Below are positions 1 to 64,000 of a stretch of DNA of 64,000 nucleotides, piece after piece. The DNA lies in assembly GCF_040214835.1 (NCBI RefSeq), contig NZ_CP157874.1, positions 2,732,001 to 2,796,000 on the forward strand, read 5' to 3'. The position numbers were made by a program, and so were the translations under genes. Under the pieces are notes generated by a model. That model did not search any database. It was not told the DNA's origin and saw nothing but the letters and a program-made list of their open reading frames with translations. This DNA comes from Pseudomonas asiatica. GTDB taxonomy: Bacteria > Pseudomonadota > Gammaproteobacteria > Pseudomonadales > Pseudomonadaceae. Positions within the stretch are counted from its first letter, which is position 1. Every line of letters starts with the position of its first letter.

Positions 1-698
1 ATCAGCCACCAGACCCCGAACAGGTCGAGGATGCCGACCAGGGCGCGGTCCAGGTTGCCGTACTTGGACACCCCGGCCTGACGTGGCCGGTGGTTGACCG
101 GGTGAACCAGCATGCGGCCGTTGTGGCGCAGGATCAGCGCCGGGATGAAGCGGTGCATGTGGTCGAAGTAGGGCAGGCGCAGGAAGGCCGCGCGTTCGAT
201 CAGCTTCAGCCCGCAGCCGGTGTCTGGCGTGGCGTCCTTGAGCAAGCGGCTGCGCAGGCCGTTGGCAAGCCGCGACGCCCAGCGTTTGCTGGCGCTGTCG
301 CGGCGGTTGACCCGGTGCCCGGCCACCAGCTTGACGCCGCCGGCCAGGTCCTGGTTGGCGCGCACCAGGGCCAGCATGCCGGGGATGTCCGCGGGGTCGT
401 TCTGGCCGTCCCCGTCCAGGGTCGCCAGCCAGCGCCCGCGCGCCGCCTGGGCGGCATGCCACAGCGAGGTGCTCTGGCCCAGCGAGCGCTCGTGACGGAG
501 GATGCGCAGTTGCGTGTAGCCCTGGCTTTTCAGTTGCAGCAGTACGCTCAGGGTGCGGTCGCTGCTGCCGTCATCGACCACCAGTACTTCATGGTCTTCG
601 GCCGCCAGTGCGATGCGTATTTCCATCAAGAGTGACGGCAGGTTGTCGACCTCGTTCCTGGCGGGAATGAGCACCGAGAGGTCAAGTGGATCTGTCAT
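1..698 (-). CDS. Family 2 glycosyltransferase, polyprenyl-phosphate sugar transferase type (3' end outside window)
   Basis: The gene starts at 698 on the minus strand and runs off the left edge, so about 232 residues are visible. The N-terminus has the GT-A start LSVLIPARNE, then VVDDGSSD and a TLDGDGQNDP block, the nucleotide-sugar and metal-binding motifs of the DPM1/ArnC/RgtE-like GT2 group. Such enzymes move a sugar from a UDP donor to undecaprenyl or dodecaprenyl phosphate at the inner membrane. It lies 34 bp downstream of the epimerase gene and is probably last in a ugd-epimerase-transferase operon, so the likely donor is UDP-galacturonate or UDP-glucuronate (inference). The C-terminal membrane helices that ArnC-type proteins carry would lie outside the window. 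An ArnC-like role with aminoarabinose is less likely because no arnA, arnB or arnD gene is adjacent. Confidence 0.85.
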   Translation of the reverse strand, partial: MTDPLDLSVLIPARNEVDNLPSLLMEIRIALAAEDHEVLVVDDGSSDRTLSVLLQLKSQGYTQLRILRHERSLGQSTSLWHAAQAARGRWLATLDGDGQNDPADIPGMLALVRANQDLAGGVKLVAGHRVNRRDSASKRWASRLANGLRSRLLKDATPDTGCGLKLIERAAFLRLPYFDHMHRFIPALILRHNGRMLVHPVNHRPRQAGVSKYGNLDRALVGILDLFGVWWL

Positions 699-732
699 GA
701 GGCTACCTGTGATCTTGTTGTGATTGCGCGGC

Positions 733-1707
733 TCAGACCCGGTAGAAATCCCGGTACCAGCCAACGAAGGCGTTGACGCCGTGTTCCAGCGATGTGCCGG
801 GGGTGTAGTCGATCCAGCGTGCCAGCGAGCCGACGTCGGCCCAGGTTTCCAGCACATCACCTGCTTGCAGCGGCAGGTAGTCGCGTCGGGCCTTGATGCC
901 CAAGGCATGCTCCAGGCATTCGACGAAGTGCAGCAGCCGTACCGGCTGACCTCGGCCAATGTTGAACAGCTGGCAGGGCGGTTGCCCCTCGGCCGGCAGT
1001 GGCGGCTTCAGGCGCAGGCGCACAATGCTCTCGACGATGTCGTCGATGTAGGTGAAGTCGCGCCCCATCAGGCCGTTGTTGTAGACCTCGATCGGCCGGC
1101 CCTCGAGCATGGCGCGGGTGAACTTGAACGGCGCCATGTCGGGGCGGCCCCAGGGGCCGTATACGGTAAAGAAGCGCAGGCCGGTGGTCGGCAGCTGGTA
1201 CAGGTGTGCGTAGCTGTGCGCCATCAGTTCATTGGCGCGCTTGCTGGCGGCATACAGCGACAGCGGTTGCTCGACCGGGTCGTCGACGCTGAACGGCAGC
1301 TTGGCGTTGGCACCGTACACCGAACTGCTGGAGGCGTAGATCAGGTGGCGGGTTGGCTGCTGGCGGCAGGCCTCGAGGATGTTGAGAAAGCCGACCAGGT
1401 TGGCCTGGCCATAGGCGCCGGGGTTGTCCAGCGAATAGCGCACCCCGGCCTGGGCTGCCAGGTGGATCACTTCACTGAACGCCTGGCCGGCGAACAGCTG
1501 TTGCAGTTCGCTCGGGTGGGCGATGTCGAGGGTGTGGAAGCGGAAATTGGCAAAGCCGAACAACTGCTGCAGGCGCGCCAGCTTCAGCTGGACGCTGTAG
1601 TAGGCGTTGAGGTTGTCGATGCCGACCACCTCGATGCCTGCTTCGCACAGGCGCCGCGCAACGTGGTAGCCGATGAAGCCGGCCACGCCGGTAATCAGTA
1701 CGGGCAT
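733..1707 (-). CDS. NAD-dependent epimerase, probable UDP-glucuronate 4-epimerase
   Basis: A 324-residue short-chain dehydrogenase-fold sugar epimerase. The start at 1707 puts the Rossmann motif GVAGFIGYH at residues 7-15; the frame stays open further upstream, but that part lies inside ugd. Catalytic elements are visible: the S-S-S-V-Y-G stretch and the YAASKRANE motif holding the Y-x3-K pair. Length and the FFTVYGPWGRPDM segment match UDP-GlcA 4-epimerases (UDP-glucuronate to UDP-galacturonate) rather than GalE. The start overlaps the end of the UDP-glucose dehydrogenase gene by 13 bp, suggesting translational coupling, and that enzyme supplies its substrate. A UDP-GlcNAc or UDP-GlcNAcA epimerase of WbpP type is possible but fits the neighbour less well. 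Confidence 0.85.
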   Translation of the reverse strand: MPVLITGVAGFIGYHVARRLCEAGIEVVGIDNLNAYYSVQLKLARLQQLFGFANFRFHTLDIAHPSELQQLFAGQAFSEVIHLAAQAGVRYSLDNPGAYGQANLVGFLNILEACRQQPTRHLIYASSSSVYGANAKLPFSVDDPVEQPLSLYAASKRANELMAHSYAHLYQLPTTGLRFFTVYGPWGRPDMAPFKFTRAMLEGRPIEVYNNGLMGRDFTYIDDIVESIVRLRLKPPLPAEGQPPCQLFNIGRGQPVRLLHFVECLEHALGIKARRDYLPLQAGDVLETWADVGSLARWIDYTPGTSLEHGVNAFVGWYRDFYRV

Positions 1708-3032
1708 GCTGGCTGCACCTGGCCACGGCCGATGCCGTAGTAAGTCAGGCCGGCGGCGGCCATGTGTTCGGGTTCGAACAGGTTGCGCCCGTCGAACACC
1801 ACCCGGTCGGCCAGCTGTTGCGGCACCTTGTCCAGGTTGAGCACACGGTAATCCTGCCATTCGGTGACGATCACCAGGGCATCGGCGCCGTGCAGAGCAT
1901 CGTCCTTGCACGGCACCAGTTGCAGGTCGGCGCGCGGGCCATAGTGCCGCTGGATTTCTTCCATGGCCTGCGGGTCATGGGCCTGCACCCGCGCGCCGGC
2001 GGCCCACAGCGCTTCCAGCAGGACCCGGCTGGAGGCCTCGCGGATATCATTGGTATTGGGCTTGAACGACAGCCCCCACAAGGCGAAGACCTTGCCCCGC
2101 AGGCCGCGTGGGTAGTGGCGCTGGATCTTGCTGAACAGCCGGCCCTTTTGCTGCTCGTTGACCGATTCCACCGCACGCAGCAGCTGCGGCTCGAAGCCTT
2201 CGGCCTCGGCGCTGCGGCGCAGGGCTTGCAGGTCCTTGGGGAAGCACGAGCCGCCAAAACCGCAGCCGGCATAGATGAAGTCGTAGCCGATGCGCGGGTC
2301 CGAGCCGATGCCACGGCGCACCATTTCGATGTCGGCGCCCAGGTGCTCGGCCAGGTTGGCGATTTCGTTGATGAACGAGATCTTGGTCGCCAGCATGCAG
2401 TTGGCCGCGTACTTGGTCAGCTCGGCGCTGCGCGCATCCATGACCATGAGCTTTTCGCGGTTGCGGCTGAACGGCAGGTACAGCTCGCGCAGCAGCTCTA
2501 CCTCGGCGGGTTCCGCGCCACCGATGATGATGCGCTCCGGGCGCATGCAGTCATCGACTGCCGAGCCTTCCTTGAGGAACTCGGGGTTGCTGACGACGTG
2601 GAAGCGGCTGGTATCGGCCACGGCCTGGGCGATGCGCGCCTTGATGCGGTGCACCGTGCCGACCGGCGCGGTGGATTTGTTGACGATCAGCTTGGGGCCG
2701 TCGGCATGTTCGAGGATGCTGTCGACCACGGCGAACACGTGCTTCAGGTCGGCGCTGCCATCGGCCTGGGGCGGGGTGCCGACGGCAATGAACTGCAACC
2801 TGGCATAGTTGGCCGCTTCGCTGGCGTCGGTGGTGAAACGCAGGCGGCCGCAGGCCAGGTTCTTCTCCAGCATCGGCGCAAGGCCGGGCTCGAAGATCGG
2901 GCAATGGCCTGCATTGAGGCTGGCGACCCGCTCGGCGTCGACATCCATGCACAACACCGAGTGCCCCACCTGGGCCAGGCACACTGCCTGGGTGAGGCCG
3001 ACATAGCCGGTACCGAAAACCGTGACCTTCAT
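1695..3032 (-). CDS. ugd: UDP-glucose 6-dehydrogenase
   Basis: A 445-residue enzyme that oxidises UDP-glucose to UDP-glucuronate with two NAD+. The N-terminal Rossmann motif GTGYVGL is at residues 7-13. The central dimerisation block and the catalytic-cysteine loop GCGFGGSCFPKDL are intact, and the C-terminal UDP-binding domain contains ALWGLSFKPNTNDIRE. Length is normal for bacterial Ugd. It heads a minus-strand group with the epimerase and glycosyltransferase. The short gap to the LysR-type gene upstream (48 bp) contains a perfect 10-bp palindrome at 3071-3080, which may be regulatory. The product probably feeds envelope glycan or lipid A/core modification (inference). Confidence 0.95.
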   Translation of the reverse strand: MKVTVFGTGYVGLTQAVCLAQVGHSVLCMDVDAERVASLNAGHCPIFEPGLAPMLEKNLACGRLRFTTDASEAANYARLQFIAVGTPPQADGSADLKHVFAVVDSILEHADGPKLIVNKSTAPVGTVHRIKARIAQAVADTSRFHVVSNPEFLKEGSAVDDCMRPERIIIGGAEPAEVELLRELYLPFSRNREKLMVMDARSAELTKYAANCMLATKISFINEIANLAEHLGADIEMVRRGIGSDPRIGYDFIYAGCGFGGSCFPKDLQALRRSAEAEGFEPQLLRAVESVNEQQKGRLFSKIQRHYPRGLRGKVFALWGLSFKPNTNDIREASSRVLLEALWAAGARVQAHDPQAMEEIQRHYGPRADLQLVPCKDDALHGADALVIVTEWQDYRVLNLDKVPQQLADRVVFDGRNLFEPEHMAAAGLTYYGIGRGQVQPACPY

Positions 3033-3080
3033 TTGACAGCTCCTTGGCGAGAAAGCTGAAAAAAAATGTCACAACGTTGT

Positions 3081-4034
3081 TTAGATATTGTTACTTGCGC
3101 AGGCCGCTGCCTCTTGGGCGACGTTCCACAGCTGCTGGCGGAACCAGCGCCGCAAGGGGTCGGCGTGGGTGCGTTCATGCCATATCTGCATCACCTCGAT
3201 TGCGGGCAATGGCAGCGGCAGCGGGTACATGCGCAGGTCGTCATCACGCTCGGTGGCTTCGATGGCCAGCGAGCTCAGGCAGGTGAGCAGCAGGTCGGTG
3301 CCGCGCAGCAGGCGCGTGGGGGCCACGAAGCTCGACAGGCCAGCCACGACCCGTCGTTGCATGCCCTGGCTGCGCAAGGCGCGGTCGACCAGGCCATCGA
3401 GGTCGCCGGTCAGGGTGGTGAGCAGGTGGTCGCTGGCGAGGAAACTATCGAGGTCCAGGCCTTGGTCCGCGGCTGGATGACTGCGCGAGGCCAGCACAAC
3501 GAAGTGTTCGGTGAGCAGGCGCTGTTGGTGGAAGGTTTCCGGGAGGTCGGTATAGAACCCGGCAACGGCCAGGTCACAGGTGCCTTTCTCCAGCTCTTCG
3601 CGAGGGAGCTGGCCACGGGTGTTGTGGGTGACCAGCGTCAGGTTCGGCGCCTGGCTGCGCAGGATCGGCAGCAGCCTGGGCAACAGCGTCTGTTCTACAT
3701 AATCGGTGCTGTACAGGTGCAGGCGGGCAGGGCGGGCAAGGAAGTCCTGCCCTTCGCAGCGTTCATAGAAGCCTTCCAGGCCCACTACCAGGCGTTCTAC
3801 CTCGGGCGCCAGTTCGTGGGCGCGTGGCGTCGGGGTCAGGCCCCTGGGCGCGCGGACGAACAGCGGGTCGCCAAACTGATGGCGCAGCTTGTTGAGCTTG
3901 TGGCTGAGGGCGGGCTGGCTCAGCGCCATGCGCTGGGCGGCGAGGGTGGCGTTGCGTTCCTGATACAGCACATGGAACAGGTACAGCAGGTTGAGGTCCT
4001 TGCTGGAGATATTCATTTTCTGGATCGCAGACAT
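3081..4034 (-). CDS. LysR-family transcriptional regulator
   Basis: A 317-residue LysR-type regulator. The N-terminal winged helix is clear (LNLLYLFHVLYQERNATLAA, then LSQPALSHKLNKLR at the recognition helix), followed by the two-lobe effector domain. The NodD/LeuO-like opening (DLNLLYLF) is characteristic. An internal ATG at 4016 (MNISSKD) is an alternative start. It is transcribed away from the exported DJ-1/PfpI-type gene at 4135 with about 100 bp between the starts, the usual arrangement for a LysR regulator and its target. A 14-bp palindrome lies 8 bp before its start (4042-4055). The effector is not predictable. Confidence 0.9.
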   Translation of the reverse strand: MSAIQKMNISSKDLNLLYLFHVLYQERNATLAAQRMALSQPALSHKLNKLRHQFGDPLFVRAPRGLTPTPRAHELAPEVERLVVGLEGFYERCEGQDFLARPARLHLYSTDYVEQTLLPRLLPILRSQAPNLTLVTHNTRGQLPREELEKGTCDLAVAGFYTDLPETFHQQRLLTEHFVVLASRSHPAADQGLDLDSFLASDHLLTTLTGDLDGLVDRALRSQGMQRRVVAGLSSFVAPTRLLRGTDLLLTCLSSLAIEATERDDDLRMYPLPLPLPAIEVMQIWHERTHADPLRRWFRQQLWNVAQEAAACASNNI

Positions 4035-4041
4035 GAGAGCT

Positions 4042-4055
4042 TTCGAATTATCGAA
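4042..4055. promoter_or_regulatory. Palindromic operator candidate between LysR gene and DJ-1/PfpI gene
   Basis: The sequence TTCGA-ATTA-TCGAA forms a perfect inverted repeat immediately upstream of the LysR start codon and about 80 bp before the divergent gene. This position suits autoregulation by the LysR protein. It is inferred from symmetry and location only. Confidence 0.35.
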
Positions 4056-4134
4056 TCATAGCCTTGCCATTAGCATGAACGCATCCCGCCGGTATGAGCG
4101 GACGGCTCTTTTTGCCTGATCAGGAGATTGTTGC

Positions 4135-4998
4135 ATGACCAAGATGTCCCGGCTTGCCCTGGCTGTTGCCAGCACCCTGCTTGCCGCCGGCGCCCACGCT
4201 GCGCCCAAGGGAGAGGTGCTGGTGCTGTTGTCCAGCGAGAACCAGCTGCCCCTGCAGGACGGCAAGCGCTACGCCACTGGCTACTACCTCAACGAGTTCG
4301 GCGTGCCTGCCGACCAATTGCTCAAGGCTGGCTACAAGCTGGTGCTGGTAACCCCCGAAGGTAATGCCCCGAGCGTCGACCAGCGTTCGATCGACCCACG
4401 CTACTTTGCCGGTGATGCGGTGGAGATGCGCCGAATCGAGAAAGTCGTGCAAGGCCTGCCGGGCATTGACGATACCCTGTCAGTAAAAGAGGTACTGGCA
4501 GGTGACCTGGGCCGCTATGCCGGGCTGTTCATCCCCGGCGGCCATGCGCCGTTGATCGACCTGGCCAACAACCCGGACGTGGGCGCCTTGCTGCGGCATT
4601 TCCACCAGGCCGGCAAGCCCACAGCCGCCATCTGCCACGGCCCCATCGCCTTGCTCTCGGCCCAGCAGGACCCGGCGAGCTATCAGTCGGCGCTGGCGCG
4701 TGGTGAAAAGCCGGCAGCCACCGACTGGCTGTACAAAGGTTACAAGATGACCATTTTCTCCGACCCGGAGGAGCAGGTGTTCGAAGCTTCGCTCAAGGAC
4801 CAGCGGCTGTTGTTCTACCCGGCCAACGCCATGGCAATGGCAGGGGGCGACATGGGCTACGCCAAGGCCTGGCAACCCAATGTGGTGGTGGACCGCGAAC
4901 TGATCACCGGGCAGAACCCGTTCTCGGACAAGGTGCTGGCCAAGGTACTGCTGGAAAAGTTGGCAGGGCAGGCAAAGGCCGCTGATCAGGGCATCTAG
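4135..4998 (+). CDS. Exported DJ-1/PfpI-family (class I glutamine amidotransferase-like) protein
   Basis: A 287-residue protein with an N-terminal signal peptide (hydrophobic run, cleavage near AHA-AP at about residue 23). It has the DJ-1/PfpI fold: a FIPGGHAPL loop and the nucleophile elbow AICHGP with Cys167. The family includes chaperones, glyoxalase III-like enzymes and amidases. Hsp31/YhbO-type members lack signal peptides, so a periplasmic location is notable. The start at 4135 is preceded by a good AGGAG Shine-Dalgarno. The divergent LysR gene probably controls it. Substrate unknown; detoxification of reactive carbonyl compounds is one possibility. Confidence 0.85.
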   Translation: MTKMSRLALAVASTLLAAGAHAAPKGEVLVLLSSENQLPLQDGKRYATGYYLNEFGVPADQLLKAGYKLVLVTPEGNAPSVDQRSIDPRYFAGDAVEMRRIEKVVQGLPGIDDTLSVKEVLAGDLGRYAGLFIPGGHAPLIDLANNPDVGALLRHFHQAGKPTAAICHGPIALLSAQQDPASYQSALARGEKPAATDWLYKGYKMTIFSDPEEQVFEASLKDQRLLFYPANAMAMAGGDMGYAKAWQPNVVVDRELITGQNPFSDKVLAKVLLEKLAGQAKAADQGI

Positions 4999-5118
4999 AC
5001 TTACAAGTGGCCTGCATCGGGCAACGCTCGGCAGGCCCATACCATTCAACCGACCACCGCCTCCCCGGAGCGGATGTCCCTCGCTGGCGATGGCCTTCTT
5101 TGCAGAGGAGGGCAGGTC

Positions 5119-6165
5119 ATGGACGAGGCAAGGCTTCACGACTTCATGGGCAAGCTGGTGGGCGACATGGGCGCGGCGGCGACCTTGGCCAACGTGATTC
5201 TTGGCGATGAGTTGGGGTTGTATCGGGCCATGGCCGACAGCCAGCCGACCACCCCCGAGGCGCTGGCGGAAAAGACCGGCTGCCACCCGCGGCTGGTGCG
5301 CGAATGGCTCAGCGCCCAGGCTGCCTCGGGCTACATGGTGCATGACAAGGGCCGTTTCGTGTTGCCTGAAGAGCAGGCCATGGCCCTGGCGCTGGAGGAT
5401 TCCCCGGCCTACATGGCCGGTGGTGCGGCGGTGGTGGCCGCGCTGTTCCACGACAAGGACAAGCTGGTCGCGGCCATGCGCGGCGACGGCGGGCTGGCCT
5501 GGGGCGACCATCACCCCTGCATGTTCAGCGGCACCGAACGGTTCTTCCGGCCGGGTTACCGCACCTTCCTGGTGGCCGAATGGCTACCGGCGCTGGAGGG
5601 CGTGGTGGCCAAGCTGCAAGCGGGCGCCAAGGTGGCGGATGTGGGCTGTGGGCATGGCGCTTCCACGCTGGTCATGGCCCAGGCGTTCCCGGCATCCACC
5701 TTCGTCGGCTACGACTACCACGGGCCTTCCATCGCCACCGCCAACGAGCGTGCGCGCGAGGCGGGGTTGGCGGGGCGGGTGAGCTTCCAGCAGGCCAGCG
5801 CCAAGGACTACCCGGGGCATGACCATGACCTGGTGTGCTTCTTCGATTGCCTGCACGACATGGGCGACCCGGTGGGGGCTGCTAAGCATGCCTACCGTGC
5901 GTTGAAGGCCGACGGCACGGTGATGCTGGTGGAGCCTTATGCCGAGGATTCGCTGGAGGGCAACCTGACACCGGTCGGGCGCTTGTTCTATGCGGCGTCG
6001 ACGTTTATCTGCACGCCCAATTCGTTGTCGCAGGAGGTGGGGTTGGGGCTGGGTGCGCAGGCGGGGGAAGCGCGGTTGCGGGCGGTGTTCGAGGAGGCGG
6101 GGTTCGGCCGGTTCCGGCGGGCGACGCAGACGCCGTTCAACCTGATCCTGGAGGCTCGGAAGTAG
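5119..6165 (+). CDS. SAM-dependent methyltransferase with N-terminal winged-helix domain
   Basis: A 348-residue class I methyltransferase. An upstream ATG at 5074 is in frame, but 5119 has the strong AGAGGAGG ribosome site and matches the family start. Residues 1-100 form a winged-helix dimerisation domain (PEALAEKTGCHPRLVREWLSA), as in O-methyltransferases and the Rv2258c group. The SAM-binding glycine loop VADVGCGHGAST is at about residues 171-182, followed by FVGYDYHGPS and a CFFDCLHDMGDP acidic loop. Such proteins methylate small molecules; the substrate cannot be read from sequence. It stands alone and ends before a REP pair. Confidence 0.85.
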   Translation: MDEARLHDFMGKLVGDMGAAATLANVILGDELGLYRAMADSQPTTPEALAEKTGCHPRLVREWLSAQAASGYMVHDKGRFVLPEEQAMALALEDSPAYMAGGAAVVAALFHDKDKLVAAMRGDGGLAWGDHHPCMFSGTERFFRPGYRTFLVAEWLPALEGVVAKLQAGAKVADVGCGHGASTLVMAQAFPASTFVGYDYHGPSIATANERAREAGLAGRVSFQQASAKDYPGHDHDLVCFFDCLHDMGDPVGAAKHAYRALKADGTVMLVEPYAEDSLEGNLTPVGRLFYAASTFICTPNSLSQEVGLGLGAQAGEARLRAVFEEAGFGRFRRATQTPFNLILEARK

Positions 6166-6180
6166 AGGTCAGCCTGTGCC

Positions 6181-6255
6181 GGCCTCTTCGCGGGTGAACC
6201 CGCTCCTACAGGTATTTCACAGGTCTGTAGGAGCGGGTTTACCCGCGAAGAGGCC
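6181..6255. repeat. REP pair, family A (convergent palindromes)
   Basis: Two inverted REP units face each other: GGCCTCTTCGCGGGTGAACC on the left and its mirror (GCGGGTTTACCCGCGAAGAG) on the right, separated by about 20 bp. This is the commonest extragenic palindrome type of the P. putida group. It sits between two converging genes. Confidence 0.9.
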
Positions 6256-6273
6256 GGGCCTGCAAAAGCAGAA

Positions 6274-6294
6274 GGGGCGCCTTGATGGCGCCCC
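6274..6294 (-). terminator. Rho-independent-like terminator after the polyamine operon
   Basis: An 8-bp perfect GC stem (GGGGCGCC / GGCGCCCC) with a 5-base loop lies 15 bp beyond the stop codon of the carboxynorspermidine dehydrogenase gene. On the minus strand it is followed by a T-rich stretch (TTCTGCTTTT). Confidence 0.75.
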
Positions 6295-6308
6295 CTCTGT
6301 CTTGCTGC

Positions 6309-7553
6309 TTAGGCTTCAGCGTCCCAGGGACGATCGCCTTTTTCATCCTTGACGCGGGTCGGCAGGCCCATCACGTCCAGCGCCTTGAGGAACGGCTCTG
6401 CTGGCAGCTCCTCGACGTTGACCATGCGCTTGGCATCCCACTCGCCACGGGCGACCAGCAGGGCGGCAGCCACTGGCGGTACACCAGCGGTGTAGGAAAT
6501 ACCCTGGCTGTCGGTCTCGGCGTAGGCTTCTTCGTGGTCGGCCACGTTGTAGATGAACACTTCGCGCGGCTGGCCATCCTTGGTGCCCTTGACCAGGTCA
6601 CCGATGCAGGTCTTGCCGGTGTAGCCCGGGGCCAGCGAGGCTGGGTCCGGCAGCACGGCCTTGACCACTTTCAGTGGTACCACTTCCAGGCCTTCGGCGG
6701 TTTTCACCGGTTGCTCGGAGAGCAGGCCCAGGTTCTTCAGCACGGTGAACACGTTGATGTAGTGCTCGCCGAAGCTCATCCAGAAACGCACGTTCGGCAC
6801 GTTGAGGTTCTTCGAAATCGAGTGAACTTCATCGTGGCCGGTCAGGTACAGGTTCTGCGAACCTACCACCGGCAGGTCGTCGGTACGCTTGACCTCGAAC
6901 ATGGTGTTGCTGGTCCACTGGCTGTTCTGCCAGCTCCACACTTGCCCGGTAAACTCGCGGAAGTTGATTTCCGGGTCGAAGTTGGTGGCGAAGTACTTGC
7001 CATGCGAACCGGCATTGACGTCGAGGATGTCGATCGAGTCAATGCTGTCGAAATACTGTTGCTGCGCCAGCTTGGCGTAGCTGTTCACCACACCCGGGTC
7101 GAAACCGACGCCGAGAATGGCGGTAATGTTCTTTGCCTGGCACTCTTCGAGGTGTTTCCACTCGTAGTTGCCGTACCACGGCGGGGTCTCGCAGATCTTG
7201 CCCGGCTCTTCGTGGATGGCGGTGTCCAGATAGGCGACACCGGTATCGATGCAGGCACGCAGCACCGACATGTTGAGGAAGGCGGAACCAACGTTGATCA
7301 CGATCTGCGATTCGGTCTCGCGGATCAGCGCCTTGGTTGCCTCGACATCGAGGGCATTGAGCGAGAAGGCCTGGATGTCGGCGGGTACCTTGAGGCTACC
7401 CTTGGCCTTGACGCTGTCGATGATGGCCTGGCATTTGGAGATGTTCCGTGACGCGATGGCGATACGACCCAGTTCGTCGTTATGCTGCGCGCACTTGTGG
7501 GCCACCACCTTGGCGACACCTCCTGCACCAATGATAAGAACGTTCTTCTTCAA
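6309..7553 (-). CDS. Carboxynorspermidine/carboxyspermidine dehydrogenase (saccharopine dehydrogenase family)
   Basis: A 414-residue saccharopine-dehydrogenase-like enzyme with the N-terminal NADP-binding loop IIGAGGVAKVVAHK. It condenses an aminopropyl or aminobutyl donor (aspartate semialdehyde) with a diamine to make carboxynorspermidine or carboxyspermidine. The assignment rests on overall similarity to the CANSDH (Lys1) family and on its partner: the carboxynorspermidine decarboxylase gene is 31 bp upstream on the same strand. A terminator follows its stop. The route is alternative to SpeD/SpeE. Whether the natural product is norspermidine, spermidine or homospermidine cannot be told from sequence. 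Confidence 0.9.
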   Translation of the reverse strand: MKKNVLIIGAGGVAKVVAHKCAQHNDELGRIAIASRNISKCQAIIDSVKAKGSLKVPADIQAFSLNALDVEATKALIRETESQIVINVGSAFLNMSVLRACIDTGVAYLDTAIHEEPGKICETPPWYGNYEWKHLEECQAKNITAILGVGFDPGVVNSYAKLAQQQYFDSIDSIDILDVNAGSHGKYFATNFDPEINFREFTGQVWSWQNSQWTSNTMFEVKRTDDLPVVGSQNLYLTGHDEVHSISKNLNVPNVRFWMSFGEHYINVFTVLKNLGLLSEQPVKTAEGLEVVPLKVVKAVLPDPASLAPGYTGKTCIGDLVKGTKDGQPREVFIYNVADHEEAYAETDSQGISYTAGVPPVAAALLVARGEWDAKRMVNVEELPAEPFLKALDVMGLPTRVKDEKGDRPWDAEA

Positions 7554-7584
7554 TTTATCCCTTGCTCCTTACTGAAAGCCGGTC

Positions 7585-8682
7585 TTACGACAGGCTGGAA
7601 ACGTAGTCTTCGAAACCGAACTCGCGCACCACTTCGACGCTGCCGTCGAGTTGCTTGACCACGATGGATGGCATTTTCAGACCGTTGAACCAGTTTTTCT
7701 TGACCATGGTGTAACCCGCCGCGTCGACGAACGACAGGCGATCACCGATGGCCAGCGGACGATCGAATTGGTATTCGCCGAAGATGTCACCGGCCAGGCA
7801 CGACTTGCCGCAGACCATGTAGGTGTGCGCGCCGTCGTTGGGGGCCATCTTGGCGTTGAGGCGGTAAATCAGCAGGTCGAGCATGTGCGCTTCGATCGAG
7901 CTGTCGACCACGGCCAGGTGCTTGCCGTTGTACAGGGTGTCGAGCACGGTCACTTCCAGCGAGGCGCTGTTGGTGATGGCGGCTTCGCCCGGCTCCAGGT
8001 ACACCTGAACGCCGTATTTTTCCGAGAAGGCTTTCAGGCGCGCGCAGAAGGCGTCCAGCGCGTAGTCTTCACCGGTGAAGTGGATGCCGCCACCGAGGCT
8101 TACCCACTCGACCTTGTGCAGCAGGTGACCGAAGCGCTCCTCGATGTGCGTGAGCATCTTGTCGAACAGGCCGAAGTCGCCGTTCTCGCAGTTGTTGTGG
8201 AACATGAAGCCGGAGATCTGCTCGATCACCTGTTCGACCTTGGCCGGGTCCCATTCGCCCAGGCGGCTGAACGGGCGGGCAGGGTCTGCCAGCAGGTAGT
8301 CGGAGCTGCTGACCTGCGGGTTGACGCGCAGACCACGGACCTTGCCTTCGGACTGTTCGGCGAAGCGCTGCAACTGGCCGATCGAGTTGAAGATGATCTT
8401 GTCGCAGTTCTCGAGCATTTCCTCGACCTCGTCGTCGGCCCAGGCCACGCTGTAGGCGTGGGTTTCGCCGGCGAACTTCTGGCGGCCGAGCTTGAGCTCG
8501 TACAGCGACGAAGAGGTGGTGCCGTCCATGTACTGTTGCATCAGGTCGAAGACCGACCAGGTGGCAAAGCACTTGAGGGCGAGCAGCGCCTTGGCACCGG
8601 AGTGTTCGCGCACGTAGGCGATCTTCTCCATGTTGCCCAGCAGCTTGGTTTTATCGATGAGGTAGTACGGCGTCTTGATCAT
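7585..8682 (-). CDS. nspC: Carboxynorspermidine decarboxylase
   Basis: A 365-residue PLP-dependent decarboxylase of the alanine-racemase fold (group IV). The PLP lysine is in LLALKCFATW (Lys37), the glycine-rich phosphate loop in WVSLGGGIHF, and the C-terminal catalytic cysteine segment is VCGKSCLAGD, all expected for NspC. It removes the carboxyl group from carboxynorspermidine or carboxyspermidine, completing the polyamine. It is first in a two-gene operon with the dehydrogenase. Length matches the family (about 365-380 residues). Confidence 0.93.
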   Translation of the reverse strand: MIKTPYYLIDKTKLLGNMEKIAYVREHSGAKALLALKCFATWSVFDLMQQYMDGTTSSSLYELKLGRQKFAGETHAYSVAWADDEVEEMLENCDKIIFNSIGQLQRFAEQSEGKVRGLRVNPQVSSSDYLLADPARPFSRLGEWDPAKVEQVIEQISGFMFHNNCENGDFGLFDKMLTHIEERFGHLLHKVEWVSLGGGIHFTGEDYALDAFCARLKAFSEKYGVQVYLEPGEAAITNSASLEVTVLDTLYNGKHLAVVDSSIEAHMLDLLIYRLNAKMAPNDGAHTYMVCGKSCLAGDIFGEYQFDRPLAIGDRLSFVDAAGYTMVKKNWFNGLKMPSIVVKQLDGSVEVVREFGFEDYVSSLS

Positions 8683-9050
8683 TTAAAGGCCCCCGGCCAG
8701 GCCGGCCAAAAAAAGGACACGCATTGTGCCTTCACTTGCCGCAGACCGAAAGGGTGGGTTACGCATTTCGTCGTGGTTGACGCTGTTGCGAGAGGATTTT
8801 TCCGGTTGCGGCGGGCTCAGTAGAACAGCGGCATGTGACTATCGTAATCAGCAACCGGGTGCCGCAAGGAGAATCCGATGAGCAACGTTCTGTGCTGGAT
8901 GGCACGGGCTACGCCCGTGTTCGCGGGTGAACCCGCTCCCACAGGGACTGCGCTTGCTTCAAACCTTGCACAGTCCTGTTGCTACCTCAATCCTGTGCAG
9001 TCCAATCTGTGGGAGCGGGTTTACCCGCGAAGAGGCCGGTACAGGCAACC
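8683..9050. other. Intergenic region with a REP pair and no convincing gene
   Basis: This 368-bp stretch separates nspC from the deaminase gene. The left part should hold the nspC promoter. A reading frame starts at 8878 after a good AAGGAG site, but after about 14 codons it runs into REP sequence and encodes nothing recognisable; it may be the scar of a gene interrupted by a REP element. Confidence 0.6.
8918..9039. repeat. REP pair, family A
   Basis: Convergent REP palindromes (GCGGGTGAACCCGC on the left, GCGGGTTTACCCGC on the right) with about 80 bp between them, downstream of the deaminase gene. Confidence 0.85.
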
Positions 9051-9968
9051 TCAATCAACCTGCTGCAACCACGCCTGGATCTGCTCCAGCGTGGCGGTTG
9101 CCCCGCCACAAACCACCACCAGCACATTCTGGTACTGCGCCAGGGCGCCCGGTGCATAGGCCAACGCCAAAGCAGCCCCACATGCAGGCTCCACCAGCAC
9201 GCGATGGTCCAGCAGGAACCGCTCGCACGCCTCCAGCGCCGCGCGGTCAGTGACCAGGTGGCTGTGCACCGGATGCTCCTTCACGCACACCAGCGCCTGG
9301 TCAGCCACACGCTTGGCCCCCAGCGAGGTCGCCACCGAGGCAATACGCTCCAGCTCCACCGAATGCCCCGCCTGCATGGCCGCATGCAGCGATGCCGCGC
9401 CCTCGGTTTCAACCGCCAGGACCGGCACATCGCCCCAGCCGTTGCGCTGTAGCCCCTCGACCACACCACTGAGCAAACCACCGCCGCCTACCGACAACAC
9501 CACGGCATCCGGTTTCACGCCGGCCTCGGCGACTTCATCCACCAGGCTGGCATGCCCGGCCCACAGCAGCGGGTCGTCGAATGGGTGAATGAAGGCGTCA
9601 TCCGGGCCGACCAAGGTTTGCGCCAGGGCGTTGGCCTCCTGCCAGGAGCTGCCATGCACCTCCAACTTGGCGCCCTCCAGGCGCAGCAGGTCCTTGGCCC
9701 GCTCGGTGGTGGTCTCGGGCACTACCACGGTCACCGGCACGCCCAGCTTGCGCCCGGCATAGGCCACTGCCAGGCCGGCGTTGCCGCCCGAGGAAGACAC
9801 GAAATGCCGCGCGCCACGGGCATGGTGCACCTCACAGGCGTGGCCCACGCCTCGCAGCTTGAACGAGCCGCAGGGCTGCAGGGCATCGAGCTTGAGCCAG
9901 ACGTTGCTGCCCGCGGCCAGTGACAGCGGGCGGGATTCGATCAGGGGGGTATGAACATGCAAGGTCAT
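9051..9968 (-). CDS. PLP-dependent L-serine/L-threonine deaminase-like enzyme
   Basis: A 305-residue fold-type II PLP enzyme. The lysine that binds PLP is in GSFKLRG (Lys37), the substrate loop is SSSGGNAG (about 58-65) and the phosphate-binding loop is SVGGGGLLSG. Length and motifs resemble the short cytosolic serine dehydratases (mammalian SDS type) that turn serine or threonine into a 2-oxo acid plus ammonia. A threonine synthase or serine racemase role is less likely because the protein lacks ACT and extra domains. Its start overlaps the end of the YheO-type regulator gene by 4 bp, so the two are probably co-translated and the regulator may sense a related amino acid. Confidence 0.85.
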   Translation of the reverse strand: MTLHVHTPLIESRPLSLAAGSNVWLKLDALQPCGSFKLRGVGHACEVHHARGARHFVSSSGGNAGLAVAYAGRKLGVPVTVVVPETTTERAKDLLRLEGAKLEVHGSSWQEANALAQTLVGPDDAFIHPFDDPLLWAGHASLVDEVAEAGVKPDAVVLSVGGGGLLSGVVEGLQRNGWGDVPVLAVETEGAASLHAAMQAGHSVELERIASVATSLGAKRVADQALVCVKEHPVHSHLVTDRAALEACERFLLDHRVLVEPACGAALALAYAPGALAQYQNVLVVVCGGATATLEQIQAWLQQVD

Positions 9969-10639
9969 TGGCTGGCTCCGCGCAGTTGCTCGAGGTAGTT
10001 GTAAACGGTGTAGCGGGTCACACCCAGGGCGCTGGCGGCCTTTTCCACGCCGCCCTTGACGATGAACAGGCCACGCTCCTGCATCACTCGCACGGCCTCG
10101 ACCTTGGCCTGCTTGTTCATCCGCCCCTGGCCGCTGCGCTGCAGGGATGCCTGGATTATCTCGCTCATCAACAGTTCCATGTCGGCGGGTTCATTGACGG
10201 CAGGTGTGGCCCCCAGCGGTTGGAACTGCTGGAGAAAGTTCATGGCGGCATCCAGGCCGGTGACGTCGGTGTTGACGCAAAGGCTGGCGAAGGGGTGGCC
10301 GTTGCTGTCACGGAAGATGGCCGTGGCGCTGCGCAGCGTGCGGCCCTTCAGCGTGGTGGGGTAATCGGGCAGCACCACCGGCTCACAGCCGTGCTGATCG
10401 GCCGAGGCCTGCATCAGTGCCTTGAAACCCAGGTCCTGTTCAGGGGCGGCGAGGATCGGGCTACCGATGCTGCGGCCGGAAAGATGGCCGTTGACGATCG
10501 CCACCACGGAGTGTTCCGGGTGATCGAGGTCGTGCAGGAGGATTTCCATGTTGCGCGCGGCAACGCTACCCAGGGCCTGGATGGCGGCCTTGAGGACGGT
10601 GAGGGTGAGCTGGCGTTCTTCGCTTGGGGTGATAGGCAT
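9965..10639 (-). CDS. YheO/DauR-type PAS-helix-turn-helix regulator
   Basis: A 224-residue regulator: a YheO-like PAS domain (residues about 15-125, with LLHDLDHPEHSVVAIVNGHL) followed by a C-terminal helix-turn-helix (VMQERGLFIVKGGVEKAASALGVT split around the turn, then YTVYNYLEQL). The same architecture is found in DauR, which controls D-arginine catabolism. I start it at ATG 10639 (MPITPSEE) because the longer frame relies on a TTG at 10657 with no better ribosome site. It is translationally coupled to the deaminase downstream (ATGA overlap). A 16-bp palindrome just upstream (10663-10678) may be its own operator. Confidence 0.88.
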   Translation of the reverse strand: MPITPSEERQLTLTVLKAAIQALGSVAARNMEILLHDLDHPEHSVVAIVNGHLSGRSIGSPILAAPEQDLGFKALMQASADQHGCEPVVLPDYPTTLKGRTLRSATAIFRDSNGHPFASLCVNTDVTGLDAAMNFLQQFQPLGATPAVNEPADMELLMSEIIQASLQRSGQGRMNKQAKVEAVRVMQERGLFIVKGGVEKAASALGVTRYTVYNYLEQLRGASQ

Positions 10640-10662
10640 GGCAGATCGCAAAATCAACGTTT

Positions 10663-10678
10663 TGTGTATTTTTACACA
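10663..10678. promoter_or_regulatory. Palindromic operator candidate upstream of YheO-type regulator
   Basis: TGTGTA-TTTT-TACACA is a perfect 6+4+6 inverted repeat lying 24 bp before the regulator start in an AT-rich stretch. Its position suits autoregulation of the regulator-deaminase operon (inference). Confidence 0.4.
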
Positions 10679-10716
10679 TAAAGTTGAATTTTACGATCTA
10701 TTGTGGACTGCACAGC

Positions 10717-10837
10717 CCTGTAGGAGCGGCCTTGTGTCGCGATAGGGCTGCGAAGCAGCCCCAGGATTTCAGCGTACATGCACAGATTGTTGGGGCTGCT
10801 TCGCAGCCCTATCGCGACACAAGGCCGCTCCTACAGG
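10717..10837. repeat. Long inverted repeat, family B (GGCCTTGTGTCGCGA type)
   Basis: Two arms of 46 bp (10717-10762 and 10792-10837) are perfect reverse complements around a 29-bp loop. Other copies of this element lie at 12725, 47615, 51186 and 54675, always between genes. The outer core is GGAGCGGCCTTGTGTCGCGA. Confidence 0.9.
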
Positions 10838-10884
10838 AATTGCGCATGGATCGAGGTAGATAGGCGGCGATGCAGCCCCAGTAC

Positions 10885-12588
10885 TCAGCTCAGGGCCGGG
10901 GTGCGCGGTGGGATCATCCGACGCGACCCGGTCGCCTCGAAGGCCGCACCAAAGCTCAGCAGCGCATTGTCGCTGTAAGCCCGGCCAGCAAAGGTCAGCC
11001 CCACCGGCATGCCGATATCGGCCATCACACCCATCGGCACGGTCACGGTCGGCACGCCCAGGTGGCGGATCGCCAGGTTGCCGTTGGCCACCCAGATACC
11101 GTTGCTCCAGGCAATGTCCGCCGATGCCGGGTTGACGTCGGCATCGGCCGGGCCCACGTCGGCCACGGTGGGGAACAGCACCGCGTCCAGGCCCAGGTTG
11201 TCCATCCAGTCTTCCAGGTCGATCTTGCGGGTCTGCTCCAGGCCGCGCAGGCCGTCGGGCAGGGTCTCGATCTGGTCCCAGGTCTTCAGGCCACGCTTGG
11301 CCATGTTGACGTACTCGTCCATGCCGGCGGCCAGGTCGTCCTCACGGTTGGGCAGGGTGCCCGGGTCGTGGGGGAAGATCTGCGGCCCGTCGACATCGGC
11401 CAGGCGGTTGAGCCTGGGGTCATCGTTGGCGCGCAGGAAGTCGTCGAAGGCCCACCCCGACAGCTCCCACAGCTCGTCATGCAGGAACTCCTTGCTGACG
11501 ATGCCGCGGTTGTACACGGTCGGTGCGCCCGGGCGGTCGCCCTCGCAGTTGGACACCAGCGGGAAGTCCACTTCCAGCACTTCGGCACCAGCCGCCTCCA
11601 GTGCCTGACGGGCCTGCTGCCACAGGTCGATCACCGTGGCGCGGGTGTTGATGCGCTGGCCAGTCGGGCCGCCGATGCCAGGCTTCTCGGAAGTACCGGC
11701 CTCGGTATCGGCATTGATGTACATGCGCGGCACGCCAAAGCGCTTGCCCTTGAGCGCGCTGGCATCCACGGCCAGGTCCAGGTACGAAGCCGGGCGCACC
11801 GTCGAAGCCGCCGGAATTGGCACCCAAGGTTGCAGGCGCCACAGGTCGCCGCGCTTGTCGGCGTCGTCGGCTACGACCACGTCGAGGATTTCCAGCAGGT
11901 CGGCCATGGTGCGGGCATACGGCACCACCACGTCCATGGTCGGTGTCAGCGGCCAGTTGCCACGCACCGAAATCACCCCGCGCGACGGGGTATAGGCGCA
12001 CAGGCCATTGTTGGACGCCGGGCCACGGCCGCTGGACCAGGTTTCTTCGGCCAGGCCGAAGGCACTGAAGCTGGCAGCGGTGGCGGTTCCGGCACCGTTG
12101 GACGAGCCCGAGGCGAACGGTGCGGTCAGGTAGTTGGCGTTGTACGGGCTTTCGGCGCGGCCATACACGCCGCGTTGCATGCCACCGTTGGCCATGGGCG
12201 GCATGTTGGTCTTGCCCAGGCACACGGCGCCGGCGGCGCGCAGGCGTTCAATGGTGAAGGCGTCGCGCTGGGCCACCAGGTCCTTGAAGGCCGGGCTGCC
12301 GGAGGCAGCGGTCAGGCCTTTGACCAGGTAGCTGTCCTTGGCGGTGTAGGGGATGCCGTCCAACGGGCTCAGGACCTGGCCTTTGGCGCGACGGGCGTCG
12401 GAGGCTTCGGCCTCTTTCAGCGCCTCGGGGTTGCGCACCACCACGGCGTTCAGGGCAGTGGCGGTGTCGGCGCCATCGTAGGCATCGATGCGCGCCAGGT
12501 AGGCCTGGACCAGCTCGACCGCCGTCGTGCGGCCCGACTCGAGCGCGTCGCGCAGCTCGGCAATGGAAACCTCGGTTACCTCGATCAT
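10885..12588 (-). CDS. Amidase-signature family amidase
   Basis: A 567-residue amidase-signature enzyme that hydrolyses an amide to acid plus ammonia. The Ser-cisSer-Lys triad is visible: Lys84 in PYTAKDSY, the cis-serine in ASGSSNGAGTA (162/163), and the nucleophile Ser186 in TWSSGRGPAS. The last motif differs from the usual GGSIRxPA. It is longer than GatA (about 480 residues), so it is not the glutamyl-tRNA amidotransferase. No signal peptide is present. It is monocistronic and flanked by family B repeats on both sides. Natural substrate unknown. Confidence 0.88.
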   Translation of the reverse strand: MIEVTEVSIAELRDALESGRTTAVELVQAYLARIDAYDGADTATALNAVVVRNPEALKEAEASDARRAKGQVLSPLDGIPYTAKDSYLVKGLTAASGSPAFKDLVAQRDAFTIERLRAAGAVCLGKTNMPPMANGGMQRGVYGRAESPYNANYLTAPFASGSSNGAGTATAASFSAFGLAEETWSSGRGPASNNGLCAYTPSRGVISVRGNWPLTPTMDVVVPYARTMADLLEILDVVVADDADKRGDLWRLQPWVPIPAASTVRPASYLDLAVDASALKGKRFGVPRMYINADTEAGTSEKPGIGGPTGQRINTRATVIDLWQQARQALEAAGAEVLEVDFPLVSNCEGDRPGAPTVYNRGIVSKEFLHDELWELSGWAFDDFLRANDDPRLNRLADVDGPQIFPHDPGTLPNREDDLAAGMDEYVNMAKRGLKTWDQIETLPDGLRGLEQTRKIDLEDWMDNLGLDAVLFPTVADVGPADADVNPASADIAWSNGIWVANGNLAIRHLGVPTVTVPMGVMADIGMPVGLTFAGRAYSDNALLSFGAAFEATGSRRMIPPRTPALS

Positions 12589-12724
12589 GCGTTCACCAAA
12601 AAAATGTGCAGGTGGGGGCTAATGCGAGGAGTGTACAAGAAGGGCTTGGCGGGCGCAGGTTTGCGCGGGGGCAAATGGTTTTTTGCAGGCGGGCATTGTC
12701 GGGCCTCCCAAGCCCGGCGCGAAC

Positions 12725-12846
12725 CCTTGTAGGAGCGGCCTTGTGTCGCGATAGGGCCGCAAAGCGGCCCCGGCGATTTCACAGTGATACGAAGACCCTG
12801 GGGGCGCTTCGCACCCCTTTCGCGACGCAAGGACGCTCCCACAAGG
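12725..12846. repeat. Family B inverted repeat, right arm degraded
   Basis: The left arm (GGAGCGGCCTTGTGTCGCGA and onwards) is typical. The right arm has several substitutions (for example CGCGACGCAAGGACGCTCCC), so this copy is older or eroded compared with the perfect copy at 10717. It sits between the amidase and YghU genes. Confidence 0.8.
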
Positions 12847-12854
12847 GTGCCGCG

Positions 12855-13697
12855 TCAAGCGTCCAGGTCTGCCGCTGCATGCCGCTCCGGCACCTGGCTG
12901 GCCTCATCCCCCCAGGTCCGGTTCACCCGTGTGCCGCGCTGCACCGCCGGGCGCAAGGCAATCTCCTCGGCCCAGCGCTGCACATTCGGGTACTCGTCCA
13001 CCGCCAGGAACTCCGCCGCGCCATACAGGTTGCCGCGCACCAGTTGGCCATACCAAGGCCACACGGCAATGTCGGCGATGCTGTATTCCTCGCCGCCCAG
13101 GTAGCGGCTTTCAGCCAGGCGTCGGTCGAGCACATCCAGCTGGCGCTTGGCTTCCATGGTGAAGCGGTTGATCGCGTACTCGAACTTTTCCGGCGCATAC
13201 ACATAGAAATGGCCAAATCCGCCGCCCAGGTACGGCGCCGCGCCCATTTGCCAGAACAGCCAGTTCAGGCTTTCGGTGCGTGCAGCTGGCGCTTTCGGCA
13301 GCAAGGCACCGAACTTTTCCGCCAGGTACAGCAGGATCGAACCCGACTCGAACACCCGCACCGGCGGCTCGACGCTGCGGTCGAGCAGGGCGGGGATCTT
13401 CGAGTTGGGGTTGACCTGGACGAAGCCGCTGGAGAACTGCTCACCCTCGCCAATGCGGATCAACCAGGCATCATATTCGGCGCCCGAGTGGCCCAGCGCG
13501 AGCAGCTCTTCGAGGGCGATGGTGACCTTGACGCCATTGGGCGTGGCCAGGGAGTACAGCTGCAGCGGGTGCTTGCCCAGCGGCAGGTCCTTGTCGTGAG
13601 TCGGGCCGGCAACCGGGCGGTTGATGCTGGCGAACTGGCCGCCGGACGCTGCGTCGTTGCGCCAGACCTTGGGTGGCACGTAGGCGGGCTTGCTCAT
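12855..13697 (-). CDS. yghU: Glutathione S-transferase, YghU type (disulfide-bond oxidoreductase)
   Basis: A 280-residue GST of the Nu class. After a long N-terminal extension (YVPPKVW), the thioredoxin-like domain carries the glutathione-contact motif LATPNGVKVTIALEEL and the cis-proline segment SKIPALLD, then ESGSILLYLAEKFG. The helical C-terminal domain follows. YghU binds two glutathiones and reduces disulfides and organic hydroperoxides. Length matches E. coli YghU (288 residues). It is monocistronic, with its 3' end close to a REP element. Confidence 0.93.
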   Translation of the reverse strand: MSKPAYVPPKVWRNDAASGGQFASINRPVAGPTHDKDLPLGKHPLQLYSLATPNGVKVTIALEELLALGHSGAEYDAWLIRIGEGEQFSSGFVQVNPNSKIPALLDRSVEPPVRVFESGSILLYLAEKFGALLPKAPAARTESLNWLFWQMGAAPYLGGGFGHFYVYAPEKFEYAINRFTMEAKRQLDVLDRRLAESRYLGGEEYSIADIAVWPWYGQLVRGNLYGAAEFLAVDEYPNVQRWAEEIALRPAVQRGTRVNRTWGDEASQVPERHAAADLDA

Positions 13698-13897
13698 GCA
13701 TGAATCTCCTTCATTGGCGCGAAACGGTCACGTAGAGACGTGGACCTGCATCTATGCCACGGGTTCGACGAAAAGCGCAAATGCATAGGGCGCGGGCGTG
13801 AAGTGCATGACTTCGGTTTCATCCAGGTTTCATCCGGTGCAGCCCAGGCCGGTTCTATGCTGGGCTATCTCTTCGCCCTGCAAGGAACCGCCGGCCG

Positions 13898-14944
13898 ATG
13901 ACTCTCCCACGCTGCGTGTTGGCGCTGGCCCTGTTCGGCAGCCTGCTGGCCCACGCCGAGGCCGCGCCCTGGGTTGCCGGCCTGCACCACATGACCCTGG
14001 CCGACCCGGTCGACGCCCGGCCCATGCAGGCGCTGGCGTTCTACCCGGCCATCGGCAATACCCGCAGCAGCCGGATAGACGGCTACCCGATCGACGTGAG
14101 TGAAGAGGCGCCGGTAGCGTTGGGCCAGTTCCCGTTGCTGGTGCTGTCCCACGGCAATACCGGCAGCCCGCTGGCCTTGCACTACCTGGCGACGTCGCTG
14201 GCACGCCAGGGCTTCATCGTGGTGGCGGTGGTGCACCCCGGCGACAACGCCCGCGACCACAGCCGCCTGGGCACCTTGAGCAACCTGTATGGTCGGCCGC
14301 TGCAAGTGAGTGCCGCGATTACGGCCGCCCGCGATGATGCCTTGCTGGGGCCCTACCTGAACGGTGGCAAGGTTGGGGTGATCGGCTACTCGGCCGGTGG
14401 TGAAACCGCCTTGATCCTCTCGGGCGCGCGCCCCGACCTGGACCGCCTGCGCAAGTACTGCCTGGATCGCCCTGACGACGCCGACGCCTGCAGGACCCAC
14501 GGCGTACTGATTGCCGACCGCAGCGAGCTGGTGCCAGAGGCCGACCAGCGGGTGGGGGCGGTGATGCTGATGGCGCCGCTCAGCCTGCTTTTCGGACGCC
14601 ATGCCTTGGCCGGGGTGCAGGTGCCGGCGCTGATCTACAGTGGCGACAGCGACCAGCTGGTGGCGGTGGACCGCAACGCCGAAGCCCTGGCCCGCAAGTT
14701 GCCGGTCACACCGGATTATCGCCTGCTGGCCGGCGCCGGGCACTTCGTGTTCATGGCCCATTGCGATGCCGAGCAGTCCGTGCGGATGCCGGCGCTGTGC
14801 AAGGATGCCGCAGGCGTGGACCGTCGGCACATCCACCATTCCCTGCAACGTGAAGCCGCGGTGTTCTTCAGCCAGGCGTTGGGCGCACCGCAGCCTGCCG
14901 AGCGTTCAGCCGCGAGCGGCGCGCCGCGCCAGCAACAGCGTTAG
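13898..14944 (+). CDS. Exported alpha/beta hydrolase (dienelactone hydrolase/acetylhydrolase-like)
   Basis: A 348-residue protein with a signal peptide (cleavage near AEA-AP, residue 23). The nucleophile elbow is GYSAGG (Ser165), the oxyanion region LVLSHGNTGS, and the C-terminal histidine is in GAGHFVF. The fold resembles predicted dienelactone hydrolases and PAF-acetylhydrolase-like lipases, so it is likely a periplasmic esterase. Its last 39 bp overlap the 3' end of the converging MFS gene. Substrate unknown. Confidence 0.82.
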   Translation: MTLPRCVLALALFGSLLAHAEAAPWVAGLHHMTLADPVDARPMQALAFYPAIGNTRSSRIDGYPIDVSEEAPVALGQFPLLVLSHGNTGSPLALHYLATSLARQGFIVVAVVHPGDNARDHSRLGTLSNLYGRPLQVSAAITAARDDALLGPYLNGGKVGVIGYSAGGETALILSGARPDLDRLRKYCLDRPDDADACRTHGVLIADRSELVPEADQRVGAVMLMAPLSLLFGRHALAGVQVPALIYSGDSDQLVAVDRNAEALARKLPVTPDYRLLAGAGHFVFMAHCDAEQSVRMPALCKDAAGVDRRHIHHSLQREAAVFFSQALGAPQPAERSAASGAPRQQQR

Positions 14945-16099
14945 GCCCACACCGGCCAGGGCGAGCAGGGCGGCCACACAGAAGATCGAGGCATAGCCCA
15001 GGTGCGCGGCCACCGCGCCCATCACAGGTCCGGCGATGGCCAGGGCCATGTCGAAGAACACCGCGTAGGCACCCAGCCCTGCGCCGCGGCTGCTGCTGGG
15101 CACCTGCTTGATCGCTTCCACCCCCAGCGCCGGGTACACCAGCGACAGCCCGAAACCGGTAAGCCCGGCACCGATCAGCGCCCACGGCGGCGAAGGTGCC
15201 AGCCACAGCAGGCTCAGGCCGAGCACTTCGGTGGCCATGCACGCGACCGCCACGTTGTAGCCACCAAAACGGTTGACCGCGTTGACGAACAGCAGCCGGG
15301 AAATGATGAAGCACACGCCAAAGGCACTCAGGCACCATGCCGCGCCCGCCCAGCCGCGCTCCAGGTAATACAGGGTGACGAAGGTGGTCAGCGTGCCGTA
15401 GCCGATAGAGGCCAGGGTCAGGCCCAGGCCACAGGGTGCTACCCGGCCGAAGGCCGACCAGAAGGGCAGGCGCTCGCCACGCACCACCACCACGTCCGGC
15501 CGCTTGCGCAGTACCAGCAGGGCCGATACCGCCAGCACCAGCAATGCCGGCCCCAGCACGCTGAAGTCCAGCCCGTCCACGGCCAGTACACCCAAGGGGG
15601 CACCAATGGCGATGGCGCCATAGGAGGCGATACCGTTCCAGGAAATCACCCTGGCGGTGTGTTCGGGCCCGACCTGGCTGATGCCCCAGCTCAGCGTGGC
15701 CACGCCGATCAGCCCTTGGGCGATGCCCAGCAGCAGGCGCCCGCCGAGCAGCAGCGCCAGGCTCAGTAGCGGTAGCGTCAGGGTCCAGGCCGATAGCAGG
15801 GTCAACACCCCGCAGCCGGCAATCCCCAGCAAGCCGAAGCGAATCGCCTGCTTGCCCCCCAGGGTATCGGCAACGCGCCCGGCAAACGGGCGGCTGAGTA
15901 GCGTGGCCAGGTATTGCAGGCCAATGGTCAGCCCGGCGACCACCGCGCCAAACCCCAGCTGGTCGTGCACATGGCTGGGCAAGACGGCGATCGGCAGGCC
16001 GATGCAGAGGAAGGCAATGAAGGTGTAGAAAACGATCGACAGGATCTGCAGGGTAATTTGCAGCGTGTTGCTGGCGGGGGCGGGTTGTTGCGCGGTCAT
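14906..16099 (-). CDS. MFS transporter, YhhS/YfcJ-like efflux family
   Basis: A 397-residue major facilitator protein with about 12 hydrophobic segments. Loop 2-3 contains the family motif as RPFAGRVADTLGGKQAIRFG. Overall it resembles the YhhS/YfcJ (UPF0226) subgroup of arabinose- and drug-efflux-like carriers. The start at 16099 gives the usual N-terminus before TM1. Its 3' end overlaps the convergent hydrolase gene by 39 bp. Substrate cannot be predicted. Confidence 0.88.
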   Translation of the reverse strand: MTAQQPAPASNTLQITLQILSIVFYTFIAFLCIGLPIAVLPSHVHDQLGFGAVVAGLTIGLQYLATLLSRPFAGRVADTLGGKQAIRFGLLGIAGCGVLTLLSAWTLTLPLLSLALLLGGRLLLGIAQGLIGVATLSWGISQVGPEHTARVISWNGIASYGAIAIGAPLGVLAVDGLDFSVLGPALLVLAVSALLVLRKRPDVVVVRGERLPFWSAFGRVAPCGLGLTLASIGYGTLTTFVTLYYLERGWAGAAWCLSAFGVCFIISRLLFVNAVNRFGGYNVAVACMATEVLGLSLLWLAPSPPWALIGAGLTGFGLSLVYPALGVEAIKQVPSSSRGAGLGAYAVFFDMALAIAGPVMGAVAAHLGYASIFCVAALLALAGVGLTLLLARRAARG

Positions 16100-16671
16100 G
16101 GGCTCGTTCGCGGGCGGGCGGTTGGGCGTGGCCCCATCATGGCCGTTGCGCGAAGGAAATGAAAGCAGGCTAACGAATTATTCGTCGGGCAGTGCCAGCC
16201 TGTGGGATCGGCGGTGGATTCTTCGCGGGTGAACCCGCTCCCACAGGATTTGCATAGGCCTCAAATGCTACGCAGTCCCTGTGGGAGCGGGTTTACCCGC
16301 GAAGAGGCCGGCCCAGCCATACAAGATGGCCAGGCCGCCGCATCAATCAGACCACTACACCCTGGCTACGCAGGTAATCGTCATTCGCGGGCTCGCCCGC
16401 TCCCACAGGATTTTGCATAGGCCTCAAATGCTACGCAGTCCCTGTGGGAGCGGGTTTACCCGCGAAGAGGCCGGCCCAGCCATACAAGATGACCAGGCAA
16501 CTCCATCAATCAGACCAGCACACCCTGGCTACGCAGTTAATCGTCATTCGCGGGCTCACCCGCTCCCACAGGATTTGCATAGGCCTCAAATGCTACGCAG
16601 TCCCTGTGGGAGCGGGTTTACCCGCGAAGAGGCCGGCCCAGCCATACAAGATGGCCAGGCCGCCGCATCAA
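16100..16671. other. Intergenic region holding the REP tandem
   Basis: About 120 bp upstream of the MFS gene, expected to hold its promoter, is followed by the tandem REP array described separately. No gene was recognised; the reading frames that cross the array come from the repeats. Confidence 0.7.
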
Positions 16672-18258
<1,587 letters not shown>

Positions 18259-18290
18259 GTGCTTGTCCTGCGGGGGTTCCAGAGGTGTAT

Positions 18291-18716
18291 TTAGGCCATC
18301 TCGTCAGTTTTGGACCAATTTTGGGCCAATCCGACTCGGGGCGGCAGCTTCTCCAGCTCCCTCCAGTCCGAGGAGGAGCTGATCCATTTCGCGTAGGTAG
18401 AAAGCAACATCTCGACGCTGTGACCAAGCTGGTTCGCGATGAACGTGGGTTCATCCCAGACATCAGGCATAGGGTGGCGTAGGTGTGGCGGGTGTCGTAC
18501 TGACGGCGTTCACGGATGTAAAGCGCCTTGGGCGCCGATTTGAAGTGGCGGATTGTAACACTTGGTTCGTTGATCCACAGCCCACCTTTGCTCGGCTGGA
18601 ACAGAAATGGGCGGATCGGGTGCGCTGGCTTGGGATGCCATGCGCTGGAGAGTTGCCATCTTCTGGGCCTGCTGGATGGCATTCAGCGCGCGCTCGTTGA
18701 GCAGCACTGATCTGCA
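18291..18716 (-). pseudogene. Phage-type tyrosine integrase, C-terminal remnant with frameshifts
   Basis: Three reading frames together encode an integrase C-terminus. One segment contains LLNERALNAIQQAQ (about 18640-18705), the next WINEPS and RRQYDTRHTYATLCLMSGMNP (about 18450-18590), and the third TFIANQLGHSVEMLLSTYAKW ending at the stop 18291-18293, written here in parts. The R-H box, the LGHS histidine and the nucleophile tyrosine in STYAKW are all present. A one-base deletion near 18452 breaks the frame after MSGMNP, and another shift lies further upstream. The N-terminal half is missing, so the gene is dead. It marks a former prophage or genomic island. Confidence 0.85.
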
Positions 18717-18802
18717 AATACTTCTAAGCGTCGTATAGAGGCGCGAGATATCATCGTCAGCGCTTTACTCAGGGATGATCACTAGCTGAAGGGATTGCTT
18801 AC

Positions 18803-19162
18803 ATGGAAAGAAGCTATTTCGTAACGATGCTTGCACTGATTCTTCATCAAATAGATGCCGCGTATTGGCAGGAATGGGAGATGTTTTTCCTACCGGGTGG
18901 GGTACAGGGCTTCCTCCTGTTCAATATCTTGGCAATACCCGTGTTGCTGGTTGGTTATCGAAGCGTGTTGCTGGGTACGGTTAACGCGGTGTTCTTCGCC
19001 AAAGTTTGTGCCGGCCTAGGCCTGATCACGTTCCTTATCCATGCCGGCTTCGGATTGGCTGGATATCACCAGTTTCACCTGCCTGCTTCGATCTCCATCC
19101 TCATTCTGTGCTTGGCCAGCTCTGTATGGCTGATGGCAGGGATAAGATCCTCATCGCAATGA
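18803..19162 (+). CDS. Small integral membrane protein (possibly DUF6713-like)
   Basis: A 119-residue protein with three to four hydrophobic segments (about residues 4-20, 33-52, 60-82 and 92-112). It opens MERSYFVTMLALILHQIDAA and contains W-Q-E-W-E and FFLPGG motifs that recall the DUF6713 family, but I am not certain. The surrounding DNA is more AT-rich than its neighbours and follows the integrase relic, so it may be a passenger of the lost element. A GAAGG site lies upstream of the ATG. Function unknown. Confidence 0.6.
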   Translation: MERSYFVTMLALILHQIDAAYWQEWEMFFLPGGVQGFLLFNILAIPVLLVGYRSVLLGTVNAVFFAKVCAGLGLITFLIHAGFGLAGYHQFHLPASISILILCLASSVWLMAGIRSSSQ

Positions 19163-19206
19163 TCGCAGGCGCCGCGCATACGGTCCTGCATCGCTGCGCA
19201 TTCAAA

Positions 19207-19875
19207 TCACACCTGAAGCGGGTTCATCAGTTCGGCACCTTGGTTACGCACATTCCCCACGGCGATACCCACCCGGTACCACTCGAAGGCTTCGGCCGGC
19301 TCACCCAGGTTGAGCACCAGCTGTTCTGCGCGCTCGCTGGGCATTGCTGCCGCGATCCACTCGTACGCCAGTTCTGGCGACAACACGACAGGCCGGCGGT
19401 CGTGAACGTCGACCATTCCGCCCTGAGCGTCGGCGGTAATGATGACGAACCCGTCGTGCTCGGTGCCGGTGAACTGGCCGATCGAGGCGCAAAGGGCAGG
19501 GCGCCCATCCTGGCGGCGGATGTAGTACGGTTGTTTCTTCGGCCCACCTTCATCAACCCATTCGTACCAGCCGTCGACAGGGGTGATGGCCCGGTGCGGC
19601 CAGATCGCCCGGAAGAATGGGCCATGCGCCACCTTCTCGACCCGCGCGTTGATCGGCGCAGCGCGATCATTCGCCCAGTGCGGTCGCCATCCCCACCTCA
19701 CCAGGTCCGCTCGTGGGCCTGCGTCATCCATCCGCAGTACTGCCACCAGCGTGGTCGGCGCGATGTTGTACCGGCCAAGCGGCTGGTCGCCGACGTTGTT
19801 CCGCCAGGCCTCTGGCAGGCTCAGGGTTTCAACGAAGTCATGTATGCCACGGTACTGGCTGAGCCTTCCGCACAT
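19207..19875 (-). CDS. yedK: SOS response-associated peptidase, SRAP/YedK (HMCES) family
   Basis: A 222-residue SRAP protein. The frame is open further upstream (to 19971), but the start at 19875 gives MCGR, which the family requires: after Met removal Cys2 makes the thiazolidine crosslink to abasic sites in single-stranded DNA. The other catalytic residues are present: Asn76 in INARVE, Glu105 in DGWYEW and His158 in DVHDRRP. It shields abasic sites from cleavage during replication. No LexA box was identified upstream by eye. Confidence 0.93.
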   Translation of the reverse strand: MCGRLSQYRGIHDFVETLSLPEAWRNNVGDQPLGRYNIAPTTLVAVLRMDDAGPRADLVRWGWRPHWANDRAAPINARVEKVAHGPFFRAIWPHRAITPVDGWYEWVDEGGPKKQPYYIRRQDGRPALCASIGQFTGTEHDGFVIITADAQGGMVDVHDRRPVVLSPELAYEWIAAAMPSERAEQLVLNLGEPAEAFEWYRVGIAVGNVRNQGAELMNPLQV

Positions 19876-20005
19876 ACGCCCTCCTACCGAAACCTGAAGG
19901 ATAGCCGTTGGCTGGTAGCAGTGCCGGCAGTCATACGGGGACGGCCAGGCACCCCGCTTGCCACGATGCATGACGAACGGATTTCAGCACCTGCCCGCAA
20001 CGGGG

Positions 20006-21373
20006 TCAGCCTGCCGTTGCGGGCGATGGCTGCAGGCTGCCTGCCTGCTCGGGAACCCTGATGAACACGTTGTATCTGCCACCTTCCATTTCTTCGAAGG
20101 CAATCAGTTTTTTCACCAGCGCACCGTTCAGTACCTTGCCGGCATTCAATAGCAGCATGCCATTGTCGGCATTCAGGTTGCGCGCCAGTATCATGCCCTC
20201 TGCCAGTTCGTGCGTGCTCAATACCTTGATCGCCGGGTCGGTCAAGGTAATGTCGCGCATGTACTCGGCACAGACGTTGACGAAGTCTTCCACCAGGTCT
20301 GGGTCATACAGCTTTCCAGCATACTTGCGTATGTAGAGCAGTGCCTCATCGCTATTGAGCTGGCGATCCAGGACCAGTCCGCGCTGCAACTCGATGAAAT
20401 CCACGGCCATTTTCAACCAGCGGGCGCCCAGGGGAATTGCCGCGCCCTTCAGGTGGCCCGGAAAACCGCTGCCATCCCAGCGTTCCTGGTGGTGAAGTAT
20501 GAGTTGTGCAGCCTCTTTTATTGGCTCCAGGGTCATGACCAGCGCTTCGCTCTGTTTCGGGTATGACCGGTACAGTTCGCGCTCTGGTGGAGGAATGAGA
20601 TCGGCAGGACAGGTGAGCATGCTGTCGGTCCAGCTCATCTTGCCGATGTTGTAGAGGGCTGCAGCCATGGTCAGGTTGCGACAGCTACCTTCGTCCAGCC
20701 CATGGCTGGTGCAATACACCCGTATCAGTTCTATGACTTGCCGGTTGGTCTGCTTGGCCTTGGGCAGACGCAGGTTGCCTAACTGCGAAAAGAATTCGGT
20801 GCTGGTCACGTAACTGCGCTTGAGTTCTTCATAGGCAAGGTCAAGCATGTCGGCGGTTTGCTGCAACTCGGCGGTGCGCGCCGCTACACGCTGTTCAAGG
20901 CTTTCGTTAAGCGCCTTGAGTTGCTTGATCTGAACCTGAGTCAGCTGTTCCAGGCGCTTTCGTTCGCTTTCCGAATGTTGGTGGGCCAATGCCTGGCGCA
21001 ATGTGACCAACAGCTCTTCATCATTCCAGGGTTTGCTGATGTAACGATAGATGTGCCCATCATTGATGGCTTTCGCGATGGTGTCCGTGTCAGCGTAACC
21101 CGTAAGCAGAATGCGCAACGTGTCGGGAAAACGCTCATGTACGTGGGCCAACAGTGTTGCCCCGTCCATGTTTGGCATACGCGCATCACTCATCACCAGA
21201 TTGATCGGGCGTTGTTGGAGCAGTTGCAGGGCGTCGGCACCGCTTTCGGCAAGGAGGAGTTCGTAGGGTTGGTTGCGAAGTAGACGACGAAGGCTGCTGA
21301 GAATCGAGGGCTCGTCGTCAACCAGAAGTATCACCGGCTTGGCTGCTGCGCCATCGGTAACGGGTAGCTCCAT
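20006..21373 (-). CDS. Response regulator with coiled coil and degenerate HD-GYP-like output domain
   Basis: A 455-residue protein. Residues 12-130 are a receiver domain with Asp19/Asp20, phosphoacceptor Asp63 (LVMSDARMPNMDG) and Lys114 (YISKPW). A coiled coil runs from about 135 to 190. The C-terminal domain keeps HD-GYP features (IGK at 243-245, HHQERWDGSGFPGHLKG at 294-310), but the HD pair is Tyr241-Asn242 and GYP reads GFP. A downstream histidine and aspartate are also absent, so c-di-GMP hydrolysis is doubtful; it may be a binding or protein-interaction domain (inference). It is divergent from the dihaem peroxidase and histidine kinase genes, the kinase being its likely partner. Confidence 0.85.
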   Translation of the reverse strand: MELPVTDGAAAKPVILLVDDEPSILSSLRRLLRNQPYELLLAESGADALQLLQQRPINLVMSDARMPNMDGATLLAHVHERFPDTLRILLTGYADTDTIAKAINDGHIYRYISKPWNDEELLVTLRQALAHQHSESERKRLEQLTQVQIKQLKALNESLEQRVAARTAELQQTADMLDLAYEELKRSYVTSTEFFSQLGNLRLPKAKQTNRQVIELIRVYCTSHGLDEGSCRNLTMAAALYNIGKMSWTDSMLTCPADLIPPPERELYRSYPKQSEALVMTLEPIKEAAQLILHHQERWDGSGFPGHLKGAAIPLGARWLKMAVDFIELQRGLVLDRQLNSDEALLYIRKYAGKLYDPDLVEDFVNVCAEYMRDITLTDPAIKVLSTHELAEGMILARNLNADNGMLLLNAGKVLNGALVKKLIAFEEMEGGRYNVFIRVPEQAGSLQPSPATAG

Positions 21374-21508
21374 GGGTCCCTCCCTGCCGGTCTCGGCCAG
21401 ACTACTCCCTGGCCACAGCCTAGATGATATTTGCCCCCGCCGTTAGCTTTTGTCTGTTGGCCTCACTATGCTCGGAGGCAGGTGCATCTCGCCAGGGAGG
21501 GTTGTGCT

Positions 21509-22471
21509 GTGCCGACTTGTCTGCAGGTTCGCATCGTTGCCTCGATGCTTGTCGTTTTGCCGGCATGGGGGCTGGCCCAGAGCATTGGTGGGCCGCTCAC
21601 GCCATTGCCGGCGGTGCCTGAGCTTGACCCTGCCCGGGTGGAGCTGGGGCGCAAACTGTTCAATGACTCGCGTTTGTCCCTCGATAACAGCCAGTCCTGT
21701 GCTGATTGCCATCGCCTGGATCGCGGTGGCGCGGACGGGCAGGCGCGCTCGCCTGATGCAGATGGCAAACCCTTGCCAGTTCACACACCCAGCGTCTTCA
21801 ACGCCAGCCTGAACTTCCTGCAGTTCTGGGATGGGCGCGCGCAATCGTTTGACGGCCTGGTGCACCTGGCAACCGGTAATACGGACGGCAAAGAAGATGG
21901 CTGGGCTACCGTGGTTCAACGAATTGCTGACGATCCGGCCTACCAGACGGGGTTCGCCGAAGCCTATGGCAAACCAGTGACCGCCATCGATGTCAAAGAT
22001 GCCCTGGTTACGTACCAGCGCACCCTGCTGACACCCGATTCACGCTTCGATCGCTATCTGAAAGGAGATACCAGCAGCCTCAGCCTGGAAGAGAAACATG
22101 GCTATCAGCGCTTCCAGGAGTACGGTTGTATAGCCTGCCACCAGGGCGTGAATATCGGCGGCAACATGCTGCAGAAGTTCGGTGTTTTCGATGATTATTT
22201 CACCAACCGTGGCAATGTTACCGGGGCAGACCGGGGACGCTACAACGTGACAGGTGACCCGGATGACCTCCACCTGTTCAAAGTTCCAAGCCTGCGAAAC
22301 GTGGAGGTGACCGCCCCTTATTTTCATGACGGTTCGGCGCCCACCTTGGAAGCAGCCGTCGATGCCATGTTTCATTATCAGTTGGGACGTACGCCGAGCG
22401 ACGATGATAAAGCGCTGATCATCAAGTTTCTCCAGACCCTCACCGGCCAATGGGAGGGTAAACCGCTATGA
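21509..22471 (+). CDS. Dihaem cytochrome c peroxidase-family protein
   Basis: A 320-residue periplasmic protein. I choose the GTG at 21509 because AGGGAGG lies 8 bp before it and it gives a normal signal peptide (hydrophobic VASMLVVLPAW, cleavage near GLA-Q); an upstream ATG at 21431 has no comparable site. Two c-type haem motifs are present, SCADCH (C64/C67/H68) and GCIACH (C207/C210/H211), with the VPSLRNVEVTAPYFHDGS segment typical of CcpA/MauG-like enzymes. It would reduce H2O2 or act as a redox relay. Its stop overlaps the kinase start (ATGA), so it may feed a redox signal to that kinase. Confidence 0.88.
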   Translation: MPTCLQVRIVASMLVVLPAWGLAQSIGGPLTPLPAVPELDPARVELGRKLFNDSRLSLDNSQSCADCHRLDRGGADGQARSPDADGKPLPVHTPSVFNASLNFLQFWDGRAQSFDGLVHLATGNTDGKEDGWATVVQRIADDPAYQTGFAEAYGKPVTAIDVKDALVTYQRTLLTPDSRFDRYLKGDTSSLSLEEKHGYQRFQEYGCIACHQGVNIGGNMLQKFGVFDDYFTNRGNVTGADRGRYNVTGDPDDLHLFKVPSLRNVEVTAPYFHDGSAPTLEAAVDAMFHYQLGRTPSDDDKALIIKFLQTLTGQWEGKPL

Positions 22472-24279
22472 GGTTGAACGCTCGGCGCAGTCTGCTGCTG
22501 TTGGCTGCGTGCGCCATGTCGCTGGCTTCCGTGCTGGTCTACCTGTACTGGATGTCCAGGTCCGATGAGAGTGGCAACTACGCCCAGGCGCGCGATCTGA
22601 TTCGCCAGATCAAGCAGTACGATGCGCAGTGGGAGGGTGCGGTGCTCAAGGCGCGCACCACCACCAATTACAACTACGACCCGCTGGTGCTGCCGTTGAT
22701 TGAAATGAAGCGCCTATGGCGGGAATTCCACACGCTGGAAGGGCGTCATCAAAAAGCGGAAATGCTCGCTTGGCAAAAGGCTTTTCGCGATTACCAACAG
22801 TCCTTTGACGACAAGGTCCTGCTGGTCTCGCGCTTCAAGACGCACAATGCGATCCTGCGAAATTCCCTGGCTTTTCTCCCGGCTGCAGCCGATGTAATAC
22901 AGGTGCACCTTCGTCAATTGGTCGATGCCGATACACTGCGCCTGCGCAGAATCACCAGCGATACCTATGACTTGATGCTGAGCAGCCTTGAGTTTGCCCA
23001 AACCACTACCGATGAAAAAGCTGCCGACATCCTTGTCGGACTGAACAATCTTTCGGTCAACAAGGAGCGCTTGCCCGTCGATTTTCAGGTGCCCATCGAT
23101 ACCATCAGCAAACACATAGAGTTGATTCTTCGTGAGCAACCCAAGGTCGACCAACTGCTAGAAGCGATCGAGGCGGTTCCGATTGCCGAGAGTCTGGACG
23201 CCATTGCGCTGATGCTGGACCGCGACGAGCAAGCAGCAGCGCTGACGGCTCAGCGATACCATTTCTATCTGTTGGTGTTTTCCACCCTGCTGGTATTGCT
23301 ATTGCTGTACATGGGGATGTGGTTGATGCGTAGCTACGCCGAAATAAACCGTGTAAACCGAGCGCTGGTGAGTGCCAACGACGAATTGGAACAGCGGGTC
23401 GAACGGCGTACCCAGGCACTTACCCAAGCCAGCGCAGCACTGCAGCGCGAGGTGGATGAACGCCGGTTGCTCGAGAACCAGTTGGTCCAGTCCGAAAAGC
23501 TCGCCTCGCTCGGTCAGCTGGCAGCCGGCGTAGCCCATGAAGTCAACAACCCGATTGGGTTTGTCTCTTCCAACCTCGGCGCACTGGATGATTATTTCGG
23601 CCGTTTGCAGGACATGCTGAAGGCATATGCCGACGCGGAAAATACTCGGGTTCCGAACGCGCTCGGCGCGGAGCTGGCGAAGTTGCGCACGGAAATCGAG
23701 CTGGATTACTTGCTGGAGGATATTCCGGCGCTGATCCGCGAATCCAAGGACGGTATCAGTCGCGTTGCGCGGATCGTCAAGGACCTCAAGGACTTTTCGC
23801 GAGTAGAGAGCAGCCATGACTGGCAAGTGGCAGACCTGCTTCAAGGCATAGAGTCAACGCTGAACATTGTTGCCAGCGAACTCAGGCACAAGGCGGACCT
23901 TGTCAAGGATTACAGCCCATTGCCGCCGGTCGAGTGCCTGCCTTCGCAGATCAATCAGGTAATCATGAATCTGCTGGTCAATGCCACCCAGGCGATGGGT
24001 GCCGAGCGTGGCAGAATTACCCTGCGAACCGGTGCCAGTGACAAGTGGGTGTGGATTGAAGTCGCAGACAATGGTTGTGGCATTCCTGCCGAAAGCCTGC
24101 AAAAGATCTTCGATCCGTTCTACACGACGAAGCCCATCGGCCAGGGCACCGGGCTGGGATTGTCGCTTTCGTACGGAATCATCAAGCGTCATGGTGGCGA
24201 GATCCGCGTAGACAGCGAGGAGGGAGTCGGTACGACATTCAGGGTCGAACTGCCCATCCATCAGGCCCGGTCGGCCTGA
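22468..24279 (+). CDS. Membrane sensor histidine kinase with all-helical periplasmic domain
   Basis: A 603-residue kinase. TM1 is at about 8-29, followed by a helical periplasmic domain (30-265) resembling the DAHL-type double helical sensor, TM2 at about 268-290, then a coiled coil (ELEQRVERRTQAL). The H-box AAGVAHEVNNP contains His357, followed by an N box (NLLVNATQAM), G1 (VADNGCGIP), F (DPFYTTKP) and G2 (GQGTGLGLS). It belongs to the HWE/PAS-lacking HPK4-like group. It is translationally coupled to the dihaem peroxidase (4-bp overlap) and adjacent to the divergent response regulator. The trigger is unknown; a redox or peroxide state read through the peroxidase is an inference. Confidence 0.9.
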   Translation: MRLNARRSLLLLAACAMSLASVLVYLYWMSRSDESGNYAQARDLIRQIKQYDAQWEGAVLKARTTTNYNYDPLVLPLIEMKRLWREFHTLEGRHQKAEMLAWQKAFRDYQQSFDDKVLLVSRFKTHNAILRNSLAFLPAAADVIQVHLRQLVDADTLRLRRITSDTYDLMLSSLEFAQTTTDEKAADILVGLNNLSVNKERLPVDFQVPIDTISKHIELILREQPKVDQLLEAIEAVPIAESLDAIALMLDRDEQAAALTAQRYHFYLLVFSTLLVLLLLYMGMWLMRSYAEINRVNRALVSANDELEQRVERRTQALTQASAALQREVDERRLLENQLVQSEKLASLGQLAAGVAHEVNNPIGFVSSNLGALDDYFGRLQDMLKAYADAENTRVPNALGAELAKLRTEIELDYLLEDIPALIRESKDGISRVARIVKDLKDFSRVESSHDWQVADLLQGIESTLNIVASELRHKADLVKDYSPLPPVECLPSQINQVIMNLLVNATQAMGAERGRITLRTGASDKWVWIEVADNGCGIPAESLQKIFDPFYTTKPIGQGTGLGLSLSYGIIKRHGGEIRVDSEEGVGTTFRVELPIHQARSA

Positions 24280-24348
24280 GAGCAGCAGGGAAGTGGAATA
24301 CAAATTGCTGTGACCCTCTGGGGCATCGATCATGCGGAGTACGCAGAA

Positions 24349-24447
24349 ATGACTCAGAATGACCGCTACTACATGATCTTCGTTGTGGTTGCTGTACTGG
24401 TCCTGGATCTGGCGGCGACATTTGTGTTTCTCAAGGCAATCGCCTGA
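24349..24447 (+). CDS. Single-span small membrane protein (32 residues), paralogue of the one at 43552
   Basis: A 32-codon frame with a GGAG site 9 bp upstream. The layout is a short polar N-terminus (MTQNDRYY), a hydrophobic span from Met9 to about Leu28, and a conserved Asp20 in the middle of the span (VLDLAA). The protein at 43552-43650 is also exactly 32 residues and shares Met1, Asp5, Tyr7, Met9, the VAVL block, Leu19, Asp20 and the AA pair: 12 of 32 identical without gaps. This argues that both are real genes. The membrane-buried Asp suggests assembly with a larger membrane partner. Function unknown. Confidence 0.65.
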   Translation: MTQNDRYYMIFVVVAVLVLDLAATFVFLKAIA

Positions 24448-24691
24448 CCCCCGTTTGTGGGCCTGGTTGTACCCGAAATCGGGGTCATCTGCAGAGTGAC
24501 TACCCGGTTTGGGACAAGTTTTGTCCGCCCCCTGTCTGGTTCATGGCCACACGGCGCTGCACACCCTTGAGTCGACCGCCAGCTGAAATCTCGCCCGCAA
24601 GATGACCAGCGGCGTACTCCTGCCTGAACATCCCTCCTTTGTGCGGTCCAACGTAAGCAAGGCCTGGTTTCACCTGGCCGGAGGTACGCAC
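24448..24691. other. Intergenic region with an imperfect inverted repeat
   Basis: The stretch contains an imperfect inverted repeat at 24445-24487 (arms TGACCCCCGTTT and AAATCGGGGTCA) that begins within the stop of the 32-residue gene and could end its transcript, although no T run follows. Nothing else was recognised before the His-rich lipoprotein. Confidence 0.4.
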
Positions 24692-24847
24692 ATGAAACGC
24701 AAGACTGCATGGGTCGTAGTGTTGTCAGGGTTGCTGCTGCTCGGTGGTTGCTGGCCATATTGGCACCACGGTGGGCATCACGGCGGCGGCCATCACCGGC
24801 ATTTCAACGATGGACACCATGGTGGTCAGGACTACCGCCGCTATTGA
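24692..24847 (+). CDS. Histidine-rich mini-lipoprotein
   Basis: A 51-residue protein starting at ATG 24692 (GGAGG site 7 bp before; the upstream in-frame ATG at 24602 would spoil the signal). MKRKTAW and a hydrophobic run lead to the lipobox LLGGC, so the mature lipoprotein begins at Cys20. The mature part is only about 32 residues and holds some ten histidines in HHGG and HHR clusters, ending DYRRY. It may bind Ni, Zn or Cu at the envelope (inference). No transporter gene is adjacent. Confidence 0.72.
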   Translation: MKRKTAWVVVLSGLLLLGGCWPYWHHGGHHGGGHHRHFNDGHHGGQDYRRY

Positions 24848-25118
24848 TGCAGGCAGCAATCCCTTCCGCTAGCGGCCACGCCTGTGCGAACACACTGCAA
24901 GACTACGCATGTTCGCCCAGACTGGCCTGTCTGGAACTTGCTTATCCATGAACGAAGGTTAACTTCGCGGGGAAAGCCCGTCCTGAAACCGATATAGCAA
25001 ACAAGCATATTGCCCGGCTGACGTTGAGCAGTAACATGGGCAAACAAAAACCAAAAAAAGGCATGCGGCTTGGCAACACTTTCCCAAGTTACTCGATGGG
25101 GCGGCAGGAGCGTGTCGC

Positions 25119-25487
25119 GTGAAGAGCTCAAGATCGGTAGCAGGTGCAATACTGATGTCCACTTTCGCCACACTGTTCATGGCAGGCTGCGCACATGACC
25201 CCTATGTGCGTGAGGGCCATGGGTATGCGGCCGGGGCCACGGAAAGAAGTACGCCGGCGTACCTGGGATGCGTCAAAAGCGAACTTCAAGGGAATGTGAA
25301 AACCTACCAGGTCGATGGCGATAACTCGGTCAGACTGTTCGTCGATAGTACCGACCCCGACAAGGCGGGTGGCATGGTCGAGGTGCGGGGCACGGGTAAC
25401 CAGCGCCAGTTCGCGGCCTATCAACGCGATGCCTGGTACGACCATGGCAGGCTGCTGGACGCCGCGCTGATGTGTTCCAAAGCATGA
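25119..25487 (+). CDS. Small lipoprotein with conserved cysteine pair
   Basis: A 122-residue lipoprotein with a GTG start at 25119, 8 bp after GCAGGAG. The signal peptide ends at lipobox LFMAGC. The mature domain has Y-L-G-C-V near its start and ends AALMCSKA, so two cysteines could form a disulfide. The pattern (Y-x2-CV, R-x-A/F-x-Y, D-x-L-x2-AA-x2-C) recurs in the lipoprotein at 45078, indicating a shared family. A terminator follows at 25507. Function unknown. Confidence 0.78.
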   Translation: MKSSRSVAGAILMSTFATLFMAGCAHDPYVREGHGYAAGATERSTPAYLGCVKSELQGNVKTYQVDGDNSVRLFVDSTDPDKAGGMVEVRGTGNQRQFAAYQRDAWYDHGRLLDAALMCSKA

Positions 25488-25506
25488 TCAACTGACCCTC
25501 GCGAAC

Positions 25507-25536
25507 AAAAAGCCCGCCCTCGAGAGCGGGCTTTTT
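25507..25536. terminator. Bidirectional-type intrinsic terminator
   Basis: The stem AGCCCGC / GCGGGCT with an 8-base loop is flanked by an A run on the left and TTTTT on the right, 20 bp after the stop of the lipoprotein gene. It can work on both strands. Confidence 0.85.
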
Positions 25537-25575
25537 GCATTTGCCGACCCCAGCGGCAATAATCCGCTCATTTGA

Positions 25576-25929
25576 ATGGAGAGCACCAGGTTGGAAGCAA
25601 GAAGCGTTGTCGCGGAAATGTTCATTGGAATGCCGACGCATTTCTGGGTGTTGCCGGTTGCCGGCCTGGTCGCCTGGTTCGGCCTGAAATGGGCGGAGCA
25701 ATCCGATAACCGCGCCACCATGCTGCGGGCCGTGACCTACCTGCTGCTCATCGCGTTGGCGGTGTTGCCCAACGGCTTTTATGCGCTGTTTCCCCCGACG
25801 CCCGACATGCCCGAGCTGTTGTTGAATCGTGAACCGCTACCGAACTACGAAGGCCGCTTCTATCTGGATGCGTTCTACGTGTTCAGTGGGTGGGCACTGA
25901 GCAAAGTGGCAAAGCTCAAGTTCAACTAG
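25576..25929 (+). CDS. Hypothetical membrane protein
   Basis: A 117-residue protein with two hydrophobic spans (about residues 22-38 and 50-68) and a C-terminal region containing FYLDAFYVFSGWALSK. The start is uncertain: ATG 25576 gives the longest product, while TTG 25591 or ATG 25618 (MFIGMPTHFW) also fit. It is likely an inner-membrane protein conserved in pseudomonads. No family recognised. Confidence 0.6.
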   Translation: MESTRLEARSVVAEMFIGMPTHFWVLPVAGLVAWFGLKWAEQSDNRATMLRAVTYLLLIALAVLPNGFYALFPPTPDMPELLLNREPLPNYEGRFYLDAFYVFSGWALSKVAKLKFN

Positions 25930-26338
25930 GGAAACGCTGAACGAGCCGCTCGAAGGCCAGCACCGAGCGGCCTACTGTCTCATGTTGCTCGATAATCTGC
26001 CTTGCTGTCGAGCTGACCCAGGCTCAAGTTGAAAGGTTCGTCAGGAGCTGGAAGCAAACACGATTTGTTTGCATTTATCAAGGTGTGGGGGCGGCTACTT
26101 TTCAACTAATACCTTCCTGTTAAGACCAACTTTCAGTTACGCCATCCTGCAGCGAGGAAAGGGCTAACTCAAAAGTAATAGATCAAGTAGATTTTTGCGA
26201 GCCTCGATGATGACCCTCCCCGCAAGAGACCTTCCTTAAATATTTTAAAGCCCGTCTGGCGTTTTATGGGGGGCGTGCTATTTGTGGATATACGCGTGCG
26301 ATCGCTCGGTCGTGCTGTAGACAAAAGGACTGTCACGT
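25930..26338. promoter_or_regulatory. Leader/promoter region of the giant adhesin gene
   Basis: This 409-bp region is clearly more AT-rich than its surroundings. It opens with an inverted repeat (GCCGCTCG at 25945-25952, CGAGCGGC at 25964-25971) that may end the upstream transcript. No convincing promoter hexamers could be fixed. The adhesin start is preceded by AAAAGGA (about 26323-26329) at a spacing of 10. In P. putida lapF is known to depend on RpoS; a CTATACT-type -10 was not evident here. Confidence 0.45.
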
Positions 26339-29300
26339 ATGTCGATTCAGGCCAAGGTATCTCCCCTCGCTCAAAGTGTTAATTCTGCCGCCCCCATCGC
26401 AATCCCCGATAACGGAATCCTGACGCTTACTCAGAGCAGTAACATTGTTCTGGATATTGCTCCAGAAAGCGTGACGAGCTACACAAAAAGCGGGGCGGAC
26501 CTGATCGTACAACTGAAGTCTGGCGAGAGCCTGCGCATTGCCAACTTCTATGTCGAAGGGCAGCCGGTAAGCCAGTTGTACCTGGTAGACCGGGACAAGC
26601 TGCTGGCCGTCGACCTGCCCCCGGTCGCTGCCGATGGGCCGCTGTTGGCAGGTTATGTGCCCCAGGAAACTGCGGCCGGGTTCGAGTCGCTCACTGGCGC
26701 CGACGGCACCATTGCCGGGCTCAGCCCCGGCGCTGCATTGCTGGCTGGGGCTGCGATCATTGGCGGCGGCGTCGCGATCGCCAACAGCAACGATGGCGGC
26801 GGCGGTGGTGGTGGCGGCGGTGACGGCAGTGTGCCGCCTGACACCACGGCACCGGCGCCTGCCAGCGGACTGCAGATTGCCCCAGATGGCAGCAGCATCA
26901 GCGGCACGGCCGAGCCGGGCGCCACCGTGGGCATCGACAGCAACGGCGACGGGCAAACCGACGTCAGCGTGGTGGTCGGCTCCGACGGCAAATTCCAGAT
27001 TCCACTGAATCCGCCACTGACCAACGGCGAAACGGTTACCGTGGTGGTGACCGATCCGGCCGGCAATAGCAGCCCGCCCGCGACCGTGCAGGCCCCTGAC
27101 TTCCCCGATGCGCCGCAAATCAACCCGAGCAACGGCTCCAGCATCAGCGGTACCGCCGAGCCGGGCAGCACCGTGGTGCTCACCGACGGCAACGGCAACC
27201 CCATCGGCCAGACTACTGCCGACGGCAACGGTAACTGGTCGTACACACCCGATAGCCCACTGCCCGATGGCACGGTGGTCAAAGCAGTGGTAGTGGATGC
27301 CGCCGGTAACAGCGGCCCGCCCGCCAGCATCATCATCGACGGCGTGGCGCCAGCGGCACCCGTGATCAACCCGAGCAATGGTACCGAGCTCAGTGGTACC
27401 GCCGAGCCGAACAGCACCGTGACCCTCACCGATGGAAGCGGTAACCCGATCGGCCAGGTGACGGCCGATGGCAACGGCAACTGGAGCTATACCCCCGCGA
27501 CCCCGCTGCCCGATGGTACCGTGGTCAACGCGGTGGCCCAGGACGCGGCTGGCAATACCAGCGGGCAGGGCAGCACCACCGTGGATAGCGTGGCGCCGGG
27601 CGCTCCCACCATCGACCTGAGCGACGGCAGCAGCCTCAGCGGTACCGCCGAGCCGAACAGCACCGTGACCCTCACCGATGGTAGCGGTAATCCGATCGGC
27701 CAGGTGACGGCCGATGGCAGTGGCAACTGGAGCTACACCCCCGCGACACCGCTGCCCGACGGTACCGTGATCAACGTGGTGGCCCAGGATGCAGCTGGCA
27801 ACACCAGCGCTCCGACGAGCACGACAGTGGATGCGCAGGCCCCGGCTGCACCAGTGGTCAACCCCAGCAATGGCACCACGATCAGTGGCACCGCTGAACC
27901 GGGCAGCACCGTTACCCTGACCGATGCCGGCGGCAACCCGATCGGCCAGGTCACCGCCGACGGCAGTGGCAACTGGAGTTTCACACCGGGCAGCCCGTTA
28001 CCCAACGGCACCGTGGTGAACGCCACTGCGACCGACCTGACCGGCAATACCAGCGCTCCATCGAGCACTACAGTGGACTCGGTGGCCCCGGCCGCGCCGG
28101 TGGTCCAGCCGAGCAACGGCAGCGAAATCAGCGGTACCGCCGAGCCGGGTAGCACCATCACCCTGACCGACGGCAGCGGCAACCCGATCGGCCAGACCAC
28201 CGCCGACGGCAGCGGCAACTGGTCGTTCACCCCAGGCACACCGTTGCCGGATGGCTCCGTGGTCAATGCCACGGCGACCGACCCGGCCGGCAATACCAGC
28301 GGGCAGGGCAGCACCACCGTGGATGGCGTGGCCCCGGGCGTGCCCACCATCGACCTCAGCAACGGCAGCAGCCTCAGCGGCACCGCCGAGCCGAACAGCA
28401 CCGTGACCCTCACCGACGGCAGTGGTAATCCGATTGGCGAAGCCACCGCCGACGGCAGCGGTAACTGGACGTTCACCCCAGCCACGCCGTTGCCCGATGG
28501 CACCGTGGTCAATGCCACGGCGAGCGACCCGGCCGGCAACACCAGCCCGGCAGCGACGGTCACCGTCGACTCCAGCGCGCCGGCTGCACCGGTGATCAAT
28601 CCCACCAACGGCGCGACCATCGGCGGTACCGCTGAAGCGGGTGCCACCGTCACCCTGACCGATGGCAGCGGCAACCCGATCGGCCAGGTCACCGCCGACG
28701 GCAGTGGCAACTGGAGTTTCACACCGGGCAGCCCGTTACCCAACGGCACCGTGGTGAACGCCACCGTGACCGACCCGACCGGCAACACCAGCGCTCCATC
28801 GAGCACTACAGTGGACTCGGTGGCCCCGGCCGCGCCGGTGGTCGAGCCGAGCAACGGCAGCGAAATCAGCGGTACCGCCGAGCCGGGTAGCACCATCACC
28901 CTGACCGACGGCAGCGGCAACCCGATCGGCCAGACCACCGCCGACGGCAGCGGCAACTGGTCGTTCACCCCAGGCACACCGTTGCCGGATGGCTCCGTGG
29001 TCAATGCCACGGCGACCGACCCGGCCGGCAATACCAGCGGGCAGGGCAGCACCACCGTGGATGGCGTGGCCCCGGGCGTGCCCACCATCGACCTCAGCAA
29101 CGGCAGCAGCCTCAGCGGCACCGCCGAGCCGAACAGCACCGTGACCCTCACCGACGGCAGTGGTAATCCGATTGGCGAAGCCACCGCCGACGGCAGCGGT
29201 AACTGGACGTTCACCCCAGCCACGCCGTTGCCCGATGGCACCGTGGTCAATGCCACGGCGAGCGACCCGGCCGGCAACACCAGCCCGGCAGCGACGGTCA

Positions 29301-32300
29301 CCGTCGACTCCAGCGCGCCGGCTGCACCGGTGATCAATCCCACCAACGGCGCGACCATCGGCGGTACCGCTGAAGCGGGTGCCACCGTCACCCTGACCGA
29401 TGGCAGCGGCAACCCGATCGGCCAGGTCACCGCCGACGGCAGTGGCAACTGGAGTTTCACACCGGGCAGCCCGTTACCCAACGGCACCGTGGTGAACGCC
29501 ACCGTGACCGACCCGACCGGCAACACCAGCGCTCCATCGAGCACTACAGTGGACTCGGTGGCCCCGGCCGCGCCGGTGGTCGAGCCGAGCAACGGCAGCG
29601 AAATCAGCGGCACCGCCGAGCCGGGTAGCACCATCACCCTGACCGACGGCAGCGGCAACCCGATCGGCCAGACCACCGCCGACGGCAGCGGCAACTGGTC
29701 GTTCACCCCAGGCACACCGTTGCCGGATGGCTCCGTGGTCAATGCCACGGCGACCGACCCGGCCGGCAATACCAGCGGGCAGGGCAGCACCACCGTGGAT
29801 GGCGTGGCCCCGGGCGTACCTACCATCAATCTCAGCAACGGCAGCAGTCTTAGCGGCACCGCCGAGCCGAACAGCACCGTGACCCTCACCGACGGCAGTG
29901 GTAATCCGATTGGCGAAGCCACCGCCGACGGCAGCGGTAACTGGACGTTCACCCCAGCCACGCCGTTGCCCGATGGCACGGTGGTCAATGCCACGGCGAG
30001 CGACCCGGCTGGCAACACCAGCCCGGCAGCGACGGTCACCGTCGATTCCAGCGCGCCGGCTGCACCGGTAATCAATCCGAGTAACGGCGCGACCATCGGC
30101 GGTACCGCTGAAGCAGGTGCCACCGTCACCCTGACCGATGGCAGCGGCAACCCGATCGGCCAGGTCACCGCCGATGGCAGTGGCAACTGGAGTTTCACTC
30201 CGGGCAGCCCGTTACCCAACGGCACCGTGGTGAACGCCACCGCGACCGACCCGACCGGCAACACCAGCGCTCCATCAAGCACCACAGTGGACTCGGTGGC
30301 CCCGGCCGCGCCGGTGGTCGAGCCGAGCAACGGCAGCGAAATCAGCGGCACCGCCGAGCCGGGCAGCACCATCACCCTGACCGACGGCAGCGGCAACCCC
30401 ATCGGCCAGACCACCGCCGACGGCAGCGGCAACTGGTCGTTCACCCCTGGCACACCGTTGCCGGATGGCTCCGTGGTCAATGCCACGGCGACCGACCCGG
30501 CCGGCAATACCAGCGGGCAGGGCAGCACCACCGTGGATGGCGTGGCCCCGGGCGTACCTACCATCAATCTCAGCAACGGCAGCAGTCTTAGCGGCACCGC
30601 CGAGCCGAACAGCACCGTGACCCTCACCGACGGCAGTGGTAATCCGATTGGCGAAGCCACCGCCGACGGCAGCGGTAACTGGACGTTCACCCCAGCCACG
30701 CCGTTGCCCAATGGCACGGTGGTCAATGCCACGGCGAGCGACCCGGCTGGCAACACCAGCCCGGCAGCGACGGTCACCGTCGATTCCAGCGCGCCGGCTG
30801 CACCGGTAATCAATCCGAGTAACGGCGCGACCATCGGCGGTACCGCTGAAGCAGGTGCCACCGTCACCCTGACCGATGGCAGCGGCAACCCGATCGGCCA
30901 GGTCACCGCCGACGGCAGCGGCAACTGGAGCTTTACCCCCGGCACACCGCTGGCCAACGGTACCGTAATCATCGCAACGGCAACCGACCCGACCGGCAAC
31001 ACCGGTCCGCAGGCCGCCACCACGGTGGACTCGGTAGCCCCGGCCGCACCAGTGGTCGAACTGAGCAACGGCAGCGAAATCAGCGGCACCGCCGAGCCAG
31101 GCAGTACCATCACCCTGACCGATGGCAGCGGCAACCCGATCGGCCAGACCACTGCCGACGGCAGCGGCGACTGGAGCTTCACCCCCGGTACGCCGCTGGC
31201 CGACGGAACCGTGATCAACGCCACGGCGACCGACCCGGCCGGCAATACCAGCGGGCCGGCCAGCACCACCGTGGACGGCGTGGCCCCGGGTGTACCTACC
31301 ATCAATCTCAGCAACGGCAGCAGTCTTAGCGGCACCGCCGAGCCGAACAGCACCGTGACCCTCACCGACGGCAGCGGTAACCCCATTGGCGAAGTCACCG
31401 CTGACGGCAGCGGCAACTGGACGTTCACCCCAGCGACGCCGCTGCCCAATGGCACGGTGGTCAATGCCACGGCGAGCGATCCGGCTGGCAATACCAGCCC
31501 GGCAGCGACGGTCACCGTCGATTCCAGCGCGCCGGCTGCACCGGTAATCAATCCCACCAACGGCGCGACCATCAACGGTACCGCTGAAGCGGGCGCCACC
31601 GTCACCCTGACCGACCTCGGCGGCAACCCGATCGCCCAGGTCACCGCCGACGGCAGCGGCAACTGGAGCTTCACCCCCGGCTTGCCGCTGGCCAACGGTA
31701 CCGTAATCATCGCCACGGCAACCGACCTGACCGGCAACACCGGTCCGCAGGCCGCCACCACAGTGGACTCGGTAGCCCCGGCCGCACCAGTCGTCGAGCC
31801 AAGCAACGGCAGCGAAATCAGCGGCACCGCCGAGCCGGGCAGCACCGTCATCCTGACCGATGGCAGCGGCAACCCCATCGGCCAAACCACCGCCGACGGC
31901 AACGGCGACTGGAGCTTCACCCCGACCACGCCGCTGGCCAATGGCACGGTGGTCAACGCCGTCGCCCAGGACCCAGCCGGCAACACTGGCCCGCAGGGCA
32001 GCACCACGGTGGATTCGATCGCACCCGCCGCGCCAGTGGTCAATCCGAGCAACGGCGCCGTGATCAACGGTACTGCCGAGCCGAACAGCACCGTGACTCT
32101 CACCGATGGCAATGGTAATCCGATTGGCGAAGTCACTGCCGACGGCAGCGGCAACTGGACGTTCACCCCGGGCACACAACTGCCCAATGGTACCGTGGTC
32201 AACGCCACGGCGACCGATGCCGCCGGCAATACGGGTGCTCCAGGTAGCACCACCGTGGACTCGTCGCTGCCGTCGATTCCGCAGGTCGACCCGAGTAACG

Positions 32301-35300
32301 GCTCGGTGATCAGCGGTACTGCCGATGCCGGTAACACCATTATCCTCACCGATGGCAGCGGCAACCCGATCGGCCAGGTCACCGCCGACGGCGCCGGTAA
32401 CTGGTCGTTCACACCCGGCATTCCGTTGCCGGATGGCACCGTGGTCAACGCGGTGGCGCGCAACCCCGGTGGGACCGATAGTGCGCCGGCGGTCATTACC
32501 GTGGACGGCGTGGCGCCGGCCGCTCCGGTTGTTGAACCGAGCAATGGCACGGAAATCAGTGGTACTGCCGAAGCCGGCGCCACTGTCATCCTCACCGACG
32601 GCGGCGGCAACCCGATAGGTCAGACTACCGCCGACGGCAGCGGCAACTGGTCGTTCACGCCCGGCACGCCGCTGGCCAATGGCACGGTGATAAACGCCGT
32701 GGCCCAGGACCCGGCCGGCAATACCAGCGGGCCGGCCAGCGTCACCGTTGACGCCATCGCCCCGGCCGCACCGATCGTCAACCCGAGCAACGGGGTTGTG
32801 ATCAGTGGTACCGCCGAAGCCGGGACCAAGGTGATCCTCACCGACGGCAGTGGCAACCCGATCGGCCAGACGACAGCCGATGGCAGTGGCAACTGGGCCT
32901 TCACGCCTTCGCCTGCGCTGGGCAACGGCACGGTGATCAACGCCGTGGCTCAGGACCCGTCCGGCAACACCAGCGGGCCGACCAGCGCCACCGTTGACGC
33001 CGTCGCGCCGGCCGCACCGGTCATCAACCCGAGCAACGGGGTGGTGATCAGTGGTACGGCTGAGGCCGGGGCCAAGGTGATCCTCACTGACGGCAGCGGC
33101 AACCCGATCGGCCAGACCACTGCCGACGGCAGCGGCAACTGGTCGTTCACGCCCGGTACGCCGCTGGTCAATGGCACGGTCATCAATGCCGTGGCCCAGG
33201 ACGCCGCTGGCAACACCAGCACCCCACAAGTCAGCACCACGGTGGATGCGGTAGCCCCTGGCCAGCCGACGATCGAGCCGAGCAACGGTACCGAGATCAG
33301 TGGTACCGCTGAAGCCGGTGCCAGGGTGATCCTCACCGACGGCAGCGGCAACCCGATCGGCCAGACCGTCGCCGACGGCAGCGGCAACTGGTCGTTCACG
33401 CCCGGCACGCCGCTGGCCAACGGCACGGTGATCAACGCCGTGGCCCAGGACCCGGCCGGCAATACCAGCGGGCCGGCCAGCGTCACCGTTGACGCCATCG
33501 CCCCGGCCGCACCGATTATCAGCCCGAGCAACGGGGTGGTGATCAGTGGTACCGCCGAAGCCGGGACCAAGGTGATCCTCACCGACGGCAGCGGCAACCC
33601 GATCGGCGAGACGACCGCCGACGGCAGTGGCAACTGGACCTTCACGCCTGCGCCTGCGCTGGCCAACGGCACGGTGATCAACGCCGTGGCCCAGGACCCG
33701 GCCGGCAATATCAGCCTGCCAGCCAGCACCACGGTGGATTCAGTCGCACCTGGCCAGCCGACGATCGACCCGAGCAACGGGACCGTGATCACGGGTAGCG
33801 CTGAAGCCGGGGCGAAGGTGATCCTCACCGACGGCAACGGCAACCCGATCGGCGAGACGACCGCTGACGGCACTGGCAACTGGGCCTTCACGCCTGGTGC
33901 GCCGCTGGCCAACGGCACGGTGATCAACGCCGTGGCCCAGGACGCCGCTGGCAACACCAGCACCCCACAGGTCAGCACCACGGTGGATGCGGTAGCCCCC
34001 GGCCAGCCGACGATCGAGCCGAGCAACGGCACCGAGATCAGTGGTACCGCCGAAGCCGGGGCCAAGGTGATCCTCACCGACGGCAACGGCAACCCGATCG
34101 GTGAGACGACCGCCGACGGCAGTGGCAACTGGTCGTTCACGCCCGGCACGCCGCTGGCCAACGGCACGGTGATCAACGCCGTGGCCCAGGACCCGGCCGG
34201 CAATACCAGCGGGCCGAGCAGCGTCACCGTTGACGCCATCGCCCCGGCCGCGCCGACTATCGAGCCGAGCAATGGTGTGGTCCTCACGGGTACTGCTGAG
34301 CCCGGCGCCACCGTCATCCTCACCGATGGTGGCGGCAATCCGATCGGCGAGACGAGCGCCGACGGCAGTGGCGACTGGAGCTTCACCCCAACCACGCCGC
34401 TGGCCAATGGCACGGTGGTCAACGCGGTGGCCGAGGACGCCGCCGGCAACAGCAGTGGCCCGGCCAGTACCACGGTCGACTCGGTGGCGCCGTCGGCACC
34501 GCTGTTGAGCATCAGTGCCGACGGTGCGCTGCTGACCGGTACCGCCGAGCCGAACAGCCAGGTACGTCTCGTGATCGACGGCGATACCGCCAACCCGATC
34601 ACGGTGAATGTCGACGGCGCCGGTAACTTCAGCCTGCCGTTGGCGCCACCGCTGATCACCGGCGAGCTGATCAGCGGGGTTACCGCCGACGCTGCCGGCA
34701 ACCTCAGCGGCCCGGCGACGATCAACGCGCCGGACCTGGCGCCGCCGACCATCAGTGTGCCGGAAGCCGCCGACACCTGGATCAACGCTGCGGAGATCAG
34801 CGACGGCATCCAGGTCGACGTGACGATCCGCCCGACCATGCAGGTCGGCCAGGTGATCACCGTCGCCTTCGCCGGGCAGAACGGCTACGAGACGCAGGCA
34901 ACGCACACCATCACCGCCAGCGATATCCTGGCCGGCAGCGTCACCGTGACCATTCCCCCTGGCGGTGGCATGGGGCCGTTCCCGGAGGGTGCCTCTACCG
35001 TCACCGCAGACATCAATGGCGGCACTGCTTCGACCCCGGTGCCGTTCACCGTCGACACCATCCCGCCTGCGACCCCGGTGCTGTCGCTGGTGGGCAGCAT
35101 CCTGACTATCTCCACCGATCCGGGAACCGAACTGACGGTTGAAGTGGACATCGGCGGCGTCACCGCCACCGCCACGGTGACAGCCGACAACAGCGGGCTG
35201 GCTTCGCTGAACCTGCTCACCGACCTGGACATCGACCTTACCCTGGACCAGTTGCTCAACGCCCAGGTTTCGGTAACCGGCGAGGATCCGGCCGGCAACA

Positions 35301-36202
35301 CGAGCAATGTGGCAACCATCGGCGTTGGCGGCAGCATCGAGCAGCCAGTGACCATCGGCAACTTCGGCGTCGATGTCAGCCTCAACCCGCTGAACCCGCG
35401 GTTCGGTTTCAGCGGCACCACCGAGCCGGACTCCAGCGTGGTGATCCGTGTCATCACCCCTGCGCTGAACGTCGAGCTGCTGCCGATCCAGGCGGACAGC
35501 TCCGGCAACTTCTCGCTGAACCTGCTGAGCCCGACCGTCCTCACCCAGCTGGGGCTGAACATCACCGATATCCTCAACCTCGGTTCGCAGATCTCGTTCA
35601 ACATCGTCGCCACCGACACCAACAGCAACGACAGCTCGGCCTACGGCATCACCCTGACCCCCAACGGGCTGTCACTGAATATCGGCCAGATCGACGTCAA
35701 CGGCACCTCGGGGGACGACGTCATGTCTGGGGCGAGCGGCAGTTCGGAGCACATCAATGGAGGTGATGGCAACGACCTGATCTTCAACGTTGGGACCGGT
35801 GATCACGTGGTGGCCGGCAACGGCAACGATGCCATCCAGATCACCGCGACCGACTTCGTCAGCATCGACGGCGGCGCCGGCTTCGACACGCTGGTCCTGG
35901 CCGACGGCATCGACCTCGATTACAACGCCGTCGGCGTCGGCACGCTCTCCAACATCGAGCGTATCGACCTTGGCAGGGGCAACTCGGGGAGCGTGCTGAC
36001 CCTGACCGCGGCGGAGGTCGACGCCATCACCGATGCCAACAACGTGCTGCAGATTACCGGCGAGAGCAACGACACCCTCAACGTGGTGGGTGCCGTGAAC
36101 ACCGGGACCACGCAGCAGCTCAACGGCATTACCTACGATGTCTACAACTTTGGCAGCAGTACCCTGCTGATCGAGGACAACACGGTACAGGTCGTGGTCT
36201 GA
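26339..36202 (+). CDS. lapF: Giant LapF-type biofilm adhesin with 30 tandem Ig-like repeats, type I secreted
   Basis: A 3287-residue surface adhesin. Residues 1-150 form a BapA/LapF prefix-like domain, with TAAG at 111-114 and a hydrophobic, glycine-rich stretch (AGAAIIGGGVAIANS, then G9). A degenerate first Ig domain is followed by 30 tandem domains from residue 254 to 2715. Each is 82 residues, two are 83, with the pattern SNG-x2-ISGTAEPG-x-TV-LTDG-x-GNPIG-x-TADG-x-GNW. More divergent domains follow (about 2716-3110), then a C-terminal RTX-like block (GTSGDDVMSG, GGDGNDLI at about 3121-3150) ending in a hydrophobic VVV tail, as type I substrates do. The secretion genes follow, the first overlapping the stop. 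LapF in P. putida drives cell-cell contacts and biofilm maturation. The repeat number probably varies between strains. Confidence 0.92.
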   Translation: MSIQAKVSPLAQSVNSAAPIAIPDNGILTLTQSSNIVLDIAPESVTSYTKSGADLIVQLKSGESLRIANFYVEGQPVSQLYLVDRDKLLAVDLPPVAADGPLLAGYVPQETAAGFESLTGADGTIAGLSPGAALLAGAAIIGGGVAIANSNDGGGGGGGGGDGSVPPDTTAPAPASGLQIAPDGSSISGTAEPGATVGIDSNGDGQTDVSVVVGSDGKFQIPLNPPLTNGETVTVVVTDPAGNSSPPATVQAPDFPDAPQINPSNGSSISGTAEPGSTVVLTDGNGNPIGQTTADGNGNWSYTPDSPLPDGTVVKAVVVDAAGNSGPPASIIIDGVAPAAPVINPSNGTELSGTAEPNSTVTLTDGSGNPIGQVTADGNGNWSYTPATPLPDGTVVNAVAQDAAGNTSGQGSTTVDSVAPGAPTIDLSDGSSLSGTAEPNSTVTLTDGSGNPIGQVTADGSGNWSYTPATPLPDGTVINVVAQDAAGNTSAPTSTTVDAQAPAAPVVNPSNGTTISGTAEPGSTVTLTDAGGNPIGQVTADGSGNWSFTPGSPLPNGTVVNATATDLTGNTSAPSSTTVDSVAPAAPVVQPSNGSEISGTAEPGSTITLTDGSGNPIGQTTADGSGNWSFTPGTPLPDGSVVNATATDPAGNTSGQGSTTVDGVAPGVPTIDLSNGSSLSGTAEPNSTVTLTDGSGNPIGEATADGSGNWTFTPATPLPDGTVVNATASDPAGNTSPAATVTVDSSAPAAPVINPTNGATIGGTAEAGATVTLTDGSGNPIGQVTADGSGNWSFTPGSPLPNGTVVNATVTDPTGNTSAPSSTTVDSVAPAAPVVEPSNGSEISGTAEPGSTITLTDGSGNPIGQTTADGSGNWSFTPGTPLPDGSVVNATATDPAGNTSGQGSTTVDGVAPGVPTIDLSNGSSLSGTAEPNSTVTLTDGSGNPIGEATADGSGNWTFTPATPLPDGTVVNATASDPAGNTSPAATVTVDSSAPAAPVINPTNGATIGGTAEAGATVTLTDGSGNPIGQVTADGSGNWSFTPGSPLPNGTVVNATVTDPTGNTSAPSSTTVDSVAPAAPVVEPSNGSEISGTAEPGSTITLTDGSGNPIGQTTADGSGNWSFTPGTPLPDGSVVNATATDPAGNTSGQGSTTVDGVAPGVPTINLSNGSSLSGTAEPNSTVTLTDGSGNPIGEATADGSGNWTFTPATPLPDGTVVNATASDPAGNTSPAATVTVDSSAPAAPVINPSNGATIGGTAEAGATVTLTDGSGNPIGQVTADGSGNWSFTPGSPLPNGTVVNATATDPTGNTSAPSSTTVDSVAPAAPVVEPSNGSEISGTAEPGSTITLTDGSGNPIGQTTADGSGNWSFTPGTPLPDGSVVNATATDPAGNTSGQGSTTVDGVAPGVPTINLSNGSSLSGTAEPNSTVTLTDGSGNPIGEATADGSGNWTFTPATPLPNGTVVNATASDPAGNTSPAATVTVDSSAPAAPVINPSNGATIGGTAEAGATVTLTDGSGNPIGQVTADGSGNWSFTPGTPLANGTVIIATATDPTGNTGPQAATTVDSVAPAAPVVELSNGSEISGTAEPGSTITLTDGSGNPIGQTTADGSGDWSFTPGTPLADGTVINATATDPAGNTSGPASTTVDGVAPGVPTINLSNGSSLSGTAEPNSTVTLTDGSGNPIGEVTADGSGNWTFTPATPLPNGTVVNATASDPAGNTSPAATVTVDSSAPAAPVINPTNGATINGTAEAGATVTLTDLGGNPIAQVTADGSGNWSFTPGLPLANGTVIIATATDLTGNTGPQAATTVDSVAPAAPVVEPSNGSEISGTAEPGSTVILTDGSGNPIGQTTADGNGDWSFTPTTPLANGTVVNAVAQDPAGNTGPQGSTTVDSIAPAAPVVNPSNGAVINGTAEPNSTVTLTDGNGNPIGEVTADGSGNWTFTPGTQLPNGTVVNATATDAAGNTGAPGSTTVDSSLPSIPQVDPSNGSVISGTADAGNTIILTDGSGNPIGQVTADGAGNWSFTPGIPLPDGTVVNAVARNPGGTDSAPAVITVDGVAPAAPVVEPSNGTEISGTAEAGATVILTDGGGNPIGQTTADGSGNWSFTPGTPLANGTVINAVAQDPAGNTSGPASVTVDAIAPAAPIVNPSNGVVISGTAEAGTKVILTDGSGNPIGQTTADGSGNWAFTPSPALGNGTVINAVAQDPSGNTSGPTSATVDAVAPAAPVINPSNGVVISGTAEAGAKVILTDGSGNPIGQTTADGSGNWSFTPGTPLVNGTVINAVAQDAAGNTSTPQVSTTVDAVAPGQPTIEPSNGTEISGTAEAGARVILTDGSGNPIGQTVADGSGNWSFTPGTPLANGTVINAVAQDPAGNTSGPASVTVDAIAPAAPIISPSNGVVISGTAEAGTKVILTDGSGNPIGETTADGSGNWTFTPAPALANGTVINAVAQDPAGNISLPASTTVDSVAPGQPTIDPSNGTVITGSAEAGAKVILTDGNGNPIGETTADGTGNWAFTPGAPLANGTVINAVAQDAAGNTSTPQVSTTVDAVAPGQPTIEPSNGTEISGTAEAGAKVILTDGNGNPIGETTADGSGNWSFTPGTPLANGTVINAVAQDPAGNTSGPSSVTVDAIAPAAPTIEPSNGVVLTGTAEPGATVILTDGGGNPIGETSADGSGDWSFTPTTPLANGTVVNAVAEDAAGNSSGPASTTVDSVAPSAPLLSISADGALLTGTAEPNSQVRLVIDGDTANPITVNVDGAGNFSLPLAPPLITGELISGVTADAAGNLSGPATINAPDLAPPTISVPEAADTWINAAEISDGIQVDVTIRPTMQVGQVITVAFAGQNGYETQATHTITASDILAGSVTVTIPPGGGMGPFPEGASTVTADINGGTASTPVPFTVDTIPPATPVLSLVGSILTISTDPGTELTVEVDIGGVTATATVTADNSGLASLNLLTDLDIDLTLDQLLNAQVSVTGEDPAGNTSNVATIGVGGSIEQPVTIGNFGVDVSLNPLNPRFGFSGTTEPDSSVVIRVITPALNVELLPIQADSSGNFSLNLLSPTVLTQLGLNITDILNLGSQISFNIVATDTNSNDSSAYGITLTPNGLSLNIGQIDVNGTSGDDVMSGASGSSEHINGGDGNDLIFNVGTGDHVVAGNGNDAIQITATDFVSIDGGAGFDTLVLADGIDLDYNAVGVGTLSNIERIDLGRGNSGSVLTLTAAEVDAITDANNVLQITGESNDTLNVVGAVNTGTTQQLNGITYDVYNFGSSTLLIEDNTVQVVV
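27098..34483 (+). repeat. Thirty tandem 246-bp coding repeats in the adhesin
   Basis: Domain borders fall every 246 bp (codon reading V/I-A-P at 27344, 27590, then 28082 through 33002, and so on to 34484). Only two domains, ending at 33250 and 33991, have one extra codon. From 28082 the domains are grouped in threes, so every third repeat is nearly identical: 738-bp units begin at 28082, 28820, 29558, 30296, 31034 and 31772. The first three or four units differ at only a few bases, the later ones more. Confidence 0.95.
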
Positions 36203-37473
36203 TGCGCGGCCTGTCCGTGCTCAAGGGACGGCGCCGTGGCGCGGGAGCCCTCTGGCTCCTGTGCCTGGGGCTGCCGTTGTCCGCCCCGGCCATCCCGCTT
36301 GACCAGGCGGTGCGGGCGGGATTGGCGATCCACCCGCAGGTGCGTTCGGCGATGGCCGAGGCGGATCGTGCGGGCACCGAGGTGGAGATCGCCAAGGGTG
36401 GCTATTACCCCTCTGTCACCATGTCCGGAGGGCCGCAGGAGTTCGACGTTGGCGAGGTCGTCTACGACGTCACCGTCTCGCAGATGCTGTATGACTGGGG
36501 AAGGGTGACGAGCAAGGTCGACAGCGCCAGCGCGACCCGGCGCAAGCTTTCCGAGGCGGTGCTGGTGGCGCGCGACGATGCGGCGCTGGATATCGTCGAG
36601 ACCTATCTCGATGTGCTTGCCTCGGAGCGCCGGGTGGAGACGGTGCGCCAGCACATCCAGCGCCTCGACGGCATCCGCGAGATGACCCAGGCGCGCGGCA
36701 GCGACGGTTACGCCGACCGCAGCGAACTGGACCGCGCCAACCTCGAACTGGCGCGTGCCCAGGAACAGCTGTCGCTGGAGAAGGGCAACCTGCAGGACGC
36801 GCGCAACCAGTACGCGATCCTGGTTGGCCAGGACCCCTCCGAGCTGGTGGAGCCCGAGCCGATGTCGCTGCAGCGCTACCTGGCTGCCAGCGACATGACG
36901 CGGGTGATCCGCGAGTCACCGTTGCAGCGCAAGGCGTTGGAGGACGCCAATGTCGCCGAGGCGCAAGTCCGCGAGGCCAAGGCTTCGTTGCTGCCGCAGT
37001 TGAACCTGGAGGCCTCCGCATTGCGCCGGGAGATCGGCGGTCGCCCGGAAAGCGACTCGGTGATGTCGCTGCGCTTTCGCATGGATACCTTCCAGGGGCT
37101 TTCCAACTTCCGCCGGCCGACCGCTGCGCAACAGCGTCTGGAGTCGGCGCAATGGACGGCCGATGCGATGCAGCGTGACATCCGCCGGCAGTTGCAGACG
37201 CTCTTCGATAATGGCGACACCCTGCGCTGGCGGGAACAGTCGCTGAGCCAGCAGGTGACGGAGTCGGAGCAGGTGGGCGAGTTGTACCGCGAGCAGTTCG
37301 AGGTCGGCCGGCGCGACGTGATCGACTTGCTCAATGTGCAGCGCGAACGCTTCGAGGCCGAGCGGCAATTGATCAATCTGCACATCGAGCGCAAGCGCAT
37401 CGAGTACCGGGCGGCCGCGCAGGTCGGGCTGTTGGGGGCATTACTGGAGAATCGGTTGAATCATGGAAGTTGA
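36202..37473 (+). CDS. TolC-family outer-membrane channel of the adhesin type I secretion system
   Basis: A 423-residue outer-membrane efflux protein with a signal peptide (cleavage near APA-IP, about residue 30). The long alpha-helical coiled-coil repeats of TolC are visible twice (IPLDQAVRAGLAIHPQVRSA in the first half, EAQVREAKASLLPQLNLEAS in the second). It forms the exit duct for the adhesin. The ATG shares one base with the adhesin stop (TGATG), indicating tight coupling. It overlaps the ABC gene by 11 bp. In P. putida this position is held by the LapE-like gene of the lapF cluster. Confidence 0.92.
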   Translation: MRGLSVLKGRRRGAGALWLLCLGLPLSAPAIPLDQAVRAGLAIHPQVRSAMAEADRAGTEVEIAKGGYYPSVTMSGGPQEFDVGEVVYDVTVSQMLYDWGRVTSKVDSASATRRKLSEAVLVARDDAALDIVETYLDVLASERRVETVRQHIQRLDGIREMTQARGSDGYADRSELDRANLELARAQEQLSLEKGNLQDARNQYAILVGQDPSELVEPEPMSLQRYLAASDMTRVIRESPLQRKALEDANVAEAQVREAKASLLPQLNLEASALRREIGGRPESDSVMSLRFRMDTFQGLSNFRRPTAAQQRLESAQWTADAMQRDIRRQLQTLFDNGDTLRWREQSLSQQVTESEQVGELYREQFEVGRRDVIDLLNVQRERFEAERQLINLHIERKRIEYRAAAQVGLLGALLENRLNHGS

Positions 37474-39625
37474 ACAATCCCCGGATAATGTCGTGACCCT
37501 GAACCACGACGACCCGCTGCGCCAGGGCCTGCTGCTGCTGTGCCGGCAACTGGGCCGGCCGCTGGGCGACGCCGAGCTGGTCGACGGCCTGGCACTGGAG
37601 CACGGACGCCTGCCGCTGCGCCTGGTCGCCCGCGCCCTGCGCCGCGCCGACATCACTGCCAGGGTTGCGGAGCTGCCGTTGCGGCAGATGGACGCCTACC
37701 TGCTGCCGGCCCTGCTGTTGCTCGACGATGGCCGCAGCCTGCTGCTGGTTGGCATCGAGGGTGAGCAGTACGAGGTGCTGGTGCCGCAGAGCGACGGCGG
37801 CCGTGAGTGCATGGCGCTGCCCGTTCTGGAGGCGCTTTACAGCGGCACGGCGGTGTTCGCCAAGTGCCGCTACCACCCCGACGGGCGGGTGGGCGACTAC
37901 GCCAGCGGCCTGCCGGAGCACTGGTTCTTCGGGCCGCTCAAGCGGCTCTGGCGCTCCTATGCGGAAGTCACGGCGGCGGCCCTGGTGGCCAACGTCCTGG
38001 CCGTCGCCTCGGCGCTGTTCGCCATGCAGGTGTACGACCGCGTGGTACCCAACGCGGCCTTCGATACCCTCTGGATACTCGCCAGCGGCGTGGCCCTGGC
38101 GATCATCGTCGACGGGGTATTGCGGATCCTTCGCGGGCACCTGCTGAACGTTCTCGGCAAGCGCCTGGACCTGCAGTTGTCGAGCCTGCTGTTCGCGCGT
38201 GTGCTGAGCACACGGATCGCCGCCAAACCGGCGTCGATGGGCGCGTTCAGTACCCAGGTGCGTGAGTTCGAGTCGGTCCGCGAGTTCTTCACTTCGTCCA
38301 GCGCCGCACTGATCAGCGACCTGCCGTTCGTGGTGATCTTCCTGTTGATCATTGCCGTGATCGGTGGCCATGTGGTGTGGGTGCCGCTGGTGGCCTGCGT
38401 GTTGATGCTGCTGCCTGGGCTGCTGACCCAGCGCCTGCTGGGGCACCTGTCGCGGCAGAACCTGCGCGAGGGGGCGATGAAGAACAGCGTGCTGCTGGAA
38501 GCCTTCGAACACCTGGAGACGGTCAAGGCTGCGCGTGCCGAAGGCCGCTGCCGCCAGCAGTGGGAGACGCTCACCGGGGAGCTGGCCGGTACCGCAATGA
38601 AGACCCACGCCCTGGCCTCGACCCTCAGCTATTCGGCGAGCATCGTCCAGCAGCTGTGCTATGTCGGGGTGGTGGTGTTCGGCGTCTACCGGATAAGCGA
38701 CGGCGCGATGACCGTCGGTGCCCTGGTGGCCTGTTCGATCCTGGCCTCGCGGGCCATCGCACCGCTGTCCCAGGCTGCCGCCATTCTTGGCCGCTGGCAG
38801 CACACCAAGGTGGCGCTGGAGGGCCTCGACCAGCTGATGTCCGCCGAGCAGGAGCGGCCCGCCGGCAAGCGCTTCGTGCACCGCGACCGGCTCCACGGGC
38901 ATTACCGCCTGGAGGCGCTGCGCCTGGCCCACGGCGACAGCCCACCGGTGGTCGATGTGCAGGCGCTGAACATCCAGGCCGGCGAGCGGGTGGCGCTGCT
39001 CGGCGGCAACGGTGCTGGCAAGTCGACCCTGCTGCGGCTGCTCAGCGGCCTGCTCGACGCGCAATCCGGCCGGCTGTTGCTGGACGACATCGCCCTGAGC
39101 CAGCTCGACCCGGCCGACCGCCAGCGCGGCATCGGCTACTTGCCGCAGGACGTGGCGCTGTTCCACGGCAGCCTGCGCGAAAACCTCAACCTGGCCAACG
39201 CCGCGCTGGGCGACGAGGAATTGCTGGAAGCCCTCGATGGCGTGGGGCTGAGTACTTTTGTGCGCGCCCACCCGTTGGGGTTGGACATGCCGATCCAGGG
39301 CAACGCCAGTCTCTCCGGTGGCCAGCGCCAGGCGGTGGGGTTGGCCCGGGTGCTGTTGCAGGACCCACCGATCCTGCTGCTCGACGAACCGACCGCGGCA
39401 TTCGACCAGAACAGCGAGAAACAGGTCATCGACTATCTGCAGAAATGGCTGGGCCGCCGTACCCTGATCATCACCACCCACAAGAAAAGCGTCTTGGCGC
39501 TGGTGGACCGTGCGGTGGTGCTGCGCAACGGCCAGGTGATCATGGACGGCCCGCTGAACCAGGTGGTGCTGGGCAACCAGGTGCAGGCGCCACAGGTCGC
39601 CGAAGGAGCCGGCCATGGCAGCTGA
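37463..39625 (+). CDS. Type I secretion ABC permease/ATPase (LapB-like)
   Basis: A 720-residue inner-membrane exporter. Residues 1-140 form a C39-like domain that lacks the catalytic cysteine, so it probably binds substrate rather than cutting a leader. About six transmembrane segments follow (roughly 160-440). The nucleotide-binding domain has Walker A GGNGAGKST (about 513-521), signature LSGGQRQ (about 617) and Walker B LLLDEPT (about 638). It energises secretion of the adhesin and overlaps both neighbours by 11 bp, so the four genes form one operon. Confidence 0.93.
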   Translation: MEVEQSPDNVVTLNHDDPLRQGLLLLCRQLGRPLGDAELVDGLALEHGRLPLRLVARALRRADITARVAELPLRQMDAYLLPALLLLDDGRSLLLVGIEGEQYEVLVPQSDGGRECMALPVLEALYSGTAVFAKCRYHPDGRVGDYASGLPEHWFFGPLKRLWRSYAEVTAAALVANVLAVASALFAMQVYDRVVPNAAFDTLWILASGVALAIIVDGVLRILRGHLLNVLGKRLDLQLSSLLFARVLSTRIAAKPASMGAFSTQVREFESVREFFTSSSAALISDLPFVVIFLLIIAVIGGHVVWVPLVACVLMLLPGLLTQRLLGHLSRQNLREGAMKNSVLLEAFEHLETVKAARAEGRCRQQWETLTGELAGTAMKTHALASTLSYSASIVQQLCYVGVVVFGVYRISDGAMTVGALVACSILASRAIAPLSQAAAILGRWQHTKVALEGLDQLMSAEQERPAGKRFVHRDRLHGHYRLEALRLAHGDSPPVVDVQALNIQAGERVALLGGNGAGKSTLLRLLSGLLDAQSGRLLLDDIALSQLDPADRQRGIGYLPQDVALFHGSLRENLNLANAALGDEELLEALDGVGLSTFVRAHPLGLDMPIQGNASLSGGQRQAVGLARVLLQDPPILLLDEPTAAFDQNSEKQVIDYLQKWLGRRTLIITTHKKSVLALVDRAVVLRNGQVIMDGPLNQVVLGNQVQAPQVAEGAGHGS

Positions 39626-40802
39626 AAAGAGTTCTGTAGTGCTGCGCCGGCAACTGGCCGACCCCTTGCTGGCGACCACTCACCCTGTCTATCGCCCGCT
39701 GCTCTGGACCCTGCTCGGCAGCGTCTTGCTGTTCGTCGCCTGGGCCGCCTGGGCGGAGCTCGATGAAGTGACGCGCGGCGATGGGCGGGTGGTGCCGTTC
39801 AGCCGTATCCAGAAGATCCAGAGCCTGGAAGGGGGCATTCTCGACCGTCTGCTGGTGCAGGAGGGCGACCTGGTGGAGGTCGGCCAGCCGCTGCTGCGCC
39901 TGGACGAGACGCGCTTTCTCACCAATTTCCAGGAGTCGGCCAACCAGGCCGGGGTGCTGCGCGCGGCCATCGCCCGGCTGGACGCTGAAGTGCTGGGCAA
40001 GGCGGCCATCGAGTTCCCGCCGGACATCGACCCGCAAGGGCCGCTGGCGCGTTCCGAGCGCGAGCTGTTCAAGTCGCGGCGGGACAAGCTGCTCGAAGGC
40101 AGCCAGGCAATCCAGAGGCAGATCAGCCTGGCCCAGAGCCAGCTCGACCTGGTCCGCCCGCTGGTGGCCAAGCGTGCGGTGAGCCAGATGGAGGCGCTGC
40201 GCCTGAGCCAGGACATCGCTACCCTCAACGGCAAGCTGACCGAGCTGAAGAGCAGCTACTTCCAGGATGCCTATACCGAACGCTCACAGCGCAAGGCCGA
40301 CCTCAGTGCCCTGGAGCCGATTGTCCAGCAGCGCCAGGACCAGCTGCGCCGTACCGGGATCGTTTCGCCGGTGCGTGGGCGGGTCAACACTGTGCTGATC
40401 AACACCCGTGGCGGGGTGATCCAGCCCGGCGAGGCGATCATGGAAGTGATCCCGGTGGAGGACCGCCTGCTCGTCGAGGCCAGGATCAAGCCGCGCGACG
40501 TGGCCTTCCTGGTGCCGGGCATGCCGGCCAAGGTGAAGATCACCGCCTACGACTTCAGTATCTATGGCGACCTCAAGGGCACCCTGGAGCAGATCAGCGC
40601 CGACACCATCGAGGAGGACACGCCCCATGGCAAGGAGTCGTACTACCAGGTGCTGATCCGCACTGACGGCAGCCAGCTCAAGCGCGGCGAGGAGGTGTTG
40701 CCGATCATCCCCGGCATGGTTGCCGAGGTGGATATCCTCAGCGGCAAGCGCAGCGTGCTCAATTACTTGCTGCGCCCGCTGATCAAGGCCCGTCTGTACT
40801 GA
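39615..40802 (+). CDS. HlyD-family periplasmic adaptor (LapC-like)
   Basis: A 395-residue membrane fusion protein. One transmembrane helix (about 32-50: LLWTLLGSVLLFVAWAAW) is followed by a lipoyl half-motif (IQSLEGGILDRLLVQEGDLV), a long coiled coil (about 95-240), the second lipoyl half and a beta-barrel domain (VEARIKPRDVAFLVPGMPAKVKI in that order). It joins the ABC protein to the TolC channel. It is the last gene of the adhesin operon and ends near the converging LysR gene. Confidence 0.93.
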   Translation: MAAEKSSVVLRRQLADPLLATTHPVYRPLLWTLLGSVLLFVAWAAWAELDEVTRGDGRVVPFSRIQKIQSLEGGILDRLLVQEGDLVEVGQPLLRLDETRFLTNFQESANQAGVLRAAIARLDAEVLGKAAIEFPPDIDPQGPLARSERELFKSRRDKLLEGSQAIQRQISLAQSQLDLVRPLVAKRAVSQMEALRLSQDIATLNGKLTELKSSYFQDAYTERSQRKADLSALEPIVQQRQDQLRRTGIVSPVRGRVNTVLINTRGGVIQPGEAIMEVIPVEDRLLVEARIKPRDVAFLVPGMPAKVKITAYDFSIYGDLKGTLEQISADTIEEDTPHGKESYYQVLIRTDGSQLKRGEEVLPIIPGMVAEVDILSGKRSVLNYLLRPLIKARLY

Positions 40803-40811
40803 ACTGGGGTG

Positions 40812-41669
40812 TCAGGCCATCAGTACGGATGCCAGCAGCTTGATTGCCGACGTGCGGTGATGGCCGGCACTGTAGGCCAGCACTATGTCGCGGCAGTACC
40901 TTGGGTTATCGGTCAGAATGAGGGCGTTTGGCGATTGCTCCAGCAATGACGGCCATTGCGGTACCAAGGAAACACCTTGCCCCAGCGACACCAGCAGGCT
41001 GATGGCCTCGAGCGCATCCAGGTCGCAAGCCACGCTGGGCGCGAGACCCAGATCGTCCAGATAGCGCTGGGTTATCAGGCCGCCCCAGGAATCGACGGCG
41101 TATCGGATATAGGGCCCGGTGGCCAGCATTGCCTGCGCTTCAGCCCGGGAGGCCGCGGCAGGTGCCAACAAGCACAGCGGTTCGCTGCGCAACGTGAGCG
41201 TTCTCAACGATTTTGCTGTCTTGAAGGGTGGCGCCACCAGAATTGCCGCATCCAGTTCCTGATTGATCAGCTTGTCATGAAGCAGTTTCGAGTCACCGGG
41301 CGTGATGGTGAGTTTGAGGTCGGGCGCGGAGGATGACAAATGCTCCAGTGCTGCCGGTACAAGGCCGGTGAGGGCGGTTGATATGGCGCCAATGCGCAGT
41401 TCCCCGGTCAGCGTATCGGCGTTCAGGTCGTTCCTGAGCTGATTGGCATGCTCGACGATGCAACGTATCCGTGGAATCAATGCCAGCAGCTTTTCTGTCG
41501 GCCTTATCGCGTGTGCCTCTCTATTGAAGAGAGTGCAGCCCAAGTGTTTCTCCAGGTTTCGAATGCGCAAACTTATTGCAGCGGCTGAAACATTTGCTTT
41601 CTTTGCCGCACCCGCAATGGAACCGCATTCAACAACAGATATGAGGCTTTCCAGATTTTGAATGTCCAT
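40812..41669 (-). CDS. LysR-family transcriptional regulator
   Basis: A 285-residue LysR protein. The N-terminal helix-turn-helix is clear (GSIAGAAKKANVSAAAISLRI, here read in parts), followed by LEKHLGCTLFNRE and the effector domain. It is divergent from the VOC-family gene at 41760 and the dicarboxylate symporter after it; the 90-bp gap holds an ACCAA-N7-TTGGT inverted repeat. It probably controls uptake and processing of the symporter's substrate. Confidence 0.9.
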   Translation of the reverse strand: MDIQNLESLISVVECGSIAGAAKKANVSAAAISLRIRNLEKHLGCTLFNREAHAIRPTEKLLALIPRIRCIVEHANQLRNDLNADTLTGELRIGAISTALTGLVPAALEHLSSSAPDLKLTITPGDSKLLHDKLINQELDAAILVAPPFKTAKSLRTLTLRSEPLCLLAPAAASRAEAQAMLATGPYIRYAVDSWGGLITQRYLDDLGLAPSVACDLDALEAISLLVSLGQGVSLVPQWPSLLEQSPNALILTDNPRYCRDIVLAYSAGHHRTSAIKLLASVLMA

Positions 41670-41688
41670 AAGTAATGCTTATGCTCAG

Positions 41689-41705
41689 ACCAAGTGTCAG
41701 TTGGT
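41689..41705. promoter_or_regulatory. LysR-type operator candidate
   Basis: ACCAA-N7-TTGGT is a 17-bp inverted repeat between the divergent LysR and VOC genes, 20 bp from the LysR start. Size and place match a LysR box. Confidence 0.45.
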
Positions 41706-41759
41706 GTACATGAATGCCGGGCGGTGTGAGGATAGTGGCTCCGTTCGAGGAGTACCATC

Positions 41760-42173
41760 ATGTTGACACCCTTTCATGTTGCTTATCATGTCAAAGATCT
41801 GGATGAAGCAAGAAAATTCTATAAAGAGGTTCTTGGCTGTGTCGAGGGGCGTAGCACTGATACGTGGGTAGACTTCGAGTTCTTTGGTCACCAGATATCT
41901 CTGCATGTGGGCAAACCCTTTGAAACCAGCCGCACCGGCAAGGTCGGCCCGCACCTTGTACTGATGCCTCATATCGGGGTGATATTGCCTCTGGATCGCT
42001 GGCAAGCCTTGGCTGAACGCCTTGAAGTTCTGGGCGTGCAGTTCGAAATTCCACCGGTTGTACGTTTCGAGGGTGAGCCTGGCGAGCAGAGGACAATGTT
42101 TTTCCTGGACCCAAGTGGTAATCCGATCGAAATCAAGGGGTTCAAGAGTTTGAATGCAGTCTTTGCTTCCTAG
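41760..42173 (+). CDS. VOC-family (glyoxalase/dioxygenase superfamily) protein
   Basis: A 137-residue vicinal-oxygen-chelate protein: FHVAYHVKDLDEARKFYKEVLG at the N-terminus supplies the first metal histidine and the beta-alpha-beta module, and FFLDPSGNPIEIKGF near the end supplies the conserved D-P-x-G-N and a metal glutamate. It probably uses a divalent metal. The context (LysR upstream, DAACS symporter 27 bp downstream) suggests a small-molecule lyase, isomerase or dioxygenase step for an imported organic acid. Substrate unknown. Confidence 0.85.
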   Translation: MLTPFHVAYHVKDLDEARKFYKEVLGCVEGRSTDTWVDFEFFGHQISLHVGKPFETSRTGKVGPHLVLMPHIGVILPLDRWQALAERLEVLGVQFEIPPVVRFEGEPGEQRTMFFLDPSGNPIEIKGFKSLNAVFAS

Positions 42174-42200
42174 TGTCTTATAAAAACAGAGATCAGTCCT

Positions 42201-43469
42201 GTGAGAATAAAAATAAATTTGATCACGCAAATTGCAATTGGTCTGGCTGTCGGTATATGTGTTGGCGTGTTGTTGAATCATTTTCCCGATTACAACGGGT
42301 GGTGGATCGAGCAAGTGCTACAGCCGGCGGGTGACGCGTTTATAAAACTGATGAAAATGATCATCGTGCCGCTGGTGTTTTCCTGCATGGTGGTAGGCAT
42401 AGCCGGCTCTGGCAAGCGCGCCCTGGGGCGGGTGGGAACAAAAAGCCTTGTCTATTTCTTTGTTGTGACCGGGGTCGCAATCATTTTCGGCTTGTTGGTC
42501 GGTAACGTGCTCCAGCCAGGCGCCGGTGCGGGTTTCGCCGTTTCATCGGCGAGTGAAGCAGTGCCACCGGTGCAAAATGGTTCGGCAGGGCTCGGCAAGG
42601 TATTGCTGGGCATCATTCCTGATAACGTAGTGGCCGCAATGGCAGAGGCGAAGCTGTTGTCGGTACTGTTCTTCGCCATCTTGTTCGGGGTGGCACTGTC
42701 TACGCTGGATGAACCCAGGAGGCAGCCTTTGGTTGCCGTGCTGCAGACGGTAGTGGATACCATGTTCAAGGTCACCCATATGGTCATGGCCTACTCACCG
42801 ATCGGCATCTTTGCCCTGATAGCTGTCACCGTGTCGACCTTCGGGATTGATTCACTGATGCCGCTGGCAAAGCTGATAGCCATTACTTATGTGGCGGTAC
42901 TATTCTTCGCGATTGCCGTGCTGGGCCTTGTTGCCAGGGCTGTTGGCGAGAATATCTTCGAGATCATCAAGGCCTTCAAGGATGAACTGATACTGGCTTT
43001 CAGCAGCGCGAGTTCTGCCACCGTCATGCCGCAATTGATGGCCAAGACCGAAGCACGGGGTGTGCCGCGAGCGATCACGTCGCTGGTGATCCCGTTGGGT
43101 TATTCATTCAATCTGGATGGCGCGTCGCTGTTTGCGGGCCTGGGTACCCTGTTTATCGCGCAGGCCTACAATATTGAACTGGCCCTGGCCGACCAGGTGA
43201 TGCTGGTATTCATCATGGTATTGACGTCCAAAGGCGCTGCCGGAGTGCCCGGGTTCATGTTTGTCATTCTCACTGCAACCCTGACAGCGGCAGGTTTGCC
43301 ATTGGAAGGCGTGGCCCTGATTGCAGGGGTATATCGCTTGATGGACATGCCCGTTACGGCACTGAACGTGCTCGGTAATGCGCTGGCGCCGATCGTGGTC
43401 GCAAAATGGGAAAGCCGCGCTGGAACATTGCCGGCTGATGTCGTGGTTACGGAGCAATCATCTCGATAG
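42201..43469 (+). CDS. Dicarboxylate/amino acid:cation symporter (DAACS family)
   Basis: A 422-residue symporter of the GltP/DctA family with about eight membrane helices and two re-entrant loops. The serine-rich loop SSASSATVMPQLM and the second loop region (IPLGYSFNLDGASL, TSKGAAGVPG) are typical substrate and Na+/H+ sites. The start is GTG at 42201. Substrates in the family are C4-dicarboxylates, aspartate and glutamate; the exact one is not determined. It is probably co-transcribed with the VOC gene. Confidence 0.9.
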   Translation: MRIKINLITQIAIGLAVGICVGVLLNHFPDYNGWWIEQVLQPAGDAFIKLMKMIIVPLVFSCMVVGIAGSGKRALGRVGTKSLVYFFVVTGVAIIFGLLVGNVLQPGAGAGFAVSSASEAVPPVQNGSAGLGKVLLGIIPDNVVAAMAEAKLLSVLFFAILFGVALSTLDEPRRQPLVAVLQTVVDTMFKVTHMVMAYSPIGIFALIAVTVSTFGIDSLMPLAKLIAITYVAVLFFAIAVLGLVARAVGENIFEIIKAFKDELILAFSSASSATVMPQLMAKTEARGVPRAITSLVIPLGYSFNLDGASLFAGLGTLFIAQAYNIELALADQVMLVFIMVLTSKGAAGVPGFMFVILTATLTAAGLPLEGVALIAGVYRLMDMPVTALNVLGNALAPIVVAKWESRAGTLPADVVVTEQSSR

Positions 43470-43551
43470 CAGATGGGCAGGTTCGTTCAGCCAGGCGTTT
43501 GGAACGGGAATTGCTGCATCCCTGAAAACCTGCCCATTTGGGGATACGGCC

Positions 43552-43650
43552 ATGTTTCCAGAAGATCTGTACTTCATGTTTCTCTTCGCCGTTGCCGTGT
43601 TGGCACTCGATGTGGCAGCCATCATGCTCTATCGGAGTGCCAAGCCCTGA
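43552..43650 (+). CDS. Single-span small membrane protein (32 residues), paralogue of the one at 24349
   Basis: A 32-codon gene starting at 43552. It has a short N-terminus (MFPEDLYF), a hydrophobic span Met9 to about Tyr27 with Asp20 in its centre (ALDVAA), and a short basic end (RSAKP). It aligns without gaps to the 24349 product, sharing 12 of 32 residues. Conservation of an in-membrane Asp and of length supports a real gene family. It lies 82 bp after the symporter stop, so it could associate with a transporter (inference). Confidence 0.65.
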   Translation: MFPEDLYFMFLFAVAVLALDVAAIMLYRSAKP

Positions 43651-43727
43651 CCCGGGTTTGGGGACTTTCACCCTGAACCGGGTTTTGGTCTACAGTGCTG
43701 GGACGTCTCTGGTGTAAGGAAACAGCT

Positions 43728-44150
43728 ATGGCAAAGCGTCGGTGGGCAGTTATCGCTACCTCGATCGCGCTGGCGGTGGGGCCGGTGCTCACTTATGCCG
43801 ACCCGGGTAATGGTAAAGGGCAGGGCCATGGCAAGGACAAGGGCCAGCATGGTCAAGGCCACGGGGGCTCGTATGGTGGGCCGTCGATAAACCGTGGCGA
43901 TGTGCTTGGCATTCTTGACGGGCACCGCAGCTACTGGAGCGCAGGGCCGGCGCTGCCCCCCGGCATTCAGAAGAACCTGGCCCGTGGCAAACCACTGCCG
44001 CCGGGTATCGCCAAGAAGCTGGATGGCAGGCTGCTGGGGCAACTGCCTCATTACGATGGCTATGAATGGATGCAGGCGGGTGCGGACCTGATCCTGGTGG
44101 CAGTTGCTACGGGGATTATCTACGAGGTGTTGAACGGCGCGCTGGATTGA
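43728..44150 (+). CDS. CigR-family protein (anti-virulence regulator family)
   Basis: A 140-residue exported protein. The start at 43728 (AAGGAAAC site) gives a signal peptide ending near TYA-DP; the frame opens 33 bp earlier without a ribosome site. A low-complexity GNGKGQGHGKDKGQ region is followed by LPPGIQKNLARGKPLPPGIAKKL and a C-terminal hydrophobic segment (LILVAVATGIIYEVL). This combination is typical of CigR/RcnB-like envelope proteins. In Salmonella CigR restrains a virulence programme; the role in Pseudomonas is unknown. Confidence 0.85.
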   Translation: MAKRRWAVIATSIALAVGPVLTYADPGNGKGQGHGKDKGQHGQGHGGSYGGPSINRGDVLGILDGHRSYWSAGPALPPGIQKNLARGKPLPPGIAKKLDGRLLGQLPHYDGYEWMQAGADLILVAVATGIIYEVLNGALD

Positions 44151-44712
44151 CGTCAGGCGCAGGTGTCAGCGAGCGCCCCCGGCAGGTGACGCGGTGGTTG
44201 GCACCGGCTGCGCCGGTGTTCGCGGGTAAACCCGCTCCCACAGGGACAGCGCATTCCTTCGGCAGGTGGGGTCCTTGTGGGGCATGCCCGCGAAGCAGGC
44301 GACGCGGTGGCTGGCACCGGCTGCGCCGGTGTTCGCGGGCGCGCCCGCTCCCACAGGAACGGTGCATTCTTTCGGCAGGTGGGGTCCTTGTGGGAGCGGG
44401 CATGCCCGCGAAGCAGGCGACGCGGTGGCTGGCACCGGCTGCGCCGGTGTTCGCGGGTGAACCCGCTCCCACAGGGACAGCGCATTCTTTCGGCAGGTGG
44501 GGTCCTTGTGGGAGCGGGCATGCCCGCGAAGCAGGCGACGCGGTGGCTGGCACCGGCTGCGCCGGTGTTCGCGGGTAAACCCGCTCCCACAGGAGCGGTG
44601 CATTCTTTCGGCTGATGGGGTCCCTGTGGGAGCGGGTTCACCCGCGAAGCAGGCGACGCGGTGGCTGATACCGGCTACGCCGGTGTTCTCGATAGCGCCC
44701 GTTCCTCCAGAA
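44151..44712. other. Intergenic region filled by a REP array
   Basis: No gene was recognised here. The open frames on both strands are produced by the array itself and share REP-encoded peptides. Confidence 0.75.
44196..44700. repeat. Five-copy tandem of about 118 bp with REP pairs (family A)
   Basis: The block GCACCGGCTGCGCCGGTG recurs at 44201, 44314, 44432, 44550 and, altered, 44667. Each is followed by a REP palindrome, about 30 bp of spacer (GCATTCTTTCGGCAGGTGGG) and an inverted REP. The first interval is 5 bp shorter than the others. The array ends at the 3' end of the Rhs-type remnant. Confidence 0.88.
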
Positions 44713-44913
44713 TCAGGTGTTTTCCTGCACGTTCAGTACTGAACCCTTATCGTCCGTCGCCAGCAAGCCGCTGGAGTGCATGCCCTTCGTTTGCAGTTCG
44801 GCGAGTGGCACATCTGTAGTACGGAAAATGCTGCGACCTTGTTCACCAACCCTCAGGTTGATCAGTTTTCCATTCTGATAGAAGAATTGCGTTCTGTTGG
44901 TGTTCCTTTGCAT
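44713..44913 (-). pseudogene. N-terminal remnant of an orphan Rhs-type protein
   Basis: A 66-residue frame starting at 44913 (GGAG site 8 bp before). Its sequence (RTQFFYQNGKL, LAELQ, LLATDDKGSVLNVQ) matches the N-terminal part of Pseudomonas orphan Rhs-core toxins, which continue with a YTPYGH core and a toxin domain. Here translation stops three codons after NVQ, and the REP array starts next to it. The Rhs core and toxin are missing, so it is probably a truncated gene. A short standalone product cannot be excluded. Confidence 0.6.
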
Positions 44914-45077
44914 GGTGTGTGCTCCGAAGGCTATTGGCAGATACACTTTCCCAGCCTTCACTCACCCAGGCCACTGGCAGAAATATCAGTTGCGGCCCGT
45001 GCAGCGAGACTTTGGTTGATTGGTAAGCCAATACAACCCCCGTTAAAATGCCGCGTATCCTTGATGGCCAACTGCAA

Positions 45078-45407
45078 ATGTCTACGTTTCGTATCTTTCT
45101 CGCCGCCGTGCTGGTCACCGGCCTTGCCGGCTGCGCAACCCCTGGCAAACCCACTGCCAGCAAACTGACCCACAAATCGCCCCAGCAGTATGCCGCCTGC
45201 GTACTGCCCAAGTGGCAAGCGCTGGCGCCACAGGCCACGCAGAAATCGATCGCCCACGGCTACCGGTTGACGGCTCCCAGCGCCGTGGCATCCGATGATG
45301 TGCTGGACGTAGTCGATTCCCGCGAGGGCAGCCGCGCGACCTTCTACAAAGGCAGCTTCCTGTCTGGCGACAAATTGCGCCAGGCTGCCAGGGAATGCCT
45401 GGACTGA
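45078..45407 (+). CDS. Small lipoprotein, related to the one at 25119
   Basis: A 109-residue lipoprotein. I start it at ATG 45078, which gives a clean signal peptide ending at lipobox GLAGC; an ATG 30 bp upstream is in frame but adds a polar stretch. The mature domain contains Y-A-A-C-V, RATFYKGSFL and RQAAREC, the same Cys pair pattern as the 25119 lipoprotein. Its stop is 1 bp from the end of the converging osmE gene. Function unknown. Confidence 0.75.
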   Translation: MSTFRIFLAAVLVTGLAGCATPGKPTASKLTHKSPQQYAACVLPKWQALAPQATQKSIAHGYRLTAPSAVASDDVLDVVDSREGSRATFYKGSFLSGDKLRQAARECLD

Positions 45408-45408
45408 C

Positions 45409-45765
45409 TCAGTAACCCGATCCGCTAGAGCCGCCCATGCTTGGCAGGCGGGCCCTGCGCTGAGCATTGCTCCACTCGGCGCAGGTCATGAAAGCGGTAT
45501 TGTCCACTTTGCCGGTGCCGTCGAAACTTACGCTGTAGGGTTGCCGGTTGTCGGCTTTGGTCAACATGTAGTCGAAACAGGTACCGGGCACCACGGTGCG
45601 TTGGGTCTCGGCATCGGGCTTGCCGCCGACCTGCATGACCTGGTCTCTGCTCATGCCGTTGGCGACTTTCGCCACCAGCGGCTGGTCGTGGTACAGCGCG
45701 GAGTTGGACGAGCAGGCAGAAAGCGCTGCCAGTGCAAGGATCAGCGCTTGAAAGGGTTTGTTCAT
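45409..45765 (-). CDS. osmE: Osmotically inducible lipoprotein OsmE-like
   Basis: A 118-residue lipoprotein with lipobox LSAC (Cys18). The mature domain has the BamE/SmpA-OsmE pattern: VANGMSRDQVMQVGGKPDAE, then a FDYMLTKA strand and SVSFDGTGKVD. Length and motifs fit OsmE rather than BamE. It is envelope-located and typically RpoS/osmolarity-controlled. A glycine/serine-rich tail follows. Converges with the lipoprotein at 45078. Confidence 0.85.
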   Translation of the reverse strand: MNKPFQALILALAALSACSSNSALYHDQPLVAKVANGMSRDQVMQVGGKPDAETQRTVVPGTCFDYMLTKADNRQPYSVSFDGTGKVDNTAFMTCAEWSNAQRRARLPSMGGSSGSGY

Positions 45766-45846
45766 GGCAGTGCTCCGGTAGAGGACGCCGATGAAGGCAG
45801 GTGCTCCCCGCGCGAATGTGCGACCCCTGGCTCTGCGATCACACCA

Positions 45847-47082
45847 TCAATCCGCTCGGCTTTTCATCATACGCCTGTACTGCCGCACCCGCAGTAACGT
45901 GCAGCCTTGCTCCAGCAACAAGGCGCGCAAGGGCGACGCATGCGCCTTGGGCCGGCTGCCGGCCGCCAGGCGGCGCATCTGCAATTTCACCAGGGCCATG
46001 TAGGCCAGTGCGGCAAAGGCCTTGCGCTTCCAGCGAATGGGCTGCAGTTCGGCGGTTGCCGTCGGCTCGCCGTTCTGCCAGCGCCGGGGCAGGGCAGGCT
46101 CGACTGCCAACGCCGTGGCAATCCCCGCCATGGCCACACCGCTGGCCAGCACCTGCTCGACTACCGGCAACCGCCGGATACCGCCGGTGACCATCACCGG
46201 CATCTTCGCGATGGCGGCGATTTCCCGGGCAAACTCCAGGAAGTAGGCCTCGCGAGCCAGGGTGCGCCCATCGCGGGCATCACCCTGCATCGCCGGTGCC
46301 TCATAGCTGCCGCCCGACAGCTCCACCAGGTCCACCGGCAATTCATTCAGCCACAGCACTACCTGGCGCGCATCCGCCGGTTCGAAACCGCCGCGCTGGA
46401 AATCCGCCGAATTCAGTTTCACTGCCACGGCGAAACCGGGCGAAACCACTTCGCGCACGGCCTTGACCACCTCCAGCAGCAACCGCGCGCGATTTTCCAG
46501 GCTGCCACCCCAGCGATCCTGGCGCTGGTTGCTCAGTGGCGAAAGAAACTGGCTCAGCAGGTAACCGTGGGCAGCGTGGATCTGTACGCCACTGAAACCA
46601 GCTTCTTCAGCCAGCGCCGCAGTGCCGGCAAAGCGCTGGATCAACGCGCCGATCTCGGCTTCGTCCAGTGCCTTGGGCAAGGGGAACAGCTTGGATAAAC
46701 CGCCCATGTCCAGGGCAATGGCCGAAGGCGCCACGGTGGGCTGGCCGAGGTTGGCCTGCATCTGCCGGCCCGGGTGGTTGATCTGCATCCAGAACTGCGC
46801 GCCGTGGGCGCGGCCGATGCGCGCCCAGTCGCGAAAACGTTGCAGTGGCTGGCTGGCATCGAGCATCACGCCACCCGGGCCGGTCATGGCGCCAGGGTCG
46901 ACCATCACGTTACCGGTCAGCAACAGCCCGGCACCGCCCTCGGCCCAAGCCTGGTAAAGGCGCAGCAGCTGGTCGGAAGGGGTCTGGTCCGGGTTGGCCA
47001 GGTTTTCCTCCATCGCCGCCTTGGCGATGCGGTTGGGGATGACACTGCCATTGGGCAGGTGCAGGGGCTGGAACGGCGTCAT
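45847..47082 (-). CDS. NADH:flavin oxidoreductase, Old Yellow Enzyme family
   Basis: A 411-residue FMN-dependent TIM-barrel oxidoreductase. Features are PNRIAKAAMEENLA near the start, WMQINHPGRQ, the active-site HAAHGYLLSQFLSP, RWGGSLENRARL, and VMVTGGIRR (FMN phosphate). It lacks the Fe-S and second flavin domains of the long 2,4-dienoyl-CoA reductase type. The roughly 60 extra C-terminal residues are basic. It probably reduces activated alkenes. It is divergent from a MerR regulator with a 19-bp-spacer promoter between them. Confidence 0.88.
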   Translation of the reverse strand: MTPFQPLHLPNGSVIPNRIAKAAMEENLANPDQTPSDQLLRLYQAWAEGGAGLLLTGNVMVDPGAMTGPGGVMLDASQPLQRFRDWARIGRAHGAQFWMQINHPGRQMQANLGQPTVAPSAIALDMGGLSKLFPLPKALDEAEIGALIQRFAGTAALAEEAGFSGVQIHAAHGYLLSQFLSPLSNQRQDRWGGSLENRARLLLEVVKAVREVVSPGFAVAVKLNSADFQRGGFEPADARQVVLWLNELPVDLVELSGGSYEAPAMQGDARDGRTLAREAYFLEFAREIAAIAKMPVMVTGGIRRLPVVEQVLASGVAMAGIATALAVEPALPRRWQNGEPTATAELQPIRWKRKAFAALAYMALVKLQMRRLAAGSRPKAHASPLRALLLEQGCTLLRVRQYRRMMKSRAD

Positions 47083-47144
47083 GGCGATCTCCGCAAAGGG
47101 TTGCCACGCATCGGTTTTTGCGCGCGTGGGCTAGGTTCGGGAAA

Positions 47145-47175
47145 AGGCTAAGGTTAAAGTCAGCTTTAAGGTCAA
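47145..47175 (-). promoter_or_regulatory. MerR-type promoter with 19-bp spacer and dyad operator
   Basis: Read on the minus strand, a -35 TTGACC (47170-47175) and -10 TAGCCT (47145-47150) are separated by 19 bp. The spacer holds the palindrome TTAAAG-TCAG-CTTTAA (47154-47169). An overlong 19-bp spacer containing a dyad is the hallmark of MerR-activated promoters. It points at the oxidoreductase gene (start 47082, leader about 55 bp). Confidence 0.7.
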
Positions 47176-47193
47176 GAGGGGAATGCTGCCGCA

Positions 47194-47613
47194 ATGAAAA
47201 TTGGTGAACTGGCGCGACGCACGGGGCTTAGTGCATCGCGTATCCGCTTTTACGAAGCCAGCGGACTGATTACTGCGCGGCGCCTGGGCAATGGTTACCG
47301 GGATTACCCGGAGCAGGTGGTGCGGGCGCTGGAGATCATCACCTGCGGCCAGCAGGCCGGGTTCAGCCTGGAAGAAATGCGCAAACTCACCGACGCCTCC
47401 GGGGCTGCGGCGGGTGGGCATGATCTATTGCTGGGCAGCCTCAAGCGCAAGGTGGCGGAGATCGAAGCGATGCAGCAGCGGCTGGCGCACAACCGCGCGC
47501 AGTTGCTGGCGGTTATTGCAGGCATGGAAGACAAGCCGCAGGGGATAGATTGCGAGGAGAATGCCCAGCGCCTGATTGCCGGTTGGCAGCAGGGCGAGGC
47601 CACGAACACGTGA
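47194..47613 (+). CDS. MerR-family transcriptional regulator
   Basis: A 139-residue MerR protein: MKIGELARRTGLSASRIRFYE is the winged-helix start, followed by the RNGYRDY-like wing (GNGYRDYPEQVV), a dimerisation coiled coil (KRKVAEIEAMQQRL) and a short tail. Only one cysteine (in CGQQAG) lies in the DNA-binding part and one in DCEEN near the end, so a metal or electrophile sensor is uncertain. It is divergent from the Old Yellow Enzyme gene, whose promoter has the MerR-type 19-bp spacer. Confidence 0.9.
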   Translation: MKIGELARRTGLSASRIRFYEASGLITARRLGNGYRDYPEQVVRALEIITCGQQAGFSLEEMRKLTDASGAAAGGHDLLLGSLKRKVAEIEAMQQRLAHNRAQLLAVIAGMEDKPQGIDCEENAQRLIAGWQQGEATNT

Positions 47614-47614
47614 C

Positions 47615-47734
47615 CCCTGTAGGAGCGGCCTTGTGTCGCGATGGGCTGCGTAGCGGCCCCGGCAATTTGTGCAGCAACGCAAGATCCGGGGGCTGCTGCG
47701 CAGCCCATCGCGACACAAGGCCGCTCCTACAGGG
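47615..47734. repeat. Family B inverted repeat
   Basis: Copy of the long palindrome (GGAGCGGCCTTGTGTCGCGA on the left, mirrored on the right), starting 2 bp after the MerR gene stop, where it may also act as terminator. A few mismatches separate the inner arms. Confidence 0.88.
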
Positions 47735-47779
47735 ATCGCACAGGCGTCTGGATTCTGGGTAAGACAGTTGCGCCTGCAG

Positions 47780-47986
47780 TCAGTCTGCATCACCGCGCTT
47801 GTTCATCTGCTCACACTGCGTCTGCGCATCCGTCCTGCTCGGATAACTGGGCTTGAGCCGCTCCTTCGCTTGGTTATCGTAAATGTCGAACCCCCCACAT
47901 ACGGTAGCGGCGTAATAGCGGCTACCCACGCGGAACGACTCCTTTTCGATCGGCACAGCGGGAACGATAACGAATCTTGGTTGCAT
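47780..47986 (-). CDS. Hypothetical 68-residue protein
   Basis: A small protein with the start set at 47986 by a strong GGGGAGG site 7 bp before; the frame runs further upstream without one. It has RVGSRYYAATVCGGFDIYDN in its middle and SYPSRTDAQTQCEQMN near the end, with two cysteines. No signal peptide or membrane span. No family recognised, but coding character and ribosome site support a gene. Confidence 0.6.
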   Translation of the reverse strand: MQPRFVIVPAVPIEKESFRVGSRYYAATVCGGFDIYDNQAKERLKPSYPSRTDAQTQCEQMNKRGDAD

Positions 47987-48097
47987 TTTTCGTGCCTCCC
48001 CAGGCAGAGACTTAAGTATTAGTCTGGCCATGGATAACCATCAAGGATACTCATGAATAAAACCTCGTTTTGTTGAACGGCAGGTCGACGCCCGTCC

Positions 48098-48135
48098 TGT
48101 CATCAAATGAAAACCCGCTGTCGTCCGATGCGAAG
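48098..48135 (+). promoter_or_regulatory. AraC-type direct-repeat operator of operon 1 (with -10 at 48156)
   Basis: Two direct repeats, TGTCATCAAATGAAAAC (48098) and TGTCGTCCGATGCGAAG (48119), are spaced exactly 21 bp, two helical turns. A -10-like TACAGT follows at 48156-48161, 37 bp from the start of the second repeat, so the second half overlaps the -35 region. The same arrangement lies at 55930 before operon 2. This is typical of a class II AraC activator site. Confidence 0.75.
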
Positions 48136-48215
48136 CACCCCGCACACCAAGGGCATACAGTCCAATCACCCAGAACTGACGCCATGCGTCCAGATCGATG
48201 ATTGGAGAGACAAGC

Positions 48216-49196
48216 ATGTCCAAAGTCGTACGTTTCCATCAGACCGGTGGCCCCGAGGTGCTGCGCTACGAGGACGCCGAGGTCGGCGAGCCCGGCCCGG
48301 GGCAGGTGCGCTTGCGCCAGGTGGCGGTGGGCCTGAACTACGCCGATACCTATTTCCGCAACGGCACCTACCCGATCCCGCTGCCCAACGGCATCGGCGT
48401 GGAAGCGGCCGGGGTGGTCGAGGCGCTGGGCGAGGGTGTGACCCAGGTGGCAGTCGGTGACCGGGTCACCTACACCGGTTTCCTCAACACCCTGGGCGCC
48501 TACTGCACCGAGCGCCTGATCCCCGCGGCCGCGCTGATCAAGCTGCCCGATACCATCGCCTTCGAAACCGCCGCCGCCATGACCATGCGCGGCCTGACCT
48601 CCGCCTACCTGCTGCGTCGGCTCCATGACTTCAAACCCGGCGACAGCGTGCTGCTGCATGCTGCCGCTGGCGGGGTCGGCCTGATCGTCGCGCAGTGGGC
48701 GCAGCTGCTGGGGCTGAACGTGATCGGCACGGTGTCCACCGAGGCCAAGGCCGAGGTGGCTCGCGCCCATGGCTGCAACCACGTCATCAACTACAGCGTC
48801 GAGGACGTTGCCACGCGCGTGCGTGAGCTGACCGACGGGGTGGGGGTGAACGTGGTGTTCGACAGCGTTGGCAAGAACACCTTCATGGGCTCGCTCGATT
48901 CGCTCAAGCGCCGCGGCCTGATGGTTTGCGTCGGCACGGCGTCAGGCACCATCCCGCCGTTCGACCCGCAGTTGCTGGCGATCAAGGGCTCGCTGCAGCT
49001 CACCCGCCCGGCACTGGCCGACTTCATCGCCGACCCGGCGGAAAAGGCCGACCTGGCCGGTGAGCTGTTCGATCACGTCGGCAGCGGGCGCATCCGTATC
49101 GAGATCAACCAGCACTACGCACTGCAGGATGCCGTCCAGGCCCACCGTGACCTGGAAGCGCGCAAGACCACCGGCTCGTCGATCTTCGTCATCTGA
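48216..49196 (+). CDS. qor: NADPH:quinone oxidoreductase, zinc-less MDR family
   Basis: A 326-residue quinone oxidoreductase closely resembling E. coli Qor (327 residues) over its whole length. The start at 48216 (GGAGAG site) is chosen over an in-frame ATG at 48198. Features are GVEAAGVVEALGEGV, the nucleotide loop AAAGGVGLIVAQWA and LKRRGLMVCVGTASG. Zinc ligands are absent. It carries NADPH-dependent reduction of quinones or enones. First gene of the AraC-linked operon, 13 bp before the dioxygenase gene. Confidence 0.9.
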   Translation: MSKVVRFHQTGGPEVLRYEDAEVGEPGPGQVRLRQVAVGLNYADTYFRNGTYPIPLPNGIGVEAAGVVEALGEGVTQVAVGDRVTYTGFLNTLGAYCTERLIPAAALIKLPDTIAFETAAAMTMRGLTSAYLLRRLHDFKPGDSVLLHAAAGGVGLIVAQWAQLLGLNVIGTVSTEAKAEVARAHGCNHVINYSVEDVATRVRELTDGVGVNVVFDSVGKNTFMGSLDSLKRRGLMVCVGTASGTIPPFDPQLLAIKGSLQLTRPALADFIADPAEKADLAGELFDHVGSGRIRIEINQHYALQDAVQAHRDLEARKTTGSSIFVI

Positions 49197-49209
49197 AGAG
49201 GGCAACAGC

Positions 49210-50058
49210 ATGCACATCGAACAACTGACCTGCGCGATCGGTGCCGAGGTAAGTGGGGTCAACCTGGCCGACGCGATCCACGACGACGACCTGTTCGCCC
49301 AGCTTCGCGCGCAGTTGCTCCGGCACCGTGTGCTGTTCCTGCGCGACCAGCACTTCAGCCGCGCCGAACATGTAGCGTTCGCCCGCCGCTTCGGCGACCT
49401 GGAGGACCACCCGGTGGCCGGCAGCGACCCGGAGCATCCGGGCCTGGTACAGATCTACAAGCGCCCGGACCAGCCCAACGACCGCTATGAAAATGCCTGG
49501 CACACCGACGCCACCTGGCGCGAGGCCCCGCCGATGGGCTGTGTGCTGCGCTGCATCGAATGCCCGCCCGTGGGCGGCGACACGATGTGGGCGAACATGG
49601 TGCTGGCCTATGAAAACCTGCCAGGCGATGTGAAGGCCAAGATCGAAGGCCTGCGCGCCCGTCACAGCATCGAGGCCAGCTTTGGCGCCGCCATGCCGCT
49701 GGAAAAGCGCCTGGCGCTGAAGGCGCAGTTCCCGGATGCCGAGCACCCGGTGGTGCGCACCCACCCGGAAACCGGCGAGCAGGTGCTGTTCGTCAACGCC
49801 TTCACCACCCATTTCAGCAATTACCACACCCCGCAGCGGGTGCGCTTCGGGCAGGACGCCAACCCCGGTGCCAGCGACCTGCTGCGTTACCTGATCAGCC
49901 AGGCCTACCTGCCGGAGTACCAGGTGCGCTGGCGCTGGAAGCCCAACAGCGTGGCGATCTGGGACAACCGCAGCACCCAGCACTACGCCGTCATGGACTA
50001 CCCGCCGTGCCACCGCAAGATGGAGCGCGCCGGGATCAAGGGCAGCCCCACGTTCTGA
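49210..50058 (+). CDS. TauD/TfdA-family Fe(II)/2-oxoglutarate dioxygenase
   Basis: A 282-residue dioxygenase. The metal triad is visible: His98 and Asp100 in WHTDATW, and His258 in NRSTQHYAV, with a downstream Arg269 for 2-oxoglutarate. Length matches TauD and TfdA. Such enzymes hydroxylate a carbon next to a sulfonate, ether or amine, releasing sulfite or another group. Clustering with a YeiH exporter makes a sulfonate a candidate, but this is inference; a role in ether or betaine oxidation is equally open. The start at 49210 has AGAGG before it. Confidence 0.88.
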   Translation: MHIEQLTCAIGAEVSGVNLADAIHDDDLFAQLRAQLLRHRVLFLRDQHFSRAEHVAFARRFGDLEDHPVAGSDPEHPGLVQIYKRPDQPNDRYENAWHTDATWREAPPMGCVLRCIECPPVGGDTMWANMVLAYENLPGDVKAKIEGLRARHSIEASFGAAMPLEKRLALKAQFPDAEHPVVRTHPETGEQVLFVNAFTTHFSNYHTPQRVRFGQDANPGASDLLRYLISQAYLPEYQVRWRWKPNSVAIWDNRSTQHYAVMDYPPCHRKMERAGIKGSPTF

Positions 50059-50088
50059 GTTCGTCGCCGTCGCTGGCGGCAACCGCAC

Positions 50089-50096
50089 AATAACAA
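50089..50096 (+). promoter_or_regulatory. Hfq/Crc catabolite-activity motif before the BKACE gene
   Basis: ACAATAACAATA (50087-50098) contains AATAACAA, matching the AAnAAnAA motif bound by Hfq-Crc in Pseudomonas leaders. It lies about 17 bp before the BKACE start and close to its ribosome site, where such motifs block translation. Confidence 0.6.
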
Positions 50097-50112
50097 TAGC
50101 GAGGACTACAGC

Positions 50113-51162
50113 ATGCAATTCTTCGACGATTCGTTGCACCCTGAAAACATGGAAAAGGTGGTGATCACCGTGGCCCCCTATGGCCCGGAGTGGATGCCTG
50201 AAGACTTCCCTGAAGACATTCCCCTGACCATGGACGAGCAGGTGCAGAAGGCTGTCGACTGCTACGAGGCAGGTGCCACCGTATTGCACCTGCACGTGCG
50301 CGAACTGGACGGCAAGGGCTCCAAGCGCCTGTCCAAGTTCAACGAGCTGATCGCCGGGGTGCGCGAAGCGGTGCCGGACATGATCATCCAGGTTGGCGGG
50401 TCGATTTCCTTTGCCCCGGAAGGCGAAGGCGAGGCTGCCAAGTGGCTGTCGGACGATACCCGGCACATGCTCGCCGAGCTGACGCCGCGCCCCGACCAGG
50501 TGACCGTGGCCATCAACACCACGCAGATGAACATCATGGAGTTGCTGTACCCCGAGTACCTGGAAGGTACCTCGCTGGCCAGCCCGGCGATTCATGCCGC
50601 CTACAGCGAGATGACTGTGCCGGCCGGCCCGGCCTGGGTCCGCGAGCACCTGCGCCGCCTGCAGGCCAGCAACATCCAGCCGCATTTCCAGCTGACCGGC
50701 ATGCATGCCCTGGAGACGCTCGAGCGCATCGTCCGCCGTGGTGACTACATGGGCCCGCTGAACCTGACCTGGATCGGCATTGGCGGCGGTTTCGACGGCC
50801 CCAACCCGTTCAACTTCTTCAACTTCATCCACCGCGCGCCGGACGGTTGCACCCTGACCGCCGAGTCGTTGCTGAAGAACGTGCTGCCGTTCAACACCAT
50901 GGCCCTGGCCATGGGCCTGCACCCACGCTGCGGCAACGAAGACACCATCATCGACCAGCATGGCAAGCGCTTCACCTCGGTGCAGCAGATCCAGCAGACC
51001 GTGCGTGTGGCCCATGAGCTGGGCCGCGAGATTGCCAGCGGCAAGGAAGCACGCGCCATTTACCGCATCGGGCAGCAGTACGACAGCATCGAGCAGACCC
51101 TCGAGGCCAACGGCATGGCGCCGAATCGCCAGCCGGGTGTGAAGGGCGTGCCGCAGCGCTGA
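50113..51162 (+). CDS. BKACE-family beta-keto acid cleavage enzyme (3-keto-5-aminohexanoate cleavage family, DUF849)
   Basis: A 349-residue TIM-barrel protein. The zinc site is LHLHVRE (His59, His61), with further conserved blocks GGSISFAPEG and TGMHALET and the GMHPRCGNEDTI-like segment. BKACE enzymes cleave a beta-keto acid with acetyl-CoA, giving acetoacetate and an acyl-CoA. The protein is longer than the typical 270-310 residues. It is 54 bp after the dioxygenase gene, so a pathway from dioxygenase product through a beta-keto acid is plausible (inference). Confidence 0.88.
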   Translation: MQFFDDSLHPENMEKVVITVAPYGPEWMPEDFPEDIPLTMDEQVQKAVDCYEAGATVLHLHVRELDGKGSKRLSKFNELIAGVREAVPDMIIQVGGSISFAPEGEGEAAKWLSDDTRHMLAELTPRPDQVTVAINTTQMNIMELLYPEYLEGTSLASPAIHAAYSEMTVPAGPAWVREHLRRLQASNIQPHFQLTGMHALETLERIVRRGDYMGPLNLTWIGIGGGFDGPNPFNFFNFIHRAPDGCTLTAESLLKNVLPFNTMALAMGLHPRCGNEDTIIDQHGKRFTSVQQIQQTVRVAHELGREIASGKEARAIYRIGQQYDSIEQTLEANGMAPNRQPGVKGVPQR

Positions 51163-51185
51163 CTTCACTGGCCTGCGCTGGCCTT

Positions 51186-51302
51186 TTTAGGAGCGGCCTT
51201 GTGTCGCGACAGGGCTGCACAGCAGCCCCGGCAATAGTTGAGTTGACGCTTCAATCGGGGGCCGCTTTGCGGCCCATCGCGACACAAGGCCGCTCCTACA
51301 GG
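51186..51302. repeat. Family B inverted repeat inside operon 1
   Basis: A long palindrome of the GGCCTTGTGTCGCGA type lies between BKACE and MFS genes. Its position within a same-strand gene group may lower expression of the downstream genes relative to the upstream ones. Confidence 0.88.
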
Positions 51303-51356
51303 GGGCGTGCCAATGCATAAGAACAAGAAAAACCCACATCACCCCAAGGAGGCAAC

Positions 51357-52673
51357 ATGGCCACCTATCTCGCCAGTGCCGAAGATTCCGGCACCGACAC
51401 CGCCCACAGCGTCCCCCGGCGCTATGCCTGGGTGGTCTTCGCCCTGACCTTTGGCCTGTTGATCTCCGACTACATGTCGCGCCAGGTGCTCAATGCGGTG
51501 TTCCCGCTGCTCAAGGGCGAATGGGCGTTGAGCGACAGCCAGCTCGGCCTGCTCAGCGGTATCGTCGCGCTGATGGTCGGCCTGCTGACCTTCCCGCTGT
51601 CGCTGCTGGCCGACCGCTTCGGCCGGGTGCGCAGCCTGGTGCTGATGGCAGTACTGTGGAGCCTGGCCACCCTCGGCTGCGCCCTGGCGGAAAACTACCC
51701 GCAAATGTTCGTCGCGCGGTTTCTGGTGGGGGTGGGCGAGGCGGCCTACGGCAGTGTCGGCATCGCCGTGGTGGTCGCGGTGTTCCCCCGCGACATGCGC
51801 TCGACCCTGGCCGGCGCGTTCATGGCCGGTGGCATGTTCGGCTCGGTGCTGGGCATGGCCCTGGGCGGTGTACTGGCCCAGCACCTGGGCTGGCGCTGGG
51901 CATTCGCCGGCATGGCGCTGTTCGGCCTGGTGCTGGCGATGCTGTACCCGCTGATCGTCAAAGAGGCACGTATTGCGCCTCGGTGCGCGCAGCAGTCGCA
52001 AGGCAGGGCCGGCCGTCCGCTGCGCACTCTGTACAGCAGCCGTTCGGTCATCGCGGCCTACGTCGGCAGCGGGCTGCAGCTGTTCGTCGGCGGCACCGTG
52101 ATCGTGTGGATGCCAAGCTACCTGAACCGCTATTACGCCATGGGTACCGACCGCGCCGGGGCAATTGCCGCAGTCATCGTGCTGTGCAGCGGCATCGGCA
52201 TGATCCTCTGCGCCATGCTCTGCGACCGCCTCGGGCGGCAGCGCCCGGACCGCAAGATCAGCCTTGCCATCGCCTACTGCCTGGGCAGTTGCGCGCTGTT
52301 GTCCATCGCCTTCGCACTACCGGCCGGCACCGCCCAACTGGTACTGATCTGTCTGGGCATGATGATCGCCGCCGGCACCAACGGCCCGTCCAGTGCCATG
52401 GTCGCCAACCTCACCCACGCCTCGGTGCACGGCACCGCGTTTGCCACCCTGACCCTGGCCAACAACCTGTTGGGCCTGGCCACCGGGCCGCTGATCACCG
52501 GGCGCGTTTCCGACCTGATCGGCCTGCATGCCGCCTTCCAGCTGGTGCCGCTGATGAGTATCGGCGCGGCGGCGGTGTTTTTCCTCGCCAAACGTCATTA
52601 CCACCGCGACATGGACCGTCTGCATGCACCGGCACACGACGCCGCCGACGCACCCCGGGAGTTGAAACCGTGA
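51357..52673 (+). CDS. MFS transporter
   Basis: A 438-residue carrier with 12 predicted helices, opening RYAWVVFALTFGLLISDYMSR, with the loop motif LADRFGRVRSL after TM2 and SNR-like RQVLNAVF in TM1. It belongs to the organic-acid/aromatic uptake-like group (ACS/AAHS style). The start is preceded by AAGGAGG. It overlaps the next gene by 4 bp and probably imports the compound degraded by this operon. A CA-like stretch AAGAACAAGAA lies at 51319-51329. Confidence 0.88.
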   Translation: MATYLASAEDSGTDTAHSVPRRYAWVVFALTFGLLISDYMSRQVLNAVFPLLKGEWALSDSQLGLLSGIVALMVGLLTFPLSLLADRFGRVRSLVLMAVLWSLATLGCALAENYPQMFVARFLVGVGEAAYGSVGIAVVVAVFPRDMRSTLAGAFMAGGMFGSVLGMALGGVLAQHLGWRWAFAGMALFGLVLAMLYPLIVKEARIAPRCAQQSQGRAGRPLRTLYSSRSVIAAYVGSGLQLFVGGTVIVWMPSYLNRYYAMGTDRAGAIAAVIVLCSGIGMILCAMLCDRLGRQRPDRKISLAIAYCLGSCALLSIAFALPAGTAQLVLICLGMMIAAGTNGPSSAMVANLTHASVHGTAFATLTLANNLLGLATGPLITGRVSDLIGLHAAFQLVPLMSIGAAAVFFLAKRHYHRDMDRLHAPAHDAADAPRELKP

Positions 52674-53323
52674 AACAGCTGTTGTCCGTCGAAGTGTTCT
52701 TCGATTTCGTCTGCCCGTGGTGCCTGATTGGCCAGCGGCACCTGCAGGCTGCCCTGTTGCTGTTGCAGCGCGAACAGCCGCAAGTGCAGGTACAACTGCG
52801 ATGGCGAGGTGTGCAGTTGTTGCCTGGCTTGCCCGCCGTTGGCGTGCCGTTCCATGCCTTCTATCTGCAACGCCTGGGCAGCGAGGAGGCGGTACGCGAG
52901 CGCCAGGCCCAGGTGCGCGCCGCTGCCCGTGTGGTAGGCGAGGACATCGACTTCTCGCGTATTCGCCGCATGCCCAACACCGGCAATGCCCATCGGCTGC
53001 TGCAACGGGCTGCCCAGTTGCTCGAAGCAGCGCAACTGGAAGCCTTGCTGGCGCAGTTGTTCATCGCCTATTTCCACCAGGGCCGCGACCTGGGGGATAG
53101 CCGCACCTTGCTCGACATCGCCCAATGTTGCGGGCTGGATACCGCGCAGGTGGTCGACTGCCTGCGTGACGACGGCAGCCCGTTCCTCGATGGGGCCGGG
53201 CGCGCTGGCAGTGCCGTGCCGCGCTTCCGTTTCAATCAGGGGCCGCTCGTTGCGGGTGCGCAGCCTGCCGCGGTGCTGTATGCGGCCATGACCGAAGCGC
53301 TGCAAGAGGTTGAGCGGGCATGA
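52670..53323 (+). CDS. DsbA/FrnE-family oxidoreductase
   Basis: A 217-residue protein starting at GTG 52670, overlapping the MFS stop (GTGA). The motif FFDFVCPWCLIG holds the CPWC centre (Cys15, Cys18) of FrnE/2-hydroxychromene-2-carboxylate isomerase-type DsbA folds. It has no signal peptide, so it acts in the cytoplasm. Possible jobs are thiol-disulfide exchange or isomerisation of a glutathione adduct. It is coupled to the MFS and Rieske genes. Confidence 0.85.
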   Translation: MKQLLSVEVFFDFVCPWCLIGQRHLQAALLLLQREQPQVQVQLRWRGVQLLPGLPAVGVPFHAFYLQRLGSEEAVRERQAQVRAAARVVGEDIDFSRIRRMPNTGNAHRLLQRAAQLLEAAQLEALLAQLFIAYFHQGRDLGDSRTLLDIAQCCGLDTAQVVDCLRDDGSPFLDGAGRAGSAVPRFRFNQGPLVAGAQPAAVLYAAMTEALQEVERA

Positions 53324-53646
53324 CCCGACGCATTGCATTGGCCCCCCATCAGGTGCCGGAACGTGACGGCCGTGTGCTGTTGGCCTGCGAAGGGCGCAGC
53401 GTGGCGCTGTTCAACGTTGCCGACTCGCTCTATGCCATCGACGACAGCTGCCCGCACCAGGGCGCGTCGTTGTGCGGCGGGCGGCTGGAAGGCCGTGTCA
53501 TCCAGTGCTGCGCGCATGGCCTGCGCTTCGACCTGGCCAGCGGCTATCTGGTCAACTCCAGGGCCTTGAAGGTTGCCAGCTACCCGGTCGAGCAGCAGGG
53601 CGGGCAGGTCTACATCGTGTTTGACAGTGAGGAGGCGGGGCAATGA
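53320..53646 (+). CDS. Rieske-type [2Fe-2S] ferredoxin
   Basis: A 108-residue Rieske domain: CPHQGASLCGG (Cys44, His46) and CCAHGLRFDLASG (Cys63 or Cys64, His66) with 16 residues between the pairs. It has no membrane anchor, so it is a soluble electron carrier, probably for an oxygenase or reductase. It overlaps the DsbA gene by 4 bp and the YeiH gene by 4 bp, and belongs with operon 1. Confidence 0.9.
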   Translation: MTRRIALAPHQVPERDGRVLLACEGRSVALFNVADSLYAIDDSCPHQGASLCGGRLEGRVIQCCAHGLRFDLASGYLVNSRALKVASYPVEQQGGQVYIVFDSEEAGQ

Positions 53647-54656
53647 ATACACTGGCACTTGGCGCTACCCATCAGCGTATCCGCACCCTCGCCCCGGGGG
53701 TGGTGGTCAGCCTTGTCGTCGGCGCGGCCGCCAGTTTCCTCGGTGAGCATTACGCGGCCCCGGTCATGCTGTTTGCCTTGCTATTGGGGATGGCGCTGAA
53801 CTTTCTCGCGGTCGACGGCCCCTGCAAGGCCGGTATCGAGTTCACCGCCCGCACGGTACTGCGCCTGGGCGTGGCGCTGCTTGGCATGCGCATCACCCTG
53901 GACCAGATCGCCAGCCTGGGCTGGAAGCCCGTGGCCCTGGTCGTGACCCTGGTGGTGGTGACCATCCTGGTCTCGGTGGTGGTGGCCAAGGTGCTGGGGT
54001 TTTCACGGCTGTTCGGCATGCTCACCGGCGGTGCCACGGCCATTTGCGGTGCCTCGGCTGCGCTGGCGCTGGCAGCTGCCTTGCCACAGCACCCGCGCAA
54101 GGAGCATGCAACGCTGTTCACCGTGATCGGCGTGTCGGCGCTGTCGACCCTGGCGATGATCTTGTACCCGATGATTGCCCAGTGGCTGCACCTGTCCCCG
54201 GCGCAGGCCGGGGTCTTCCTCGGTGCGACCATCCACGACGTGGCGCAGGTGGTGGGAGCGGGCTACAGCATGTCTACCGAGACCGGCGACATCGCCACGG
54301 TGGTCAAGCTGATGCGGGTGGCCATGCTGTTGCCGGTCATTGTCTGCGCAGCCATGATCACCCGGCGCCAGGGCCTCGAGGCCGGTGGCCAGCGGCCGCC
54401 CTTGCTGCCATGGTTCGCGGTCGGCTTCCTGCTGCTGGCGTGCGTCAACAGCACAGGCTGGGTACCCACCACAGTGCAAGGCGGTATCAACGACCTGTCG
54501 CGTGGCTGCCTGGTGGTGGCGATCAGTGCCCTGGGCATGAAAACTCAACTCAAGTCGCTAGCCTCGGTCGGGGTGAAACCCATTGCGCTGATGGTGGGGG
54601 AGAGCGTGTTTCTTGTGCTTTTGGTGCTGGCGTTGATGCACTGGGGCCTTGCCTGA
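53643..54656 (+). CDS. YeiH-family putative sulfate/sulfite exporter
   Basis: A 337-residue membrane protein of the UPF0324/YeiH family with about ten helices. Characteristic blocks are GMALNF, RLGVALLGMRITLDQI, GGATAICGASAALALAAALP and GATIHDVAQVVGAGYS. Members are linked with sulfur anion export, for example during sulfonate breakdown. This supports, but does not prove, that operon 1 produces sulfite or sulfate. It is the last gene of the operon; a family B repeat follows at 54675. Confidence 0.88.
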   Translation: MNTLALGATHQRIRTLAPGVVVSLVVGAAASFLGEHYAAPVMLFALLLGMALNFLAVDGPCKAGIEFTARTVLRLGVALLGMRITLDQIASLGWKPVALVVTLVVVTILVSVVVAKVLGFSRLFGMLTGGATAICGASAALALAAALPQHPRKEHATLFTVIGVSALSTLAMILYPMIAQWLHLSPAQAGVFLGATIHDVAQVVGAGYSMSTETGDIATVVKLMRVAMLLPVIVCAAMITRRQGLEAGGQRPPLLPWFAVGFLLLACVNSTGWVPTTVQGGINDLSRGCLVVAISALGMKTQLKSLASVGVKPIALMVGESVFLVLLVLALMHWGLA

Positions 54657-54674
54657 CTGCTTGACGCGGTCGAT

Positions 54675-54792
54675 TGTAGGAGCGGCCTTGTGTCGCGAAA
54701 GGGCTGCGCAGCAGCCCCGGCAATATGGGCGTCTGCACTGAACCCCCGGGGCTGCTGCGCAGCCCTATCGCGACACAAGGCCGCTCCTACAC
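54675..54792. repeat. Family B inverted repeat after operon 1
   Basis: A near-perfect palindrome (arms of about 45 bp) between the converging YeiH and AraC genes, where it may act as a bidirectional transcription barrier. Confidence 0.88.
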
Positions 54793-54811
54793 GGGCCGTA
54801 CCAGGATCAAG

Positions 54812-55822
54812 CTAAAGCCCTTGATCAGCCCGCTGTGCCCGCCAACTGGCCGGCGGCATGCCGAACTGGGCGATGAACCAGCGGGTGAACGAGCTGGGCA
54901 TTGAATAACCCAGCATGTCGGCGATACGCCCCAGCGAATAGCCGGGGTTTTCCAGGTAGCGCATCACCAGGTCACGGCGCACGCTGTTGATCAGGTCCTT
55001 GAAGGTCAACCCGCTTTCTTCCAGGCGACGCTGCAGGGTGCGCACGTTCATGCCCTGAGTCTGTGCCACCTGCTCGATGGTGGCGCGGCCCATGGGCAGC
55101 AGCAGGTAAATGGTCTTGCGCAACTCCAGCTCCAGGGACGGCGTGCCGCCCGCCGGCAGGCTGTCCAGATAGCGCTGCGCCAGGCGCGCCATGGCCTCGT
55201 TGGCTTGCGGGCTGGCGCTGTCGAGGTCGGCGGCCGGGCAGACGATACCGTTGAACTCGCTGCCGAACACCAGCGTGCAGCCGAAAATGCGCCGGTGGGT
55301 GGCCAGGTCGGCGGGAGGCGCGTGAGTGAAGTTGGCGCTGATCGGGTGCCAATGCGCACCTAGCAGCGCCGCGCACAGGCGCATCATCACGCCGATCGCC
55401 AGCTCGGTGGCCTGGCGGCTGCAGGGCGCGCGTTCGTTGATCACCTCCTCACGGATGACCACGGTCTTGCCGGCTTCCTCGATATGAATGGCCAGGGCGT
55501 CATTGAGCAAGTGACGGTACTGCACGATCACCTGCAGCGCATCACGCAGGGTGCGTTGGTGGCTGAGCAGCAGGCTGATTTCGCCGAAGTCCGACAGTTG
55601 CCGCAACTCGGCCATGCGCAGGCCGAAACTTTCGCAACGGGTGGCGCTGGCGGAGGCCTCCAGCAAGGTGATGACGCTGGCAACCGGGATACGCCGGTTG
55701 GGGTCATCGAGCAACGCGGCGCTGAGGCCAACCTGTGCCAACAGTGCATGGGGATTGAGGCCCAGGTGGCGGGACACCTCAAGGTAATTGGTCAAGCTGG
55801 CGGCACGGACTAGGGCAGGCAT
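54812..55822 (-). CDS. AraC-family transcriptional activator with arabinose-binding-like domain
   Basis: A 336-residue regulator. The N-terminal 190 residues form an arabinose-binding/OruR-type sensor domain (NYLEVSRHLGLNPHALLAQVGLS, read in parts). The C-terminal AraC domain has two helix-turn-helices, QGMNVRTLQRRLEESGLTF and YSLGRIADMLGYSMPSSFTRWF. It lies between operons 1 and 2 and is divergent from operon 2. The matching 21-bp direct repeats before both operons make it their likely activator. Effector unknown. Confidence 0.9.
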   Translation of the reverse strand: MPALVRAASLTNYLEVSRHLGLNPHALLAQVGLSAALLDDPNRRIPVASVITLLEASASATRCESFGLRMAELRQLSDFGEISLLLSHQRTLRDALQVIVQYRHLLNDALAIHIEEAGKTVVIREEVINERAPCSRQATELAIGVMMRLCAALLGAHWHPISANFTHAPPADLATHRRIFGCTLVFGSEFNGIVCPAADLDSASPQANEAMARLAQRYLDSLPAGGTPSLELELRKTIYLLLPMGRATIEQVAQTQGMNVRTLQRRLEESGLTFKDLINSVRRDLVMRYLENPGYSLGRIADMLGYSMPSSFTRWFIAQFGMPPASWRAQRADQGL

Positions 55823-55929
55823 CTTTGGTTGTTTTCCATGCGGTTTCTTGTTGTTGGGTATGCCGACATGCGTTTTGTGTTTATAGCCTGCGTGTCATGA
55901 ATTGAAAAGCAAAGCCCTGTCTTGGCCAT

Positions 55930-55967
55930 TGTCATCAAATGAAAAGCCCCTGACGCCCAATGTGAAG
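55930..55967 (+). promoter_or_regulatory. AraC-type direct-repeat operator of operon 2 (with -10 at 55988)
   Basis: TGTCATCAAATGAAAAG (55930) and TGACGCCCAATGTGAAG (55951) are direct repeats 21 bp apart. A -10-like TACTGT is at 55988-55993, again 37 bp after the second repeat start. The first repeat agrees with the 48098 copy in its first 16 bases. It lies between the AraC gene and the operon it probably activates. Confidence 0.75.
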
Positions 55968-56028
55968 CACCCGGTGGGTGGGCTGTTTACTGTGAACCTC
56001 AAGAGCTACACCGCACACGAGGTTCACC

Positions 56029-56607
56029 GTGGAAAAACTGCAAACCACTGCCACCGTGCTGATCGTCCCCGGCCTGCGCGACCATGTCGCCGAACACTGG
56101 CAGACCCTGCTCGCAGGCCGCCTGGCCAAGGTGCGCAGCGTACCGCCGCTGCAAGTCGACGGCCTGAGCTGCACGGCCCGGGTCGAGGCGATCCAGCGCG
56201 AACTGGACCAGATCGATGGTGAAGTGATCCTGGTAGCGCACAGCGCAGGCGTGCTGATGGTCGCCCACTGGGCGGCGCGCTACCGGCGGCCGATCAAGGG
56301 TGCATTGCTGGCGGCGCCGCCCGACCTGAACGCGCCATGGCCGGCCCACTACCCAAGCCCGGCCAGCCTGGCCGAGCACGGCTGGTCGCCATTGCCCCAG
56401 CAGCCGCTGCCGTTCCCCAGCATTGTCGCGGCCAGCAGCAACGACCACCTGGCCAGCTTTGCCGCAGCCAGCGCCCTGGCCCGAGGCTGGGGTAGCGAAC
56501 TGGTCGGACTGGGGGCCGTCGGCCACCTCAACCCGGCCTCCGGCTTCGGCCCCTGGCCGCAGGCCGAGGCGTTCATCCAGCGACTGGACCAGCCCAACCT
56601 GCAATAG
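56029..56607 (+). CDS. Small alpha/beta hydrolase, RBBP9/YdeN family
   Basis: A 192-residue hydrolase starting at GTG 56029 after a GAGG site. VLIVPGLRDHVAEHWQTLLAG opens the fold, the nucleophile elbow is VAHSAGVLMVAHWA, and the terminal histidine is in GHLNPASGFG, as in the RBBP9/YdeN group of serine hydrolases. It is first in operon 2 and could cleave an ester at the start of the pathway. It has no signal peptide, so it acts in the cytoplasm. Confidence 0.88.
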   Translation: MEKLQTTATVLIVPGLRDHVAEHWQTLLAGRLAKVRSVPPLQVDGLSCTARVEAIQRELDQIDGEVILVAHSAGVLMVAHWAARYRRPIKGALLAAPPDLNAPWPAHYPSPASLAEHGWSPLPQQPLPFPSIVAASSNDHLASFAAASALARGWGSELVGLGAVGHLNPASGFGPWPQAEAFIQRLDQPNLQ

Positions 56608-56653
56608 CGCATGGACGCCCCAGCCACGCTCGCAAAAGACGGGCGGCGAAAAA

Positions 56654-56664
56654 AACAATAACAA
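56654..56664 (+). promoter_or_regulatory. Hfq/Crc catabolite-activity motif before the DUF1302 gene
   Basis: AACAATAACAA is an extended AAnAAnAAnAA motif, about 17 bp before the ATG and just upstream of the GTGGAG ribosome site. The same word precedes the BKACE gene. It would allow catabolite repression by Hfq-Crc. Confidence 0.62.
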
Positions 56665-56681
56665 TACGTGGAGCCATCGTA

Positions 56682-58637
56682 ATGCCAGAACACCGCATTC
56701 ACCGTGCTGTGAAACCACAGCGCTGCCTGCTCGCCTGCGCCATCGGCCTGCTCACGCTGCCCGCCGCCCAGGCGTTCGAAGTCGATACCGGAAATGAAAA
56801 CTGGGCCGTGCGCTTCGACAACACCGTCAAGTACAACTACGGCGTACGCACCGAAAGCGCCGACAAGCGCATGTTGGGCACGCCCAACAGCAACGACGGT
56901 GACTACAACTTCCGCAAGGCCGGCACCAACATCACCAACCGGGTCGACCTGCTGACCGAACTGGATGTGGTCTACCAGGGCAACACCGGGTTCCGCGTCA
57001 GCACCGCCAGCTGGTACGACAAGGCCTATGACAACACCGGCTCCAATAGCAACCCGTTCGTCAACGGCAACGGTGACCAGTCCGGCATCAACCCCAGCCT
57101 CAATGGCCTGCCCGGCACCGGTGTGCCGTTGGGCAGCCCGCACCTGAGCAACTACGCCCAGCGTTACTACAGCGGCCCGTCCGGTGAAGTGCTGGATGCC
57201 TTCGTGTTCTTCAGCCGTGAAGTCGGCGAGGCTTCGCAGGTCAGCGCCAAGCTGGGCCAGCACAACCTGTTCTGGGGTGAAACCCTGCTCAACCCGGTGC
57301 ACTCGCTGAGCTACGGCCAGTCGGGCCTGGACCTGGCCAAGCTGGCCGCCTCGCCGGGCACCGAGGCCAAGGAGCTGTTCGTGCCGCGCAACCAGCTGTC
57401 GACCTCGTTCCTGGTCAATTCCGAACTGACTCTGGGCGCCCAGTACTTCTTCGACTGGGACGCCGCCCGCCTGCCCGAAGCCGGTACCTACTATGGCGGC
57501 TCGGACGTGGTAGGCGAGGGCGCCCAAAGCTTCCTGCTCGGCCACACCGGCACCCCCGGGCTGATCCCGGTGCGCGGTGCGCTGACCACCATCCGCCGTG
57601 GCCATGACCTGAACCCGGGCAAGAGCGGCGACTGGGGCATCATGGCCAAGTGGTCGCCCGAGTGGCTGGGCGGCACCCTCGGCTTCTACTACCGCAAGAC
57701 CTCCGAGATCCTCCCGCAGGCCTGGCTCGACGCGCGCGGCATGACCGTCGCCAATGGCCCGTTCGGCAACCCGCCGGGCAGCCGTCAAGGTGCAGTCGGC
57801 AACCTGTACAACTCGCTGCAAAGCACTACCTACCAGTTCGCCTATTCCGACGACATCGACATCTATGGCCTGAGCCTGTCCAAGGATGTGGGCGGCATCA
57901 GTGTCGGCAGTGACCTCAACATTCGCCACAACATGCCGCTGGCGAGCATCCCGGCAATCGTCAGCGCCCCCGGCCAGGGTGGCCTGGGCGGCGGCTTCGG
58001 CCTGCTGCCGGCACGCCTGCCCAGCAGTGGGGTGATCTACGACGTGCCCAAGGATGGCGACGGCCTGAGCGCCACCGGCGACACCCTGCACTGGACCTTG
58101 AACGGCCTGATGACCATTGGCGATACGCCGCTGTTCGATTCGGCAACCCTGCTTGGCGAGCTGTTCTACAGCAACCTGCTCAAGCTCGATAGCCACAACG
58201 AGGCCTTGTACAAGGGCAAGAGCAGCTACCGCGGCATCGACAAGGCCACCCGCGACAACTGGGGCATCGCCGTCAACTTCACCCCTACCTGGTACCAGGT
58301 GCTGCCTGGCATGGACCTGAGCATGCCGCTGTCGGTCAACGTCGGCCTCGACGGCGTGTCGCCGGTGCAGGGCGGTGGCGCCGAGAACACCGGCAACTAT
58401 GCGGTGGGCGTGAGCGCCGCGATCTACAACCAGTACTTCGTCGACCTCAAGTACGTCGACAGTTTCGGTGAGACCAAGGCCTGCAAGGACGGCCAGACCG
58501 ACGGCAGCACCCCCAACGCCCTGGACGGCGAACAGGATTACACCTGCTACGGCGGCGGCTACGCCTCCTTCTCCGGCGGTGGTGCCACCACCGAGGACCG
58601 TGGCGCCCTGTACCTGACCGTCAAGACGACCTTCTGA
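56682..58637 (+). CDS. DUF1302 outer-membrane beta-barrel protein
   Basis: A 651-residue protein with a signal peptide (cleavage near AQA-FE, residue 31). The mature part is rich in alternating beta strands with aromatic and Gly residues (RFDNTVKYNYGVR, VSTASWYDKAYDN) and ends in Phe (LYLTVKTTF), the hallmark of an outer-membrane beta barrel. DUF1302 genes usually sit with DUF1329 and MMPL genes, as here. Role is inferred as a channel or receptor for a hydrophobic substrate. Confidence 0.88.
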   Translation: MPEHRIHRAVKPQRCLLACAIGLLTLPAAQAFEVDTGNENWAVRFDNTVKYNYGVRTESADKRMLGTPNSNDGDYNFRKAGTNITNRVDLLTELDVVYQGNTGFRVSTASWYDKAYDNTGSNSNPFVNGNGDQSGINPSLNGLPGTGVPLGSPHLSNYAQRYYSGPSGEVLDAFVFFSREVGEASQVSAKLGQHNLFWGETLLNPVHSLSYGQSGLDLAKLAASPGTEAKELFVPRNQLSTSFLVNSELTLGAQYFFDWDAARLPEAGTYYGGSDVVGEGAQSFLLGHTGTPGLIPVRGALTTIRRGHDLNPGKSGDWGIMAKWSPEWLGGTLGFYYRKTSEILPQAWLDARGMTVANGPFGNPPGSRQGAVGNLYNSLQSTTYQFAYSDDIDIYGLSLSKDVGGISVGSDLNIRHNMPLASIPAIVSAPGQGGLGGGFGLLPARLPSSGVIYDVPKDGDGLSATGDTLHWTLNGLMTIGDTPLFDSATLLGELFYSNLLKLDSHNEALYKGKSSYRGIDKATRDNWGIAVNFTPTWYQVLPGMDLSMPLSVNVGLDGVSPVQGGGAENTGNYAVGVSAAIYNQYFVDLKYVDSFGETKACKDGQTDGSTPNALDGEQDYTCYGGGYASFSGGGATTEDRGALYLTVKTTF

Positions 58638-58675
58638 GTCATGTTTCCTACAGCCTACACAGGAAGACAACCATC

Positions 58676-60034
58676 ATGAATTTCGTACGTACCCTGCTGG
58701 CCTCGTGCCTGTCACTGGCCGCCCTGAACGCTGCCCAGGCCGCCGTTTCCACTGATCAGGCCGCGCGCCTGGGCACCAGCCTGACCGTCATCGGCGCGGA
58801 AAAGGCCGGCAACGCCGATGGCTCGATCCCGGCCTACCAGGGCGGCCTGCTGACGCCGCCAGCCAGCTACCAGAGCGGCGCCAGCATGCGCCCCGACCCG
58901 TTCGCCAGCGACAAGCCGCTGCTGGTGATCGATGGCAAGAACGCCGAGCAGTACAAGGACCAACTGACCGCCACCACCCTGGAACTGCTCAAGCGCTACC
59001 CCAGCTACCGCGTCGATGTGTACCCGACCCACCGTAGCGTGGCGCTGCCGCAAGCGGTACTCGACAACACCCGCAAGAACGCCACTGCCGCCAACAGCAA
59101 GGAGGGCGGCACTGCGGTAGACAACGTGCTGCCGGGCATCCCGTTCCCCATTCCGCAGAACGGCGCCGAGGCCATGTGGAACTTCCTGCTGCGCTATCAG
59201 GGCGTGAGCATGACTGCCAAGTACGACTCGTGGAACGTCGACGCTGCTGGCAAGCCATCGCTGTCGACCACCGGCCAGGCCAATATCAGCTACCCGATCT
59301 ACGAAGACATGGCCAAGCCGATCGGCGCCAAGGACACCTACTACCAGATGAAGCTGGTATACACCGGGCCCGCACGCCGTGCCGGCGAAGCGATGATGCT
59401 GCGCGATGCCGCCAACCCGCTGGTGCAGCCACGCAGCGCCTGGCAGTACCTGCCGGGCCAGCGCCGGGTCAAGCTGGCGCCGAACCTGGCCTACGACACG
59501 CCCAACCCGGGCACCTCCGGTTCGGGTACCTACGATGACGTGTTCGTCTTCAACGGTGCGCTGGACCGCTACGACTGGACCTTGGTCGGCAAGCAGGAAA
59601 TGTACGTGCCGTACAACACCTACCAGCTGACCTACAACACCGACGTCAAGCAGGTGATCACCCCCAACCACCTGGCGCCGCAGTTCGTGCGCTGGGAGAA
59701 GCACCGGGTGTGGGTGGTGGAAGGCAAGCTCAAGGACGGGGCGCGCCATATCTACCACAAGCGCCGCTTCTACCTCGACGAAGACAGCTGGATCGCCCTG
59801 GCCTCGGACCAGTACGACGCCCGTGGCCAGCTGTACCGCGGCTCGTTCGCCTTCCTCACCCAGAGCTATGACAAGCAGACCCCGGACGCCACGCCGTTCA
59901 TGATCTACGACCTGATCGGCGGCACCTACAACCTCAATGGCGTGGTCGGTGCCTACGGCGGCATCCGCTACATCGACCCGCTGTCGAAAACCCAGTGGTC
60001 GCCCGAGTCGCTGGCCGGCAACGGCATTCGCTGA
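58676..60034 (+). CDS. DUF1329 (LolB/LolA-like) periplasmic protein
   Basis: A 452-residue exported protein with a signal peptide ending near AQA-AV (residue 23). It contains GIPFPIPQNGAEAMWNFLLRY and RRFYLDEDSWIALASDQYD, typical of DUF1329. The family has a LolA/B-like half-barrel fold, suited to carrying a lipid or hydrophobic compound between the membranes. It is 38 bp after the DUF1302 gene and before the propeller gene. No lipobox, so it is soluble in the periplasm. Confidence 0.9.
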   Translation: MNFVRTLLASCLSLAALNAAQAAVSTDQAARLGTSLTVIGAEKAGNADGSIPAYQGGLLTPPASYQSGASMRPDPFASDKPLLVIDGKNAEQYKDQLTATTLELLKRYPSYRVDVYPTHRSVALPQAVLDNTRKNATAANSKEGGTAVDNVLPGIPFPIPQNGAEAMWNFLLRYQGVSMTAKYDSWNVDAAGKPSLSTTGQANISYPIYEDMAKPIGAKDTYYQMKLVYTGPARRAGEAMMLRDAANPLVQPRSAWQYLPGQRRVKLAPNLAYDTPNPGTSGSGTYDDVFVFNGALDRYDWTLVGKQEMYVPYNTYQLTYNTDVKQVITPNHLAPQFVRWEKHRVWVVEGKLKDGARHIYHKRRFYLDEDSWIALASDQYDARGQLYRGSFAFLTQSYDKQTPDATPFMIYDLIGGTYNLNGVVGAYGGIRYIDPLSKTQWSPESLAGNGIR

Positions 60035-60055
60035 ACGCACGGAGCAGAGGTGGCA

Positions 60056-61051
60056 ATGTCTGTCTTCAAACGATGCAGCGCGGTAGTTCTGGCTTTGGCC
60101 GCGCTGCAGGGCGCGGCCCAGGCTGCGCCCTTCACCGATGTGCTGGACCTGCCCGCCATGCCCAGCGCCCTGGTCGCCAGCAGCGCCTTGCGCGATGTAA
60201 CCCTGGCCGGCCAGCGCCTGGTCGCGGTGGGCCCGCGCGGGCACATCCTGTACTCCGATGACCACGGCGCGCACTGGCAGCAGGCCCAGGTACCGGTCAG
60301 CGCCGACCTTAATGCCGTGAGCTTCGCCACGCCCGAGCTGGGCTGGGCGGTTGGCCACGATGGCGTGGTGCTGCACAGCCGTGATGGCGGCGTGCACTGG
60401 CAGAAGCAGCTGGATGGCCGGGCGCTGGCCGAACAACTGCCGGGCACGGGTAGCGACAATGCCTTGCTCGACGTGTGGTTCGGCGATGCCCGCAATGGCT
60501 ATGCGGTCGGCGTGTTCAACCTGCTGTTGCGCACCGTTGACGGCGGCGAGCACTGGCAGCCCTGGCTCGACCACAGCGATAACCCGCAAGGCCTGCACCT
60601 GACCAGCCTGGCCGCGGTGGGTGACGAGCTGTACATCACCGGCGAGCAAGGCCTGTTGCTGAAGCAGGACGGTGAGCGCTTCAGCCGTGTCGAGACACCC
60701 TACGCCGGCACACTGTTCGGTGCTGTCGGCAAGCCTGGCGTACTGCTGGTCTACGGCCTGCGTGGGCATGCCTACCGCAGCACCGATGGCGGCCGGCAAT
60801 GGCAACCGGTCAGCACGGGTGTGAACACCAGCCTCACCGCCGCCGGTGTCGACCGTGACGGCCAGCTGTGGCTGGCCAGCCAGGCTGGCGACCTGCTGCT
60901 CAGCCGGGATGATGGCGCCAGCTTCAGCCCGGTGCCGCAAAGCGCCCGTGGCCCGGTGACCGCGCTCGCCACCGATACCGGCAACGGCCTGGTATTGGTG
61001 GGCGAGCGGGGCGTGCGCAACCAGGCCGGTAACCCCACGCTGCACCCATAA
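60056..61051 (+). CDS. YCF48/BNR-type beta-propeller exported protein
   Basis: A 331-residue protein with a signal peptide (cleavage near AQA-AP). The start is ATG 60056 after AGAGG; a GTG at 60050 is the alternative. It has repeated propeller blades: ILYSDDHGAHWQQAQVP, LHSRDGGVHWQKQL, RTVDGGEHWQPW, STDGGRQWQPV and LSRDDGASFSPV, the sialidase Asp-box and YCF48 motif. In DUF1302/DUF1329/MMPL clusters this protein is a constant member, likely a periplasmic assembly or scaffold factor. Confidence 0.88.
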   Translation: MSVFKRCSAVVLALAALQGAAQAAPFTDVLDLPAMPSALVASSALRDVTLAGQRLVAVGPRGHILYSDDHGAHWQQAQVPVSADLNAVSFATPELGWAVGHDGVVLHSRDGGVHWQKQLDGRALAEQLPGTGSDNALLDVWFGDARNGYAVGVFNLLLRTVDGGEHWQPWLDHSDNPQGLHLTSLAAVGDELYITGEQGLLLKQDGERFSRVETPYAGTLFGAVGKPGVLLVYGLRGHAYRSTDGGRQWQPVSTGVNTSLTAAGVDRDGQLWLASQAGDLLLSRDDGASFSPVPQSARGPVTALATDTGNGLVLVGERGVRNQAGNPTLHP

Positions 61052-61066
61052 CAAGAGAAGACCCTG

Positions 61067-63532
61067 ATGGCCGCTACCCGCCAAGACACCCTGCCGGTAA
61101 TCCGCAACCTTGACGATTTCGACCCACGCTCGGGCAATTGCCTGGAGCGCCTGGTGTTCAACCATCGCCTGCCGTTCCTGCTGTGCATGCTGCTGGCGAC
61201 TCTGGTGCTGGGCTACATGGCGCTGACCCGCCTGGAGCTGCGCCCCAGTTTCGACAAGATGCTGCCGCAGAGTCACCCCTACATCCAGAACTACCTGGAA
61301 AACCGCCCATCACTGCGTGGCCTGGGCAACGCGGTGCGGGTGGTGGTGGAGAACACCCAGGGCGATATCTTCGACCCGGGCTACCTGCAGACCCTGCGCC
61401 AAATCAACGACGAGCTGTTCCTCAGCCAGGGCGTGGACCGGGCCTGGGTGAAGTCGCTGTGGAGCCCGGCGGTGCGCTGGACCGAGGTGACCGAGGAGGG
61501 CTTCCAGGGCGGCCCGGTGATGCCCGATGGTTACCAGGGCGCTGCGGGTGACATCGAGCAGCTGCGGCAGAACATCGAGCGCGCCAACATCGTCGGCAGC
61601 CTGGTGGCGCGCGACTTCAAGTCGAGCATGCTGGTCGTGCCGCTGCTCGACCAGGATTCGGCCACCGGCAAGGGCCTCGACTACCACGCCTTCTCGCAGA
61701 AGCTTGAACAACTGCGCAGCCAGTACCAGGCCAGCGGCCAGTACCGCATCCATGTGATCGGCTTCGCCAAGCTGATGGGCGACCTGATCGACGGGCTGAT
61801 CCAGGTGATGGCGTTCTTCGCCCTGGCGGTGCTGACCAGTCTGCTGATCATTTACTGCTATACCCGTTGCGTACGCAGCACCCTGCTGGTGGTGCTGTGT
61901 TCGCTGACCGCGGTGGTGTGGCAGCTGGGCATCGTCGCCTGGCTGGGCTACGCCATCGACCCGTATTCGATCCTGGTGCCATTCCTGATCTTTGCCATCG
62001 GCGTATCCCACGCGGCGCAGAAGATGAACGGCATCCTCCAGGACATCGGCCGTGGCACCCACCGCCAGGTGGCAGCGCGCTATACCTTCCGCCGCCTGTT
62101 CGTGGCCGGGGTGACTGCGTTGCTGGCCGATGCGGTGGGCTTTGCCGTGCTGATGCTGATCGACATCCCGGTGATCCAGGACCTGGCGATCACCGCCAGC
62201 ATCGGCGTGGCGGTGCTGATCTTCACCTCGCTGCTGCTGATGCCGGTGGCGCTGTCTTATGTTGGTGTTGGCCGCAAGGCTGCCGAGCGGGCCCTGCATA
62301 TCGACGCCCGCGCAGCCCAGCACCGCGGCTTCGGCCGGCTGTGGGACCTGCTCGACCGCTTCACCGAACGCAAATGGGCCAGCGCCGCACTGCTGGTGGC
62401 CCTGGCCCTGGGCGCCCTCGGCATCTGGGGCAGCCTGCAACTGAAAATCGGCGACCTCGACAGCGGTGCCCCCGAGCTGCGCGCCGACTCCCGCTACAAC
62501 CTCGACAACGCCTACATCACCCAGCACTACGCGCTGTCCAGCGATACCTTCGCGGTCATGGTCAAGACCGCTCCGGAAGGCTGCCTGCAATACCAGACGC
62601 TGGTCCTTGCCGACCGCCTGGCCTGGGAGCTGCAGCAACTGCCGGGTGTGCAGACCACCGTGTCGCTGGCCAACGCAGTGCGCCAGATCACCGCCGGCAC
62701 CTACGAAGGTAACCCGCGCCTGAACAGCCTGCAGCGCAACCAGGACGTGCTCAACTACGCCGCCCAGCAGGCTTCGGTCAACGCCCCAGAGTTGTTCAAC
62801 AACGACTGCTCGCTGATGCCGGTAATCGCCTACCTCAAGGACCATCGCGCCGACACCCTGGCCCAGGTGGCCGCCGTGGCCGAGCGTTTTGCCCAGGCCA
62901 ACAGCAGCGCCGAACAGCGGTTCCTGCTGGCCGCTGGCAGCGCCGGTATCGAGGCTGCCACCAACGTGGTGGTCCGCGAGGCCAACCACCGCATGCTGTT
63001 GCTGGTGTACCTGGCGGTCACGCTGTTCTGCCTGTTCACCTTCCGTAGCTGGCGCGCCACGCTGGTGGCGATCCTGCCGCTGATGCTCACCTCGGTGCTG
63101 TGCGAGGCGCTGATGGTAGCCATGGGCATTGGCGTCAAGGTCGCCACCTTGCCGGTGATCGCCCTGGGCGTAGGCATCGGCGTGGACTACGCGCTGTACC
63201 TGCTCAGCGTGCAACTGCACTACCAGCGCGCCGGGTTGAGCCTGGCCCAGGCCTACCAGAAAGCCGTGGCCTTCACCGGCCGTGTGGTCGGGCTGGTCGG
63301 CATCACCTTGGCCGCCGGCGTGGTCGGCTGGGCCTGGTCGCCGATCAAGTTCCAGGCCGACATGGGCCTGCTGCTGACCTTCATGTTCCTGTGGAACATG
63401 CTCGGCGCTCTGGTGTTGATCCCTGCGTTGTCGCATTTCCTCCTGCGTGGCCAGGCCGCCCCGGCACCTGCCGAGGCCCAGGCCACGTCGCTTCCGCAAA
63501 CCCAAGAAACCGAGTGTTCGCCTCATGTCTGA
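61067..63532 (+). CDS. MMPL/RND-superfamily permease
   Basis: An 821-residue transporter of the COG1033 type. TM1 (LPFLLCMLLATLVLGYMAL, about 34-53) is followed by a periplasmic loop, a five-helix bundle (about 245-405), a second anchor (about 440-460), another loop and a final five-helix bundle (about 645-795). The internal duplication is clear. It probably moves a hydrophobic compound between inner membrane and periplasm, driven by protons, with DUF1329 and DUF1302 partners. It overlaps the acyl-CoA dehydrogenase gene by 8 bp. Confidence 0.9.
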   Translation: MAATRQDTLPVIRNLDDFDPRSGNCLERLVFNHRLPFLLCMLLATLVLGYMALTRLELRPSFDKMLPQSHPYIQNYLENRPSLRGLGNAVRVVVENTQGDIFDPGYLQTLRQINDELFLSQGVDRAWVKSLWSPAVRWTEVTEEGFQGGPVMPDGYQGAAGDIEQLRQNIERANIVGSLVARDFKSSMLVVPLLDQDSATGKGLDYHAFSQKLEQLRSQYQASGQYRIHVIGFAKLMGDLIDGLIQVMAFFALAVLTSLLIIYCYTRCVRSTLLVVLCSLTAVVWQLGIVAWLGYAIDPYSILVPFLIFAIGVSHAAQKMNGILQDIGRGTHRQVAARYTFRRLFVAGVTALLADAVGFAVLMLIDIPVIQDLAITASIGVAVLIFTSLLLMPVALSYVGVGRKAAERALHIDARAAQHRGFGRLWDLLDRFTERKWASAALLVALALGALGIWGSLQLKIGDLDSGAPELRADSRYNLDNAYITQHYALSSDTFAVMVKTAPEGCLQYQTLVLADRLAWELQQLPGVQTTVSLANAVRQITAGTYEGNPRLNSLQRNQDVLNYAAQQASVNAPELFNNDCSLMPVIAYLKDHRADTLAQVAAVAERFAQANSSAEQRFLLAAGSAGIEAATNVVVREANHRMLLLVYLAVTLFCLFTFRSWRATLVAILPLMLTSVLCEALMVAMGIGVKVATLPVIALGVGIGVDYALYLLSVQLHYQRAGLSLAQAYQKAVAFTGRVVGLVGITLAAGVVGWAWSPIKFQADMGLLLTFMFLWNMLGALVLIPALSHFLLRGQAAPAPAEAQATSLPQTQETECSPHV

Positions 63533-64000
63533 TTACCTTCCGCCACTGCGCGACATGGATTTTCTGTTCAACGAAGTGTTCGACATCCCGGCCTGGTGGG
63601 CGCAAACGCCCGCGCTGGCCGAGCAGTTCGATGGCGATACTGCCCGGGCCGTGCTCGAACAGGCCGGCCGGCTGATTGCCGAGGTGGTGGCGCCGCTCAA
63701 CCGCAGTGGCGACGAGCAGGGCTGCCGCTGGGAGGCCGGCCAGGTACACACCCCCGATGGCTTCGCCGATGCCTACCGGGCATTTGCCGCAGATGGCTGG
63801 GTGGGTGTGGCTGGTGCCCCGGAATATGGGGGCATGGGCATGCCGAAAGTGATCGGCGCCCAGCTCGAAGAAATGCTCAATGCCGCCAACCTGTCGTTCG
63901 GCCTGTACCCGATGCTCACGGCCGGAGCCTGCCTGGCGCTGCTCAACCATGCCAGCGAGCCGTTGAAGGCGCTGTATCTGCCGCCCATGTACCAAGGGCG
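63525..64000 (+). CDS. Acyl-CoA dehydrogenase (3' end outside window)
   Basis: The gene starts at 63525, overlaps the MMPL gene by 8 bp and runs off the right edge; 158 residues are visible. The opening YLPPLRDMDFLFNEVFD and the APEYGGMGMPKVIG segment match the long (about 590-residue) acyl-CoA dehydrogenase group that includes DmdC and FadE-like enzymes. It would make the first alpha-beta double bond in an imported acyl chain. The catalytic base is not in the window, so the exact subclass is open. Confidence 0.85.
   Translation, partial: MSDYLPPLRDMDFLFNEVFDIPAWWAQTPALAEQFDGDTARAVLEQAGRLIAEVVAPLNRSGDEQGCRWEAGQVHTPDGFADAYRAFAADGWVGVAGAPEYGGMGMPKVIGAQLEEMLNAANLSFGLYPMLTAGACLALLNHASEPLKALYLPPMYQG

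Follow-up and report, generated by a model that had tools for sequence, protein, structure and literature searches.

Activators of the AraC/XylS family that act on 21-bp direct repeats are known from araI of araBAD and from XylS at the Pm promoter, and their class II layout combines direct repeats on the same strand, a fixed phase to the -10 element and a poor -35 element. In the window (the whole 64,000-nucleotide stretch of Pseudomonas asiatica DNA analysed here), two operons are each preceded by an operator which, like araI and Pm, has two direct half-sites 21 bp apart with the proximal one over the expected -35 region, and the gene for an AraC-family regulator lies between these operons (54812-55822, minus strand), where the initial annotation had placed it. 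The annotation also considered the regulon undescribed, and we likewise found no description of the operator or the regulon in open-licence literature: the regulon is not described in the accessible parts of PMC6394551 and of other open-licence articles that link its gene families to AraC or to one another, and 12- and 13-letter operator strings matched, within the accessible text of this literature, only work on cotton or mammalian cells.

Two bipartite operators and the genes behind them

Upstream of operon 1 lies operator A (48098-48135, plus strand; half-sites 48098-48114 and 48119-48135), with 118 bp from its start to the first gene, and upstream of operon 2 lies operator B (55930-55967, plus strand; half-sites 55930-55946 and 55951-55967), the corresponding distance being 99 bp; both were located by pattern search and are conserved in relatives. 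A -10-like hexamer on the plus strand lies 58 bp from each operator start (TACAGT at 48156-48161 and TACTGT at 55988-55993), and the sequence bears out the repeat starts first reported (48098/48119 and 55930/55951) as well as the distance of 37 bp from the second repeat start to each hexamer. The second half of both operators overlaps the expected -35 region, which gives the class II arrangement of direct repeats 21 bp apart, the proximal one reaching -35, in fixed phase to -10. The matching of repeats holds between the two operators, which are identical at 36 of 42 positions, but not within a site, where repeats 1 and 2 share only 11 of 17 positions; equal repeats within each operator were therefore rejected, and each site consists of a strong half, TGTCATCAAATGAAAAG, followed 21 bp downstream by a looser half, TGWCGYCNRATGNRAAGC. 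Operators A and B score 65.3 and 69.1, respectively, against a matrix of which each site is itself a part, and the information content of the operator, calculated from 81 sites, is 54 bits.

As had been suspected, such agreement is hardly accidental, considering that 200 shuffles of both 200-bp upstream regions gave no 42-mer match better than 26 identities, against the 36 observed. Searching the whole genome (5.85 Mb, up to three mismatches) for the two-repeat pattern recovered operators A and B only, one per operon promoter, rather than a motif scattered at random, and the pattern read backwards gave no match. The absence of a third copy, noted earlier by eye, thus holds for the full site but not for the half-site: three half-sites were found in the genome at no more than one mismatch, including one, TGTCATGAATTGAAAAG, at 55893-55909 (plus strand). 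It is inverted relative to araC, lies over the expected -35/spacer of that gene, and is separated by 7 bp from TATAA (55881-55885, minus strand), an element of the probable araC promoter. The half-site, again followed by TATAA at a distance of exactly 7 bp, was observed in 46 of 64 loci from relatives in addition to the window, and no araC half-site above 8 bits was found in five of the 64. Its position on the araC promoter suggests that araC is autoregulated.

Operon 1, whose genes are all on the plus strand and predicted to be co-transcribed, begins with an NADPH:quinone reductase-like (QOR) gene (48216-49196; PRK10754, 348.5 bits, cutoff 348) and a gene for a TauD/TfdA-family 2-oxoglutarate dioxygenase (49210-50058; PF02668, 221.6 bits). 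Domain searches identified the following genes as encoding a BKACE-family beta-keto acid cleavage enzyme (50113-51162), an MFS transporter (51357-52673), a DsbA-like thioredoxin-fold protein (52670-53323) and a small Rieske ferredoxin (53320-53646), and the last one encodes a YeiH-type putative sulfate export protein (53643-54656; PF03601, 240.8 bits; 165.2 bits against TIGR00698, below its cutoff of 232.6). Assignment of the second gene as taurine dioxygenase TauD was rejected, its 252 bits being below the NCBIfam equivalog cutoff of 313.

Operon 2, also on the plus strand and probably a single transcription unit, starts with a Ser_hydrolase (PF06821) gene (56029-56607), found by domain search, and continues with DUF1302 (AmeA-like, 56682-58637, by domain search and gene order), DUF1329 (AmeB-like, 58676-60034, by gene order), YCF48/BNR-like (AmeC-like, 60050-61051, by gene order) and MMPL/RND transporter genes (AmeD-like, 61067-63532, by model search and gene order). 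The start of an acyl-CoA dehydrogenase gene (63525-64000) reaches the end of the window, beyond which lie the rest of this gene and an acyl-CoA ligase gene.

Conservation, unlinked sites and the possible substrate

Among 64 fetched loci, the operator precedes operon 1 in 45 of the 47 and operon 2 in 58 of the 59 that have the respective first gene in view, and TANNNT at +58 accompanies 46/46 operon 1 and 59/60 operon 2 site rows (105/106 together). Sites, order and -10 offset are kept even in relatives whose AraC is only about 62-70% identical. Across 398 Pseudomonas genomes, the motif was detected in all 80 with this AraC (E<=1e-60; AraC+) and in 4 of the 318 without it, and in a family sample it was present in 46 of 48 AraC+ genomes (E<=1e-100) versus none of 150 others; the two exceptions have weaker sites at the expected places (in G552, operon 2 alone was in view). 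These genomes are mutually related, and the co-occurrence is mainly due to linkage, as the cluster is mostly present or absent as a unit. As for the four genomes that keep a site without AraC, in G135 it precedes QOR and the TauD gene is cut, and no query gene was found in the 16 kb read from each of G301, G228 and G108.

Sites unlinked to the cluster point to action in trans. The operator was found before 21 of the 22 close homologs of sorA (sulfite dehydrogenase) scanned in AraC+ genomes and before none of four in AraC- genomes, one of which (G316) is only 78% complete. No sorA site was found in G015, which has both AraC and sorA, or at any of four more distant sorA copies (60-65% identity), two of which belong to AraC+ genomes. 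All 19 carriers of an orphan PHA synthase gene (phaC) are AraC+, and this gene represents a clean case: of the 13 genomes in which it is separate from operon 1, 12 have an operator in front of it (none was found for phaC in G114), as against none of the six in which it lies inside operon 1, after YeiH. Neither close sorA nor orphan phaC was found in the window genome; in relatives, however, the regulon appears to be wider than two operons. Extra sites in L078, L083 and L089 had no firm target gene. A neighboring regulator for extra sites was rejected, as a profile of 65 AraC sequences (the window and the 64 loci), run against ORFs of at least 80 residues in the 16-kb stretches L074-L089, found a single weak relative (L078, 22.6 bits).

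Since operators precede sorA and the orphan PHA synthase in relatives, the regulon probably degrades a sulfite-releasing compound, and our best guess for the substrate is a compound that would release sulfite when attacked by the TauD-family enzyme. A more specific proposal, which we put forward tentatively, is that an undescribed AraC regulon of Pseudomonadaceae fully degrades a hydrophobic, sulfur-bearing compound (sulfonate- or sulfate-ester-like classes being candidates within the same proposal) by coupling a desulfonating TauD-family enzyme with sulfite oxidation/export, cleavage of beta-keto acids and an AmeABCD-type pump. Some species would add a dedicated enzyme, the orphan PHA synthase, whose gene has the operator only when located outside the operon. 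It is also conceivable, and we hold this with similar reserve, that the TauD-family enzyme hydroxylates a sulfur-free hydrophobic acid or terpenoid and that sorA and YeiH are linked to the regulon only incidentally: operon 2 shares its gene order with the monoterpene-tolerance cassette ameABCD of Castellaniella, the TauD family includes non-sulfonate dioxygenases such as phenoxypropionate enzymes, the taurine dioxygenase cutoff is not reached, 57 of 80 AraC+ genomes have no close sorA, and alanine is aligned with Tyr73 of E. coli TauD. However, the operator precedes close sorA in AraC+ genomes and not in the four AraC- ones, 23 of 27 genomes with close sorA are AraC+ as compared with 80 of 398 overall, operon 1 holds the YeiH-like gene, and the aligned positions match E. 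coli TauD at its sulfonate-binding residues His70 and Arg270.

Proposed regulation and competing explanations

The AraC protein has a C-terminal HTH_18 domain (PF12833, 66.7 bits, cutoff 33.6), as in the AraC/XylS family, and an N-terminal PF12625 domain (171.2 bits, cutoff 27.6), which places it in the branch with VirS. It very probably activates both operons via the bipartite direct-repeat operators and probably represses its own gene, the regulon probably serving to break down a sulfite-releasing compound. In this model, which is built from sequence comparisons, one AraC monomer would occupy each half-site, TGTC and ATGNRAAG presumably being read by its two helix-turn-helix units, which would be spaced by one helical turn; with the second half over the expected -35, AraC would activate operon 1 (QOR, TauD family, BKACE, MFS, DsbA-like, Rieske and YeiH-like) and operon 2 (hydrolase, AmeABCD-like cassette, acyl-CoA dehydrogenase and acyl-CoA ligase) in the AraC-type class II mode, and araC would probably be repressed through the lone inverted half-site over its -35/spacer. 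Control of both operons by one AraC, as proposed in the initial annotation, is supported by the conservation, by the motif following AraC among genomes and by the unlinked sites.

A different regulator, for example a paralogous AraC elsewhere in the genome, might bind the sites, the neighboring AraC being merely linked to them. At least 25 of the 80 AraC+ genomes contain two or more AraC homologs at E<=1e-60 (a lower bound, at most five candidates being scored per genome), the additional ones could use similar sites, and PHA synthases are preceded by sites whose ending differs slightly. Nevertheless, this explanation is highly improbable: in the window genome, a single homolog reached E<=1e-60 when 5 of 42 candidates were scored and a single one reached E<=1e-100 when 10 were scored, G172, G232 and G246 each have one among five scored and still carry the sorA site, sites are missing in 314/318 and 150/150 genomes without this AraC, and the araC promoter itself carries a half-site. 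It is highly improbable that AraC, bound to the sites, is chiefly a repressor of the operons or switches between repression and activation according to ligand; the second half-site does overlap the expected -35, where a repressor could also act, but direct repeats, a fixed -10 phase and a poor -35 are the layout of a class II activator, and it is the inverted half-site at araC that has a repressor-like appearance. That the matching sites reflect chance or a shared promoter type is practically negligible, with shuffle, whole-genome and cross-species controls all against it and nothing found in its favor.

The operator is specific enough for assigning regulon members in unannotated genomes, and it links DUF1302, DUF1329, BKACE and the orphan PHA synthase, whose roles are obscure, in a single predicted pathway for which the class of inducer can be tested.

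Comparison with known systems

Operon 2 has the order of AmeABCD in Castellaniella defragrans (DUF1302, DUF1329, photosystem-II-factor-like and RND, the last HAE3-type there); for the window RND protein, HAE3 is the best model but stays below its cutoff, at 134.1 bits against 351.9. The catabolic genes around the Castellaniella cassette differ from those in the window, and the main text of the AmeABCD paper does not contain the term AraC.

For the regulator, the nearest solved structure by sequence is VirS of Mycobacterium tuberculosis, which aligns with AraC residues 3-330 (nearly full length) at only 131 bits and has different targets. Some AraC homologs carry the name VirS in their source records. 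The best named AraC-family model is QhpR (NCBIfam NF049968; residues 46-328), but its 198.5 bits are below the curated equivalog cutoff of 250; GliR (132.4 bits, cutoff 570) and CypR (75.2 bits, cutoff 500) were similarly rejected by their NCBIfam equivalog cutoffs.

PhbR of Azotobacter vinelandii and Pseudomonas sp. 61-3, set beside the window AraC by description only, is likewise of the AraC family, its gene being divergent from the operon that it activates; it binds two almost identical 18-bp sites and drives genes for PHB synthesis, among them one for a synthase. Its site core, which we take to be TGTCACCAA, resembles the window half-site. PhbR targets phbBAC, and no phb genes were found among the scanned genes divergent from the window AraC. 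An AraC activator on 21-bp direct repeats is a known kind of system: the window AraC shares the C-terminal double helix-turn-helix with the activators at araI and Pm, although half-site sequence, N-terminal domain subfamily and targets differ.

Two matching probable operators and their genes

The AraC-family gene placed between two catabolic operons by the initial annotation is located there (54812-55822, minus strand); its product carries domains PF12625 and HTH_18, and VirS is the solved structure nearest to it in sequence. At E<=1e-90, 1470 of 7998 scored candidates were homologs of this protein, and the 120 matches listed bear generic AraC or VirS names. Judging from strand and spacing, operon 1 would comprise, in order, QOR, TauD-family, BKACE, MFS, DsbA-like, Rieske, and YeiH-like genes, and operon 2 serine hydrolase, DUF1302, DUF1329, YCF48/BNR-like, RND, acyl-CoA dehydrogenase, and acyl-CoA ligase genes, the last two of which continue past the window end. 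An inverted repeat with GGGGCTGCTGCGCAGCCC, REP- or terminator-like by eye, lies at 54700-54765, where the ends of operon 1 and araC converge.

Operators A (48098-48135, before operon 1) and B (55930-55967, before operon 2) were found where the initial annotation had put them, each with two direct half-sites at 21-bp spacing and a -10-like box (TACAGT at 48156, TACTGT at 55988) 37 bp past the start of the second repeat. They are identical at 36 of 42 positions, whereas shuffling the two upstream regions 200 times gave 26 at best; within each site the second repeat is looser, and half agrees with half at 11 of 17 positions. When the whole 5.85-Mb genome was searched, as had been proposed, the bipartite pattern (up to 3 mismatches) occurred at these two places only. 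The earlier statement that there is no third copy thus holds for the full site but not for the half-site, which (up to 1 mismatch) occurs at three places, the third being 55893-55909. Read-backwards controls gave zero matches genome-wide for both patterns. With a proximal half-site that extends to the expected -35 region and a -10 box at constant phase, the arrangement is the class II AraC layout. AraC probably binds at both operators and activates both operons.

Conservation across loci and the araC promoter

One AraC protein scan provided 64 loci (63 from Pseudomonas or Pseudomonadales and one from Polaromonas), most of which keep the gene order. With a threshold of 4 mismatches at 30 fixed positions, an upstream site was present at operon 1 in 45 of the 47 loci where a QOR match was in view, and at operon 2 in 58 of the 59 with the hydrolase. 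The Polaromonas locus (L063) is an exception at both operons and has a weaker site by the operator matrix (26 bits), with TAAATT at the usual offset. The other operon-1 exception is L049; its QOR in view is part of a second cluster (QOR/TauD/BKACE/MFS, L049:3489-8052) that adjoins a 36% identical AraC paralog and lacks this operator, and that might be a sister regulon using a different site. Measured to the gene match, site starts lie 110-121 bp upstream at operon 1 and 98-131 bp upstream at operon 2, excluding a second L014 row at 550. The loose pattern TANNNT is found at exactly +58 in 46 of 46 operon-1 and 59 of 60 operon-2 rows, counts that take in the window and, for operon 2, L014 twice. 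No YeiH match ends operon 1 in L008, L011-L014, L018, L040, and L065, which keep the other operon-1 genes.

In the window and 46 of the 64 loci, a half-site inverted relative to araC stands exactly 7 bp from TATAA, and in 37 of those 46 loci it is 57-72 bp from the araC start. Because this distance is steady and that to operator B varies (37 bp in the window, 86 bp in L020), the third half-site tracks araC. It overlies the expected araC -35/spacer, and the simplest reading is autorepression of araC. An araC half-site above 8 bits is absent from five of the 64 loci; the one nearest araC in L050, L052, and L059 is part of operator B.

Co-occurrence and probable unlinked targets

Among 398 Pseudomonas genomes, 84 gave the full motif with up to 3 mismatches allowed and 80 had AraC (E<=1e-60), all within the 84, and a control motif gave no match in any of the 398. 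Of those with the motif and no AraC, G135 has retained the site upstream of QOR and a truncated TauD, while the 16 kb read in G301, G228, and G108 contained the site but no query gene. In a second sample of 198 genomes, taken at family level and sharing at least 16 with the former, AraC (E<=1e-100) was present in 48, with the motif in 46 of these and in none of the 150 others; the two without it, G548 and G552, do show sites at the expected places, with scores of 42-45, G552 having only operon 2 in view. Linkage and shared ancestry confound all such counts, whose Fisher p-values are therefore not independent evidence. The araC match of G390 is split over two frames (broken gene or assembly error).

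Extra motif matches outside the cluster led to unlinked genes. One encodes a SorA sulfite dehydrogenase (652 bits against a cutoff of 600); at E<=1e-80 it was present in 34 of the 398 genomes, with close homologs (>80% identity) in 27, of which 23 have AraC. An upstream scan of 26 genomes, omitting G070 (sorA split over two frames, by a broken gene or assembly error) and a second copy in G367, revealed the site in 21 of 22 genomes with AraC (scores 35 to 60; exception G015) versus 0 of 4 without it, one of which (G316) is only 78% complete. Because only sites of the two operons entered the matrix, the sorA result is an outside test, although the query sorA itself came to light via its site. 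Four remote copies (60-65% identity), two in genomes with AraC, had no site upstream. Close sorA was not found in the window genome and is absent from 57 of the 80 AraC-bearing genomes; it is therefore an accessory member at most.

A 597-residue PHA synthase (E<=1e-220) was detected in 19 of 398 genomes, all with AraC. It follows YeiH in operon 1 in six, never with its own site; in 12, with none of the query genes within about 1.5 kb and AraC on another contig or no closer than 0.69 Mb, it has an upstream site (score 40-50) whose start is 104-118 bp away. The G114 copy adjoins a 42% AraC paralog and has no site. If the operator did not serve the same regulator, its presence only outside the operon would be difficult to account for, with the caveat that this query too was found via its site.

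An extra DUF1329 copy follows an operator of its own (L087:8039, score 50.3; L052:1608, 2 mismatches). Operator-like sites were also observed upstream of a class II PHA synthase, where the -10 region differs and reads TATAAAC (L079:8039 in G208, 45.5), and at a PAS-MCP chemoreceptor ORF start, the true start being uncertain (L086:8001 in G214, 37.4), where chemotaxis toward the substrate is possible. Those at L089:8001 (48.5), L083:8039 (31.1), and L078:8039 (45.0) have no clear target gene.

Possible substrate and related systems

Three lines point to sulfite: the operon-1 TauD-family enzyme aligns with E. coli TauD at the sulfonate-binding residues His70 and Arg270; the YeiH-like gene ending operon 1 belongs to a family named putative sulfate exporters (score below that model's cutoff); and sorA bears the operator in relatives. 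Taurine itself is a less likely substrate, the TauD-family enzyme falling short of the taurine dioxygenase equivalog cutoff. The genes of operon 2 are ordered as in the ameABCD monoterpene-tolerance cassette, and thus a hydrophobic substrate is likely. A sulfur-bearing hydrophobic compound is a tentative proposal, possible but with the balance somewhat against it.

The literature behind these comparisons includes PMC6394551, PMC7204398, and PMC9049629. In the open-licence papers searched, the half-site strings occurred in three only, all on subjects other than bacteria, and this regulon was not described among the matches listed for the gene families. Of the systems already described, PhbR is the closest in kind, and its presumed site core resembles the half-site. 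This kind of system is already known, and the AraC regulon is classed as a new member of it.
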